DNA of 64,000 bases, from positions 13,575,386-13,639,385 of the forward strand of contig NC_088306.1 in the NCBI RefSeq assembly GCF_032854445.1. Reading direction: 5' to 3'. Of this stretch, positions 1-64,000 are shown piece by piece. Numbering within the stretch: position 1 is the first letter of the stretch; the number at the start of each line of letters is the position of its first letter. A program made the translations under genes and the position numbers. The stretch comes from Liolophura sinensis (taxonomy: Eukaryota; Mollusca; Polyplacophora; Chitonida; Chitonidae). Below the pieces are notes generated by a model. That model saw nothing but the letters and a program-made list of their open reading frames with translations. It searched no databases and was not told where the DNA came from.

Positions 1-1590
1 TTACTTGAGTGTATATACATTTACTTTTGTAATGTAAATCGTGGTAAACCGCTCATGAGTAAACCTATGCTGTTGCAATTACGTAAAGAGATACAGCCTA
101 GATTTTAGTCCGCATTCGTGCTTGCCTCAGTAGGCCTATAGGCCTATATTTGCTTTAGGAAAGCAGAGACCAGACGTTTCTGTAACCACTAACCACAACG
201 AATACCGTGGGTCTAACATTTCTGTCACCTTATTCCATTACTTTTCTTTGCGTTAGAACTGGCACAGTATCATCACGAGTAGGAAAATTGCAGACAGGTT
301 GCATTATGTAGTCCACTTTCCGAATAAAGTCCGACATGCGTACACCACCCGTAGACCATGAATGCGGTTTCAAGTCGATAATAGCAATTTAACAAAAGTC
401 TTATTGCGCAAAGAGTAAAACCGGAGCGGCGACAACAGTGTGATAACTGGCAAATGGTCACACGTAATCGGTGAAATGCGGCATCTTTCCAATTTTACTC
501 ACCTCATTTTGGTTTTATTCTAAGTTTGGTGTAATTGTTTAAATTGTAACAAATCTCACGCCTCCTAGCACTACGATTTAGCAGAATTAGGTAAAGTAAG
601 CTGTGATCGTCTTTACTATACATCAGACGTCACCGATCTAGTGTGTACTGTGCATAACATACATCACATAGACAAACGTATACTGATAATAAGAATAATA
701 ATAATGATAAATGGGCTTAAAGGCTTAAGAAAGTGTTTGAGGTGGAACGTTTGAATAAAAATCGTCACACAACGTGAATTGAGGAAAGCAAAAAAAAATT
801 CTCGTTTAATTTTACATAATTTCTAGGCGTCTTACCAGGTATTGTACGTAACACGTCAACCGAACAAAAAGCGTGAGATACCGACAACCATAAGGATATT
901 TCCCAATACAAAAGTGAAGGGCAATTCTCATACATGCAAACATAACAAATTTACAAGGGTAGCTGTGTACATGTATGAGATACAGTCTTCTCTTTCGATT
1001 GTACATATACTGGTAGCACATTCACCGTGCTGTCGGAATTTTAAAAATTCAAACTTACTCAAACGTTTATGATGACGACATTTTTTCAGTGATGACGAAG
1101 TTTTTTTCTCAGATACTTCCAATCACAATAGCGATAATAAATAATAAGCCTCAGACTACCGGGTTGTTCCACTGACCTTACACACTTCCGACAGGCATCT
1201 GCTTAGATGAGATTGGCAGTTGGCGTTTAAATTGTTACCTTTTAAGTATGAACATGTAGTGTTAAAATAAAAACCATGCCGGGATAAACAGAGACTGGAT
1301 AGCATCTGACTTTTTGCCAGTTGTTACTGATGATGACCTAAGCGTCTCCGAGGCGTCGTCCCTTTGCGTTGTTTTGATGTTATTGTTCGTTAATTATGGC
1401 TCAAAATTGACAAGAGGTTGAATTTATCCGCTTACTTTTGATCATTTGTCAATTATAACAGTTGCCTAGGCTCTTGGTTTACTCTTCCTGCCGTAGCCTG
1501 TTACAACGTATTCCTACATAAGCTCATATATTCTGCTGACGTCTCTCTGATGTGTTTTCATGTTATTGTTTGTTCAGTATGATAGCACTG
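1..1590. other. Intergenic, no gene recognised
   Basis: AT-rich sequence with frequent stops in all frames. The short open frames here have no recognisable domain and no convincing splice or start context. Around 1320-1500 there is a stretch containing GACAAGAGG and TTTGTCAATTAT, which resembles 11080-11130, so part of it is probably a dispersed repeat. Nothing else can be supported. Confidence 0.6.
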
Positions 1591-1625
1591 TATTTTCTGT
1601 ACAGAAAATATATATATTTTCTGTA
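1591..1625. repeat. Two overlapping perfect palindromes
   Basis: Bases 1591-1610 form a perfect 20-bp palindrome (TATTTTCTGTACAGAAAATA). Bases 1600-1625 form a second perfect 26-bp palindrome that reuses the TACAGAAAATATA arm. They lie just left of the long (TA)n tract. Function unknown; slippage or hairpin-driven growth of the neighbouring microsatellite is the likely origin. Confidence 0.85.
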
Positions 1626-1626
1626 G

Positions 1627-1834
<208 letters not shown>

Positions 1835-4550
1835 CACGCGCACACGCACACGGACATTCATATATAAATACATACATACTTATAAGCATAGAGAAATTAG
1901 TCTAAATGGCGACTCCATTCCATGGAATGATTTGCGCCAAGGCCATTCTTATCGACAATGGTCAATTCACAGAGAACTATTGTCGATATTGGTTTGGTTT
2001 AAACTCTGTTGATCCTCCATAAATAATCTCCACAGCTTTAAAAACTAAACCTGCATTTTTCTTTGGACATTGAAAGGCATAGTTCTCAGAGTATGGGTTA
2101 ACATCTCCAGCGTCTAGAAGATCAGAAAACAATATTCGTCCCTGAGTAGTGTACCGCGGACATACGAACGCGGACAAAAACATGATGGAGGATATACTAT
2201 ATCTTAATAATAATGGAATCACCATAGTTAATTAGCAGCTTGCCGGTAACGAAGATCATCGCCCCACGTTAAGACGAAACCTGTCCCTCATCATGGCCAT
2301 TGTGAGTGTAAACAATGTCGCCTCCCGAGTGTGGAGAATTCCGCATTTTCCACACCCAACATAGTTCAATTTGAAGCCTTCAACTACTGCAATATTTAGT
2401 CAAAAACCTACTCCATCTGTGTGGTCAAAACTCACTAGTTCACCTTTGTAAAATCTTAAACAGAGCCAAATGTTCCAAAATGACAACGAAAGCCATTGTT
2501 CAAATTACGGGGCGCAGTCGCCATTGAAGGATGGTTTCGTTTTAACTTGGAGTGTTGATCTTCGAGACCAGCAGGCTGATATAATGAATGAAGATGAATC
2601 CGCCGAAATTGTAGCGTGCATATTTGTGGAGATCTGTACGAAATCCGAATGTTAGCGTTATGGAGGGCCTCAGTGGAGGCCAGCGTTATGGAGAGATTAA
2701 ACAAGACAGAGCCCAGGCGAAACCCATGATCATCCGCAGGTTGCCGAGCGACCTTCCCATACATGGTCGGAGAGGAAGTGAAGTCATTGAAATGTGATGC
2801 AGGATTTCTAGTAGATGTATGACATGTATGATATAAACCTAGTGAAAACATAGGCCCTTTTATCTGAAATACGAATTTGTTGCAGGCTGTGAACTCATAC
2901 CGGTAACACTCATATTTAGCTACCACCTCCAATGCAGATTAATCTGGACGGCCTTACGTCTTAAACTTGTGTGGCTGATACTCTTTTCCGGCTTATAGCT
3001 TTATACACCAACACGGATTACTCTCCATGTCTGTTGCTCTGACAGGAAAATCTGATATCCTTATTTGCATATTATTATTCATTAACATGCAAATGTGAGC
3101 TGTGAATAAAATTGAAGAATGTGCTGCAAAGCCTGTTAAAGACTTTTATATCTGACTTCATTTAACTATAAAACTGAACATTTTTTATGTACGGCATAAA
3201 AAAACATTGCAGAATTAGTTAAAAAACAATTTAAGAAGATGTACCACATAAATTCGCTGCATGTGCAAAATATATGCATTTAACAAATGTATCAATATAC
3301 ACTGGGGAGCGTGAAAATCTACTTTACCTTACATGCAAGAAACTGGACGCGCCGGAAGAGATGGCAGGAGGGGCAAAACCTATTTGTAAGCCAATTTGCC
3401 ATCTCTGGACAAGAGACCCACAGATGGTGAAATGAGAACGTGGTGTCAGAGTCTAAAAGAAGGTGACAAGTGCCTGAGGGTCTTGAATGTATGACAATTC
3501 AGGGCATGGATATTTGGCAGCTTACAGTTATAAGAAGGAGGCAGAAATGTGGTCTAGCCTGCAAAGACTGTGAATGTGTTCGCTGCCTATGCTGTTGCTT
3601 TTGCAGACAGAAATGAAATCGCATAGAGATTACACAGATAGTTAAATAAATCAGGAAGCAATTGTTTGTTTAAGTGATTTAGAAAGAAAACTTACATGTT
3701 CTTCCAAATGTGAATAGAATGTTGTTATTAAATTTTACTTGAATGCAACCTGAAAATGTCTTGTTTTTAACTGGCATGGGAGAATGTCTCCCTGTCTCTG
3801 CAGTTTTTATGAATACAGCTATAGTCTTTTCTTCACTCCAGATGGACTTTTTGTTTCAAGGTCATAATCATATGCAGGACAAGCCACATGCTGCCTTCCG
3901 GGAATCACAGACACCAATTCATCCTCCGAGTACTCCTTCACGAATTCGCTAACTTCACATTTAAAGCTAGGTTTCTCCTGAAGCTGGAGCTCACAAAAGT
4001 TGTCGCCGTTTCTCTCTGGTACGCCTTTTCTATTGCCGTTTCTAGAGACGTCACCACATTCCCACTCCTAGCTGTTTGAAAACTTCCCAGCGTGTGGGAA
4101 CTAGGTGATTTTTCTATTGATCTAAGATAAGTCTGTGTCATTGTTTAGAAATTCAGTTTAGCCACATCTACTTTTGACAACATGAGCTGCACAATGGGGT
4201 GCCATAGTCAAGCATGATTTTCTCAGTGTACAATAAAATATCAAACAATTTAACCATTAACAAGTACAGTTCAGTGGTATTATCTCTGAACAGTTTATCT
4301 AGTATTTTTCAGAAGTATAAGCATAAGAGTTTAGACTTGAAAGTCATATTTTAGTTATATTTTACTTCAGGTTTGTTAAGGGTTTTATTTCGACAGAACG
4401 TTTAGTCATTTCAAAAAATAAATAAACTTAGACAAATTTGGTGAATTTTATATACTTTAAATAATTTGTATATATATAAAAAGTCAAAAAGTAATCCAAA
4501 GGATTAAAATAATTTATATTTTACCACTATTTCAGCTTTCCGATCTTCAA
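1835..4550. other. Intergenic, SINE relic only
   Basis: A short GCGCACACGCACACG stretch follows the (TA)n. Apart from the SINE fragment near 2.7 kb I see no gene, no repeated array and no RNA gene. The longest open frame (minus strand, 2456-2932) overlaps the SINE fragment and has no domain signature. Confidence 0.5.
2677..2777 (-). mobile_element. SINE-A fragment (diverged)
   Basis: Reads in reverse as the body of the common SINE: AGCCCAGG, then GAAACCCATGATCATCCGCA, GGTTGCCGAGCGACCTTCCC and GGTCGGAGAGGAAG. Both the tRNA-like head and the A-rich tail are missing. Clearly alignable to the full copy at 5052-5325 but diverged. Confidence 0.7.
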
Positions 4551-4794
4551 TCATCGCATCAAATACCATTGGCAAATTGTCCACAGTTTTCCGTGTTGAG
4601 AGAACATGTAGACATATGCCGAGGTAGTTAAAACACTGAAACAGCTGAAACAGATGTGTCAATAAAAAGGTGTTAACCAAAAGATGCATTCTCTTCAGTA
4701 AAATGCTCAATAAGATTAACCTTTTTTGTTTTCTTTCCAAATGAACTTACCTGTAATGTCTTCGAGGAACATAAAAGCATCTAGGGGAATCACA
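4551..4794 (-). CDS. Candidate 3' exons of unrecognised minus-strand gene
   Basis: Two candidate exons. The first, 4794-4751 (44 nt), has a long pyrimidine tract ending TTTTGTGGCAG before it and a strong donor CATTACAG|GTAAGTT after it. The second starts at 4644 or 4635 (two nested acceptors, each ending TTTCAG) and can end at a TGA at 4551-4553. Taken in phase from the exon at 6032-5822 the reading is open (begins CDSPRCFYVPRRHY) and ends at that TGA. A different frame of the second exon (LFQCFNYLGICLHVLSTRK and on) is also open and looks at least as protein-like, so the true phase is uncertain. No family recognised. The splice signals, not the protein, are the main support. Confidence 0.3.
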
Positions 4795-5017
4795 CTGCCA
4801 CAAAATGAAACAGAAAAAAAAGGAAAAAAATTTTACTTCTCATGTGTAGTATTTTAATAGTCATAATTCAACACCATGTAGAGAGGCTACAAAGTTGTAC
4901 TTTTTTACTGTTTTTATGGTCATTTTAGTTCAGATAAAAAAGATTTATTCAGGTCAATATTTCAGAAATCATACAAAAATTAAATCGCCTTTAAATTAGT
5001 TTTATGTATATATATAC

Positions 5018-5605
5018 GCTCACGTTTAACGTCACACTTAACAATTTTCAGGGGGCCTCCGTGGCTCATTTGGTTAGCGCGCTAGCACAGCGTAATGACC
5101 CAGGAGTCTCTCACCAATGCGGTCGATGTGAGTTCAAGTCCAGCTCATGCTTGCTTCCTCTCTGGTCGTATGTGGGAAGATGTGTCAGCAACCTGCGGAT
5201 GGTCGTGGGTTTCCCACTGGCTGTGCCTGGTTTCCGCCCACCATAATGCTGGCCGCCGTCGTATAAGTGAAATATTCTTGAGCACGGCGTAAAACACCAA
5301 TCAAAAAAAAAAAAAAAAAAAAAAAACAATTTTCAGTCATATGGCGATGAGGAGTCCTTGGCATTTGTGTATACTGTGTCTTGTGATAGGTGAGTCCATG
5401 CTGCCAAAGTACCGTTACCACTGCCAAAGACTATAGACATGACACCCCACCCAATCACATTATGCTGACAATGGGCCGACCAGTCTGTTCCTCTGCTCTA
5501 ACCTCTCAGTGCTGGGCGCCAAGCGAGGAAGCAGAATATGACCAGACCCACAATCGACCGCGTTCTCCAGACCTCAAAGCGAACGCTCTACAACTACACA
5601 ACAGT
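5018..5605 (-). mobile_element. SINE-B-like element, split by a SINE-A insertion
   Basis: The left piece (about 5018-5051, GTTTAACGTCACACTTAACA and TTTTCAG) and the right piece (5326-5605, from CAATTTTCAGTCATATGGCG onward) match the same element seen intact at 9835-10195 on the minus strand. Shared blocks include TTATGCTGACAATGGGCCGA, CCAGTC, GCGCCAAGCGAGGAAG and GCGAACGCTCTACAAC, the last being the reversed tRNA-like head. The gap between the pieces is exactly the SINE-A copy. The 96-codon plus-strand frame here is therefore repeat sequence. Confidence 0.75.
5052..5325 (+). mobile_element. SINE-A, complete copy with target-site duplication
   Basis: Complete tRNA-derived SINE. The head reads GGCCTCCGTGGCTCATTTGG with a B-box-like GAGTTCAAGTCC at about 5131. 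The body has ACCTGCGGATGGTCGTGGG and CACCATAATGCTGGCCGCCG. The 3' end GAAATATTCTTGAGCACGG, AAAACACCAATC runs into an A tract of more than 20. It is flanked by a perfect 11-bp direct repeat ACAATTTTCAG at 5041-5051 and 5326-5336. This copy is the reference used here to recognise the other SINE-A fragments. Confidence 0.93.
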
Positions 5606-5821
5606 GGTAGTTCAGTTGATTTTAGGGAGAAAGCAAGACAGAAAAAAAACTATAGCATGTTCACCACAATTATGAAATAAAACAATACTAGTAATAAACA
5701 ATGATGGTGATATTAATAAACAAACTTACTCTTTAATCAATGATGTCACCGTTTCTTTACTACATGCTCCACAAACAGCATAAAAACAAAATCAGTAGGC
5801 TGCTGGAAAATCTGGAATAAC

Positions 5822-6032
5822 CTGATTGCAGCTGAAATTCTGGATGTTCTCAACAATCACATTCTGCTGAGGTGTTCTTCTGCATTGGCCAAAACTAGAA
5901 ACTTCTCTTTTGACCAAAGTGTGGACAGCTGCCTCAAGATCCCTAGGGGCTTTACCACTGTTCCTATACAGTGTCAAGCTTTTGGAATTGGTTCCCAGTA
6001 GCCGATCCCTTGGATTTACAAAATTTTGTTCT
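5822..6032 (-). CDS. Candidate internal exon, unrecognised protein
   Basis: A 211-nt exon-like block on the minus strand. The acceptor reads GTTTGATTACAG and the donor CTGCAATCAG|GTTATTCC. After one incoming base it encodes 70 codons without a stop, starting EQNFVNPRDRLLGTNSKS and ending ENIQNFSCNQ. The composition is mixed and protein-like, unlike the low-complexity frames nearby. I cannot name a domain. It would lie upstream of the candidate exons at 4794-4551 and downstream of the CxxC-containing frame at 6895. It could also belong to an old transposon-derived gene. Confidence 0.4.
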
Positions 6033-6676
6033 CTGTAATCAAACGAAAAAATAACAGTGGCGTACAATTCTTGCTATGCGCATTTCATATACTTATAATT
6101 AAGCTGTCTTTTTATTTTCTAACTGGCTTTTTTTATTCTATCTAAGTTAAATATTTTGTTAACACTCAAGTCAGACTCAGGGCTAATGTAGATCTCAGTA
6201 TTATGCAGGTCAAACTAACAGGGCTTTAATCTAGATTTAAGTCTAAATGATCGATAAGCTGAGCTTAAATGTTGTCATAATTATAGAGGCTCCGTGTTAC
6301 AGTTTTCCAATACAGCTATCGTTGTGAAAATGTTTACTATTTAAAATGTTGTGTGTATATAACATTAATAGTTTAATGTTTCCATTACATTAATAGTGTT
6401 AATAGTTTCCATTAACACACTAAGTTTGTTTAGAATATACGATTTCATGTTAGATGAGATTAATTCAAGTCGTATCTATTCTATTTCGCCTTTTCTTGGT
6501 GTCTGTGTGTCGCTGAAAAGAGTGGGCTGCTCGCCATATCAACTTTTTTTTTTCATTGTAAGGGCTCTTTGCCATCGTCGACAACATAATGGTGGTTTTT
6601 CTTTTTAACTCAACATATCCCCAACATTCCATCTTTTCCAGAAATGTGCATTCTGAGGACTTGCCAACTGTTGCTT

Positions 6677-6895
6677 TCAATAGCATATGGTAGAAGTCTG
6701 GACAATAAATCGTTCTGCATGTCGCCTGTACACTTCTGTGATGCTTGCCACATACTTTGGCAAAATACTACCTAGGTCTCCGCGCACTGTAATGCCTGTG
6801 GTACCCAATTTAGAACGGAACGGACGCCGAACATCGCCCACCTTTATTACTACGAACTTAATGTGACAGCTCGAACAAACTGTGGTGTCCGTCAT
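6677..6895 (-). CDS. Candidate first exon with CxxC motif
   Basis: A 72-codon frame starting MTDTTVCSSCHIKFVVIKVG and ending at a stop just after HAERFIVQTSTICY. It holds a CSSCH pair, as in zinc-binding N-terminal domains, and a DLGSILPKYVASITEV stretch that looks helical. Two possible donors lie inside it (after ATTAAG.. AAG|GTGGGC and CTAG|GTAGTA). It could be the start of the minus-strand gene whose candidate exons lie at 6032-5822 and 4794-4551, but that link is inferred only from order and strand. Confidence 0.3.
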   Translation of the reverse strand: MTDTTVCSSCHIKFVVIKVGDVRRPFRSKLGTTGITVRGDLGSILPKYVASITEVYRRHAERFIVQTSTICY

Positions 6896-7295
6896 TCTGT
6901 CTCATAGTCTTCAGTCCATTCCAAATTCGCGCCTCTGCAGTCAAATAGTTTTCTGTATGTCAGAACTGACAGCCAGCTGATCAAAACATACTCACGTCAT
7001 AAAAGGTCAACCAATAGCACGTGCACGGGAAGCAACAACCCGGTTTATTAGGTCACGATGTCGACCCGACATTGAGCAGAAGTCATAACTGTGTATTATC
7101 TCCAATTTACCGGCCTTAAAGGCTACAGAATGTGGCACAAATTAGCAGAGGAACTGAGAATATCTTGGTGAAGATATTTTGTTGCAGTTTTACTCGATAG
7201 ATGCATGCATTGGTTTACTTTGCTCGGATTTCGTGGAACAGAGTTTCTACGCGCTAAGCTGTTTTTAAACACCAGTTTTTTAACCTGGAAATCTC

Positions 7296-7343
7296 CTCGG
7301 CTGTGATCTACACCTAACCCCATGTTAAAAGATCACAGCCGAG
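7296..7343. repeat. Perfect hairpin, 14-bp arms
   Basis: CTCGGCTGTGATCT at 7296-7309 is repeated as its exact reverse complement at 7330-7343, with a 20-nt loop. No poly-U or gene context suggests a terminator. It may be a remnant of an inverted-repeat element. Confidence 0.8.
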
Positions 7344-7959
7344 ATCCTTGGCTACAACAAGTACCATTTAAAAAGTCTTTGGTATCACCCGACCCAGGTT
7401 TTATCTCCAAACTCTAACCATTAGTTTACCGAAGCGGTCGTCTTGATGTCGAATCCAAGCTTATAGAGTTGAACATAGTGAATTCGAAAGAGTATCTTAA
7501 CAGCCTTTTCTTGGTAATAATATGGACGTTCAAGATGTCAGTTTGTAGAGCTTGTTGTGTTGCATGTCACTAAAGAAAGAAAATTTTGGTAGCGAATATG
7601 ACTGATCTTACAGATAGCTGAATAAAGGCGATTGGTTAAAAGAAACAGATTATAGTAGCTTTTGAGTAATGAACCTAAGCCTTAACCTACCTCAGAAAAT
7701 CTTTACCCGAAAACGGACTCATGCATTCATAAAATATGGAATCCACATGTACCATAATGCAAAGTTAAATAAAACATCAATTATACTATTTCTGACGGCT
7801 TTAATTAGCGAAGCTATGAGTGTTCTTGGCACGACGGCGTTCGTCAATGTAGGCATTGCCACTATATAAATACCCTGATCTGTCAAATATCAGTAGGTGT
7901 AGTACAAACCCTTTCATAAGGGGAGTTTCGAGTTTGAACTCTTTTATCGCTAAAGGTAA

Positions 7960-9148
7960 AAAATGTGTACTGTATTGTCGTCCGATCTGTTTGACTTTTC
8001 GGCGCTGCTCAGAATGCTGCAACCTCCCGTTTGACGTCGGTGTCAGCTCAACGTCTGCCTATACGTCACACAGGCAAAGTTGTGGGAGTAGGCATGGCGT
8101 TCGTGGCAACTGGAAGCTGGTTTATGGAGTCCTTTGTCAAGCCGTTTTTCCCGATCACCTTGAGGGATTCTCCCTTACTGTATTCATAATTCAGGCCGTC
8201 TTTTTTTGGGATGTGCTTTTTCACTTATAGACCAGATAGTAATAAAGAGGTGGACCTCATCTGTTCTGAGATAGACCTCGGGGAAACGTTGCCGCTAAAA
8301 CCAGGTATGATCCGGTCAGTGACCAGTCAAACCAGGTCGGATGCCGGAAAAAATCCATGAAGTGAGCAGAAATTCCCAGCGGTAGGTGGCCTTTAAGACA
8401 TCTCTGCAACAGATTTACAAAAGATCCGTGTTGGCACAGAAAACATTCGGTCGGATTCACAGGAGTTTTCGGCAAATAAACCAAAGAAAGGGGCAGATGT
8501 TGACAGTTTTGGTGGAAATCCCCTCAACGTACAAGACAGTATACGGCATGAGTCACGTGAATGTTGCGAGAGTCACGCTCATCACACTTTGCCGGACCCT
8601 GCAGAGAATAATGCAAGCGACATGATCAGATCTAAATATTTTCACCTGACGTTTCGACCGTCCGCTGTCACATACAGCTTGCTGTACATTTACGTGAACA
8701 ATATCACTTCTATAGCTCTGAGTTTGGTTTGAATTTTGACAAATTGCTTACAGGCTCACTGTTCACAGTCACAGGCGTAATTCTTGTCATCACCACACTC
8801 AATAACGCCAGCATTTATATCGTGACGTTTTTCGTTGGCATTGGGATTTCCGTAGGCTTGACCATACCTGCCACAGTGATGGCCGTTCGCTTCGGCCAGC
8901 GTTTAATTCCTTACATAATGGAATTTATGTTTTGTGCTATCGATTTCTCCTGCTTTTTTCTTCAGTTAATCATTAAAGTTCTTTACGACGGAAATTTAAC
9001 TCCTGCTGGCGGTTTCTGTTATGGGCCAAGTTGCTACTTATGGTCTTCCGTAGTTCTACTGATAGTCTTAGTCATTTCAAGTGTTGTTCATCTAATAATT
9101 GGTTTACTGTATAACGCTTCAGTTTTACTGTGCTTACGAGAGGTCTGA
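7960..9148 (+). pseudogene. Multi-pass membrane protein relic, frame-broken
   Basis: Several overlapping open stretches in different frames look like pieces of one protein. Near 7982 a frame reads SDLFDFSALLRMLQPP. At about 8088-8190 another reads VGVGMAFVATGSWFMESFVK. From 8394 to 8728 a 110-codon polar stretch (a loop) ends in a hydrophobic segment (SAVTYSLLYIYVNNITSIAL). From about 8720 a second frame continues with four membrane spans, including SLFTVTGVILVITTL, IVTFFVGIGISVGLTIPA and SSVVLLIVLVISSVVHLIIG, to a stop at 9146-9148. Two hydrophobic halves around a long polar loop would suit an MFS-like carrier, but I cannot name a family. At least two frameshifts are needed, so this is either a pseudogene or a spliced gene whose introns I cannot place. 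Confidence 0.45.
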
Positions 9149-9490
9149 CTGATTCGCTCGAGATATAATGATGACTCAGTTAGATAGAGCGTACTTCTCG
9201 ATTCATGAGGTAGATATTCCATATGTTCATAATACATTGGTTACTACCCATTTCAAGGATTTACCTACGGTACTGAGACAAGACTCGTGTATAGATGGGC
9301 ACCATTGGCGCAGTGATTTCCCACAAAATTTGGAGATAATTATTGACAGAGGATTATCAGATATTTAATAAGGGTTTTCAGATTCCTGGAGCCTAAATTT
9401 CTTCCAATGGTATAAAAATCAAGCACTTACCTGTGTCTGAATTAATCAAAAACATCCAGTCATTAGCTAATGAATATTAGGTTATTCAAC

Positions 9491-9616
9491 ATGGCGGCAC
9501 CCACGAAAGACAGCAAGAAAAGAGTTCGAAGAAGTAATCACGTATGCCATGGCAAGCGGTGGCGTTTTCGTAAAGTTGAAGTCAAAGCACGTCACTGCTC
9601 TTCGTCTGACAAATAA
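9491..9616 (+). CDS. Short ORF starting in a CAACATGGCGGC context
   Basis: A 41-codon frame beginning MAAPTKDSKKRVRRSNHVCH, strongly basic. Its start lies in CAACATGGCGGC, which matches the YY1 site consensus (AANATGGCGGC) often found at animal gene starts. No downstream exon can be assigned, and a SINE lies 220 bp further on. It may be a first exon, a short peptide gene, or only a chance YY1-like site. Confidence 0.22.
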   Translation: MAAPTKDSKKRVRRSNHVCHGKRWRFRKVEVKARHCSSSDK

Positions 9617-9834
9617 GGGTGAAGGTGTTATTGCAGTCTAATCAACAGCGTATGGCAAAAGTCCCGTATAACAGATATTGCCTCGGGTCATTCAGCGTCG
9701 AGAAGACAGCGAGGAACCCATGGTAACTATTGTTGCATCCCATCTGAATTCTGTTATGCAAAATCAATTGGTAAGTGTGTAATTCAATACCACTGTTATC
9801 TGCAGGCCGTGTGCAAATATACATATTAAATAGA

Positions 9835-10195
9835 GTGAGTGAGTGAGTGCTTGGGGTTTAACGTCGTACTCAACAATTTTTCAGTCATATGACGACGAAG
9901 GAATCATTAGGGTGCATGCACGTGTGCCTCCTTGTTGCAGGACGGATTTCCACCGCTCTTTTATTTAGTGCTGCATCACTGAGACGACTTACCGAAGGCA
10001 AGTAAGCCGCCCCGCCCGAGCCATTATACTGATACGGGTCAACCAGTCGTTGCACTGTCCCCTTCATGCTGAACGCCAAGCGAGGAAGTTACAACTTCCT
10101 CTTTTAAAGTCTTAGGTGTGACTCGACCAAGGATTGATCCTGGATCTACCGGTCCCCGAAGCGGACGCTCTACCAACTGTGCTATCCGGGCCGGT
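9835..10195 (-). mobile_element. SINE-B, complete copy with 13-bp target-site duplication
   Basis: Runs right to left. The head (reverse of 10195) reads GACCGGCCCGGATAGCACAG, TTGGTAGAGCG, with an A-box TAGCACAGTTGG and a B-box-like GATCAATCC. The tail, AGTACGACGTTAAACCCCAA then GCACTCACTCACTCAC, has a (CACT)n end. Perfect direct repeats CATATTAAATAGA flank it at 9822-9834 and 10196-10208. The 361-bp copy is intact, so insertion is fairly recent. Confidence 0.93.
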
Positions 10196-10208
10196 CATAT
10201 TAAATAGA

Positions 10209-11190
10209 CGTGACCTTTCAAACAACATTGAGTGTGTCACGCAAAACACCGGGCGGTACGTTTACTTCCCGAATAATATTATTTCATGCCATTATTTCTA
10301 CAAATAAAAGAATTTGAGTTTGTTTACATGATAGTTTCACTTTTATAACTGATATTAAGGTGAACTATCGGCATTTCCTTCAGCGATAAATCTGTTGTTT
10401 CGCACAGTTTATAGATATCGCATTTGTTTTTTGTTTTGTTTTTTACGTTTTTGTCATTTTACACTCAGATGCCATGGCGTGGGAAAAGAATCGGTTTTTT
10501 CAGGACGTTCCAATCTGAGCTCGGCGGTATGATGTCATAATACATGTACAGTATGCTTTTACATTCCTACGTCACGCAAGAGTGAGACATGACGTCATAT
10601 ATACGTAGCCTTGGAATATTTAGGTCAGCTGGAAGGGTCTAGGTTTGTCGTTGGTTGGTCTAAAATGCATGACCTCTGCGGAGGGAGTGAAAGAGAATGG
10701 CAGCATGAAATATTTGCTTCATTTTCTGCCTTTCTTTGGGGGCAGAATAGATTTTAACACCTTCGTCTTGATGTTTATTGTGTAATCTGATGCCGCCGAC
10801 GTTTGTTTTATACCTCATGAAATCCCTCTAATGCTGCGCATTCTTGGGATTTGACTCCGTACGAAACAAGAGTCAGCGTTATCGGATTATCGGGTGTTAA
10901 ACGCTTAAATATATTTAAATTGCAATGGCTCAGCTTGAGCGTAGACAGAGATGATAATAATACCCACGAATAATACCTGTATTGAACTTTAATTATTCTT
11001 GTTTAATTGTAGTGTAGGGACTTTGAACGTTACTACTTTTTTAAGCATAGACGTCAGCAGTTGCAATAAAACCCTAATTCAGGTGAAATGACAAGAGGCC
11101 AAATTTCGCTATTTGTCAATTATCACATTGCCGTCACTCCTATGCTATTACTGTCTGTGTTGTAGTTACTTATTTATGTGACTGGTGTTT
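10209..11190. other. Intergenic, no gene recognised
   Basis: No exon-like block and no long open frame. Near 11066-11130 there is a copy of a dispersed motif (AATAAAACCCTAATTCAGGT, GACAAGAGG) that recurs at about 30350, 38120 and 59630. Confidence 0.5.
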
Positions 11191-11195
11191 CTGCG

Positions 11196-11325
11196 CCGGA
11201 CTCAAGAATATTTGACTTATACGGCGATGGCCAGCTTTCTTATGAGAGGAAACCGGACAGAGCCCGGTTGAAACCCGCAACCATCCTCAAACTGCTGGCA
11301 GACCTTCCCACGTAAGGCCAGACAG
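11196..11325 (-). mobile_element. SINE-A fragment, 3' half
   Basis: In reverse it carries the SINE-A tail region (from GACTCAAGAATATTTGACTT, ATACGGCGATGGCCAGC) and body (AAACCCGCAACCATCC, GGCAGACCTTCCCACG). The head is missing. Confidence 0.75.
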
Positions 11326-11492
11326 GCACTGTACTGTAGTCGTGTCTATTCTAAATAAGTGATACGAATGGTGTCTCGGTCAGATGAGCTCATCATTGTT
11401 CCTTTGCCATGCATGGGATACATGCTACCAGGCTGTCTAACAAACGTCGTAGCAAAAGGGCATTTTGAACAATAGACTGCACAATTTACATT

Positions 11493-11605
11493 TGTGGCCG
11501 GTTTCAGGAAGCTTACTTAGCTAAGTATGCCCTTAAATAATGTGACAACGTATGTTGTAGAGATATGAAGTCTACTTAGCTAAGGGCTACTTAACACTAA
11601 GTTTG
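11493..11605. mobile_element. MITE-like element, diverged copy
   Basis: Starts GGCCGGTTTCAGGAAGCTTA and ends with a degraded reverse of it (GTTTGCTTCAGTTTC). The interior repeats ACTTAGCTAAG in both halves. It matches the better-preserved copy at 32959-33088, including a GTTGTAGAGAYATRAAG core. No coding capacity. Confidence 0.6.
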
Positions 11606-12119
11606 CTTCAGTTTCTTATCCTTTTTTTCTTCTGCTATATTTCTTTATATTCGTACCCGCCCGAGCTGAGAAGAGCAGGTCATTTTACTTAAAACATTTG
11701 ATTGAAAACTTATTCTTAATCAAAAACAGATGGGCGTCAAATAAATTACATAATACAAACCATACGTCTTGTTTCAAGTCTAACGTGCTGACATTAACCG
11801 TTTCAGATTTTCTTCTTGTAACAATATCGCGTATGGAAATTTGCAATTATTGTTGTTATTTTTATTACTATTGCAGTGCACATGTTATTGTTGATGTTGT
11901 AATTATTGTTGTTAACAAAAACTATGTTGAAAATGGTATTGTTGGTCATAAAATGTTTGATTATAGCTTTTATTATTTACATTTAAGGTTTGGTATTATT
12001 CATTTATTATTTTCAATCTGTTATCGTCATTAATAAATTATCATATATTATTATCATCACAATCATCATTGTTGTTGTTATCACGTAAGTTGCAGTGGTT
12101 GTCATCTTCAAATCTATTA

Positions 12120-12212
12120 TTTATTTGATTGGTGTTATACGCCATAATATTTGGTGTATGCGACGGCCGTCAGCATTGTAGTGGGGTGAACACACGATCA
12201 TCCGCTGGTTAT
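12120..12212 (-). mobile_element. SINE-A 3' fragment
   Basis: In reverse orientation this carries TTATTTGATTGGTGTTATAC, GCCATAATATTTGG, GACGGCCGTCAGCATTGTAG and ATCATCCGCTGGTT, the tail and part of the body of SINE-A. Confidence 0.7.
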
Positions 12213-13294
12213 GATTGGTGTTTAAATCAGAAAGGAAAAAACGGTTCAACCTGTGTCCAATTTTTTATTTCATGAAATTTAACTATACAGCTTACACTTT
12301 TAAGCCAACACATTGCGGAGTGACACAGAGGTTGACATGCATGGGAGCAGTCAGTTGTCAGTGAGCAGGAAGTTTCTAATAACTATATACACATTAGTGA
12401 AATCAGTAATTACTGCGTGACATTCGCATACTGAGGAATCCATGCCTACAGTAGTTGCAACCCCAAGTAACCGTGCTATTTCAAAGTGGCTCCCAGTTAA
12501 GTAAGTAGTTCATAGATTTAAAGCAAATATATAATACCGTATTAAGAACGACCTTACGCGGGCCCAACGACAAGGACAATTAGATCGAGGTAAGATGATC
12601 ACGTGCAGGTTGTGTCGTATCTTAAATCTGGTATAAGTATATGTATTCTTGCGATTTTACGTAGCCATTAGGTCTATAGTAGATAAGCTTTATATCGGCG
12701 ACCCAGCCACTTGTAGGCCAACTAACATGTCTTCATAGAAATTCATAGGAAGAACCCGTGATTATCTCAAGAGTTGACTTCAGGTAGGTATGCATATGCA
12801 AGTACTGTTCATGTACAATCGCTGCATTCTTCGACATGTATAAAGACTTGTAATATAACACGACTAAGGGCGTATAAGAGACCCTGGGGTTCACGAGGTC
12901 CGATTCACGGCCATGGTTTATCCAGGAAAACTATGGGCGTCCAGCCCATTGTGGTAGTTGTAGTTGTCGTTACAACGGTTCTGCTTTCAGCAAACGAATA
13001 ACGCCTTCGTATCTCTAGCATATGTGCGCAAATCCTGCTTCCTGGTATATGTATGTCACTCTAACCTTGTGCTTCAGTAATGTTGCACATATAAGCAATG
13101 CTACATGTAAGTAAGTCGCCTGTCGTATAAGTAGGTAATAGGTAGATGTATGTATGTAAGGTCAGACACAAACTTGCACGTGAGTATAAATGTGAGCTCA
13201 ACCAAGTATTCATGTACAATGGGCGCGCGAGGCCTTTTATTTACATTTATGTTTCAAGGGACTCAAATGAGGCACTGTAGCATGCATACATGCG

Positions 13295-13600
13295 GACTTT
13301 GACGTCCATATTGATGATTTATCAGTCATGTTACGACTAGGGGCCATTACATGTCTGTAGATATAACGTGTCTTCATGGTAGAAGACGTGCCGCCAAACT
13401 GCTGCCAACACTGGAGTATCATAATCAAAGACAAACAGGCAGGACCCCAACTCAGCCCCATTATACCGACACCGGAGCGACCAGTAATATCTCCTTGCAC
13501 AAATCTATTAGTGCAGTGACATTTTTAAAGCCTAAGGTTTGATACCGGGGTCTCTCGACTTCGTGGCGCACGCTCTAATCATTATGCAACCTAAGCGGAA
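13295..13600 (-). mobile_element. SINE-B-related relic
   Basis: Contains TTATCAGTCATGTTACGACT near the tail side, the conserved central block CCCCATTATACCGACACCGG, AGCGACCAGTA, and a reversed tRNA-like head near 13555-13600 (TTCGTGGCGCACGCTCTAAT). Diverged from the intact copies at 9835 and 52919. The two overlapping open frames here (13237-13500 and 13351-13542) are repeat sequence. Confidence 0.6.
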
Positions 13601-14851
13601 GGCGATCATAACAGTGGAAAGAAACGTGCTAGTGCATGTCTATGCAAGAATGTCTTTATTCAATTAGCTGAATATACTCAATTACTATAGGCCTAATTAC
13701 AGTTAAAATAAACTTGACGATGAACGTAAATAACGTCAATGACTCTTTGTGTACTCTTAATTTAACACTCTGCATGACACTGTCCATCTATAAGTATATC
13801 ACAAGTTAGCAAAATACTGTTATATCTAACTGACTTGCAGAATGTGATCTCAAAGGTAAATAAAGGGTTATAATTGTCCGGCCCGTTGCAGTTGTTTTGA
13901 TTGGATAATATTTACAGAGCTGCTCTCTGTAAAATTTAGACAAACTGCAATGCTTTCAATTTTTGGCAAAGATTGCTTTCAACTAACTTCTCCCGTTGTT
14001 TTTATAAGACTACACACGAGAAAGGTTTCTTTGTTGAAAATAATTCAGCATGTGATTTGTTTTCTTGTTTTTGTATGTCTTTACAAATGCCTAAATTAAC
14101 TTTGTATGGAAAATATCTCTCCCTTTGTTTTTAGAACATCGTGACGTCACTAGTGGAACCGATCATCAATGTTTTAAAAAATTTTGACAATCAAATGAAT
14201 AAATCAAAACCACGTTAATGCCACGACGTTCCAGCATCCAGGGAAAGAGCCCTGGCGCTTAAAGCAAATATAGCCTTTTTGCAGATTTGTGAGAGTTGTT
14301 TCGTGCGCAATATATGTTACAACTTGAATACACATATGTAAAATCACAATGATTTACGCTAATAACTGTAAGTTACATTTAAAAAAACCCTTTGCTATCA
14401 GCTCTAAATGTAATGCTCAAGTTTCCAGTAAGTCAGAAAAAAAATTCGTTACTTGCATTTTGAGTTATGCATCCGGGGGTCTTTTATAGGGGATAATGTA
14501 TGCAGTATTTGCCCGTATACTGGTAAAGAATGTTGTTCTGTGTTTAATGGTGACCACTTTGCTTTTTGTTTGTACCGACTTTTCTGTTGTTGCTGTTTCG
14601 TTGTGGACGTTATATGTGACAGAGATGCAACTTGAAATCCGAAACCTGTGTAGTCCAGTGGCCTTCAAAAATCACATTATGTTCATCCTTGACATTGTCC
14701 AGATTAAGGAAATTATATTTCAGTGATGGTACATGTTTGTCGGCCATATGGTTTGCGGTAATGGAGGTTATGATATCTGAATCCTATAGAATGTTTATCT
14801 TAAGAATCATGGTGTTGATCTACATGTACTTGTTATGGTTTACAGATCAGA

Positions 14852-17800
14852 ATGGCAAATCGAAATCTGCACATTTCACTAGTGACAGCAATAGGCCTGA
14901 GCTTAACTACCCTTGCCTATTGTAAAAGCAAGACCGAGTGGGAATCCAGGGTTATCTATCAGGTGCAACAATAACACGTCTTGTTTACAGATTTACTCTT
15001 ATTGCTATTACATAATGATCTAGAATATTCGTTCCGTAAATGAATGAACTACGGAAATATCCGTTCCAAAATAATTCGATTACGTGTACTAAAGATAATA
15101 AAAATCAGTTGAAAATAATTAACGTCTACAAGGTTTGAGAACAACGAAGAAAGAGTGTTGACACAATTTTCGAAATGATTGCAATGTTTACTGAGGGTGT
15201 TTGCACATTTTTCGAAGAGATTGCAATGTTTACTGCATACATGTATTTGCAGGTACTCACAGACAGATTTTCATCAACAGATGGCCCTGCAAACTGCACA
15301 AATCTGGAACACTATTGTGGCGGGACGTTTAGAGGACTGATCAACAAATTGGACTATATTCAAGATTTGGGTATGATTCTGCAGAGTCCAGAAGTATGGA
15401 TGTGCGCGCAGTGTTGTCAGCAGAATTTCTAAAAAAACATTAACTTATATGCTGACGGTTTAACAACCTAATACTTGTTCAGTCATATGACGACGATTCT
15501 CGCCTAAAGAAACTCGAGTCTAAACTATAGAAGTCGGATGAGGACATTTCGGTCAGCTCCCCGCGGGTCGCGTTCGGCATCACCGAAACAGAGCAAATCG
15601 CGCGTGAATAGAGGTGTCCTCAACTAAAGATTAAACAATGGAGAATAGTTATTTACAAGCAATGATGATGAATAATCGTTAGAAATCAAAATACTTTGAA
15701 GTAAAACGTGTGGAAAAGTTGTCAAAAACTGTTTGAAATTGTGAGATTTTCTTTATGTTTGTACAGGAGCCAACGCAATATGGATATCTCCAGTGGTGGA
15801 AAACACAGAAAACGGTTACCATGGATACTGGGCTAAAGACATATACAACATTAACCCTCACTTCGGAAGCTCTGATGACTTGATGGCTTTAGTGGATGCC
15901 TGTCATAAGAGAGACATTTGGGTCATGGTGGATGTGTGCGTATTGCAGGCAGTATGCCCTATATATGGCTGAAAATAATTACATTGCATATTTTCTGAAT
16001 TTACTAATTAATTCTTCTTATATTTCACTGGGTGAGCTTCTGTGATCTGGTGATTAGCGTGCTAGCGCAGCTCAATGATCCAAGAACTTCTCACCGATGT
16101 GGTCGCCATGACCTCAAGAGCGGACCACTTAAATAGCAATACAAAAAGTCTAAAGGCTATGCTTAAAGGGCTTAAACTCAGTTAGCCGACTAGCAGTTTT
16201 GTTTAACCCTTTTCACAAAGACAATATCTGGCTATCGGCTAAAGCTTTTGTCTTGTATTTTGAAAGTTAGCCCAGAATCCCTAGTCACCTCCTGAGGTGC
16301 CTAGGAGACAGCAAAGTTTTTAAAGTTTATTTATTGATTCTAAGAAAAATAAGATTAAATCACTTTATTAGAGCGCAGAAAGGTGTTTTCAAAGCTCACA
16401 AACCACCAAAATGCATACATTGTTGTCATTTCGCATCGACCATCTGTTGTTAGAGTTATTGCCTTTTGTTAACAAACTGTGTCAGAAACGAAACTGAAGG
16501 AGAAATTATCACCTTTTTCTGTTATTTATATATCGGAATTTAATGTATTTATGTTTTGTATATAATTTAACAATTGCCAGCATTGATTCAACCAATAAGA
16601 ATGATACAGAGCAGCCACATAGACGTCAGAATCTGGTAAACTTAAAGACAGTTTTACTTTTGTGAAACAGCTGAGTCAATTTTTTTCGTAGTCTACTTCC
16701 GGTAGTCGACTAAATGACTGACTAGCCGACTAGTATACCTTAGACGGCTATAAAAGTTTATTTTTGTGAAACGGGCTCCTGGGCCCTGCCTGGGTTCGTT
16801 TCAGCATAAAACCGCCGATGTACATATGAACCATTTCAGAGTACGTCGTAAATCCTCTATTAAATAAATAAAAAGCAACATTTAAGCCAAATTAAAGCCC
16901 GTGTCGTGACGAGACTATCGCCTTCGAAGGTCCACGTGATACAAATACCAACTGTGTGTTGTGGGGCTATTTATATTTATTTTATTTGTTCACATTCCAG
17001 CGTTGCGAACCACATGGGTTATCCACCTGGATGTCCTTCATGTCCGATGACACAACGCCTCAATTTCACTGGCTTTGTGCCCTTCAACATGGCAGCCTAT
17101 TACCATAACTACTGTGAGATAAAGGACTGGTCAAACCAAACTCAGGTACTTCGTCGTCACTCATGAGAATTACTGCATCTCATTTACATTTAAGTGGACG
17201 GTTGACGGTTAACTGATACAGAAGATGCCCTGGGGTCAACAAAACTTCTAAAACGTCTAAAAACAAGTTTAGACCCGTAATTAGTGTTGAACATAGCAAA
17301 ATCATATTTGGTACAAAATCATTCGTTTAAATACATGTATATTTTACTCAAAGATTTCTGCCTTCTCTGCATTTTGAGACTTCTTCACAATGCAAGTTTG
17401 TTTGAACCACTTGTTCATGTTTTTTTCCTATTTCGTCGGGATCATTTACGATTGATAGCGCGATTGAATGAAATTTATTTCAGCGGAAGAAGTTTCTTGT
17501 TGTGTCATTATATGCTGTTCAGTGAGACTGCGTATTTGAATATAGCTGTCGACTGGCGAATCTGAGACATTATGTATGAAATTGGACCGTTTCTTGGCGA
17601 TGTTCGTTTTCAGCTTTGTGAGTGAATTTAACCTTGTTGTTCTGTTGACCGTTTTAAACGCCACCCGTTTAGTAACTACGCCCTCAACATATTGCAAGAC
17701 AGAATGAAATTGTTTAACAAAAAAGATCCAATTTATAATTGCATCTGGGAGAGATATTTTACCTCCATACTTGTATTTGAACTTTTGTTTAGGTGGAACT

Positions 17801-20800
17801 ATGTCGCCTGGCGGAGCTACCTGACCTGAATCAGACCGATAACCTCGTGCGCCAGTTACAAGTGGTTTGGGTTCTCAACCTCACGCGGTTTTATCACTTC
17901 GACGGTATTCGAATCGACACAGTACCCGAGGTAAGGTACGGCTGTTGTGAAAAAGTTATCCAATCTTCATAGTTTTGTCTGTGGCTGTGGAGGTATCGAA
18001 CCTACTTCTGGGAGAAATTCTAATAAAAATACTTCTATCAGATTAAAAGATGATGACCGGAAATCAACCTCAAGACTAGTCAGTCAAATAGACAATAAAA
18101 TTGCAAATTTTGATATCTAGTAAAATTTAATTTGCACATTCATTACAAATTGAAAACGATAAATGGAGCAAGACATCTCTTACCTGACCAGATTCTCTCT
18201 CCTGGTTTCCTCCACAAGTCATCCAAATTAATGGTTTCTATGAAACATTACTAAGTAAACGCTTTTCTCAAAGACCAAAAAGTAATACGGGCGTTATCCT
18301 TTAAAATGGTATAAAGTTTAATTATTGCTTCATTTTTGGGAATGGAGTTAGTGACATTGTCTTGTATAGAGAGACACCCGTGAATTTATCGGTCCGTTAC
18401 GGTATGGTTGAAAGTCGGTAATATGGCGAGGAGTGCACACCTGTACGAGAAAACTTTATTTGGATCAGACATCGATACAAAACACAAATACAGTCAAGAA
18501 ATCGTAGATGTTTTTGTTCGCTGTTCAAGGTACATAAGGATTTTTGGAAGGAATTCTCTCAAGCCGCGGCTGTTTTCAGCATTGGAGAGGTAGACAATGG
18601 CGACATTTCTTACAACGCTAGATACCAGGGGCCCATGGACTCAGTTCTAAATTATCCCATGTACTTCACTTTGCGTCATGTCTATCAGGAGAAGCAGTCT
18701 CCGTGGTTGATTAATCAGGCACTTAGGAATGAGGTAAGCGCTGCTAATCTAATGATATGATAAGTGTGCAATGAAAAAATATTTTGTGTTAGTCTTGGAT
18801 ATATGTACTATATTATATCCCAGTTTCAACTCGGTTCTATTTGAACTAACAGTTACGTAAAAATATCCATAATAATCAGTCAACCTTCAAATATTTAATA
18901 ACAAAGGCGCAAAATAGATATCGTTATCAGTTCAAAAGGCTTTGTTTTTATGCTGTGCTGTGATATTAAAAAGTGAAATTACAGAAACAAAACTGTTCTT
19001 TATTTTGTTAACTATTTTTACCGTGAATTCAGGCGGCCATATTTAAAGACACCAAAGTTCTAGGTGGTTTCCTTGACAACCATGATAACCCGAGATTCCT
19101 CTGTATCAATGATGACTGGACTTCGCTAAAAAATGGTCTAACCTACTCTCTGATGGCAAAGGTGAAGTGCGTCTAGTTACATTCTCTTTTATTTGTTTCA
19201 TTTAATTGTTGTTTTCACGATGTACCATTGCGGTTTGTTTTGTTGGTGGAGGAAACCACGGAGTGCCCGGGGTATATCACCGATCGGTAAATTACTGAAC
19301 TCATTTTAGACTTTAAAAAATGAACAGACTTGCTCATTAAATTGGTAGAATATAATTGATCTCACTGTACGATAGTCTGCCCAAAAGTCCGCACGAGCTA
19401 AGATGACTTTTTTTTCTGTTGACGAAGCTCGACAAAATCTTTTATAAAGTTGTGACTTCCTGTAACGATCTTGCAAAGTGGCACCTGACCTCAGTAAAGG
19501 GGTTTGCCTTGGGGCGTCAGACAATTTGTATGCTTCGAAGCGTAAATGTTGTAGCTTTTCAGTCTGCAATCTCGTGAGGTAGCACCCAACAGAGTTTTTG
19601 TACAGAAATGTATTCAGTTTCTAATGATGGTTAGGAAAAAATCGCCTTAGCGTGTGAATTTAGGTCAAAAACTACAATTTGTGTGGCTGATTCGAACCTG
19701 TACCGATATGTTGTCAGTTGTGCGCCTTAACTCCTCGGCTACGTAATATCTTAGTATAAGTTTATTTTACCGTTGTTTTAAGCCGTATTCAGGAGTGTTT
19801 GAATTTCTTTACATAAGATTGCGATTGTGATTTTTGAATTACAGAGGAAACGGGATCTACAAGGTCAGGTATTTAACAATCATGTCTTCTTAATGAAGTC
19901 CCGCAGAGTATAAGGGAGAGGACTGCAAAACATGTTTTACGTCCCCCCCCCCCGTCCACCCCTCACCCCCCCCCTCCCAAAGAAAAGGTAATCGGATTAA
20001 AATAACCGTTATTGGAAACTTAATTGTGGCACAGGGCCTTGGGTGCTGAGGTGGTTAACGCACCAGCGCGGGGCAATGACCTAGGAGCCTCTCATCAATG
20101 CAGTCTGAGAGTTCTAGTCGAGCTCAGACTGGCTTCCTCTCCGGCCGTAGGTGGGAGGGCCTTCCAGCAACTTGTGGATGATCGCTGGACTTCTGCCCGG
20201 TTTACTCCCACCATATGGCTCCCAGCCGTCGTATAGGTGAAATATTCTTAAGAACTAAATAAAATAAATAAATAAATAAATTGTAGCTGTAATGACATTC
20301 TAATATGAGTGAGGTAACACTCAGCTGACCTTCGCCACCCTCTGTTTGTTAACAGTGGATCCCTATTATTTACTACGGTACGGAGCAAGGATTCAGAGGC
20401 TGTAACGACCCAAACAACAGAGAAGCCCTGTGGCCACATTACGACAAGCAGCATGACATGTATCAGGTAGTACTTTTTACTCTTGTCCTTTTGAACAAAG
20501 GCCCAAGCTGTACCACTGAATGTGTGAACAATGAGGAAATGTGGTAACACTGCGACAAACAACATGGCATGCATCAGGTCATGCCCTTTAGTCTTGTCCT
20601 TTTGAGCAACGGCCAAAACTGCACCATTGAATTTGTGAACAGGGAAGCACTGTGGCAACACTACGACAAGCAGCATTATGTATCAGATAGTGCCTCTAAT
20701 CCATTTCCTTAAAAATAATCATGTAGTAGTACTTTTTAATAAAAGCAAATATTGCACTATTAAATATGTGAACAGGAAGGCACTGTGACCACACTACCCT

Positions 20801-23800
20801 CCAAGCACCTTGTTATGTGACTGGTAGTGCCTATAACTCGTGTTCCTTAGAACATCCAGTTAGTAGGCCTTTCGAACATTAGCCTATACTGTATTATCAA
20901 ATGTGTGAGAAGAAGGCACTGAGACTTCCACACTCCGACAGAAAGTATGACATCTATAAGACGGTGCCGTATATTCATTTTCTTCAAAATAATCAGTTAG
21001 TGGACTTTTTTTTTCAAAACGTAGGCCTATATTGGGCTCTCAGATGTCTGAAAAAGAGGCTCTTTACTCACTTTATAACTATCTGCATGACTTGTATCAG
21101 ACACTTCCGGCCTAATCATGACTATCGGAAGTCATTTAGTGGCCATTGATTACAAGCATATGCCATATGCTGTAATACACAGTCCTCCAACTTGTGGATG
21201 ATCACCGGACTTCTGCCCGCTTTACTCCCACCATATGGTGGATTGAAAGTTAAGTCAAACTTTCAAATCTCTGTGCTCTCTAAATATGAAAACAAAAGCA
21301 TTCCTGGTGCAAAAAAAAACGTTTTTTTTATAGACTCTGCGATGTACAAATTAAAATTCATTGAAAAAACTTTAAAGAAATAAGTGAATGTATTTTCACA
21401 TACAAGTTAAATGGTTTTTCTACTGAGGCTTTACTGATTGTATTTTTATCTTTTTTCTTTTTCGTTAATAAGTTTATATCCACGGTTCTCCGTTATCGTT
21501 CCTCGGTGGTACAGGATTTGATGGCCTCTGCTCAGACAGAAAGATGGGTAGACGACAAGATATACGCCTTTACTCGAGGAACGGGAGAAAAAGTATGTCT
21601 TTGTTATGCCAAAGCAGGCAATAATAATTTGGACTTGTCCGTCTGTCTTAGTGTCTTCCCATCTGTCATGCTATGTTTTCCGTACAGTAATATTTTACCT
21701 AAATATTATTTGATTTTGACAAAAAAATTGCATGCAGGTTCAATCTGTGCAACGGCAGATCTACGGCAGATGAATTTCGAAAAATCAATCGGATCTATGC
21801 ATAAGTTTGAATTAGACCGCTCTGGAACCCATCCGGTTTTTACCACTACACATACAGCTACTTCATTTCAAGGATAATGGTTCATTGTGTTATGTTCAGA
21901 GTGAAGTATTAACGACATAAATAAGTGGAACTATTCATCCGGGGGAAATAAAATCGTTAAACAAGGCCACAAAAGTAGTCAATAATCAGCAGTGTGTATA
22001 GCGAGATGAAGGAACCCAACTAACCGGCTATACCATCTCCAAACGAGCCCGAAGTTGTAGTTAGCCACACATACATATACAATACTAATGAACTGAATCC
22101 AAAAGTTTCAAGTGAAAGCTGCACCGAGCATATATTATTGTATAGAGGTAAAGCCGAAAGTTTTTCCCTTAAAGGTGACCACAGGTCGGGAAAAAAATCA
22201 ACACAAAAACAAAACAGCCTTCCCCTCCTCCCCCGAAAAGAAAAAAAACACAAAAGAGGAATACAAAAAGTTGATATATAATTGTAGAGACATCAAACAA
22301 CACCCAGGCACTTTACTTTCAAGATCACGTTTTTTCCGTTGCTTCGTCGGCCTGTATATAGAATACTAAAATACTCTCCTACATTGTTTTGTTTGTTAAC
22401 AGATTTTGGTTGTGACGACTAACCAAGGTTCTGGTTCAACAGTGGAGGTCACCATCCCGAACCTTCCCTATCCCGACCATACCGGTATGACCCTACAGAA
22501 ACAATTGTTTATAGGAAAGCTATGTTGGGAAAACGTAACACTAATATTAGGGAGTGCTGCAGCTGTGTCATGACAGCGTTGTTTGTGAAAGAGCAGAGGA
22601 ATTACGGAATAGTATGAAATGAGATATGGGACGTTGCAATGTTTGCGTACGGGAAACGCTCTGTCGGGATGGTATGTATGGTTGAATAGGCGGGGGAACA
22701 CCATGGCATGGCAGAAGATATCGCCACATTTGTTTTGGGGAAGGTATTCTGTTCCGAAAATATAGCGGAAAATGTTGGCAAAGATTATCATAGCAGAAAT
22801 CAGGAATACTTGCTCACCGCGGGATTAACACCGTGGAAAACAGACAGGAAAAATATTTAAGAATTTAGGTAATGTAAGACATTGGAACTGTTTTCGTAAC
22901 AGTCTTAAGGTATGATTAGACATAAAATAAGGGAAAATGGCGATGCTTTTATGAAGTATATTTTGGATTATTAATGCTACCAAACTTGTTTTACGGAATC
23001 ACATAGTAATAATAATAGACTGATGCAAAATGATCAACACTAATATATTTGTAACTTTTGTTGCATTGTTGGTGGTGTGCAGTTTTGCAGAATGTTTTGG
23101 ATGAGAGTGAAAAGGTGGAATCCAATTTCGGACGAGTGACTCTGACCATCCAAAATGGACAGCCGAAAATTTACCACGTTCTGTCGGGGCAATTTACATG
23201 GAATTTAGGTAAAATTGTTTATATTTGTTCTTTTTTTTAAATTATATTGTTTGTCCATTGACTTGTCGCAGAGAAAAACTATACTTTTCTGACTTTGACT
23301 TTGTGTTTATATCAAGCGTAATATGGCAATAATCATGTAAACTTTGTTTCTTTATCGGTTTCTTACGCTTAATATAAACAGACATTCATTGTTTACTGGG
23401 CTGTTTGTGTTTTCTGAAAATAACCATCACATTACTACATCCATGTGAAGGTTTTACATGTTTACGATAATAAACAAATCTCTATAGTTACTTAATATGT
23501 AATTTTTATGAACAACACAAGGTCGCGTGACAAAAATGAGCTTAAAAATGAAACCTTTAGTTTTAGTTCGTAATATGTTTTTCTTGACAAGCCGTGTACG
23601 TGTTCAATAAAATGACTGATTGGTGAATCAGCAGTCTGTCAGCCTGCGTGGGAATCAGTCAATCTTTCAGCCCCCTTCACCACACATTTCATTTGACAAG
23701 CCATGAAGTACCTTTGCTGAGCAACATCCAACTCCATCATGCTGTCAGCCATGATGGCATTTGCTCCAACTGTTCTATGAGCGTTTGATTTTTTAAAAAA

Positions 23801-23929
23801 TCATTTCTTGTATTCCCAGATGCTGGTTATTCGACAGGTGTGGACTACAAGGTGGCTGTTATTGTTGGGATCTCGGTCGTCGCTGTTCTGGCTTTGGTTG
23901 TATACGGTGCGAGTCACCTACATACATAA
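14852..23929 (+). CDS. Alpha-amylase, GH13_1 (fungal/Dictyo type), membrane-anchored, 12 exons
   Basis: Secreted or surface enzyme cutting internal alpha-1,4 bonds of starch or glycogen. Joined exons: 14852-14962, 15253-15370, 15767-15935, 17001-17145, 17793-17930, 18530-18733, 19033-19161, 20356-20466, 21473-21592, 22403-22484, 23083-23208, 23820-23929 (stop included), giving 520 residues. All introns are GT-AG. Residues 1-24 look like a signal peptide ([16 protein letters not shown]). The [13 protein letters not shown] start is typical of fungal amylases. Conserved GH13 regions: I, DVVANH at 132-137; II, FDGIRID with nucleophile D223; III, GEV with acid/base E247; IV, FLDNHD with D313. All are intact, so activity is likely. 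Residue 339 is Trp ([13 protein letters not shown]) where relatives usually have Gly. C-terminal residues 496-513 ([18 protein letters not shown]) form a membrane helix; the end may instead splice at Y|GTGCGA (23907) into a further tail exon. ATG 14852 was chosen because it follows TTTACAG, perhaps a 5'UTR acceptor, and gives a clean signal peptide. GH13_1 is rare in bilaterians. Confidence 0.92.
16030..16120 (+). mobile_element. SINE-A head fragment in amylase intron 3
   Basis: Diverged head and start of body: GTGATCTGGTGATTAGCGTG, CTAGCGCAGCTCAATGATCC and CTTCTCACCGATGTGGTCGC. The rest is missing. The remainder of this 1.07-kb intron contains TTTTGTGAAACGGGCTCC near 16760, a sequence typical of MITE ends, but no matching left end could be fixed. 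Confidence 0.6.
20030..20283 (+). mobile_element. SINE-A copy in amylase intron 7
   Basis: Nearly full length: head GGGTGCTGAGGTGGTTAACG, body CTGGCTTCCTCTCCGGCCG, CCAGCAACTTGTGGATGATC, and tail GTCGTATAGGTGAAATATTC ending in (AAAT)n. It sits about 70 bp upstream of exon 8, in the sense direction. A poly-C tract lies just before it at about 19946-19980. Confidence 0.85.
20420..21115 (+). repeat. Decayed tandem copies of amylase exon 8 end and donor
   Basis: The exon 8 end (GAAGCCCTGTGGCCACATTA at 20422, CGACAAGCAGCATGACATG, TATCAG) plus about 60 bp of intron 8 is repeated five more times. Copies start near 20533, 20644, 20776, 20912 and 21053, with spacings of 111, 111, 132, 136 and 141 bp. 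They decay with distance: the 20644 copy still reads GAAGCACTGTGGCAACACTA, the last is barely alignable. The 20533 copy keeps ATCAG|GT; the 20644 copy has ATCAG|AT. All lie in intron 8, and only the first unit continues the amylase frame from exon 7. The 142-codon minus-strand frame over this region is a by-product. Confidence 0.85.
21184..21241 (+). mobile_element. SINE-A body fragment
   Basis: CAACTTGTGGATGATCACCG, GACTTCTGCCCGCTTTACTC and CCACCATATGG match the SINE at 20030-20283 more closely than other copies. The fragment may have been carried along when the exon 8 region was duplicated. Confidence 0.65.
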
Positions 23930-24158
23930 AACAATAACTACCTTCACTGTATGTTGAAATAGTTGCCATTTACGATGACGTTGGCGGCGAAGCTGATAAG
24001 GTGGTAATGGTAACCATAGTAACAGGGGAGACTATCAGGCGGTACATATATACCTTCGCCTTGACAACCGTGCATCGAATTACCCCCCTTTGTCCGTAGT
24101 ACGCCGTGTTAAGAACTGCATACCTAAACAGCCTTTTCAATCCGGAACAATAGCCATG

Positions 24159-24164
24159 AATAAA
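24159..24164 (+). terminator. Candidate polyadenylation signal for the amylase
   Basis: AATAAA, 230 bp after the amylase stop codon, is the first such hexamer downstream. This would give a short 3'UTR. Assigned only by position. Confidence 0.3.
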
Positions 24165-24386
24165 ATGACCTCTATATACTGTCGCCAGTGTTTTCAGTTT
24201 CTGCCGTTTGTTATGGGAATCGCTAAGTAATCTCCAGAAAGCTGGCCAAGTTGTCAAAGATTTTTGCCCGAGATGATTAAAAGTTAACCAATGATGTCGT
24301 GTATTCTCGCCATACTCTGCCTGGCCCCACTCCCGCCTCGAGTCATCATGTATATTGGGTGGAGTGGTTTCGCCTTGATTCAACTC

Positions 24387-24510
24387 CCTACCATAAGAAC
24401 CAGCTGTTAGGTCAGACGAGACGTGGTTTTGCCTTGAAGTGGTTTCGTGGTTTCCTGCTATGAGAACCAGCTGCTAGGTCAGACGAAACGACGTGGGTCC
24501 AATTCCATTC
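24387..24510. repeat. Two-copy direct repeat, about 67-bp period
   Basis: TAAGAACCAGCTGTTAGGTC, AGACGAGACGTGG near 24393 is followed by TGAGAACCAGCTGCTAGGTC, AGACGAAACGACGTGG near 24460, with GGTTTCG/GGTTTTG stretches between. The minus-strand 137-codon frame at 23970-24383 ends just before it and has no recognisable domain. Confidence 0.6.
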
Positions 24511-25101
24511 TAGGACACAGAGTTTTCTAGATTCCGTTGCTTCCATAGTTTCAGAGGCCTTGGTGGTAATAAGCAGTGGTAACCTTACATGAAGTTTGCT
24601 GAAAGCCGCTTGTGTTCTAACAATATGACATATGTGAAACCTGGAAAAGGTTGCTAGTACATAATAACTTTCTTAAAGGTCTATGGTATTGCAGTTTCCT
24701 CCCACCCATAGTATATTGTCTGTCATAGAAAAAGTAAAATAAAATGCTTGAGCACAGATGACTTGCACATACAGACACAGAACAATTCCATAATTCCTCC
24801 TGGAGTGCGACTTTCACTTGGAGCACTGAATCATTAAATACTTCTGTTAAATAACGAACATGGCCGCGACCGAAAGTCGTCTTTAGCAATTTAATAAATT
24901 CTGCACATCTCAACGCCTAGTAAGTGAAATGTTTTTTGGTACAGCGAGAAATAACCCCTCCCAAAACAAATTGTCGGTAATATATCTGAACTACAATATC
25001 CACGCTGCCTTTCGCCATCTCTGATGCCACAAGTCTTCATCTGAACTATCGAGTGAAATATTAAAACTGGTATTACGACGTTTTTTATTTTTATTTTTTC
25101 A

Positions 25102-25190
25102 GGTCCGCTTTCCTCCCGCCATAATGCTTGACGCCGTAATGTAAATGAAATATTCTTGAGTTTGGCGTAAAACGCAAAATAAATATTTTG
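25102..25190 (+). mobile_element. SINE-A 3' end
   Basis: CAGGTCCGCTTTCCTCCCGC, CATAATGCTTGACGCCGTAA, TGAAATATTCTTGAGTTTGG, CGTAAAACGCAAAATAAAT. 5'-truncated copy. Confidence 0.75.
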
Positions 25191-25204
25191 TTTCTTTACT
25201 ACCA

Positions 25205-25766
25205 AGTTGGTGTGTCCTTGCTGCTTCGCAATTCCAAAGCCGACACACTTATAATACTACTCCATGCTACACGTGCGAATCGGCACAAGGAAGACACCAT
25301 GCAGACATGAACATATTGATAATAATAATATGTTCTTTATCAAAAGTAGCTCAGTCAATTTACAATGAAACTTCTTTCCCAAGGCCTACACAGAGAAAAC
25401 AAATATAAAGAACACGTGTACTTCAGAGTGCAGTCAAAGAATACATCAATATACATAACACAAGATAAAGCACCATGTAGTTCGAAGAGAAGCTATATAC
25501 ATTCACACATACAAAAAAGAACAAGGATACAACAGTTGCTGTCCCTCAATCAGCAGGAGAAGTAGTGGGAAACGACACATTAACTACCGAATGCACTACG
25601 CACATGTACAGAGAAACAAACCAAGTGGAAGATGACCCCTCTCCCATCCCCTGCCAGGTTTGAACAATGCACATGTGTGCAAGGGGGTTAGAGGGACATA
25701 GCCTTATGAAAAGCTTTTCTATAATAATAATACATCTGGGTATACTTGATACAGTAAAAGCATATA
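25205..25766. other. Intergenic, no gene recognised
   Basis: AT- and A-rich DNA between the SINE end and the Tc1-like element. The 66-codon plus-strand frame at 25365-25565 is rich in Lys, Gln and Ser, without splice context or domain. Confidence 0.5.
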
Positions 25767-25768
25767 TA

Positions 25769-27247
25769 AACTGACGGCCAAAAGAAACTTTACAGGGAGT
25801 TCAAATCAATTTATTTTGCCAAAGCAAAGAACTGGGTGACTGGAGTTTAATATACTGAAAAGACCAATGATGCTGAATATAGATATTGAATAAGAACGGA
25901 CAAAGCAGCCCTCAAATAATTTTACAAGTGAACAAACAGAGCAGGGGTAGAAAAATAGCCATTCCATCTTGGTTAACAATGGGAAGAGTATACAAAATGT
26001 TGATTTTTTTAAAAATCAGTCAATATCAAAAGCAATCAATATCACGTGTGGCCCCCCCCCCCCCGCCCGCTTGCTTCAATGCATGCAAAAATTCTCCGAC
26101 GCATAGAAAAAGTCAGCCGTCTGATGAGATGACGCGGGGATTCGTTGCCATTCATCCTCGAGAGCGAACGATTGGCTGCAAGGTGTGGCTGTTGTCTTAC
26201 TCGACGACCCATGATATCCCACAGGTGCGGGGAACATGCAGGCCACGGCAAGACGTTGAAATCGTTGGCGTCCAGAACGTTCTGCACAATTCGGGCCGTA
26301 TGGGTCTGGCGATTTCATGCTGGTACATGACACCACGTGGCTGCTGTTGAAGGAATGCCAGGACGTAGAATTTCATCCACGTAACTTAACCCGGTTAGGT
26401 TTCCGTAGATGATGACCGGTGGTGTCCGATCCTCTCCACAAATCCCATCCCACACCATCACGCTGCCGCCACCAAACGGTACCACCCCCTGGATGCATGA
26501 TGCAGTCGTTCGTTCGCCTCTTCGACTGTAAACTCGTTGTCTGTCATCGGCTCGGAACAGGCAGAGGCAGCTTTCATCCGTGAAAATAGCACGTTGCCAC
26601 TCACGTAGCATTCAACGGCGTACAATTCGAGCCCATCGCAACCTCTGGCGACGATATTCGGCTGTCAACAACTGCCCTCTGAATGGTCAATAGGTCCTAA
26701 TTCGGTGAGCCATGAGCCTCCTGGACTCGGTCTGCCGACTGGCCCGGTGACCCAAGAGATTGATTGAAGACTATGTCACTGTCAGGAAGCGGTTCCTCAG
26801 GTGTAAGTTGCGCAGGTACCCGTCTTCTCTGGGCGTAGTTACCCTAGGCCCGCCTGTCCGATGTCTGCCCTGTCTGTCTGTAGCGTTGCATCAAGTTTGA
26901 CACAGTTACAGCAGGCGAAGGTCCTTCTAATGTGGGCATGGGTGGATCCCATGGATACCATACCCAGGGCCCTCTCGCGTTGTTCTGGAGTCAATCGAGG
27001 CATTACTTTAGTGGTTTTTAGTCAATGTCCAGCACACTGTGTATTCAGTTGCGGCCATCCATGGGTCACGTGATTTTTCAACTTTCTACGTTGTCTCAAA
27101 ACAAATCCGTGTGGGCGTATATGGCGCTTGTCGCACATGGGAATATACTTCGTACAATGTTTTCCTACAATAATTTATGATTAATTTGCTGAAAAGGCTG
27201 GTTAAATTTAACTCACGGATTCGTAAAGGTTCTTTTGGCCGTCAGTT
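25769..27247 (-). mobile_element. Tc1-like DNA transposon, complete ends, inactive
   Basis: Element of about 1.48 kb bounded by TA on both sides (25767-25768 and 27248-27249). Terminal inverted repeats: left AACTGACGGCCAAAAGAAAC, right (reversed) AACTGACGGCCAAAAGAACC, followed by TTTAC in both. The transposase runs on the minus strand. Size, TA target and the DDE-type protein place it in the Tc1/mariner superfamily. A poly-C tract at about 26050-26066 lies near the transposase 3' end. Confidence 0.92.
26040..27003 (-). pseudogene. Tc1-type transposase, broken
   Basis: Cut-and-paste transposase remnant. The start at 27003 reads MPRLTPEQRERALGMVSMGS, the first helix-turn-helix, then hits a stop after about 54 codons and shifts frame. 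The catalytic region resumes at about 26611: AIFTDESCLCLFRADDRQRV (first Asp in FTDES), then FGGGSVMVWDGICGEDRTPP. The second catalytic block, usually HDNARPH, reads HEIARPI, so its Asp is lost, and a frameshift follows. NVLDANDFNVLPWPACSPHL runs straight into WDIMGRRV, so the SPIEH segment bearing the third acidic residue is deleted. It cannot make active enzyme. Confidence 0.9.
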
Positions 27248-27529
27248 TACATACATGTATTTACATTTCATTCGTTATATCACCCTAACTGTGATTTTAA
27301 GTAGCGTGCTTGAAACCCTGGCAAAGAAGAGGCTTCTTTTACGTGAAGAAAGGTACTTGGTCTGTTCGCTTGTGCCTAGCATCAAACCATGTAGTAAGTT
27401 ATGGAAATTGGCGATTTTAAGGTCTTAGGTGGGATTCAGCCCCAAACTGATTGGTTGATTTATTGATTGATTGATATGCGTTTAACGCCGTATAGTGATT
27501 CTCATGCTTCCCTCTTACGATTTATTTAT

Positions 27530-28255
27530 TGGATTACTGTTTAACACCGCAAGTATACATTGGTGGTTAGTGTTATAGGTTAAGGAAACCGGAGTGCCGC
27601 ATAAAACCACCGACGTTCGGCAAGTTACTAACGAATTATCCTGCATGTGACGTAGAGATGTGCATACGATATTTGTGGAGGACAACCGGTCTTCAGCGAA
27701 TATAATACTACTAAATCGGCCACACGACTGTCGTCGGCAGCAAACTGTAATTGTCACCAAGAGCACGCAACCAGTGAAAGCTGGAAACAGGGGAACTTCC
27801 TTAGGGTTTTCTCTGCAGCTAGATCGTTTTCGTTTAACTGACCACTCTCAACTCTCGTCTCATGATCAAAGTGAAGTTTCAATTAGAAGTTTTGTTTGTG
27901 TGTTTATATGTTTCCGAAATATCATGGCGGTGTCTTCTAGTAACAGGTTGGGGCCAATGCGGACATGTCTGCTGTGCTGTCTCACAACGCCATACCAAAG
28001 ACGCCAGACACGACGGCATACCCAGTCACATCATACTTACACAGGCTAAACCTAGTCCTGCTAGGGAGATCGCCACAAATGTTTTACCATGAATCCCGCA
28101 GGTGAGCGATTTCCTCCGTCCAAAAACGAGACTGTGGTATATGAATAGTGCTGTCTCACTGAATCATCATACCGAAAACGCCAGGCATAACACCCAACCC
28201 ATTTAACGTATGCTGCACGTGTTCCTTCAAATAAGGGTGCCAAGCCAATTCTGTA
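27530..28255. repeat. Composite of SINE-B-related relics
   Basis: 27530-27640 carries AATAAACCGCCGACGTT-like sequence (ATAAAACCACCGACGTTCGG, CAAGTTACTAACG), related to 59660-59700. 27920-28090 carries GCTGTGCTGTCTCACAACGC, CATACCAAAGACGCCAGACA and CCCAGTCACATCATAC. 28150-28215 repeats GTGCTGTCTCACTGAATCAT, ACGCCAGGCATAACACCCAA. These are the central blocks of the SINE-B-like family in two successive copies. No gene. Confidence 0.55.
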
Positions 28256-28267
28256 CAAGTCATATCT

Positions 28268-28531
28268 TTATTTTTTGATGGAATAAATTCCGTAAAGATA
28301 CGGTTTTACAAGTTGTAAAATGAAATTTGAAATCTCAATTACACACGTTACAGAGTTTAAAAATTTCAAATAAATAAAGTTAAAAGTGCTATTAGAAGAA
28401 ATGTCCTCGGAGTCTTTATCAATGAAGTCTCCGCCAGATCGGTTAATCACGCCAAACATCTGACCACACTGCTTCAGCTCTTGTCGCCTTGTTTCTTCGC
28501 TACTTCTTTCAGCTTTGTCTTCTCTGTGAAA
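28268..28531 (-). CDS. Candidate terminal exon, unrecognised protein
   Basis: On the minus strand a strong acceptor (ACATTATTCTCTTTCACAG) is followed by an open frame of 87 codons. It begins EDKAERSSEETRRQELKQCG, then MFGVINRSGGDFIDKDSEDI, and ends with a hydrophobic stretch and YGIYSIKK stop; AATAAA overlaps the stop codon. The first 45 residues are charged and protein-like; the last 40 are AT-driven and less credible. It could be the cytoplasmic tail exon of a membrane protein, but no upstream exon was found on this strand. Confidence 0.3.
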   Translation of the reverse strand, partial: FHREDKAERSSEETRRQELKQCGQMFGVINRSGGDFIDKDSEDISSNSTFNFIYLKFLNSVTCVIEISNFILQLVKPYLYGIYSIKK

Positions 28532-28699
28532 GAGAATAATGTATACGACAATGTGAAATAACAAATGAAAGATAATAATTTGAGCTGACACAAAGGCAAT
28601 GACAAAAATCAGGACACAAAAAAGCTGATGCAAATGAAGAGACATCAATTTGTATAGGTTAAATATTACAGTGGATAATTATATTCTTTTTGGAGATTA

Positions 28700-29850
28700 T
28701 ATACTTACTCATTCAAAATAAAATTCAGTCACATAATCCCTGCAAATCTAAAAATTTTCCTGAAATTTTTAGTTCATTTGTTGGGTCAGAATACAAACTG
28801 CGACAAAATTCAAAAGAAATCCACAGTTTGTCTTAGAGCGTATATAGCTGGCCAATTGAAACACTAAAATATCGAAACATTTGGTTATATTATTCTAACA
28901 CATACAAATTCTACCCCAAAACATTTAGCTAACACACCTAATACACACTGGATATATAAATACTGCTATAAAAACTCTTGTCTGGTCGAAATAAAATTTG
29001 GTTACATGATTCATAAAAATCCAACTATTACACAATCAATATACTGTTCTGTCACATAATTTATGCAAATCTACAAATTGTCCTACACTATTTATATTGT
29101 AAGGTTGAAGTACAATTTGGTCACATAATTAACATAAATCTACGGATTATCGTGAGGCTGTAACTACTTCCGCTTGATAAATTCCGGCTGGACACAAAAT
29201 TCAAACGAATCCTTGTCGAAGACAGCAATTTTTGCGAATGCCTACACGACACACATTTTGGAAGCATACATTCTGCAAAATCCAGATATGAAACCTTTGA
29301 TTTATTGATTGATTTGATTGGTGTTTCTGATGATTGTCCGGATGAAACACTTTTTGGAAATTCATACAAATAAAAAATTATCCGCAAACGTCGACCATAT
29401 ATAAATTCATGAATTTTCCTGAAAATTTTCGTCAAACATTTTCATATTGTCTGACCCAAGCACCCTCTGAACAGACAACGAATGGACCTGGAAATCTGAT
29501 GTTTACCACAAACCTTTTACCGTTGTCCTGTCCGATTACAAGTTGGTTACGTGATTAATGAAAATCCACAGACTTTCTTAAAAAGTTTACTATGGTCTGA
29601 CCTAAACACACTCTGAACAAACAATAGATAGGCTTAGAAAACCGAGGATTATTCCAAATCTTTTATTCTCATCCTGTCCGATTACAAATTGGTTACATGG
29701 TTATTTAAAATGTATAGACTTCCATAAAAAGATCGGACAGAGACACACTTTGGAAACAAAGTTCAGGCAAATTCATAGAAATACTGTTCTCCGGTCAAAA
29801 CACACTTTGGACATATAATCATTAGGAATTTTAAAATACGTACATATACA
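28700..29850. repeat. Degenerate tandem array, about 146-bp period
   Basis: The clearest units are TCCGATTACAAGTTGGTTAC at 29531 and TCCGATTACAAATTGGTTAC at 29677. Related phrases recur to the left (GGTTACATGATTCATAAAAA at about 29000, GGTCACATAATTAACATAAA at about 29120, TCAGTCACATAATCCCTGCA at about 28727), and ACACACTTTGGAAAC-like phrases recur between them. Units are strongly diverged. No coding potential. Confidence 0.7.
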
Positions 29851-30102
29851 CTCTACACTCAACTTTGCAGCCAGTTTTTATATGTCAAGTAGCATAGCAC
29901 CGAATATTGGTATAAATTTTTGTGTACCATTTGTTCACAGCGGCCTTTGCAAAGCACAACTGTATACGTGTCCAGCAATATCATATATACATGTAATCAA
30001 CTTTACTCAATTTTGCTCAAGAATATAATGATGAGGCTAAAACAGACAAACGGATGGATCCTACCAAAATGCAAACTGTGTGTTCACTGGAGAATATGAA
30101 TC

Positions 30103-30322
30103 TGTATCATCAATGCGGTCGCTGTGAGTTCAAGTCCAGCTCATGCTGGCTTTCACTCCGGCCGAACGTGAGAAGGTATGCCAGCAACCTGTTGATAGAC
30201 ATGGCTTTTCCCCGGGCTCTGCCCAGTTTACTCCCAAAAATAATGCTGACCGCCGTCATAAAAGTGAAATATTCTTGAGTACGGTGTAAAACACCAATCA
30301 AATAAATAAATAAATAAAATAA
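30103..30322 (+). mobile_element. SINE-A, head-truncated
   Basis: ATCAATGCGGTCGCTGTGAG, TTCAAGTCCAGCTCATGCTG, CCAGCAACCTGTTGATAGAC, then AAAAGTGAAATATTCTTGAG, TACGGTGTAAAACACCAATC and (AAAT)n. Only the first half of the tRNA-like head is missing. Confidence 0.88.
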
Positions 30323-30329
30323 ATGCATC

Positions 30330-31510
30330 CATATCAGCGACGAGGATAAAATCCTAACTGAGGTAAACGGACAAGAGGCCGTAATAATCAGGTTACCTGT
30401 GACCATTTTACTCTTTATTGTAGATAGAGCTGTATGTTACTTCTATTTACTGACTCTTTGTTTAAGGCAAGGAACCTGACCCTATAGGTATATTTACTTT
30501 TGAAAACTTTCCATTTGTATGCGTTGTGCAGAAATTATGATATTTTAAATACACATTAAAACAAGGAATTCTAGAGTGAAAATGTTCGACTAACACTTTG
30601 TTCACCAAAAATATCTGTAGATATGTCATAAAATCAATTACATATAACTGCACTGATGTTGTAGATATTTACGTCTATTCTTTGCAAACTAGTTGTCTAT
30701 ATTCACTGATATGTGTATAAGACGGTAGTGAACATGCAACCAACTAGCATGGTGAATAAAAGTTTGCAACTAAATACAACATATACATCTTTATCAATAA
30801 GTATATGGTAAATGCAGTTTGCTTTTAGTTTAGACAATTAAGAGACAACTATCTGCGATGGTCACTAGTCTTATAGAGTTACACAAAAATTCAAAACACG
30901 ATTTAATGCCGTATAAATCCGAAAACAGTAACCTAGCACTACAGTCTGACAAGGGCCTCGCTAATGCATTGTTGTATGCAATTATTGAAAATATTTTCTC
31001 AGAAAAGAACTACAGTTGACAGCCATAAATGTTAAAAAACGGAATTTAGAGATCCACTGATGTATATCTGTTCAGAAATGTCGATATCTGTTTGGATATC
31101 GACATTAATCTTTTGAATTGGAAATTACAGGTTTCACTTGACTCGCAAGATCTGTGCTGCCCTCTTTGTTTCCCTCCCATATACAGGGTGTCTCAGAAGT
31201 CCCGCACCATCCTGATTTTCATTTTTTCACTGTGTTTCAGATTTAATACTGATTTAAATTTTTTTTTACCAAAGTGCCAAAAATGTACACATATCATGTA
31301 AATGACCGTAAGCACACGGTTAATAAAGAAATGAAACGCCTGTGACGTCATCGGTGTTCATCATAATCGATATGGTATGCAACGTTCCCCCTTAACATTG
31401 GACTGTTTGAATGCATTTTATTCTCTGCATGAACAATTCGCAAAAAAACATATAAGTTTTAGTGGTGTTTTGGACAGCTTGAAAACGGAAACAATAAGCT
31501 TTTTAATAAG
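30330..31510. other. Intergenic, no gene recognised
   Basis: Contains one dispersed-repeat motif near 30350-30410 (TCCTAACTGAGGTAAACGGA, CAGGTTACCTGTGACCATTT). Otherwise AT-rich, without exon-like blocks. CAGAAGTCCCGCACCATCCTG at about 31195 sits within a short open frame with no domain. Confidence 0.5.
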
Positions 31511-31514
31511 GTTT

Positions 31515-32520
31515 TATTGACATTTGCTAGCAGAAACTATGGAACAAGGTTCATATAACGTCTTTATTTGACCAGGACAAGAGCAGGACTGTTAAATAAA
31601 ATATTCTGAAGGAAGAACATGGAGATATCAAAAAAATCACACCAATTACTTGGGTAGTTGATTAAATCTTATCCTGTAAGAAGTCTTTATGTCATACCCT
31701 TTTAAATTACATTGTGCTGTACATGCGAGAGGCGTAATGTAGCCCGTCCTGAGTGAAACGAAGATACCAAAAAGAGACGCCAATTATTTGGGTCGTTAGT
31801 AATGTCTTATGCAAGGATACGTTATGTCATTTTCTTTTAAACCACACTAGACTATAAATGCAAAGAGAGCATAATATTGTCTTGAAATTCTGCAATAATA
31901 TTCCTATTCGACACATGTCATGTTTGTCAGAGTGAGCGCCGATAGCCTGTAATGTCATGTTCTTTCATATAACTGTCGTATATATATAGGAAAATCCAGC
32001 ATTTACGCTTACATTTTGACTGCACAGACTGCAAAGGAAAAAGGACAGAAAAAAATTGTACTGTTAGATGTACCTTAAATAGATGCAAAAGCTTGCAGCA
32101 TCCGAATGGTACATTTGTAATTGATCGAATCTGTCACTCAAATTGGAGAGCCTTTAGCTGACAGCACAATCTAGATGTGGGCGTTGACAAGACAGGGGGC
32201 GTTCTGATAATATGCCAGACTAGCCAATAAGTGGCAGGTAAGTATAAGTTTGCTTAGCAAAAATTCAAAGTATATACGTGTAAAGAGTTCTACGAGAGAT
32301 TAATTGTAAGAAAAGTCACAATCTCGGATAAAGCCGGAACAAGATCAGGGCAAACCAGATGGAGACATAAAAACAGAGAGGAGAGCGAAGGGGAAAATGA
32401 AAAAGAGGTTCCTCTGCAATAAAGACCTTTCTAGTCATGTTTATGACGGAGGTAGCACGAGGACTAATCCCCCTAATCCTGATGGTGGTGGGTCCACCTC
32501 TTTGTGGGTTAACGTTCTTT
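31515..32520 (+). repeat. Duplication unit 1 (flank of family member A)
   Basis: Aligns with 33695-34450. Shared blocks include TTGCTAGCAGAAACTATGGA / TTGCTTGCAGAAATTGTTGA, GATACCAAAAAGAGACGCCA / GATACCAAAAAGAGACACTA, ATTATTTGGGTCGTTAG / ATTATTTGGATTGTTAG, TATAAATGCAAAGAG, GGGCGTTGACAAGACAGGGG / GGGCGTGGACAAGACAGGGG and CGGAACAAGATC. The GATACCAAAAAGAG block occurs twice here (about 31620 and 31760), so this unit has an internal duplication of about 140 bp. Confidence 0.8.
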
Positions 32521-32603
32521 CGATTGTTGTATTTGCAAAATCAAAATCTGATTGGTGCTTCTTGGGCCATATTTATACACCTAAATTTGTCGGATCGGAG
32601 TGA
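32331..32603 (+). pseudogene. Small-protein family member A, start codon lost
   Basis: Aligned to member B, the B start ATG corresponds to AAG at 32331, yet the frame stays open from there: KPEQDQGKPDGDIKTERRAK then GKMKKRF. An internal ATG at 32397 could start a 68-residue product. The hydrophobic core present in B is replaced by a polar stretch, then GGSTRTNPPNPDGGGSTS. A phase-1 GT lies after PNPD (32485), the same place as in B. The B-like TATA element is also degraded (ATAATATG instead of TATATAA). Loss of start and TATA suggests a decaying copy, though expression from the inner ATG is possible. Confidence 0.45.
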
Positions 32604-32958
32604 ATTGGCTGTATGGGATCAGAGTTGTAATTTCTCCTGTGTGGACAAATCTAATCAGTTGAACCTAAGACACAGATCCTTTTCTGTATCATGGCAACAT
32701 GCAAATATCACCCGAAGTTTACCGCTTAGGTTCTGGGGTAAAGTAATTCTATGTGCTAGATTAAAATTTATTCTGTACTCTTCAGTGTTGCAACGTCGGA
32801 ATTACATTTTATCAGGAAGATCAATTGCAAACTTTTCTATACTTAGTTTGAATTCGTTATAAAAACATAAGACTATGAACCAGAAGCCATATTCTTACTT
32901 TGTCATACATCAAATCATTTGGTCGGGTAAGGCATCGAGTAATCGGAATTATTCCCCT

Positions 32959-33088
32959 GGGGCCGGTTTCATGAAGCGTAATTAGTGTTAAGTTGTCCTT
33001 AGTTAAGTGCACTTTATGTCTCTACAACATACTTTCCCATGCTGGTTAAGGGCTTACTTAAATAAGTGTGCTTCATGAAACTGGCCCC
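32959..33088. mobile_element. MITE with terminal inverted repeats
   Basis: 130 bp starting GGGGCCGGTTTCATGAAGC and ending GCTTCATGAAACTGGCCCC, a 19-bp inverted pair with one mismatch. Subterminal TTAAGTTGTCCTTAGTTAAG and GGTTAAGGGCTTACTTAA are also related. No coding capacity. A diverged copy lies at 11493-11605. Confidence 0.85.
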
Positions 33089-33694
33089 TTATACATGAAA
33101 TAAGTCAAGATGTTTACCATTCCTTGCTAGTTATCTTTAGAATCGCCTATACGATGAATATATAGCTGCGGGTTAGGAAGAGCGCTTATGGATTTTTTTC
33201 CAATGAAATGTATAAGTAGGACTGCAGATAGGAAGTCAGATTCGTCATGAATGCTTCGTCTCCTTTGGAATGGGCCTGTTTATGGGATCAAGTTATTTTT
33301 GGACTATCCCACACAATATGGTAATCAGACTCTCCCGCCAACAGGAAAAGTATACACACGTCAAGGAATGTGCATCTCAAAGAGAAAGGAAACAACAAAG
33401 GTAAAAAACAAAAAGAATCATCATCTCTATTTACACACTTTAATTTTAAGAAAACTATAACCTGCTGTCACATAGTTAAATGTGTAGAAGTTCTAATTTT
33501 AAACCCAGATTCAATTTTACAATCAATATCAGCTACAAAATGCACGCATGTCGTGTAAAAACATCAATGCCCGTCATATACCTTCCGGAAATGGTCAAAC
33601 GGAATCTTTAGTTTGTCCATTGCCGGTAAAACGTAGAAAGAACTACGGTCTCCGTAAACACTGAAGTCAACTTTTAAACATGATTTTCCTTAAA

Positions 33695-34450
33695 ATTTGC
33701 TTGCAGAAATTGTTGAATAAAGAAGTTCATTTGAAGTTTTCATTTGACAAAATCAAGAACATAGACTCAAAATGAACACGGAGATACCAAAAAGAGACAC
33801 TAATTATTTGGATTGTTAGCAATATCTTATCATGTAAGAATGTCTTCTGTCAGACATCTTTTATACTACAAAGGGTACTCTATAAATGCAAAGAGGGCAT
33901 AACGTAATCTGTCTTCAGATTGTATAGTAGTATGCCAATACGAGACAATGCCTTTGTTCGTTAGGGTGCGCTCCAGGGTTGTGATGCCATGCTGTGTCAA
34001 GTTACTGACGCCTTCCATATGCATTTAGACATGTGCAGAAGTTTGAGGCATTCTAATGGTGGAATTCTGTAAATCAAATTTGACAGCCTGTAGCTAACAT
34101 TATAATCTAGAATTGGGCGTGGACAAGACAGGGGCCGTCTGATATATAACACGCAAGATTAGCGGTTAAACAACATTGGAACTACATGTCTACATGTATG
34201 TAATAATCTTCAATTGTAATCCATGATCTTGGACAATGTCGGAACAAGATCCCAGCAAACTTTATGAAGACTTAAAAACACCAAAGATAATCAAGGGAAA
34301 AATGAAACGAAGTTTCCCGATAACTATGGCGCTCATGATGGTGATGGTGGGTATGAGCGAACAGGAACCAACTGAGGAACGGAGAGCATGCTCTGGAGGA
34401 GGTTGTTGCCAGCGCAATTGCCCAAATCCTGACTGTAAGTTTGTCTTCTT
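33695..34450 (+). repeat. Duplication unit 2 (flank of family member B)
   Basis: Second copy of the unit described at 31515-32520, about 2.0-2.2 kb downstream in the same direction. Similarity covers upstream DNA, the presumed promoter and the 5' half of the reading frame, and drops in the 3' half, where the encoded tails differ. Confidence 0.8.
34143..34149 (+). promoter_or_regulatory. TATA-like element of member B
   Basis: TATATAA about 93 bp upstream of the member B start, just after the conserved GGGCGTGGACAAGACAGGGG block shared with unit 1. Confidence 0.4.
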
Positions 34451-34454
34451 ATGA
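34236..34454 (+). CDS. Small-protein family member B
   Basis: 72 codons. It starts MSEQDPSKLYEDLKTPKIIK, then GKMKRSFPIT, a hydrophobic run MALMMVMVGM, then SEQEPTEERRACSGGGCCQR and NCPNPDCKFVFL. If translation begins at the inner ATG (34302), MKRSFPITMALMMVMVGM is a short signal peptide releasing a cysteine-rich peptide with five Cys (C, CC, C, C). After PNPD lies T|GTAAGT (34434/34435), a near-perfect donor, so the last residues may be replaced by a downstream exon that I could not place. Unspliced, PDCKFV matches the PDRKFV end of member E. Homology to members A, C, E and G is inferred from shared motifs. Function unknown. Confidence 0.5.
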   Translation: MSEQDPSKLYEDLKTPKIIKGKMKRSFPITMALMMVMVGMSEQEPTEERRACSGGGCCQRNCPNPDCKFVFL

Positions 34455-34459
34455 ATTCA

Positions 34460-37400
34460 AGATCAGCTGACCTGTGTTCTAATACGCGGACACGACATAG
34501 TTTACGCCTGTATTTGTATGTATGCATATTGATAAGTATTCGCTTTTTAACTTTAGCCTTTGATCAGGTAACTGAGGTTGGTTTACGCAGGGACTTTAGT
34601 ATATGTACTTATGGTTAATGTATTAGTGCAGCACAATGACTCAGCAGCCTGCCGTCAATTTAATTTAATTCTTTATTTATTTAACGAGGATTTCTCACAG
34701 CCTGATGGCTACTACGGAGATCTCCTCAAAGCAACAATTAACAACATAATAACTAACGAAGTACATACATACAAATATGAGAATAAATATATCAGATATA
34801 AGTAGAAATAAATTAATTATTATTTACAATGAGAACATCGTTATTACCATTACCATGGTCATAAAATCTTTCTGTATCTATCATTGATAAATTTATGCAC
34901 ACATTGAAAAACGAGTTTATTATCTTCGTAATTTAAATCTTTAGAGCCAAACAAAAGTATATTACATATATATGGTGAATATTGTGGAATAAAAACAGAA
35001 TAATTTGATCCCTGTGAGTTAAAGTTCAGCTCATGTTTGTGTCCTCTCCGATCGTACATGAGAATGTCTGTCGGCACCTGCGAATTGGTCTTGAGTGTCA
35101 CCTAGGGCACCAGTGCATTGTTCATAGTCACCAATGCATTGCATGTAAACCATATATAGCATGTACAAAAGAATGTGCCAACTGTAGTAAAGCGAAATTT
35201 GGACAATATTCGAAGGCGTACATGCAATGTGGCTTTTGGCACATCTCAGCAATTCTCAGCTTATGTGCAGTACGTATATATATGCATTTTAACACAGCAA
35301 TTTTCATCTTTACAGCTGTTACAATTTTCTGACATGTGACCTGCAAAACTGGGTGAAATTGTGACTTTTAACAATTTGCTCGCAATTGTGACAAAAGTAT
35401 ACATCGCAGGAAACATAAGACCGGACTGATGATCAAAGACGTCAAACTACCCCAAGTAACATGTTTAGAATCTACAAATATAAATTTTCAGTTTTCACAT
35501 GAAATCAGTTCCGCTGTATCAGCTAAAGCTTAATTTCCACACACAATGCATTCTTTTTATCCCTAGATAGTCTCCACGAGCACTTGTTACGTAGGCTATT
35601 ATTGAAATCAATCCAACTGACTTTAAATGTAGCATACGTAACAATACATAAAAATACCATTTTTTTGCATTTTTTACTTCCGGTTTGCTAATGTCATTAC
35701 CGGCTAGGTAAAATACATGCTCTTGTCTTGGAATGATGTAAGGCCTTAAGATTGCGCCTCTAGCTTCAAGGAAATATAACTACTTCCAGTTTCTAGGATG
35801 TCACTTCCGTTTGTGCAAAAATTGCATTTTTGGGAACGCCCAAAAACTAGTTAGAACTATTTGCATTACAGAAATTATTAGGTAAAAAAAGAATTTTTTG
35901 GTCATTTTCACTCAGTAGCGAACGAATTTCAGCTGAGAAAGTTTTGTGCAAGTGCAGTTTAACTTTCAGCTCTGGAGAAACGGCCAAATGTTTCCAAAAG
36001 TTAAAAAACACACCTTTAGGCCCTTCCCTAACCCATAGTGAAGTTTCAGGAATGTATCATTTGTCGTTTTTTTTTCACAAATTATATCACAAAACTGCCG
36101 CGAATAAAAATAATCTTATCGATTTCAAGGAGGATGACGATATCTTCACCAGTCCCAGTTTATCTGTATATCTGTACATCTTTATTAGTCAGTTTATTTC
36201 ATTTATATGTCATAGATGTAAAAAGTTAGGGAGGGTCGTTGTTTTTTTTTTTTTTGTGTGTTATTTTTTTCTTCTATCATTTTTCGATATCAGAAAAAGC
36301 TTACTTTTATATCTATAAACTTATTACTAGAATGTAATTCTATATCCACAGGGAAATGTTGTTCTTGACAGATGGCAGATATATTTGGCATATATATAAG
36401 GTAGATTAGTTTGCTGTGACATTAAACTATCAGTGTACAAGGTAATGACATACGTATATTTTCTAGACTGGGGCCTAAGGGCTAATGGTTTCTTACCGAA
36501 TGTTCTCTTTGATGAAACATGTCGAGTGCACGAAGGGATAGAAAAGTGATTGTAACATTTTAAGATATAAACGATTGAAGTAAGTCCGATTTTACCTGTG
36601 ATCACATACGCGAAAATTGGCAATTAGCAAAGCCAGAAATACCTTAGGATTCATGGAAACATGTTTTTGTAACGTACAGCTTTGATGTGTTGAACCAAAA
36701 AATACCAAGTTCGAGGTTAGTGAGGGGAGAAGTACAGAAGCCGATTCCGCAAAGGCATTTCTGACTTAAGTCAAGATTCAAAACCTCTTTACACTGCTTA
36801 AGTTTGGGGTTTTGAAGCAGATATTTGAACACTTTTGTCTTTTGCTAATACTAATGAGGTGGACAAATTTTAATTTCTTCATTCAAGACATAAGCTTTAT
36901 GGTGGTATTTCAGTGTTTTGGCTTACGTCAGATATGACTTTGTGAACAGAGCCCCAGCTCTGTATTACTGAAAGCTAAGCTGAAAAAAAGGAAACAGATC
37001 TCAGGTCTAATTCATACCGTAGATTCATCCAGGATGTAATAAAACGGACTGAAAACCTTACTATATTTACAATCAGCAATAGAATCTGAAAACTTCATTC
37101 ACGGAAAACTGTATAATGTAAAGAATACAGAATAATTTTTCAGGGTCGGGCTGATGAATGCTGAAGAGGTTTTTGTTTGCTGTGAAGTTTGTTGTGGAGA
37201 AGCATAAACTATCGAGTTTGAAACTGGGTGTCTACAACTATGACTGCACGGATTCTATTCATGCTTTGATGTAAATAATTAGAGAACTGTCAACTTGTCA
37301 ACAATAGCTATTGTATTACAATGACTGGCGGATGATGAGATAACCCCTATCGTCACTCCCCTAATTAAGCTCGTTAATATTATTTTTAAGCTATTTGGTT

Positions 37401-38535
37401 ATATATGTTTAGCGAATTTAAGATCCTTATATAAAAATAGAAAAAAATGCTCTCTGTTTATTTGGCTATTTACTTAGTAATAAGGCCAGGCAATGTGCTG
37501 TAATAAATACAAATATATTACCTTCTCAGGAATGAGTCTGAGAGCCAGCATAAATGTGTTTTAACTCTGTGAATAAAGCTTACAGAAGATCTATATATAT
37601 ATTGTACATTGTTATCTATGTACGCCGTAATACCTAACATTACATACTACAGACTGTAATACTGTGACTATTTTTCCAGACATGAACTTTTTGTGTTCAG
37701 TCTCTATAATGCCAGACCTTAACTACGTCAGTGCGAAAGGCTTCAACACAGCGAGAATATTAACATGGTGACAACAGTTTGTTACTTACTCGGCAAATGG
37801 TCACGCGCAATTTTCAATTTTTACAGGAGTTAATGGTTTTTTTCTAACTGTTCACGTAAATGGTTAACGACTCCAGCACGTGTCTCCTTGCACCATGGCT
37901 TAAGCAGAATAACAAATAATAATACATCACTAGTCTAACACTTAGGTATCCCGTTACATCACGATATTAAGAACAATACCTAATGGCCATTCATTACTGG
38001 TATTAAACTATACTCAAAATACTTATCTAACCTAGACTTCACTGGCATCGTTAAGTCAACCAAACTGCTACAATGCCAAAGCTTCAATTTAATCATTCAC
38101 ACGAACATTTTGTATGAAGTCCTAACTGAGGTAACCTGTCAATAGGGTGGACTTCACAGAATATTTGTGACAATTTATAAACTATCACAATGCTGTACCC
38201 GGTCGGTCTGGTTTTCTCAGTTTAGTTCTCAGTGCATTGTATAGAAATAATCATCGGTGCTTTGCTATTAAAGACGAAGAAAACATATAAAATACATAAA
38301 CTTGTGATGAAAGAGTGCGACAAGTTCGTTGTAGATGTGGTATTCAGTATTTTTTTTTATTTTTCTTATTTATATTTTTAATACAAAAAGTCACTTGAAA
38401 ATTAACTTCTTTATGGTGGGTATTCAGTACTAACTCTTGCTATATAGTGTCTTGGTTTAATGTTATAAACAAGGATGTGATACATGTTAAATAAATACAT
38501 ATATGTGTTCTAGAATTTGTCATTTTGATCCAACA
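34460..38535. other. Intergenic, no gene recognised
   Basis: Possible SINE-A scraps at about 34620-34655 (TTAGTGCAGCACAATGACTC) and 35010-35095 (CCCTGTGAGTTAAAGTTCAG, CTCATGTTTGTGTCCTCTCC), perhaps one copy split by an insertion. The 124-codon frame at 35944-36318 is driven by poly-T and has no domain. From 36.3 to 38.5 kb the sequence is AT-rich with short frames only; 38120-38150 carries the dispersed CCTAACTGAGGTAACCTGTC motif. Confidence 0.45.
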
Positions 38536-38539
38536 AATG

Positions 38540-38830
38540 TGTTCAGCATGGATTTTTATCATGTATATTTTTAATATATTCATAAATATTATCATAATTC
38601 AAATTAAATGCATACGTTTAGCAATACAACAACACATTTACATTCAAATTATTCAATTGCATCCTATCCTTATTTAGAGACGATATATATCAAGACGTTG
38701 TCCCAAATACCCGAAATATAAAAATGTTTTCAAATACCCTATTATCCAAATGGAGAAAATCAAAAACAATATTATATATCGTATTTGCAATAAGAATTCA
38801 CTTGGTAACACTTTTATGTTTTTTTCTCCT
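38540..38830 (+). repeat. Block shared with 47800-48060
   Basis: ATTATCATAATTCAAATTAA, ATGCATACGTTT here aligns with ATTATCATAATTCAGATTAA, ACGCAAATGTTT at about 47833. About 95-125 bp later, ATATATATCAAGACGTTGTC aligns with TTATATATCAAGATGTACAG. This indicates an old dispersed or segmental duplication across the small-protein cluster. Confidence 0.6.
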
Positions 38831-39057
38831 TTAAATGACGGTTGTGTTCCAAATATCCCCCACCGATTAATCTCCACGTGTACATCGTTTTAATGAAAGC
38901 CAAATAACCCAATAATAACATAAAATTCACTGAAGATCAAATAAACAACCCAGTGTACGCTTTTTGCAGAAAAATATTTATAAAATGCTTCATGGGAGTG
39001 AAATGTACGTTGTCCTTAAATTCGTCAAGTGACCTGTTTTTTTAAAATTCATCTTTA

Positions 39058-39058
<1 letters not shown>

Positions 39059-39137
<79 letters not shown>
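39059..39137. repeat. (TA)n microsatellite
   Basis: About 39 TA units. The minus-strand open frame with Ile-Tyr repeats is an artefact. Confidence 0.95.
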
Positions 39138-39140
<3 letters not shown>

Positions 39141-39724
39141 TGAACTTTGCTAACCCGATGCATGGCACACATACATTTGGTTATTTTGCTGAAATTGTTC
39201 ACTGCCGGATATTTTGCAAAAAAAAAGGTCAAAGAAGATTTTACTGATATTTTAAAGTCATGCGACTGTCATAGAGCAAATACAAAACTGACATTTCGAG
39301 GAATCGGTACAGTTGAATACCTCTGTAACTGATCCGATACCTCTGGTGTGAGATGCAGTGTTCGTTACACAGCCAAACACCTCATGATGCGCACTGACCT
39401 CACGTCATATAAAATATGCTCGCTATTTCAAGTAATCTCTCTGAAGTCTGAGAGGTCAGATGGTATGAACTTCAGTCATAAGAAAAGTTACATATGTAAA
39501 TACATGTACACTTTTAGGATTGCTAATCATGATACTATACCATGTCTGGCGCATTGTGGTTGTCAAGACAACCGTCGACCTGGGGTCAGTCCGCTTTGTC
39601 TACATGAGACGTTATATCAGGTGTCTTCAGCAATGTGTGCCAGTAACACAAAACAGAAAAACGTATCGGTATTGTTAAATTGTCTGCTGGATATTGCCAA
39701 AAATGTTTCTCAAGGACTCTTCTC

Positions 39725-39815
39725 GGTGCCCCCCCCCCCCCCCCCCCGCCCCCATAATGCTGGGAATTGTCGTATAGATGAAATATTCTTGAGCACGGTG
39801 TACAACACCAAGGGA
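39725..39815 (+). mobile_element. Poly-C tract and SINE-A 3' end
   Basis: A run of about 20 C at 39728-39747 leads into CATAATGCTGGGAATTGTCG, TATAGATGAAATATTCTTGA, GCACGGTGTACAACACCAAG, the SINE-A tail. The 178-codon open frame across this region includes the SINE tail and is not accepted as a gene. Confidence 0.8.
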
Positions 39816-39999
39816 ATGAAAAAAGAAATAAAAAAAGTGTTGAAAGTAATGCTAAAAAACCAAGAATGTAAACAATCGTGCTGACACACCTAAGCCTTCT
39901 CAAGCTTTAGACAGGCTGCTCTTTCTGCTATTTTGTTTTACTGGATGCGTGTAAACTGTTGAAGTTGAATGGTGAAAGTGAATAAAAGTTTGTTTTTAT

Positions 40000-40160
40000 T
40001 TTTTATTTATTTTGAATTTATTTTTTTCACCGGATCTTTACACCGGATAGCCAGTATTATGGTGGGGAAACCCACGACCATCCGCAGCTTGCAGACAGGC
40101 TTACCTACAGGAAGCCAGCATGAGCTGGACTTGAACTCACAGCTATCGCTCTGGACTAGC
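40000..40160 (-). mobile_element. SINE-A, tail-altered copy
   Basis: Reversed SINE-A body: GCCAGTATTATGGTGGGGAA, ACCCACGACCATCCGCAGCT, AGCCAGCATGAGCTGGACTT, GAACTCACAGC. The head beyond the B box is lost. Confidence 0.8.
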
Positions 40161-40164
40161 ACGC

Positions 40165-41825
40165 AAACCATTGTCAGAAAGAGAACAAAAAACGTCCCGG
40201 GATTTGTGGAATAAACATCAGCAAATTTTAATAATCAGGTGTTCAAGTACAATATTAAAGATTAAGTGGGCACTGCCTGCAAATATCAATTTTGATGGGC
40301 AAAGGTTTCCCGACCAGTTTTTATTTTGGTTGAGCCGTAATGTTTTTATATGAGTATAATAGTGGGCATAGCGGAACTTGTTTAAATGATGGCGATAAAA
40401 ATTAAAGCCTTTTTGCAAAAGTCATTTTGTTATTCTCTGCTGTCGACTATTGACAATGGTCCAAATCCAACATTTGTCACAAAACCTAGTAGCTAAGGGA
40501 GAAAACCATGAACGTGTCATAAAATTTAGTCATGGCACATTTTCCAGACGCGAAGCAGTTTGTTCATGTACACTGTACATTCACAATCATAATCGTATCA
40601 GGTTTTGTTGACAACATCCCCCCCACCCACCAACATGACACAAACCCACCACCATCACCACCACCCATCGCTCCGTTCTACTCTCACTGAGATGTGGGGC
40701 ACTAGTCGTTCGCTCAGTTTAAGATTTGTTGGAGAACACCTGCTTTCCACTAACATGGAGTTCACATAGGAAAGTTCGTCAGTAACTTGCCAGTAGTGAA
40801 TGGTTTACCTGTGGCATTTTGGTTTCCTACACCCATACCACTGGCAGCCATCGTGTTGGGGAAATTGATTGATTATGGGGTTAAACAACAGTCAAATACG
40901 TTAAATATTGTCATACATTATAGCAAGACACCACTGAAAAAATTTGTTCGTGTGAAGTGATATTTTACAGGTTACGTGTGACCATTTGTCGCTGCTAAGG
41001 TTTTGCAATACTGCATTATTTTATATTCCCATATTCATGCAAGTTTAAATATTAGCAAAGGATGTTTACAAACCACATATTTAAATGTCGAACAAAATAC
41101 TGTTGATAACTACCTTTAATACTATTCCACTCATGATGACGTAATTGAAACTGAATTAATCTGATATCCATTGAATGATGTGTGTAAAATATCAAAATCT
41201 TACGTTTTTAACGTTTTGAGTAATTTTGAATTTAGGAAGGTTGTCGACTTTCTCTGGCCTAAAAGATATATTCTAAATGCCTAAGCCATACCTGAATTCT
41301 CCCAACTTATAGCTCTAGTCTAAAATGGCTGCCGTGGTACGATCGTGACTAAGGGAATTCATTTGCTTTAAGCGATGATAGTCAGCTCTACAAAATCACC
41401 CAACAGTCTCTGACAACTTCTTGATCTTTTGCCCGTGATGACAATTTTACCTGAAGGTTTGGCTTCGGCCCAATTTGTACGGTAATCTGTCCTGAATCAG
41501 ACCTGTGGGCTATAGGTGCACATATAACATATGAATACCAAAACTATTTTTTATCTGGAGCTTAACAGACACTATAGTGCGCAAAAATGCACCGTGCACA
41601 GCCTGTTATAATACGCCTTGTAGTCGGCATTCTATTGGATGTTGTAACTGCTTACATTAAAACGATATCCTAAGGTGACAGATCATGACTGACAGGAATA
41701 AAGTAGTACGTGTACCTTCTTTGTCGCTCTTTTAATTTGAAACATATATGTTGCTGGTGGAAACTGTCAATCACGAATGTAAGCTATACAGACTAATGCT
41801 GTGATTGGTCAGAATGGTGAGAAAC
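40165..41825. other. Intergenic, no gene recognised
   Basis: No exon-like block. Notable only for a CCCCCCCACCCACCAACATG stretch near 40620 and a TACAGGTTACGTGTGACCATT motif near 40970, which is repeated elsewhere in the window (about 30390, and reversed at about 440 and 55905). TATATATA at about 41830 precedes member C by about 150 bp. Confidence 0.5.
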
Positions 41826-41983
41826 GGCATATATATTTTTCTGTGTTTCTGCTATGTGGGCTCCTAAGCATTAATTTACAGAAAATAAAAATTGTTTAAG
41901 AGCTGATACTAGGTTATCGTGGGGGATTGATCACTTACGATATCACCAGCAGTACGACGTTGCAGCAACAAAATTGTTTAATT

Positions 41984-42148
41984 ATGGGGTCCAAAGGGAA
42001 AATGAAAAGAAGCTTTCCTATAACGCAGGCATTACTGGCGCTCCTGTTAATGGAATGGATGTCGATGACAAAGGAAGGCCCCACTACGCGGAGGAACAAA
42101 CCTTGTCCTCATAGCAATGGTAGGGCAGTTTACTCTGTGACTGACTAG
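41984..42148 (+). CDS. Small-protein family member C, exon 1
   Basis: Starts MGSKGKMKRSFPIT, identical to member B over GKMKRSFPIT. Then comes a hydrophobic core QALLALLLMEW, then MSMTKEGPTTRRNKPCPHSN. From the inner ATG (42002) this is a clear signal peptide. Unspliced, the frame ends at 42148 (GRAVYSVTD). A donor G|GTAGGG after CPHSN (42119/42120) is in the same place and phase (1) as the donor in B. Joining to the acceptor at 43968 gives DGGCCC then stop, a secreted peptide ending in three cysteines. TATATATA lies about 150 bp upstream. Family homology is strong with B, weaker with G (GPSTRR). Function unknown. Confidence 0.5.
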   Translation: MGSKGKMKRSFPITQALLALLLMEWMSMTKEGPTTRRNKPCPHSNGRAVYSVTD

Positions 42149-42166
42149 TTAAAAATCTTTGGTCTT

Positions 42167-42168
<2 letters not shown>

Positions 42169-42232
<64 letters not shown>
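42169..42232. repeat. (TA)n microsatellite
   Basis: About 32 TA units, inside the proposed intron of member C. Confidence 0.95.
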
Positions 42233-42236
<4 letters not shown>

Positions 42237-42639
42237 GGGTGGGAGAGGTGGTGTTTAAAAAAATGTGATTAACACATTTTCTCTGTGACTACATGCACCG
42301 CAATAGCTTTGTTTGTCTGAGATTAAATGATATTCAATATAGCACTGAGGTTTTCATTGCAATGACATAAACAGGACGGACGAAAGCATTCTAAATATTC
42401 TGGACATCACTGGGATGGAATAAACTTTCAAGTGTATCAAAGCAACGCCGTTGCTTATAAATCAAAATCAAACTGCACTTCCTCACGTAGCCAATTTTCT
42501 GTTCGGCATACTTGTCCCGTCCGGTTTTTATAGATACTCTTAGATTTTGTTTCTAGATTTAAGCATATTTGCACTATTAAATCCACTAAAATTCATTCAT
42601 ATATCCGCTTATTTCAATTAGCTTCAATAAAATAACCCA

Positions 42640-42940
42640 ATTTCCAGGGTCATTGTCAGGAATAGACAAAATTTTCTTCCCTGTTTTAATGAGTACATTA
42701 AAAGAAATATTTTTCTTATTTAATGATTTTAATTATTTACATATTTGTTTACTTTTTCTTGACAGCCATTTTATAACGTACTAAAAATATTGCCATTGCC
42801 ATATTGCCGAAATATAATAATGCAAAATTTTCTGTCCTTATCCTTTTTTTCTTGAGCTGCCTGAAAGAAACATTTTTGTTTTTTTTAATTATTTTAATTA
42901 TTTATTTTATTCTTGACAGCCATTTTATGGCGAATACTGC
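42640..42940. repeat. Two-copy tandem duplication, 153-bp period
   Basis: TTAATGATTTTAATTATTTA and TTCTTGACAGCCATTTTATA (the latter near 42757) recur as TTAATTATTTTAATTATTTA and TTCTTGACAGCCATTTTATG (near 42910). The intervening DNA also aligns loosely (AAAATTTTCTTCC / AAAATTTTCTGTCC). Confidence 0.7.
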
Positions 42941-43968
42941 AGTTATATGACGGAAACTAAATGCATGTGACTGTGCTGGACCCACCGTTCCTAGCTCATG
43001 CAGTATATCGTCATCGAGGCGGGGTGTTTTACTACACGAGAGTAGATACCCGGCATTATCAATGTTGTACGCACACTTTATGTCGTCTCATGTTCAGAAC
43101 TAAATGATATTTTCGTGCGGAAGTTGAAAGAAGGTCTTTGCTCAAGTCCTGTTTATCTTCAGATTTTTGTCTATGATTACAAAACAACAACAAAATACTC
43201 TCTAAACAGTTTTTGCCGGAGGTTTTATCTCTATTTAAAATTAAATGAAATGAAAAAACATCACAGAATTCAGAGGGAATTTATGGCGAACTTGTAACCA
43301 AAGGGGTTCAAAGCTTCCAAAGCTATAAAATCTTGTGGTTTTTGCTTTTATTACGTCACAACTGTCGGTGGACATGCAATGTGTGCTTATAAAGCATATA
43401 TGAGGAACACAAGCACAGCAATGTCACAGAGGAATACCACGTGACCTTCTATGTTTCTTGTTCATGAGTCTCCAATTGTTTCTACATAATGTTTTAACAG
43501 AAACAAAACAGCACGGGAACAAATGTATATATGCCTTAATAATATATTATTCATGATATTTAAAAAAAACGTATCCTTGTTATGATTGTGATGTTGCTTA
43601 ACCGAGATTTCGCAGTTCGAAGTAAGCCAAATCGCCATTTTATCAATTTTTACACGTCAGGCCCGATTATATTTTTATCATCGAGAACGCAGCTGTTTCC
43701 GCTGAATTTACTTTCAGCCGTTTGAGCGTGGGCTAGGAGTTTCTGAGTTCTGTGGTATCCAATGGCCTAGCAAGAATTCCACAGTGCAGTTTATTTATTA
43801 AGTCAACATGTATCTAGCACGTCAGATAAAATGGCGAGGACCACTCAGATCTGCTTCCACCACTCTTCCGCAATAACAAAGGTTACATTGTTTGTTGTCT
43901 TTTCTTCAAAGAACAAACTTATTCCACTATACCTGTATTAAAATGTTATACACTTTACCTGTTTTCAG

Positions 43969-44012
43969 ATGGAGGTTGTTGTTGCTGAAAGTGGAGGATA
44001 AGATAGAATAAA
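43969..44012 (+). CDS. Candidate exon 2 of member C, cysteine end
   Basis: Acceptor CCTGTTTTCAG at 43958-43968, donor AATAAA|GTAAGTTG at 44013. In phase 1 from member C exon 1 it reads DGGCCC then TGA at 43986-43988. A further exon-like start at 44212, after TTTTCTTTCCAG, repeats GATGGAGGTT and in phase 0 reads VCQCCICDGG stop (44212-44244). Both are short, so chance is possible, but two neighbouring Cys-rich exons after consensus acceptors are notable. The intron would be 1.85 kb. Confidence 0.35.
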
Positions 44013-44299
44013 GTAAGTTGCGTATCTTTTCCTGATTTATTACCGGGCTTCTGTTGTTATCGCTTTGCCTCGCGCCTTGTCCATGTACACATCTTTCACT
44101 ATGTAAAAATTTTACATTGGGATAAACTTCTGATAACAGGACTAAAATTTCAGGTTCCGAGGAAATATTGATAAAACATAATATTTGTGATTTTGTGTAT
44201 TTTCTTTCCAGGTTTGCCAGTGTTGCATCTGTGATGGAGGTTAATTTTCTGCCCCTCGTGTGTCTGAAGTGTGTAAAAATTCTCTACAGATTGAAAACT

Positions 44300-45590
44300 T
44301 AAACGTTATATCATGACTAAAATTTTGACCCGATATTGCATGTTATGAGCATCATGAAACAAAACTTGGTTGTACAGATGTACCGCATATAGTTTACCGC
44401 CTTCGTATCTGTTTGGAAACTTGTCATCCGAACCGTTATGATAGGCGTTTACGGATTTGAAAAGTTGTCTCCATACTTGTAGTGAGCATTTCCATACGTG
44501 AAAAGTTCGGCTGTGCAATTCATTGCTTGAGACCTGTTTATGATTTTGTCTTCTGCAGTGGTATATTTTTTTCCTCCAACAACTCTTTTTCAACGACAGT
44601 GTTCTTCAAAACGATTTATTTAAAAGTATAAATGACAAAAAAGTTTGCTGTGCAATCAGATGAGGTAAATTGCAAATATTTTATGGCTGAAAGAATTTGT
44701 GTGAACAAAAGACACCTGATCACGTTGTCCAGGAGACCATTACTGCTTTTGACTTCCTTAACTATTATCAATAAAGGAAGTTTGCAAATGTATTATTAAC
44801 TGTGCTGTTATTGTACAACCCCATCATTTCATTTTTTACTTGAGTCTAACCATTAGGCTCAGAAAAAAAGCGGCCGAGGTACTGCGATGCATAAGATCAA
44901 GTTGGGATATAACACACATATATATCAATGGTTGCCCTGCTAGCTTCAGGCACAGTTTCTCCGTATGTAGGCTGGGGTCACCTAGCTTGAATTACGTTAG
45001 ATAGGCTTTGTTAGTGGTAAAGGTTAAACTGACAATGGACAATAACCAAGGTACATACAACTATCACTCATAGCGATATTGTTCCATTTAAAAAAATATA
45101 AAGCGAAGTACTTGATCAGTGGTTACAACCCCAATATTTCCAGTCACATAAACCTCCAAAAATGAACAAAAAACAGCACTTATTTGAGTTTTAACTGCTA
45201 TTTGTTATTTTGAAGAATATGGATAGTAGAATAAAAAACAGAAACCAGATCGTGTTCAGCGGGTCAAAGTTTATCTGAATGCGTTACTCGTGTATTTTAA
45301 ATTCAATAAAAGTTCACCTTTGACGAGCCTTGTACAGGTTTCATTGTAATCCAATCGCTTTTGCAATTTTGAATCTGTGGGAATGCTGTAAAGGTTACCA
45401 AACCTAAAACCATACCTTACCATATTTAAGCTTGATCCCTGCTGTGGTTTTGTAGAAGATTATTAAAGATTTTCGTCATTTAAGAATATAGGATAAAAAT
45501 TAGGTCACATCATTTAGTTTCGTTTGCATACTACTTTTGTTTTTGACTATCTGCAGTAGTTTGGTTCAGCCTTGACAAACAGTTTTCCGG
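44300..45590. other. Intergenic, no gene recognised
   Basis: AT-rich sequence with no exon-like block and no repeat other than scattered short motifs. The 95-codon minus-strand frame at 44306-44593 has no domain. Confidence 0.5.
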
Positions 45591-45648
45591 ATGCTGGGTG
45601 AAAAGTGGATGGTGAGAACATTTCTTCAATCGTCCGGGGGGGAGGGGG

Positions 45649-45818
45649 CTCCGTGGCTCAGTCGGTTAGCGCAGCGTAATGACCCAGGAGTCTCTCACCA
45701 ATGCGGTCGCTGTGAGTTCAGTCCAGCTCATGCTGGCTTCCTCTCCGGGCCCTACGTGGGAAGGTCTGCCAGCAACCTGCGGATGGTCGTGGGGTTTCCC
45801 CCGGGCTGTGCTGGGGAT
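45649..45818 (+). mobile_element. SINE-A, 3'-truncated
   Basis: Head GGCTCCGTGGCTCAGTCGGT, TAGCGCAGCGTAATGACCC, body AGCTCATGCTGGCTTCCTCT, CCAGCAACCTGCGGATGGTC and CCCGGGCTGTGCTGGGGATC. It ends before the tail. A G-rich tract GGGGGGGAGGGGG precedes it. Confidence 0.88.
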
Positions 45819-46090
45819 CGTTATCAAAGTGACTATAAGCACTTTATTACAAAAAATCTAAATGACATACAGTGTGATGTTTAGATGTACAAGAGTCAAT
45901 CAGCGGTTACAAGTTCTTTGCTTGGAAGCCTAATAAATATCGAAACGAAAAATAAAAATTAAAAAAAAACCCCCGACCACCAAAGAACCACATCATTACT
46001 CTAGCTTAAAGGGATACATAATTGTTTCCTATTGGTTGATTTAAGAGATAGACAAGTCCAGGCTATGGCCAGACTAAGCTGTTTGTAGGT

Positions 46091-46273
46091 ATGGCAGATT
46101 TGTTGAATCGTTCTACATGCGTTCACCCCATGAAAGCGTGGCTCCACTATCAGTTACTCATTGTCAAGTCTATATCCCCTTTTGAAGATCTATGCATCGA
46201 AACGGACATTCGTAGACCAGCCATCAACCAAAATGGACGTTGGGAGTCAATAATCGCAAGAACATATATATAA
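46091..46273 (+). CDS. Doubtful small-protein family member D
   Basis: A 60-codon frame starting MADLLNRSTCVHPMKAWLHY and containing RRPAINQNGRW. At DNA level AGACCAGCCATCAACCAAAATGG resembles AGGCCGTCAACAAATCCTAATGG of member F, which is the only reason to include it. It has no KGKM start and no signal peptide. Could be a relic or chance. Confidence 0.2.
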   Translation: MADLLNRSTCVHPMKAWLHYQLLIVKSISPFEDLCIETDIRRPAINQNGRWESIIARTYI

Positions 46274-46851
46274 TTATGTTATATTATATACAATTCCCCG
46301 GAGTAAGTGGAATTAGTTAATCTTCGAAGCAAAATGCAACAGATTCTGGAAGCTCTGTTCGTATTTTTGTATGAGAATTATCCTCACCATAAAACTTAAG
46401 AAAATTAAGTGAAGGCGTTTGGTGGGACAAACCATTTTTTGCAGTAGGTCTGATAACTTTAGATGTTGATTGAAATCGTCACACAACACACCAGATTTCA
46501 CAAATGCTACAAGGTGAGAGATGTACACGCCATTTGGAGTACTTTTCGGTGTATTGCTCTCAAAGAAACGATAACTTACTTTGTCAAAATTGAAACTTGT
46601 CGGAATGTCTGCGTGACAGCAAACCGTTTTGATGTTTGTACAAATACAGATCCAGACAAGACGGGCTATGGTATTGTCTGTCTGAATATCTCGGGAGATG
46701 AAATTGCCACCCCTTTGTCAGCTTATGGCTGTCTAGGGAAACGGGAAAAGATGCAATGTACCGGCTTCACGCACGCAATAATCTATTAGCAATTTATTGA
46801 GGTGATATTAAGATGTCTAGATAAACGATTGTGACATTTGCTGCGTCGTGC

Positions 46852-46859
46852 TATAAAAG
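46852..46859 (+). promoter_or_regulatory. TATA box of member E
   Basis: CTATAAAAGG, a near-consensus TATA box 225 bp upstream of the member E start. With a start site about 30 bp downstream it would give a 5'UTR of about 195 nt. Confidence 0.5.
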
Positions 46860-47076
46860 GATAGTCACCACGTTAGTATTTCAGTATCTTGAATATTGGC
46901 GAACAGTTAATTGTCGGAAGCGTAATGTAAAAAGCAGATCAGTTTTTCATGACTCCAGGCATAGGTTGAGGTCAGACGAAACGCAAATCTAGGCCCTGAC
47001 ACAAGTAACAGCTAATCAGCATATATACAAAACAAACTCAGAGCGTTTTCAGCTGGCGTTTAATTCATTTACAACC

Positions 47077-47241
47077 ATGGCTGCCAAAGATAACATGGAT
47101 TTATATTCCATCAAATATATAAGGACTCGTTTTCGTCATGGGCCATCAACAAAACCCAATGATGTCATCCACTCTGACGAGGATCCAACTGAGGATGACC
47201 CACCGCCGCCAGTGTATCCAGACCGAAAATTTGTTATGTAA
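47077..47241 (+). CDS. Small-protein family member E, acidic tail
   Basis: 54 codons: MAAKDNMDLYSIKYIRTRFR, HGPSTKPNDV, then an acidic proline-rich tail (SDEDPTEDDPPPP) and VYPDRKFVM. The start lies in an excellent context (ACAACCATGGC). There is no hydrophobic core, so the product should be intracellular. GPST and PDRKFV link it to members G, F and B. The charge pattern (basic N-terminal half, acidic C-terminal half) is shared with G. No known family recognised; too short to exclude chance without transcripts. Confidence 0.5.
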   Translation: MAAKDNMDLYSIKYIRTRFRHGPSTKPNDVIHSDEDPTEDDPPPPVYPDRKFVM

Positions 47242-47406
47242 TTATGATATCGCCAAATGATTACACACATCTGATTCATTTTTATTGCCCATCAAATACT
47301 GAAGCAAGAGAAAATCTCATGAATGTTAGCAATATATTTATTGTTAAACCATAAAAAATGTTATGGACAATAACTGGGTGTATAAAGAGATGAAGGGAAA
47401 AGCCTT

Positions 47407-47625
47407 ATGCTGGTGATTTGGATTGATAAGGAGAGGCCAAGGAAGGCAACTTACAGAGAATCAGGCAAAACCAAATTTTCTCAGACCCGTAGGCCTATAA
47501 AATCTCAAAAGGAGGCAAATGTGGAACAGGTCTTGAGATTCATGTACTCTAGAGATCTAGATAGGCCGTCAACAAATCCTAATGGCACCATTTATTTTGA
47601 CAGCGATCATCCGTCACCATTTTGA
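47407..47625 (+). CDS. Small-protein family member F
   Basis: 72 codons. Begins MLVIWIDKERPRKATYRESG, then KTKFSQTRRPIKSQKEANVE, QVLRFMYSRDLDRPSTNPNG and ends TIYFDSDHPSPF. GKTKF sits where others have GKMK, and RPSTNPNG corresponds to GPSTKPND of E. It starts only 165 bp after E ends, with TATAAAG at about 47380, so it may be a separate short gene or a coding exon of a longer transcript with E. An acceptor at 48433 (TTGTTTTACAG) leads in phase 1 to PQKNRCENCMNSRTRGSQQ, a possible cysteine-containing end, but F lacks a GT donor at the expected spot (GGC). Confidence 0.35.
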   Translation: MLVIWIDKERPRKATYRESGKTKFSQTRRPIKSQKEANVEQVLRFMYSRDLDRPSTNPNGTIYFDSDHPSPF

Positions 47626-47799
47626 CGATCCAGACCTAACACCTAGTACGTGATGATGTTGCAAAATATTTAAACTGTTCTAATCTGTTCAGGACGCTGT
47701 TACCCTCTTCGTCTGAGGAGACAAAGGAACGCAAATATTAAAGGCAACGCTAGAATTTGTTGTTTTCAGTCAACGAATGTGGTTATCCTGAATTTTAAA

Positions 47800-48060
47800 A
47801 ATATTTATATTTTTGATATATGTATATTTACAGATATTATCATAATTCAGATTAAACGCAAATGTTTGGATATAAAAATAAATTCTGAAATATATAAATG
47901 AATTTATTCAACATGCATCAGACCCTTATAGTATATTAGGTATTATTGAACAAAATTATATATCAAGATGTACAGCCGCAAGTATCCAACAAACTAAACT
48001 ATTTTCAAGAAGCCTTTTCTCCTGAAAAAAAAAACGGACAAAAATCATTTACAATTAATC
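47800..48060 (+). repeat. Block shared with 38540-38830
   Basis: See the partner block: the common phrases are ATTATCATAATTCAGATTAA and TATATATCAAGATGTACAG. It lies about 180 bp downstream of member F; no family member was found at the matching place near 38.3 kb. Confidence 0.6.
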
Positions 48061-48734
48061 TTGAGGCTCTTTCAGCTTATATTTGCATCATTTGTATGTT
48101 TCTTCTCCCTTAAACTTTTAATTGATTGTTGGATGGAATCCATCGAAAGTCCTAATCTCGTAAGTGTATTTCTCAAAACCGAAAGCATGGACATCACCGG
48201 TCCGAAAAGCAATAACAGTTAATGGGTTAAGAATCAAATCTGTTCACGGCCAGTTAAAAATCATAGTATTTTTGTGGTCGCCCTGTGGCCAAACTGTTCG
48301 ATCCTTAAATTCTCATGGTACAAAGTTTCTCATTTTTCTGACGACCATCACTAGTCACCTGCCTCATGAATTCTTATGTCGTATACGACCAAAAGTCGAA
48401 ATTGTTGGATTAACTGTAATATTTGTTTTACAGGACCACAAAAAAATCGCTGTGAAAATTGTATGAATTCGCGTACAAGGGGTTCACAACAGGTATTATT
48501 GTTTAAACAGTCTTAATTCATCCTATACTATCCTAGAGAATTTGTACTGATGCCAATGTTTATGAATGTGAACATAATACAGACGAAAGCAAATATATTT
48601 AGGCCTTTTACATGAGGTGCATTCAGTCTATTTCGGTTTTAGTCTTAAACGTTGGCGTGGCTTCATTTTTTCGGTTATTGGAGTATAAATGCAAAAATTG
48701 ACTACTCGAGTGCTTATGCTTTCAGTTAATTACT

Positions 48735-48910
48735 TTGCTTTAATTAATTGATTATTTAATTTATTTGATTAGTGTTTTACATCGTACACAAGAATATTTC
48801 ACCTATACCATGACGGTCATCATTATGGTAGAAGCAACCGGAGCCCAGGGGAAACCCACGACCATCCGCAGGTTGCTGAGGTTATGAGCTGGACTTCAAT
48901 TTACAGCGAA
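48735..48910 (-). mobile_element. SINE-A, head-truncated
   Basis: Reversed tail TTTATTTGATTAGTGTTTTA, CATCGTACACAAGAATATTT, body ATTATGGTAGAAGCAACCGG, AGCCCAGGGGAAACCCACGA, CCATCCGCAGGTTGC. Part of the body between the CCTTCCCACG and GAGCTGGACTT blocks is deleted. Confidence 0.85.
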
Positions 48911-49165
48911 CTTGGTGGTCCTGTGATTAAAGGAAGTTGAGTTGCTTACGCAGATGTCAATTCAAATGCGAGATGTCAACTTACCCCTTAGCACCAAAAT
49001 CCAAAGCTAATGCCCCTAAAATGTGTTCAGTGTGGGCTTGTTGAAGCGTAGTTTGGTGGCCTTGTGATTAAAACAAATGGAGATATTAACCCAAATGTCA
49101 ATCCAGATGCACATTGGCAAAACTAGTGCCACGAAAGTGTGCCCAATGTATCTGTGTGTAAATGT
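48908..49165. repeat. Two-copy tandem duplication, about 141 bp
   Basis: CTTGGTGGTCCTGTGATTAA, AGGAAGTTGAG at 48911 and GTTTGGTGGCCTTGTGATTA, AAACAAATGGAG at 49051. AATGCCCCTAAAATGTGTTC and AGTGCCACGAAAGTGTGCCC follow at matching offsets. Confidence 0.7.
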
Positions 49166-49550
49166 ACCAAGTTTAGTGATTGCTATACGACGGTTTATTT
49201 GGATTTCGTTATAACTGCAGCTGATACTATTAAACTCATTCCTTGGATCATTCTGTCTTTCTGATTTGCATGCTATATATATTCCATTTCCGAGAGAAAA
49301 TTTAAGTCAACAGGTCAGCTTAGGTGCTCATGAGTTTCAGCAAACACTTGGGAAAAAAAAACATAAAAAAACGAGTCAGTCGACAAGAAAATTGTCTACA
49401 CAAATTTGTTTATAGAATTTTTTCTCTTTACATACTAGTTATTTTGTTATTTAAGTCTTTAACACACCATACCATCAAAGGTGGTTGTATTGTCTTGTTT
49501 TTTTATATAAACCATATATTTCTATGTTAAATGTTTGATCCTTGGCAACC

Positions 49551-49712
49551 ATGGGAAATAGAGAATCTAAGGTATCTAGTTCATGTCCGAGAAAGGATTT
49601 ATTTAATGTCATTTGTAGCTACCAATTGGACTATAGCTTGAAAAAGTACACAAGTATACGGAATCATTGTAACATTGTTAACTTGAAAGCCCGCAGTTGC
49701 CTTGTTGGCTGA
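49551..49712 (+). CDS. Small ORF with strong start context (MGNRESK)
   Basis: 53 codons starting MGNRESKVSSSCPRKDLFNV and ending NIVNLKARSCLVG, with four cysteines. The start context GGCAACCATGGG resembles that of member E (ACAACCATGGC). MGNRESK could be an N-myristoylation start. It lies between members F and G on the same strand, but shared motifs are too weak to assign it to the family. TATATATA lies about 280 bp upstream. Confidence 0.3.
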   Translation: MGNRESKVSSSCPRKDLFNVICSYQLDYSLKKYTSIRNHCNIVNLKARSCLVG

Positions 49713-50143
49713 GCAGGCTGTTGAGTAATGAAGAAATAGCTCTACGCAATAGCTGTACACCTCGCGTTTTCCATTGTGACATATAACTGGTGTAAAAATC
49801 TCTCAGTATAACCAGTTTTTTTATTTCTATACAAATTTAAGCCACAGTTGATATTTACGTATATATTCCAGAAACCTGTCATTAGACATGTTCTATCAAA
49901 AGGGTTTTTGTGGAGAGTGGCTTAGACCCGCCTTCGCTGTAGGCGAATCATGGCTGTATGCTTTAACAACTGGTGCAAAATCATGCCATGTCCGCGCATG
50001 ATCAGTGGGTGATTTATTGGGACGTGTTCCAAAAAATATATTAGTACTTAATAGTCGATCGACTTTAGATTGAGGCGTACAGTCAAGAAGAAAGAGACGA
50101 AAATTCAAGGCTTTAGTAAACTGTCTTAATAACAAATGCAAGT

Positions 50144-50314
50144 ATGGCTGGCAAAGGCAAAATGCAGAAGAATTTACCAAAAACCAAAGTCATGGAAAAC
50201 CGACGTCAATATCGTGACGGGCCATCCACACGACGTGATATTCCAAACGCTATCAACCTGGACGACGATCAGCTTCCAGATGACGATCCAGATAGGAGAT
50301 GTAGTACGTGGTGA
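50144..50314 (+). CDS. Small-protein family member G, acidic tail
   Basis: 56 codons: MAGKGKMQKNLPKTKVMENR, RQYRDGPSTRRDIPNAINLD, DDQLPDDDPDRRCSTW. The KGKM start matches members B and C (SKGKMKRSFP); GPSTRR matches C (GPTTRRN) and E (GPSTKPN); the acidic DDDQLPDDDP tail matches E in character. No signal peptide. The N-terminal half is very basic (about 11 Lys/Arg in 31). A nucleic-acid-binding or chromatin role would fit the charge pattern, but that is speculation. AATATATTA lies about 110 bp upstream. Confidence 0.5.
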   Translation: MAGKGKMQKNLPKTKVMENRRQYRDGPSTRRDIPNAINLDDDQLPDDDPDRRCSTW

Positions 50315-50319
50315 TTCGT

Positions 50320-52915
50320 AAATTCGTGACATCTATCAACGTTAATTGAAAGTTTAAAGATTGTCCATATAAACCATGGAGATGTTTTTGTACCTAAATG
50401 AAATTGGCGGATGTACCCTGAATGCTGAAATGTACGAGTGTTTAAAATCTGTGAAATGAACATCTAATGTGGAAAAAGACACCCGAGTATATGAGTGAAA
50501 AAAAAACCTATATAAAAACATATATGTTTATTTAACATAATCTCGCGCCCAGTCACAATGTTTCTAAACAGAGTAACGAAATAAATCAGTCCCGGTGCAG
50601 GAAAATCTTCTCGAGTGTTATCAGGTTACTTGATAGTCGTTACTATAAGCACCTGTATATATTATTTACTTATTTACTTTGTTCACAGGAACAGATAATC
50701 ACGATGTTTAAAATCACCACAGTTCACATGCCTGTATTATATACAAATTGTATGTTAATGAGATAGAGCAAGCTCCATGGAGCTTTATTCCCGCCAATAT
50801 GTTTCTGTATGTTTATATGAATCTCATGTTTTGTATATTATATTAGTGAATAAACAAACAAACAAACAAACAAGGTCAACATTAATGGAAGTATTATGCA
50901 CGTATGACCAAGAAAATATTTCAAGTATCGAACATTAAGCCGGGTGGGAATTTATGTTCTACTCTTTGAATAGTTCAAATTCCCCATATTTTGGCTCCGT
51001 AACTGGACATTGAATTTAAGTTTCTATTCGTATGTTTTGTTGTTTTGTTTTCTTCTAATATTTTCTATCCCATTAAATGAAGTGATATCTCAACCTCAGC
51101 ATGGCTTTTAGATTTTTTCCGTGGAACAAGAAAGGGTTATATTTGCTTCAAATATTTTCCAAAATTTGAATTTTTTTTCAAATGTCCGAAAATATTTCAT
51201 ATGGCAGTATGCGATGTTACCGATAATGTTATACGTTTTATGTGCACCTGTTTTCCTGTTTGTTCTGGTTTACAGGATGTTCGTGCTGAGGAAAAGAATG
51301 TAGAAAGACTCGCAGTTTAAGGAAAATGCGTGGGTAAAAGTTTTCTTTATGTTATTTTTATGTTTGCCAACACGTCAATAGAGTGACTTTTGTATATATT
51401 TATACTTCATTATTTATTCCTAAAAATGTTTTTCCATCCATGTATGCCGAGCGCGTAATTATGTCCACTTTTTATCTAAATTTCATAATGTTTCTATACA
51501 ATGATGTTGTTTTACCACACCATTCACACTGCCATTTATAGCCTAAAATATTTAACTCCTGTTGAGCATTTGCCTGACCTCCGTTTTCTTTTCCTTATAT
51601 TTGCAGAATGGAATATCAGCTCAACAATTTTCTCGAGAATTTTGGAGTCGACATTTTACAAGTCTTGAATGAAGCCTGGAAACTTTGTGTCTTGGTTTTA
51701 TCAGTGTTTAACACTTGCAGATCTACTTCTGATTAACAGGGTAAAGCATACTTTCTCTTGATTGTTAACTTGCTTAGATTTTCGTTACATGATTTTTAAA
51801 ATACATACATATCTTTATTTTAGACATATCACGTGTAACCGAAGTTGTAGAGAGAGCTAATTCTAAATTTGAGATTTCGAATTAATGTGCTGTACTTAAG
51901 CTACTCATGTAGTACTTTTATATATCTTAAACATATTTAAACCACGGGTTTATACACTTTAGTAAGGGATGTTAGGTGCATGCGTCCTTAGATACTTTCC
52001 ATTTGAGCATAGTTTTCAACAAGTATGCAAATTAGGCTTCTGTGGCCATTTTAGCAGATCACGTGACACATTTTACCCTTTCATTCTATTTTCTATCTTA
52101 GTTTATCACACAGTGGTGAAGCATTGTGTGCTAAATCCACGTAAAAACCTACGAAAAATGCCGAAAGTGTCTTTGAAAAAAAGCAGAGGGAAGTTTAATA
52201 TGCCATTTGATATGACAAGTTCAATAGTGCAGGTCTTGTTTCCGCAAAATGCATCTCGATACCTACCATTTTGAAGAAAACTAATTTCGTACTGTAAAAT
52301 AAAAACTATAAACGCTAGAATGATTGGACTTCGTCTTGTCTTCAAAAATTCTGTAACATTTTAATTATCTGCAAGGAAAAAGTTTCTAAATCTTATAAAA
52401 TCGTTTGACTGCAGTTCAATTATTGAATTGAATACGATTACAGTTTTTTTCCTGCTTTCTCTTCAGTCACAAAACATACATTATCTTTCTCACCAAAACA
52501 TTAGCAACTGTAATCCAATTACAGACAGTTTTATGTTATTATTTCTCGGAATACAGTTCTGTCTGTATGTCTGTATATGTATTTTCTGTGGGTGGTATTT
52601 TGTTGAATCTAATTAAATCGTGTGAGTTTATTATCTCAATAGCAATATATGTGTTTTGTTTTAATATTTGAAATTCAAGTCGTCAAAATGAACAAAATAA
52701 TTATCAAGTAATTCCAGTTTCTCAATTCTTCATCGCGAAGGTCGCTGCTTACCTTAAATAGTTTTCGTACAAATTCAAAAGATCATAAGCTGCTACCCAA
52801 GTGTATTTCAATGTTGCACCCTACGACCGAACGCCATCATCAACAACAACGCCGCAGTGGGGTGATATAGGTCCTTGTTGCAAGTAAATCCGTGCAGACA
52901 AATCATACCAGTCTG
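50320..52915. other. Intergenic with weak exon-like blocks
   Basis: Three blocks deserve mention but are not called. 51606: acceptor TATTTGCAG then MEYQLNNFLENFGVDILQVL, 42 codons to a stop at 51735. 51121-51303: a frame ending in a hydrophobic run (LPIMLYVLCAPVFLFVLVYR) and RKRM. 52158-52274: MPKVSLKKSRGKFNMPFDMT, 38 codons. A short AAAC repeat lies at 50850-50870. Confidence 0.35.
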
Positions 52916-52918
52916 GTT

Positions 52919-53268
52919 GAGTGAGTGAGTGAGTGCTTGGGGTTTGACGTCGTCCTTAAATTTTTTTCAGTCATATGACGACGAAGGAATCCTTAGAGTG
53001 CATGTAATGTGTCTCCTTGTTGCAGGACGGATTTTCACCGCTCTTTTATCTAGTGCTGCTTCAGTGAGACGCCTTACCAAAGGCAAGTAAGCAGCCCCGC
53101 CAGAGGCATTATACTGATATGGGTCAACCAGTCGTTGCACTATCCCCTTCATGCTGAACACCAAGCGAGGAAGTTACAACTTCCTCTCTTAAGGTCTTAC
53201 GATTGACCCTGGATCCACCGCCTCCCGAAGCGAACGCTCTACGCTCTGTGCTATCGGGGCCGGTCTAG
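52919..53268 (-). mobile_element. SINE-B, near-complete copy
   Basis: Matches the copy at 9835-10195 nearly throughout: (GAGT)n tail side, GCTTGGGGTTTGACGTCGTC, AGTCATATGACGACGAAGGA, CTCCTTGTTGCAGGACGGAT, GGTCAACCAGTCGTTGCACT, ACCAAGCGAGGAAGTTACAA, and a reversed tRNA-like head ending GGGGCCGGTC. The AGGTGTGACTCGACCAAGG segment is deleted here. No clear target-site duplication. Confidence 0.9.
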
Positions 53269-53269
53269 C

Positions 53270-54317
53270 CCGGTACTTTTTGACCAAATATTGTTCTATT
53301 GATAAACAAAATATTTAGTCAAAACACTACCAAACCAGCATTTCTAAGCCCCATTGACCTTTTATGTTTATTTGAAGTGTTTCAAAAATAAATGTGCTTG
53401 CGCTGTAACAAATATGTCAGGACCTTAAAGTATGTGCACATGCAAGTCTATGAATTTTAAGGCTTTACAATTATCCATGTTTTTTTCAAGCATGTAGTTT
53501 TTAGACACCACTAGCTAATTTGGGACTAACTATTAGTATTTCGATTAACACAGCCATGTTGTATTTTTAAAACCAACCCAAAACCATTGCTGCCTTGAAG
53601 CTAAACATTGACAGATGAATTGACAGCAGCCCTTTATTTTTCACCATTTTGGTACAACGTAGGCCTGTCGTTTTGGTGTAAACTGCGTTTAAAAATTTGT
53701 CATATTTAGAGTCGCATCACTGTGTCTAAATTCACAGTCTACCTGTAATCCTAAAGTGCTACTAGAGCTGTGTTTCACGGAAATATTATAAACAAAACTT
53801 GTATTTTAGGTATCTGGCGCTATGTTTATGTATAAGAAGTAAATAAAATATAACGTACTAATTGTAAATATTAATTTTAAATTTCAATTTATATTTTTGG
53901 GAAACTTTTTTGTACTAATTAAACGGTTGTATTTTATGTGTGAATCCAGTTTAACAGCAAACTGTACAAAACAGAAACAATAGCAGATTTCCATTTTGCG
54001 CGAATGGTGGACAGTGGTAAGTCATTTTCTCCATTGGTTACACAAGGGAAATAACCCTTTGACAAATTTTACGTTCACATTTACGTGTATCTAGTAGTAA
54101 CTACGTGTGAAGCTTTGTCGAATTCGGAAATTTGTTAAGTTTTAAAATATCCCCCGCATTTTATATATTTTGCTAAAGCTATAAACATTTTAAGTATATC
54201 AACCTAATCAATCAAAACAAATCATTGAGACACATTTGGACATACCGGAACTTCCGAGTTGAGGCATGAAATGGACATAAAATAAGCATGACAGTAGGCA
54301 TCACATAATAATGTTAC

Positions 54318-54320
<3 letters not shown>
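53270..54320. other. Intergenic, no gene recognised
   Basis: AT-rich, short frames only, no repeat identified. Confidence 0.5.

Positions 54321-54390
<70 letters not shown>
54321..54390. repeat. (TA)n microsatellite
   Basis: About 35 TA units, followed at 54440-54490 by an AAC-rich stretch (AACAACAACAAC). Confidence 0.95.
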
Positions 54391-54393
<3 letters not shown>

Positions 54394-54629
54394 TATATTA
54401 TATATACTGCATAAAATATAAAAATGTTGAAAAAAAAACCCAACTAAAAACAACAACAACAACTAACAAACAACAACAAAAAAACAAAACAAAATCAACT
54501 GCGTAGACTTCAGAAGGGTTAGAGTAAAAAGCAGTGGAAAATATGTACCTTTCCCGGCTTAAGTTTTGGCGTCACAGAAAGTTTAAGCATTTGTAACCAA
54601 CTTGTGGGGGGCATCCGGTTGACCTACTT

Positions 54630-55032
54630 TTAACAATACTGATCATACGGTTGGTTGGTGATGTCGACTGACAGAGTGGAAAGATCTTTTGCAAAGTTTA
54701 CCGGTTTGGCTGTAGCTTTAAGTAAGGATTCTTGACAGGTGAAACCCATACAGATGACCCTCACTCCGTCGTAGGCCCAAATATAGCCTACATACATGTG
54801 TATAAATGATAAAATCTTTGATAACATAGTCAAATCAATCAATCTGTCAAGTAAATAATGATAAAAAGCACACAAGGAGAAGCAATGAAATCGTTTTCTG
54901 ACCTTCTAGGTCCTTCTTGACCTGTATGTTGACGTATTCGTTGTCAGGGTTAGGCTGATTTTGCCGCGGTCCATTTGCTGCTATGGCAACAGCTTCGGTT
55001 GTTTTCGACTTGTAATCTTCTCCGGGATTCAT
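54630..55032 (-). CDS. Candidate two-exon gene H, unrecognised
   Basis: Exon 1, 55032-54903, starts MNPGEDYKSKTTEAVAIAAN and contains NGPRQNQPNPDNEYVNIQVK. A donor AGAAG|GTCAGA (phase 1) can join across a 115-bp intron to 54787 (acceptor ACATGTATGTAG), continuing GYIWAYDGVRVICMGFTCQE, SLLKATAKPVNFAKDLSTLS and ending ITNQPYDQYC at a stop at 54630: 95 residues in total. Unspliced, exon 1 instead ends GQKTISLLLLVCFLSLFT, a hydrophobic tail that could anchor the product in a membrane. GPRQNQPNPD resembles the PNPD motif of the 32-50 kb family, but the strand is opposite and the rest differs, so membership is doubtful. Confidence 0.35.
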
Positions 55033-55089
55033 TTTGCACTATTTCTTTTAGACCGGGGTGTATTTTGAAAATATCACTGCAAAGCAAAA

Positions 55090-57140
55090 ATAAAAACACT
55101 GACATAGTATAAACGATTTGAATGGAACAGGCTAAGGATGTTTTTATCGCTAGATGAAACAGTTTTGTGATTGGTTTTATTTTTGTCCACGGGCTCTGTA
55201 CTTTTCGTATATTATTATGTTACAAATGTGTTTTTACTGCAGATTTGCTACAGTGATGGCGAACAATTTGGATTACATTGTGGAAGGATATCATTGGTGT
55301 ATATGTCAGTTTTAATATTCTGTCTTAAAAGGACATGAAGCAAAGTTTACTTTAAAATTATTGCACTGTATATGTACCTGTTAATCTATCCCTTTGATAT
55401 ATCCACTGGGGATTTACGCGGTCCTTTCCCGGTCAAAGGAAAATTTGACAAATTCAACGGTGATCCGGGTTATGTGTCACTGTTGAAGTCGCACTGAACA
55501 CTTTTTGTGACGTTAACAGTGGTGTGTGGAGGAGAAATCAGGGGAGGCAACTCGATTGATATCATAAGAAAAACCCTTATTAAATTGAGTACTACTGAAA
55601 TCAAAGTCAAGAGTAAGAGAATCACGTCACAACTAAATCAAGCAAACAATCAATCAACGTTCATGCATGTCAGTAAAATAAAATAACGCGGGGTGTATAC
55701 CTTTAACTTCATTTACTTTTCCAATCATTGAAAAAAGTAAATGCCGTTTCAAGGGACAATTGACCTACATATATATGTTGATGGGCAAAGATAGGGTAAA
55801 ATCGCATGTGTTACTAAAAGTGAAACAGGTAAAAAAGGTGAGGAATAATAATAAGTATAAACCTCAGTAAAACATACTATATCCACACTACATTTTTACT
55901 GATGGCAAATGGTCACACAAAACAGGTCAGCCATTTGTCAGTTTACCTCAACCAAGAGTGAGTCTGCTTGGGGTTTAACGTCGTACTTAATTTGTCAGTC
56001 ATATGGTTACGCAATGTTAGACAGACGCCCTGAGCAAAAAAATCAGCTGCCTAAAATACATGATAATACACGAAAGTTAAAACCGCTTTGTTACTTCATA
56101 TTTTTGACCAATAGCGAGCTTTAAAAGTCGTAAACGACTTTCGACGCCTTTGTCAAACTTCATGTACCTGAGGCCATTCTACAAGAATAAAAAATATAGA
56201 TCAGTCGGTTCATAAGTTGTTGAGATTAAGACGTTGAAATAAAATTTTTAAATTTCACGAAATCTGAAAATTGGCAAACCGCATGACCAATTTTTCTTCG
56301 TATTTACACGGCACTGCTCCTCGACATACCATGAAACAAACCTATGTGTAACTTTCAATAACATCGGGAGGAATTTACCACCACTTCTGGCTGTACCAAA
56401 ATTCGCATAAGTTTCATGCAGCCTTACACAAACTTGCATGTTAAATTGTGACAAGATTTTTGGCGATTACGTGAAAATTTCATATTATGGGACTAGTTCT
56501 TTGAAATTTCTAATTCTGAGATCAAGGAGGTCTGAGAAATGTTTTCGATCTTATGGTTGGCCTGTTTGTGTGCTATTTTCATTGGCCAGCCTAAGCCTAA
56601 TTTACATACGGAGATACTCGATACTAAAAAATTTTAGTTGTCACCCAGCAATTATCCATTGTGCTAAACTTGAAGAAAATCGATTTGGTGGTTATAGAGA
56701 AGAAACGGTTTTCATATACATCCAGTACCTCGGGCCATAGCCAAGTACTGTGTAAAACTTCAGCAGATTTGAACTGGCGGTTTTTGCTGTAGCTGGTTTA
56801 TAAAATCCTGATTTTCAACATAACATCGCCGAGACAACCCCCCTAATAATCCGAATAGATACAGTACACAGATATTATACTGGAGTTGACACTTCCGTAT
56901 ATCCCATCTCAAGCATGCACAATATGTTTTATTCTATAAATATCATGTGACCATGTATTGGCGGTTTATTTACTTATTTACTTGATTGGTGTTTTACGCC
57001 ATACTCAAGCGTGTGCATTGACGAGTTAAGTGATATAAAAATATGTCATCTAATAAATGTGAAGAAATAAACTGTTGATGAAAACAAATATTCTGAAAAA
57101 AGTAAGACCGTTAAAAATATAAGGTAATGGCATAAACTGT
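55090..57140. other. Intergenic with small SINE remnants
   Basis: SINE-B tail remnant at 55958-56015 (GAGTCTGCTTGGGGTTTAAC, GTCGTACTTAATTTGTCAGT) and SINE-A tail remnant at 56965-57010 (TTGATTGGTGTTTTACGCCA, both minus). An exon-like start at 55242 (TTTTTACTGCAG then ATTTGCTACAGTGATGGCGA) resembles the one at 44212 but gives only a short frame. No gene called. Confidence 0.45.
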
Positions 57141-57149
57141 GTCTGAAAC

Positions 57150-57830
57150 AGAGCAAATTATTCATCGAACAAATAGAACAAATTATTCATGGAACAAATG
57201 GTGCCCCGTCATCAAAGTAGTGTTCACTAAAAACTGAAATAAAGTTATGTTTCCTGACGAACTGTGGCGAACACTGAACGAACCACAGAAAAAAATGTGT
57301 AAAGTTTACCAGATTGTTGGATGTAAAGAATAATGAGTAATGAAAGAATGTAAGAAAAAAACAACAGACATATAATAATTTCAACGAAATAATGAATGTA
57401 ACAAAACAATGTAAAGCAAACCGAAACACCATGGTACGAAATAATGAATGTCATGAAATAATGTAAAACAATCAAAGCAATGACATAATATAACATAAAT
57501 GGCTGTATTAAAAAAATATAAACCAACCACAACACTGACGTAAGGCTTTATCAACGACATAATCAGTGTAGTGAAATAATGTAAAACAACAAAAACACTG
57601 GCGTATAATAATGCCGTTGAAACAAAGTGTAATGAAACAAAGCCAAACAACCGAACTACTGAGGTAAGATAACAGCAATGAAATAATCATGGTAATGACA
57701 TAATGTAAAATAATGAAAATAATTGTCGTATATGATAATGTGAACAAAATGAAGTAGCATTGTGAGGTAGAGTAGAGGAAATCGCCGATATATAGCATGC
57801 TTGTAATGGTTTAACTAACAAACAAGATAA
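57150..57830. repeat. Degenerate ATAATG-rich array
   Basis: Phrases such as GAAATAATGTAAAACAA, ACATAATGTAAAATAATG, GAAATAATGAATGT and CACTGACGTA / CACTGGCGTA recur many times at irregular spacing of roughly 20 and 70 bp. The four overlapping minus-strand frames (57187-57798) with repeated phrases (LHYFTTLIMS, LHYFMTFIIS) come from this repeat. Confidence 0.75.
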
Positions 57831-58461
57831 TATAACAGTACATTTTTATATTGGAAATCGGGAAAATATTTCACCTAAAATAATATCATCGAAGTGAGGA
57901 AATAGCATTATCACTAAAATGAGATGTCACTACACATGACGAACCAAAAATATGAAATAATAATTAAGCCATAAGAAAGGTGCATTTCTTTTAAATAACA
58001 TTTAACCGAAATGACATAATTGTAGACTGTAAATGATACAAATTGTCACTAAAAGCATTTCTTAAAATATGTATGTTTAAAGTCAAAAATATTTTTGGAC
58101 TCTGTGAACTGAACACTTTAAAATATGTTTTATAATGAAGACAAACAATAAACTATTTCCAAAATTAATATTTTAAGAGATTTAGATATCAATTCATTTA
58201 CACGCACTAAGTCTCCGTATACCAGTAGGAATTTCTTTCTAAATACATTTATTAGTTGTGGAGTGGAATTCTCAAAAAATGGTTGACTATAGTAACGAAT
58301 TATTATCTTCAACAGTTTATGTAACAGAATTAATGGTGTTCAGATCATAGTGTCATTTTCATCATCTAGAAAGTTCAGCTTTAGAAGTTTACATGCAGAA
58401 CAATGATAAACCTTCCGTATCGATTTAGGGTCTTGCGAGGATACAAGGTGTATGAAAGACT

Positions 58462-58700
58462 ACAATTCTCAGAGTCGATGGAAGATTTGTGATGTTTAAA
58501 ACTTTATGAAACGCCACCATCATGATTATCGATGAAAGATTTGTCATGTTTAAAACGTGTGTAAAACAGCACAATCCTGATTATCGATGAATGACTTGTG
58601 GTGTTTAAAATGTGTATGAAACACCACAATCCTGATTATCGATGAATGACTTGTGGTGTTTATGACGTGCATGAAACAACACATCCCTGATTATTGTTGA
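58462..58700. repeat. Tandem array, 55-bp period
   Basis: GATTATCGATGAA begins at 58524, 58579 and 58634, and a decayed GATTATTGTTGAA at 58689, all exactly 55 bp apart; a further diverged unit precedes them (GTCGATGGAAGATTTGTGAT). Each unit reads about GATTATCGATGAATGACTTG, TGGTGTTTAAAATGTGTATG, AAACACCACAATCCT. Confidence 0.9.
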
Positions 58701-58719
58701 AGAACTAGAACTGCTGTAC

Positions 58720-59740
58720 ATATATATGGTGAGACTGTTTCTTAACTTTAATGTCACTGGGTTTAATTTCACGTAAAAAGATCAGTTTCGAAAAATATTT
58801 ACTGTGTGACCCGCCATACTTCATAGCATGGCACGTTTAAGACGAAATGAGTCGAAAAATACATCTAATTGTGAAAAATTGTTGGACAATTTCCACAGCC
58901 TGTGTTACGTTTTATTTGATCTCACATTCCTAGTTGTTTTGTTACATGGGAAAATGCACAGGTAAAAACGTTAAAGAATGTCCATAACAAAACAGAGTAG
59001 TTAAGTAGAAGAGACAACACAAAGTGCAAAGAAGACACGAGCCTTTTCATTCCTAAATACCGTGACTAAATAGTATTAAAATATCAATTTCAGTTCCATT
59101 TTAAGGCCGTAATTCACGTTCTGTAACGATACCGATTAGGGCCACACGCAAGCTACGGGCTGCCACAGTAACGACAAGATAATCACCTATTTGCAACATG
59201 CACAGATAGAGACAATTTAATGTGTGCCTATGGTGTGAAGGCACACACTGTTTCCATACACCGATGCAGGATAGCTTATTCTCTGCCTGTGTCGTATATG
59301 TCAGTCGTACAAAAATTCCTTCCCAAATGATCACATTTCAGTTCACAGTTCCGGATTTTTTTACAGCCAGTATGCCAAATTTTCGGAAAGTCAAACATAT
59401 TTAGACTGACCTTTTGTATGATCAATATTTTGGATACTGGCGTTTATAAAACTTTCATGAGTTTATTAATGCCACCATTAACTGTAAGCCAGTAAATTTA
59501 AATCCTGATTGAGGTAAAACGAATAAAGAGTTGTCTATAGCCATGGTCAAATGTCGCTAAACAGTGAACAGAAGTGTTTTGGGGTACGTAATTTGCTATT
59601 ATATACGCATCTATAAACAGCTAGAATAAAACCCTAATTAAGGTAGCCTGACAAAAGGGTACGGCGTAAACCACTGACCTTTGGTAAGTTGTCAATCGCG
59701 TATTGTCACCAAGAACGTAAGACTAGTCGGAGCCGGTTTA
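58720..59740. other. Intergenic; one doubtful minus-strand exon
   Basis: At 59104-59194 (minus) an AAATAG acceptor precedes GDYLVVTVAARSLRVALIGI, VTERELRP stop, which reads like a protein end, but no partner exon was found. 59500-59525 and 59628-59700 carry the dispersed CCTAATTAAGGTAGCCTGAC / GGCGTAAACCACTGACC repeat. Confidence 0.4.
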
Positions 59741-59743
59741 TTT

Positions 59744-59870
59744 TCTATTTATTTATTTGATTTGTCTTTTACGTCGCACCGAGAATATTTTACTACAGCG
59801 GCCAACATTATGATGGAAGAAAGCCCACGACCATTCGCCGTTTGCTTTCAGACCTTCCCACGTAGGACAG
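59744..59870 (-). mobile_element. SINE-A 3' part
   Basis: TTTATTTGATTTGTCTTTTA, CGTCGCACCGAGAATATTTT, CATTATGATGGAAGAAAGCC, CACGACCATTCGCCGTTTGC, AGACCTTCCCACGTAGG. Truncated before the head. Confidence 0.85.
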
Positions 59871-59889
59871 GATAATCAAAGTTGGGATT

Positions 59890-62490
59890 TTTTTGCTGTT
59901 ATGTCTATCAAAGGGCTCGATATGAGTCATTTTCAGTGACTGTGTTCTGACCGCGCATGCGATTATGCCGTTTAGTGGTGACTCAGCACTTCAGTTGTCA
60001 AACCGTCTTTAGCACTTAGAATTAAAAAGCCAATATGTGGGCGTCCGATATTCTGTCTATAGAAATCAATACAGAGACACATTTCTAATAATTCACATAA
60101 GTTCATGTAGTCTTGAAAATTCGTTTAGTGGTTGCTCACCTGTACTTTCCCTGCCCTTAAAAATGACAAAAAATATACACATTTGTGTTATATATAACAT
60201 AAATTTTCTTTCAATGTCAGAATTTTCTTGTCATTTCATTTTTAGGTCCCGTTTTTTTTCCAGATAACTTGAGTAACATTTGTGGATAACTTCTTTTGTG
60301 GATGGAACTACATAAGTAACAATCATAAGTTTCAAGGGTGCTGTTTGCTCGACTTGCAGGTCCAAGCAAGATTAGTCGTCTTCGTTACAATGACTACGGG
60401 GAGAACAATAATCAAAGAAAGACCAATTTGGAAAATTGCTCTCAAAACACATATATATGCGGTACTGTTTTAAATCACCTTCCCCGGAGGGCAACGTGTG
60501 CAAATTTACGATAACCGAGTGCGAAAGGTCACTGATGATTCATTCTGAACTTGAACAAAATGTAAAATGAAAGCAGAGTTTTCTCTGAGAAAAACTGCAT
60601 GTACTTGCACCCCTAAAAAAAATCGTGGGCGTTGCTACACCTTGTCTCTACAAACCTATGAATGGACCAATTTCTGAGAAGTGGTGGCACACTGAGAGAA
60701 AGGAAAACCTTCACAAGCCGACGCTACCTTACATGTATGTATCTCAAAACGCCTCGTCCCACATTCCCACAGGACAAGATCAACGAAATTTGACTGGGTT
60801 TCAGTCGTTTCTAGATGCTTTTTCATGAACACAGCAACAGTGCCCACTTAAATCAGTTTTAATAAAAGCGATGAATTAATTAATCCTGAAACGGAAGTGG
60901 CGCAAGTGACGCAACACAATACTATACTGCCAGCATGCGTACACTGTTTGGTGATATAATGGGTTATATGAAAGACTTGTTCCCAACACCTGCGTCATTC
61001 ATAGGCTGTATTCTGGGTACAGGTAGTGTTGTTTACATATCAATCCGCATATATCCACATCTTGCCCAGGATGGACTCCAAACAGCATTTAGTTTTATCA
61101 CCTACTGCCTAGTGTTTGTAGTGCTTTGATTGTTTTATTCGCATATCGGCCAGTCATTTGTGTTTCATTAGACACACATAGGTTCGAAACACCGAACCAG
61201 ACAGCATTTGACTTGCTGACTGTTTACATTCACACTATAAAGCTTTTGGTGTATGGCAGGGCACTTTATGTTAGGCAATATTTCATTCAGTTTCGGGTCT
61301 GCCCGTTCACATGCACAGCGATTGAATTCGTTGGTCATCTTATAAACAGAAGTTAAAAACCCATACCCAGAGTGTTTGAAATGTGTGCTTTAGTAGTGGT
61401 GGGTGGGGTGGATAGAGCATGATTTTAGGTACTCGAACGTGTGGTAAGAAATGTTATACGATATTTACAACTATATGTATGTGTGAAATATAACACAAAT
61501 GATAATATAACACAAATATCTCAGCAAAAATCACTAAATCTGCCTCGCAGTGACTGCGGTATAAAACAAACCAATAATACAACGTCGACAAAATACCACA
61601 TTTCTATGGAGATAACGAGATAATAGGTCTAGTGCATGCTCAGTTATTCAGCTGCATGTCCAGTATAATAAAAGCAATATATAGACATGTGCCAGGGCGG
61701 ATAGGCTCATCCATTATTAGTAAATATTTGCTATACAACAGAAACATGTATACTTGAAGACAGGATGTTTGATCATTTTTCATTACATAAAACAAACGCT
61801 TAGTATTAGTAAGCAATATATATATACGACGTAAGTAAAATGTTTTTGAGCAGGATGTAATCTACAGATCAAAATAAATTTGCATAATGGTGGAATTAAT
61901 GTAAATCAGGTATGAATATGTACGACTTCCTATACCATTTGCTTTGGTTGAATATGAGTTGACCATATTTCGTTGAAATAACGTTTGTTAAAATTACTCA
62001 TACTAAGTGTCCGCACGTACCTTTTTAAATGACATAAATACAACTGTGCGCCTAGTAGCCTCTATATTGAGCAACCTAAACCGTGTAGGGTTTCCGCCAA
62101 CAAAATATTCAGCTGTCATTAAACATTACATTGTACAAATCTGTAGCTGTGTGTACAGATCGTTATGAGCAAGAAGTGAATTTATTTAGGTTTACATAAA
62201 CAACAATTAATTAACTGTATACAGTATACACCCCAGTGCAGGTAAATGATCGATATGAAAAACACATATATTTGGCAAAAACCTACAAAACAGCTCTGAC
62301 GGACATTGTGTGCTGACAGCAGTATTGCATTGTTGCTGTACTACCTGCACGTCTATGCACTACATTCGTCACTACCGTTTTAGGGTTAATTAATTACTCG
62401 CTTATATTAAAACTGATTTACGTGGGCGCCAGTCTTATGTTTATGATAGGGAAGAAATCCAGGAACAAACAAAACCCAGACGAAATTAGG
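59890..62490. other. Intergenic; possible gene start near 60.9 kb
   Basis: A 64-codon frame at 60935-61129 (MRTLFGDIMGYMKDLFPTPA, SFIGCILGTGSVVYISIRIY) lies 40 bp after ACGGAAGTGGCGCAAGTGAC, an ETS-like and CRE-like promoter sequence. It could be a first exon or a small membrane protein, but no downstream exon is recognised. The rest is AT-rich. 60653-60745 is the outlying copy of the repeat at 62500. Confidence 0.35.
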
Positions 62491-62499
62491 AGAAAAGCT

Positions 62500-62935
62500 A
62501 TGCATGGACTGATTTCTGCGAAATGAAGTGGCACACTAAAAAAAAGGAAAATCCTCAAGACCCGGCATTTCCTTATGTTCCGCAAGTCGCCCAGCATTGT
62601 CCAAGGTTTGAACAGCATTTCTCACTGTGGTTGAGCTAGGAAACTCTATCTAATATCAACTAATATTTGATAAATTTTACAAGCCGGCGCTTCCTTGTGC
62701 TTTGCAAGACGCCCAGCATTGTCATACATTTGAACAGCCTTTCTCACTGTGGTTGAGCTAGGAAACTCTATCTAACATCAACTAATATTTGATACATTTT
62801 GCAAGCTGGCGCTTCCTTGAGTTTTGCAAGACGCCCAGCATTGTCATACATTTGAACAGCCTGTCTCACTGTGGTTGAGCTAGGAAACTGTATCTAATAT
62901 CAACCAATATTTGGTATATTTTACACTGCATTTCA
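62500..62935. repeat. 122-bp tandem array, three copies, plus leader
   Basis: CCAGCATTGTC occurs at 62591, 62713 and 62835, exactly 122 bp apart, each followed by TTTGAACAGC, TCTCACTGTGGTTGAGCTAG, GAAACT and ATCAACTAATATTTGATA. The leader (62500-62585: ATGGACTGATTTCTGCGAAA, GTGGCACACTAAAA) aligns with 60653-60745 (ATGGACCAATTTCTGAGAAG, TGGTGGCACACTGAGAG), so a dispersed repeat seeded the array. Confidence 0.92.
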
Positions 62936-62939
62936 CCTA

Positions 62940-63285
62940 AAATTTAACATTTTTATAGTAACACATTTTCGCTCTAATTCATTCATATGTCTTAATATAG
63001 GGCCACTTTAGAGTAATTGGTGACGTTTGGTTGTTTTTTTATCAGAAAAACGTAAGTGTTGACAGGAAAAGCATCAGTTTTTTGCGTTATCACTTTTGGT
63101 TTAAACGTATTTATTTCAGTTGCTTACACCGGAAGTCATGGGTTTATATCGTGTAATATTCGTAATAACATATGCATTGTAAAGTTTTGTAAAAAGGCAA
63201 AATTGCATTTTGTTATTTTTCACGTGGTACAAGGTCTAATCTAGAGCTTTTACAATGTAACTATATATAACAAAGTAGCTATCCC
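62940..63285. other. Intergenic, no gene recognised
   Basis: AT-rich link between the 122-bp array and the (TA)n tract. The 62-codon frame at 63056-63244 has no domain. Confidence 0.5.
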
Positions 63286-63289
63286 ATAA

Positions 63290-63413
<124 letters not shown>

Positions 63414-63584
63414 GCACAAATGGAAGAAACACTTCGAAACAAATCATTATATTCAGCTCAGTGGATAGAAGGCTACAGCCATGAAGGACAGTGGTAGCAG
63501 AAATGTGGTCCAAATAACCAGATTGTCTGATATTTTTAAGTACGTTCTCCTTCTGGACAACATATCTGCTACACTCTAAAAACA

Positions 63585-64000
63585 AAATGAGCTGCCGTCT
63601 TTAGCGACTTGCCACAGATACATTTGGGAGCGTTAGTAATATAATTGTTATGCAAATCGGCATTTAGCGAGCTACACCCATTTCTTAATCTACACAAGAT
63701 AATATTTAAACATCGGTTTACAGCATAATGCCATGCTGGTGGAACTGGCAAATATAATATTTTTTCTAGAGCTATTTTGAATTCTTAATAATTCTTAATT
63801 CTTCTAATTGAATATGGCAATCTGTTCCAGTCACGCACAGTTTGTGGGAAAAAAGATTTACTAAAGGTGACTGTTCTGCATTAAAAGTTGTTAATTGGTC
63901 TTTTGATCAAATTTGGTACAGATTAAGCTGATGTGTTGGTACTGGAAGCTTGTTTTCAAATACACTGCTAGATGCGTCCTGGAGGTTACGTTGGAAGAAT
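63585..64000 (-). mobile_element. Non-LTR retrotransposon 3' end, decayed
   Basis: On the minus strand the translated pieces match the region after the reverse transcriptase of LINE-type elements. First comes a block like FFPTNCAWLEQIAIFN, corresponding to the usual FFPSTIRxWNxLP motif, then ALCCKPMFK, then in a neighbouring frame CRLRNGCSSLNADLHNNYIT and CICGKSLKTAAHFVF, the usual RLRxGCSxLNxxL and CxCG...HF motif. Several stops and a frameshift show it is dead. It runs off the right edge of the window. Confidence 0.75.

Follow-up and report, generated by a model that had tools for sequence, protein, structure and literature searches.

We found that the window, a stretch of 64,000 nucleotides from the chiton Liolophura sinensis, contains, judging from its sequence, some six copies of a short, fast-changing coding piece that are related to one another. 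Between 32.3 and 50.3 kb, members A, B, C, E and G of the plus strand code for peptides that are related to each other and, more weakly, to that of F. The best explanation, in our view, is a family of short first coding exons arranged in tandem and seen at this locus alone, a reading on which our confidence is evenly balanced. The sequence-only reading had described a cluster of rapidly diverging small-protein genes in this region, and the frames and motifs that it listed do occur in the sequence as written. The relationship that it proposed holds for A, B, C, E and G and weakly for F, but does not extend to D in the frame given.

Relatedness was assessed against all ORFs of 20 aa or longer in the six frames of the window (n = 2194; 31 low-complexity ORFs were skipped). 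Self-matches aside, A, B, C, E and G each matched another member best. Protein pair scores were highest for B–C (81), followed by A–B and C–G (65 each), E–G (about 57), A–C (51), E–F (48), A–G (45) and B–G (43). Because the top unrelated ORF reached 36–42 for queries A, B, C, E and G, the B–G pair is meaningless on its own. When 31–51 kb was shuffled 100 times with dinucleotides preserved, the top pair reached 60 and the sixth-ranked pair 43 at most, compared with 48 for the real sixth; the fourth real pair (57) would not stand out alone against the shuffle best of 60. Plus-strand ORFs of at least 45 aa numbered 88 in the real region and 64 on average in the shuffles. Leave-one-out profiles recovered G (1.9 × 10−10), A (2.5 × 10−9), B (2.4 × 10−6), C (1 × 10−4) and, weakly, E (0.03) from an alignment that had been built from all six members, which favors recovery, and they missed F. 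The membership of F is indicated by its score with E (48, compared to 43 for the best unrelated ORF) and by an end block common to F and G. At the DNA level, A–B alone was strongly similar; similarity was modest for B–C, A–C and E–G (reached by 0 of 150 shuffles) and weaker for F–G and E–F (each reached by 1 of 150) and C–G (4 of 150). The search from −49 to +211 kb brought up no further members, and a match between E and an ORF at 111.4 kb that resembles a sulfotransferase (score 50) was treated as chance.

The copies, all on the plus strand, differ in how completely they retain the shared features. Member B (34236..34434) has an ATG, KGKMKRSFPIT, a hydrophobic stretch and PNPD, and member C (41984..42119) an ATG, KGKMKRSFPIT, a hydrophobic stretch and GPTTRRN. 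Member E (47077..47241) combines an ATG in good context with GPSTKPN and an acidic tail, and member G (50144..50303) an ATG with KGKM, DGPSTRRDIPN and an acidic tail; both are basic ahead of the core and acidic behind it. Position −3 of the ATG is A in B, C, E and G, and position +4 is G in C, E and G. Member A (32331..32484) carries KGKMKKRF and GGSTRTNPPNPD and lacks the aligned start codon, the ATG that starts B reading AAG at the aligned site in A. Member F (47500..47645) is degenerate, having, as judged by eye, lost the aligned ATG and undergone a frame shift before DDPD. Secretion was addressed through hydropathy only, in 12-aa windows, the best of which scored 2.24 in B, 2.01 in C and no more than 0.01 in A, E and G. 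The frame formerly given for D matched no member above chance. A possible member relic, KIYASKRTFVDQPSTKMDV, lies in another frame at 46134..46250 of the plus strand (score 47 to G, E-value of only 5 against the member profile), with no start codon seen and no donor scoring above 2. The few kept motifs amid unrelated stretches fit the fast change proposed earlier, as far as sequence comparison can indicate it.

The members are probably coding, at least in part. Within the KGKMKRSFPIT block of B and C, 7 of 33 bases differ and all of the changes are silent, and therefore the block is probably translated. Random change produced seven silent differences in 6 of 1,500,000 simulations, a figure that is too favorable since the block was chosen because its peptides match. 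The 60 bases just upstream of the block have 22% identity (ungapped). Protein scores in frame 0 exceeded those of the next frame for B–C (81 vs 52), C–G (65 vs 41), A–C (51 vs 30) and A–G (45 vs 29); frame 0 also topped every other frame tried in B–G and between G and the relic at 46134–46250, and was only narrowly ahead in E–F (48 vs 43). The similarity of A–B and E–G is not frame-specific, with another frame winning in both (78 vs 65 and 64 vs 58).

A non-coding segment with a regulatory or RNA role, duplicated in tandem and containing ORFs by chance, would account for several of these features: the upstream DNA of A and B is conserved as much as their ORF, ORFs of 50 aa occur often in the region (41 in 20 kb, both strands), and codon usage gave no coding signal, with members at the 68th–89th percentile of local ORFs and other frames similar. 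Differences between A and B in the N-terminal block are likewise spread evenly over codon positions (7/9/7), as expected if the stretch is untranslated or if A is dead. However, the changes within the B/C block are silent, and the C–G and A–G similarities are clear as protein in one frame and weak as DNA, such that we regard a non-coding origin as very unlikely.

Where the shared part ends bears on what kind of coding piece it is. In A, B, C, F and G it stops at a GT donor of the same phase. Textbook donor weights were used for scoring, and the anchor was the codon that closes the motif (PNPD for A and B, CP for C, DDPD for F and G, YPD for E). Within 12 nt of this anchor, A and B have a donor scoring 3.5 or more at +1, and C, F and G have one at +10, all in phase 1. 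The chance of a qualifying donor was 0.027 per anchor, and that of finding one in at least three of four lineages 8 × 10−5 (A/B and F/G counted once each), before allowing for the cut-off and window, both of which were set after the scores had been viewed. The donors lie on the plus strand at 32485 in A (score 3.7), 34435 in B (ACT/GTAAGT), 42120 in C (ATG/GTAGGG), 47646 in F (CTA/GTACGT, phase 1 in the DDPD frame) and 50304 in G (GTA/GTACGT). A has a second, stronger donor at +4 (32488, score 8.5), also in phase 1, and G a stronger one at +17, which is outside the 12-nt window and not in phase 1. No donor above 1.6 occurs near the motif end of E, and no phase-1 donor was found there. Past the donors, the sequences of A, B and C are unrelated to each other. 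F and G retain the block that surrounds the donor, though not the bases immediately before it.

Because five of six copies have a phase-1 donor where the shared part ends, we read the members as first coding exons; they resemble the opening parts of longer genes more than small genes that are complete in themselves. The peptide ends probably differ from those set earlier: the KFV ending of B is the donor GTAAGTTTGTC itself and would be intron under a first-exon reading. The PDxKFV that had been described as common to B and E is probably an accidental match, with B's copy lying past the GTAAGT donor. The sequence-only reading took the members to be intact single-exon genes for small proteins of 54–72 aa that end at the ORF stop codons. 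E fits this description best, with its good-context ATG, a TATA-like box upstream and no donor, and F and G both end in ST(W)-stop when read in the DDPD frame. Against it stand the phase-1 donors of the other five members, the unrelated sequence that follows them in A, B and C, and the absence of the aligned start in A and F, which make complete single-exon genes rather unlikely.

We searched for later exons to which the first exons could be joined. Pfam searches of the plus frames over 15–83.8 kb (except about 1 kb at 30–31 kb) returned only alpha-amylase, with no match in any of the three plus frames over 50–83.8 kb; on the minus strand, Pfam was applied to four single ORFs. PDB scans of the plus frames over 50–64 kb gave nothing better than an E-value of 0.17, and two capsid proteins (0.17 and 0.29) were taken as chance. 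Both types of scan would miss an exon of an unfamiliar family. Comparing plus-strand pairs of the regions that follow the members, interspersed repeats aside, revealed no second exon clearly duplicated between members. The best pairs were weak and AT-rich: 38495–38674 with 47674–47898 (score 60), 36400–36546 with 51762–51857 (score 56, E-value 0.025) and 37422–37532 with 44126–44299 (score 50, E-value 0.033). The stretches at 36400 and 51762 each have an acceptor-like AG, but their frames differ, and they were rejected as exons. Later exons are thus either short and unconserved in each copy, or common exons of an unfamiliar family, or do not exist, the copies standing alone.

If the copies were alternative first exons of a single downstream gene, each with its own promoter and all joined to the same later exons, this would fit their common strand, the same donor phase in five of them (E being the exception) and the lack of a later exon clearly duplicated along with them. 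However, neither Pfam (plus frames, 50–83.8 kb) nor PDB (50–64 kb) yielded a candidate gene, and the next plus-strand ORF resembling an ordinary gene, at 93.4 kb, appears by eye to have its own start and a signal-like head. We therefore consider a single downstream gene unlikely.

Upstream of the members, roughly 0.9 kb of DNA is common to A and B in pieces of 65–87% identity, comprising a unit at 31499..32330 for A and one at 33671..34235 for B, both on the plus strand. TATA-like boxes (CTATAAA) lie within the shared DNA at 31852 and 33880. Neither this DNA nor its TATA-like box had been picked up in the earlier reading. Another TATA-like sequence, CTATAAAAG, at 46851..46859 (plus strand) upstream of E may be a chance occurrence; such sites are common, with 15 on the plus strand of 31–51 kb. 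An alpha-amylase gene is located upstream on the same strand (Pfam PF00128; best PDB matches alpha-amylases).

The chiton was first published as Liolophura japonica and renamed L. sinensis in a correction (PMC12441733); its genome paper (PMC11068029) includes a transcriptome from tissues such as foot, gill, gonad and heart, and lists the genome of another chiton, Acanthopleura granulata, at 606 Mb. The distribution of the family was assessed by searching the chiton's own genome (609,464,459 bases in 632 contigs, the window being C12:13575386–13639385) with G, C, E and the A unit, and none of these queries had a significant match outside the cluster. The A unit matched A and B only, G and E each matched only themselves, and C found B at an E-value of 0.07 and one C7 place at 2.8, a chance-level match with a stop inside. 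The sensitivity of the search was limited, as the E and G searches missed each other and distant members could be missed as well; at this sensitivity the shared motifs do not derive from a genome-wide non-coding repeat. Together with the relatedness of the members and the silent B/C changes, these results support the part of the earlier interpretation that concerns a coding tandem family, restricted to this locus within its own genome, and the donors leave the term small-protein genes doubtful.

Pfam assigned the members to no family; the nearest candidate, DUF4874 for F, was rejected (E-value 0.12, 12.5 bits vs a cut-off of 30.1). PDB profile searches returned an antibody light chain (E-value 0.0023), in which no stretch passes alone, and two more immunoglobulin chains (1.2 and 1.4), all judged to be chance matches. 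None of the 21 pattern matches to G in IMG/VR was a relative, the motif strings of the members did not occur in the literature searched, and searches by topic, judged on titles and the starts of abstracts, found no description of the family. An AlphaFold model of G, built on six sequences, says little (pLDDT 60.5, pTM 0.12). Within the Pfam, IMG/VR (G) and literature searches made, the family appears to be undescribed, while its kind, the tandem family restricted to one locus, is itself well known.

Lineage-restricted, or orphan, gene families occur in tandem arrays, and the cluster resembles them in that one array contains several short coding units related to each other, with no match to a known family and some decayed copies, but differs in that its units look like first exons. 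In the UGT1A and protocadherin clusters, variable first exons are joined to shared exons. The present copies are similarly tandem and on the same strand, with equal donor phase in five of six, whereas their exons are much shorter and shared downstream exons were not found in the plus frames scanned; no sequence relation is claimed. A 539-aa protein is comparable in coming from a chiton and having a region that is disordered in part, but it is glycine- and serine-rich and contains WF-rich and H-rich segments, a composition that by eye the window peptides do not have.

If the copies are short first coding exons, each would have its own promoter and start codon and would encode about 45–65 residues, with a basic KGKM head, a G-P-S/T-T-R/K core and a proline or acidic tail, before being spliced from the phase-1 donor to later exons. 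Members B, C, E and G may be functional, and A, D and F may be decayed or decaying copies, in a birth-and-death pattern. Speculatively, head and core could form a short docking or phosphorylation site in the flexible N-terminus of the product, and the hydrophobic stretch of B and C may direct the product to the membrane or out of the cell. No result here supports the defense, signaling or reproductive peptides suggested previously.

Reading the shared part as ending at splice donors shifts the target from free peptides of 54–72 aa to spliced transcripts. If expressed, the copies would add an undescribed family of coding sequences to a class of molluscs for which few genomes exist, and would offer a compact, clearly delimited example of tandem exon copies arising, diverging and decaying. 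It is improbable, though conceivable, that the array consists of alternative first exons, each driven by a separate promoter, and supplies one chiton gene with interchangeable, fast-changing N-termini, some hydrophobic or secreted and others basic then acidic and soluble; if true, this would be a UGT1A-type switch built from an undescribed exon family. Should the copies share later exons, they would provide a new molluscan example of diversity generated by promoter choice.

Upstream of the two plus-strand putative first coding exons A and B, we found a 53-bp element in three copies (31620-31672, 31758-31810 and 33778-33830), two of which are 87% alike, and the TATA-like boxes of both exons follow copies of this element at a short distance.

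Numerous copies of a single interspersed repeat, which we take to be SINE-like, occur at 5.05-5.35, 20.03-20.28, 30.1-30.35, 35.0, 39.75, 40.06, 45.64-45.81, 48.75 and 59.74 kb, and remains of a Tc1/mariner-like transposase were recognized by eye on the minus strand (26042-26611). Two AT-rich segments (38510-38835 and 47750-48114) form a direct repeat pair with 63% identity that in parts also shows inverted matches, and are perhaps a palindromic mobile element. Tandem arrays were found with units of 122 bp (62582-62925) and 111 bp (20429-20676).

Outside the window, gene likenesses between 93.4 and 203 kb were assigned by eye from open reading frames, giving HHIP-like (93.4 kb) and sulfotransferase-like (111.4-112.2 kb) genes on the plus strand, and LRR-type GPCR-like (119-121 kb) and cytochrome P450-like (189-203 kb) genes on the minus strand.

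The multi-exon alpha-amylase gene upstream of the exon cluster (15202-20476, plus strand; PF00128) has an exon whose end is overlapped by the 111-bp-unit array, which may be a duplicated piece of an exon. GH13_1 is present in gastropods and bivalves according to a 2019 bilaterian survey (PMC7003070), the main text of which contains neither "chiton" nor "Polyplacophora". The closest PDB matches of the chiton gene were 6sav, 6sao and 6sau, with Taka-amylase among further ones, and it appears to be of the GH13_1 'fungal' type.
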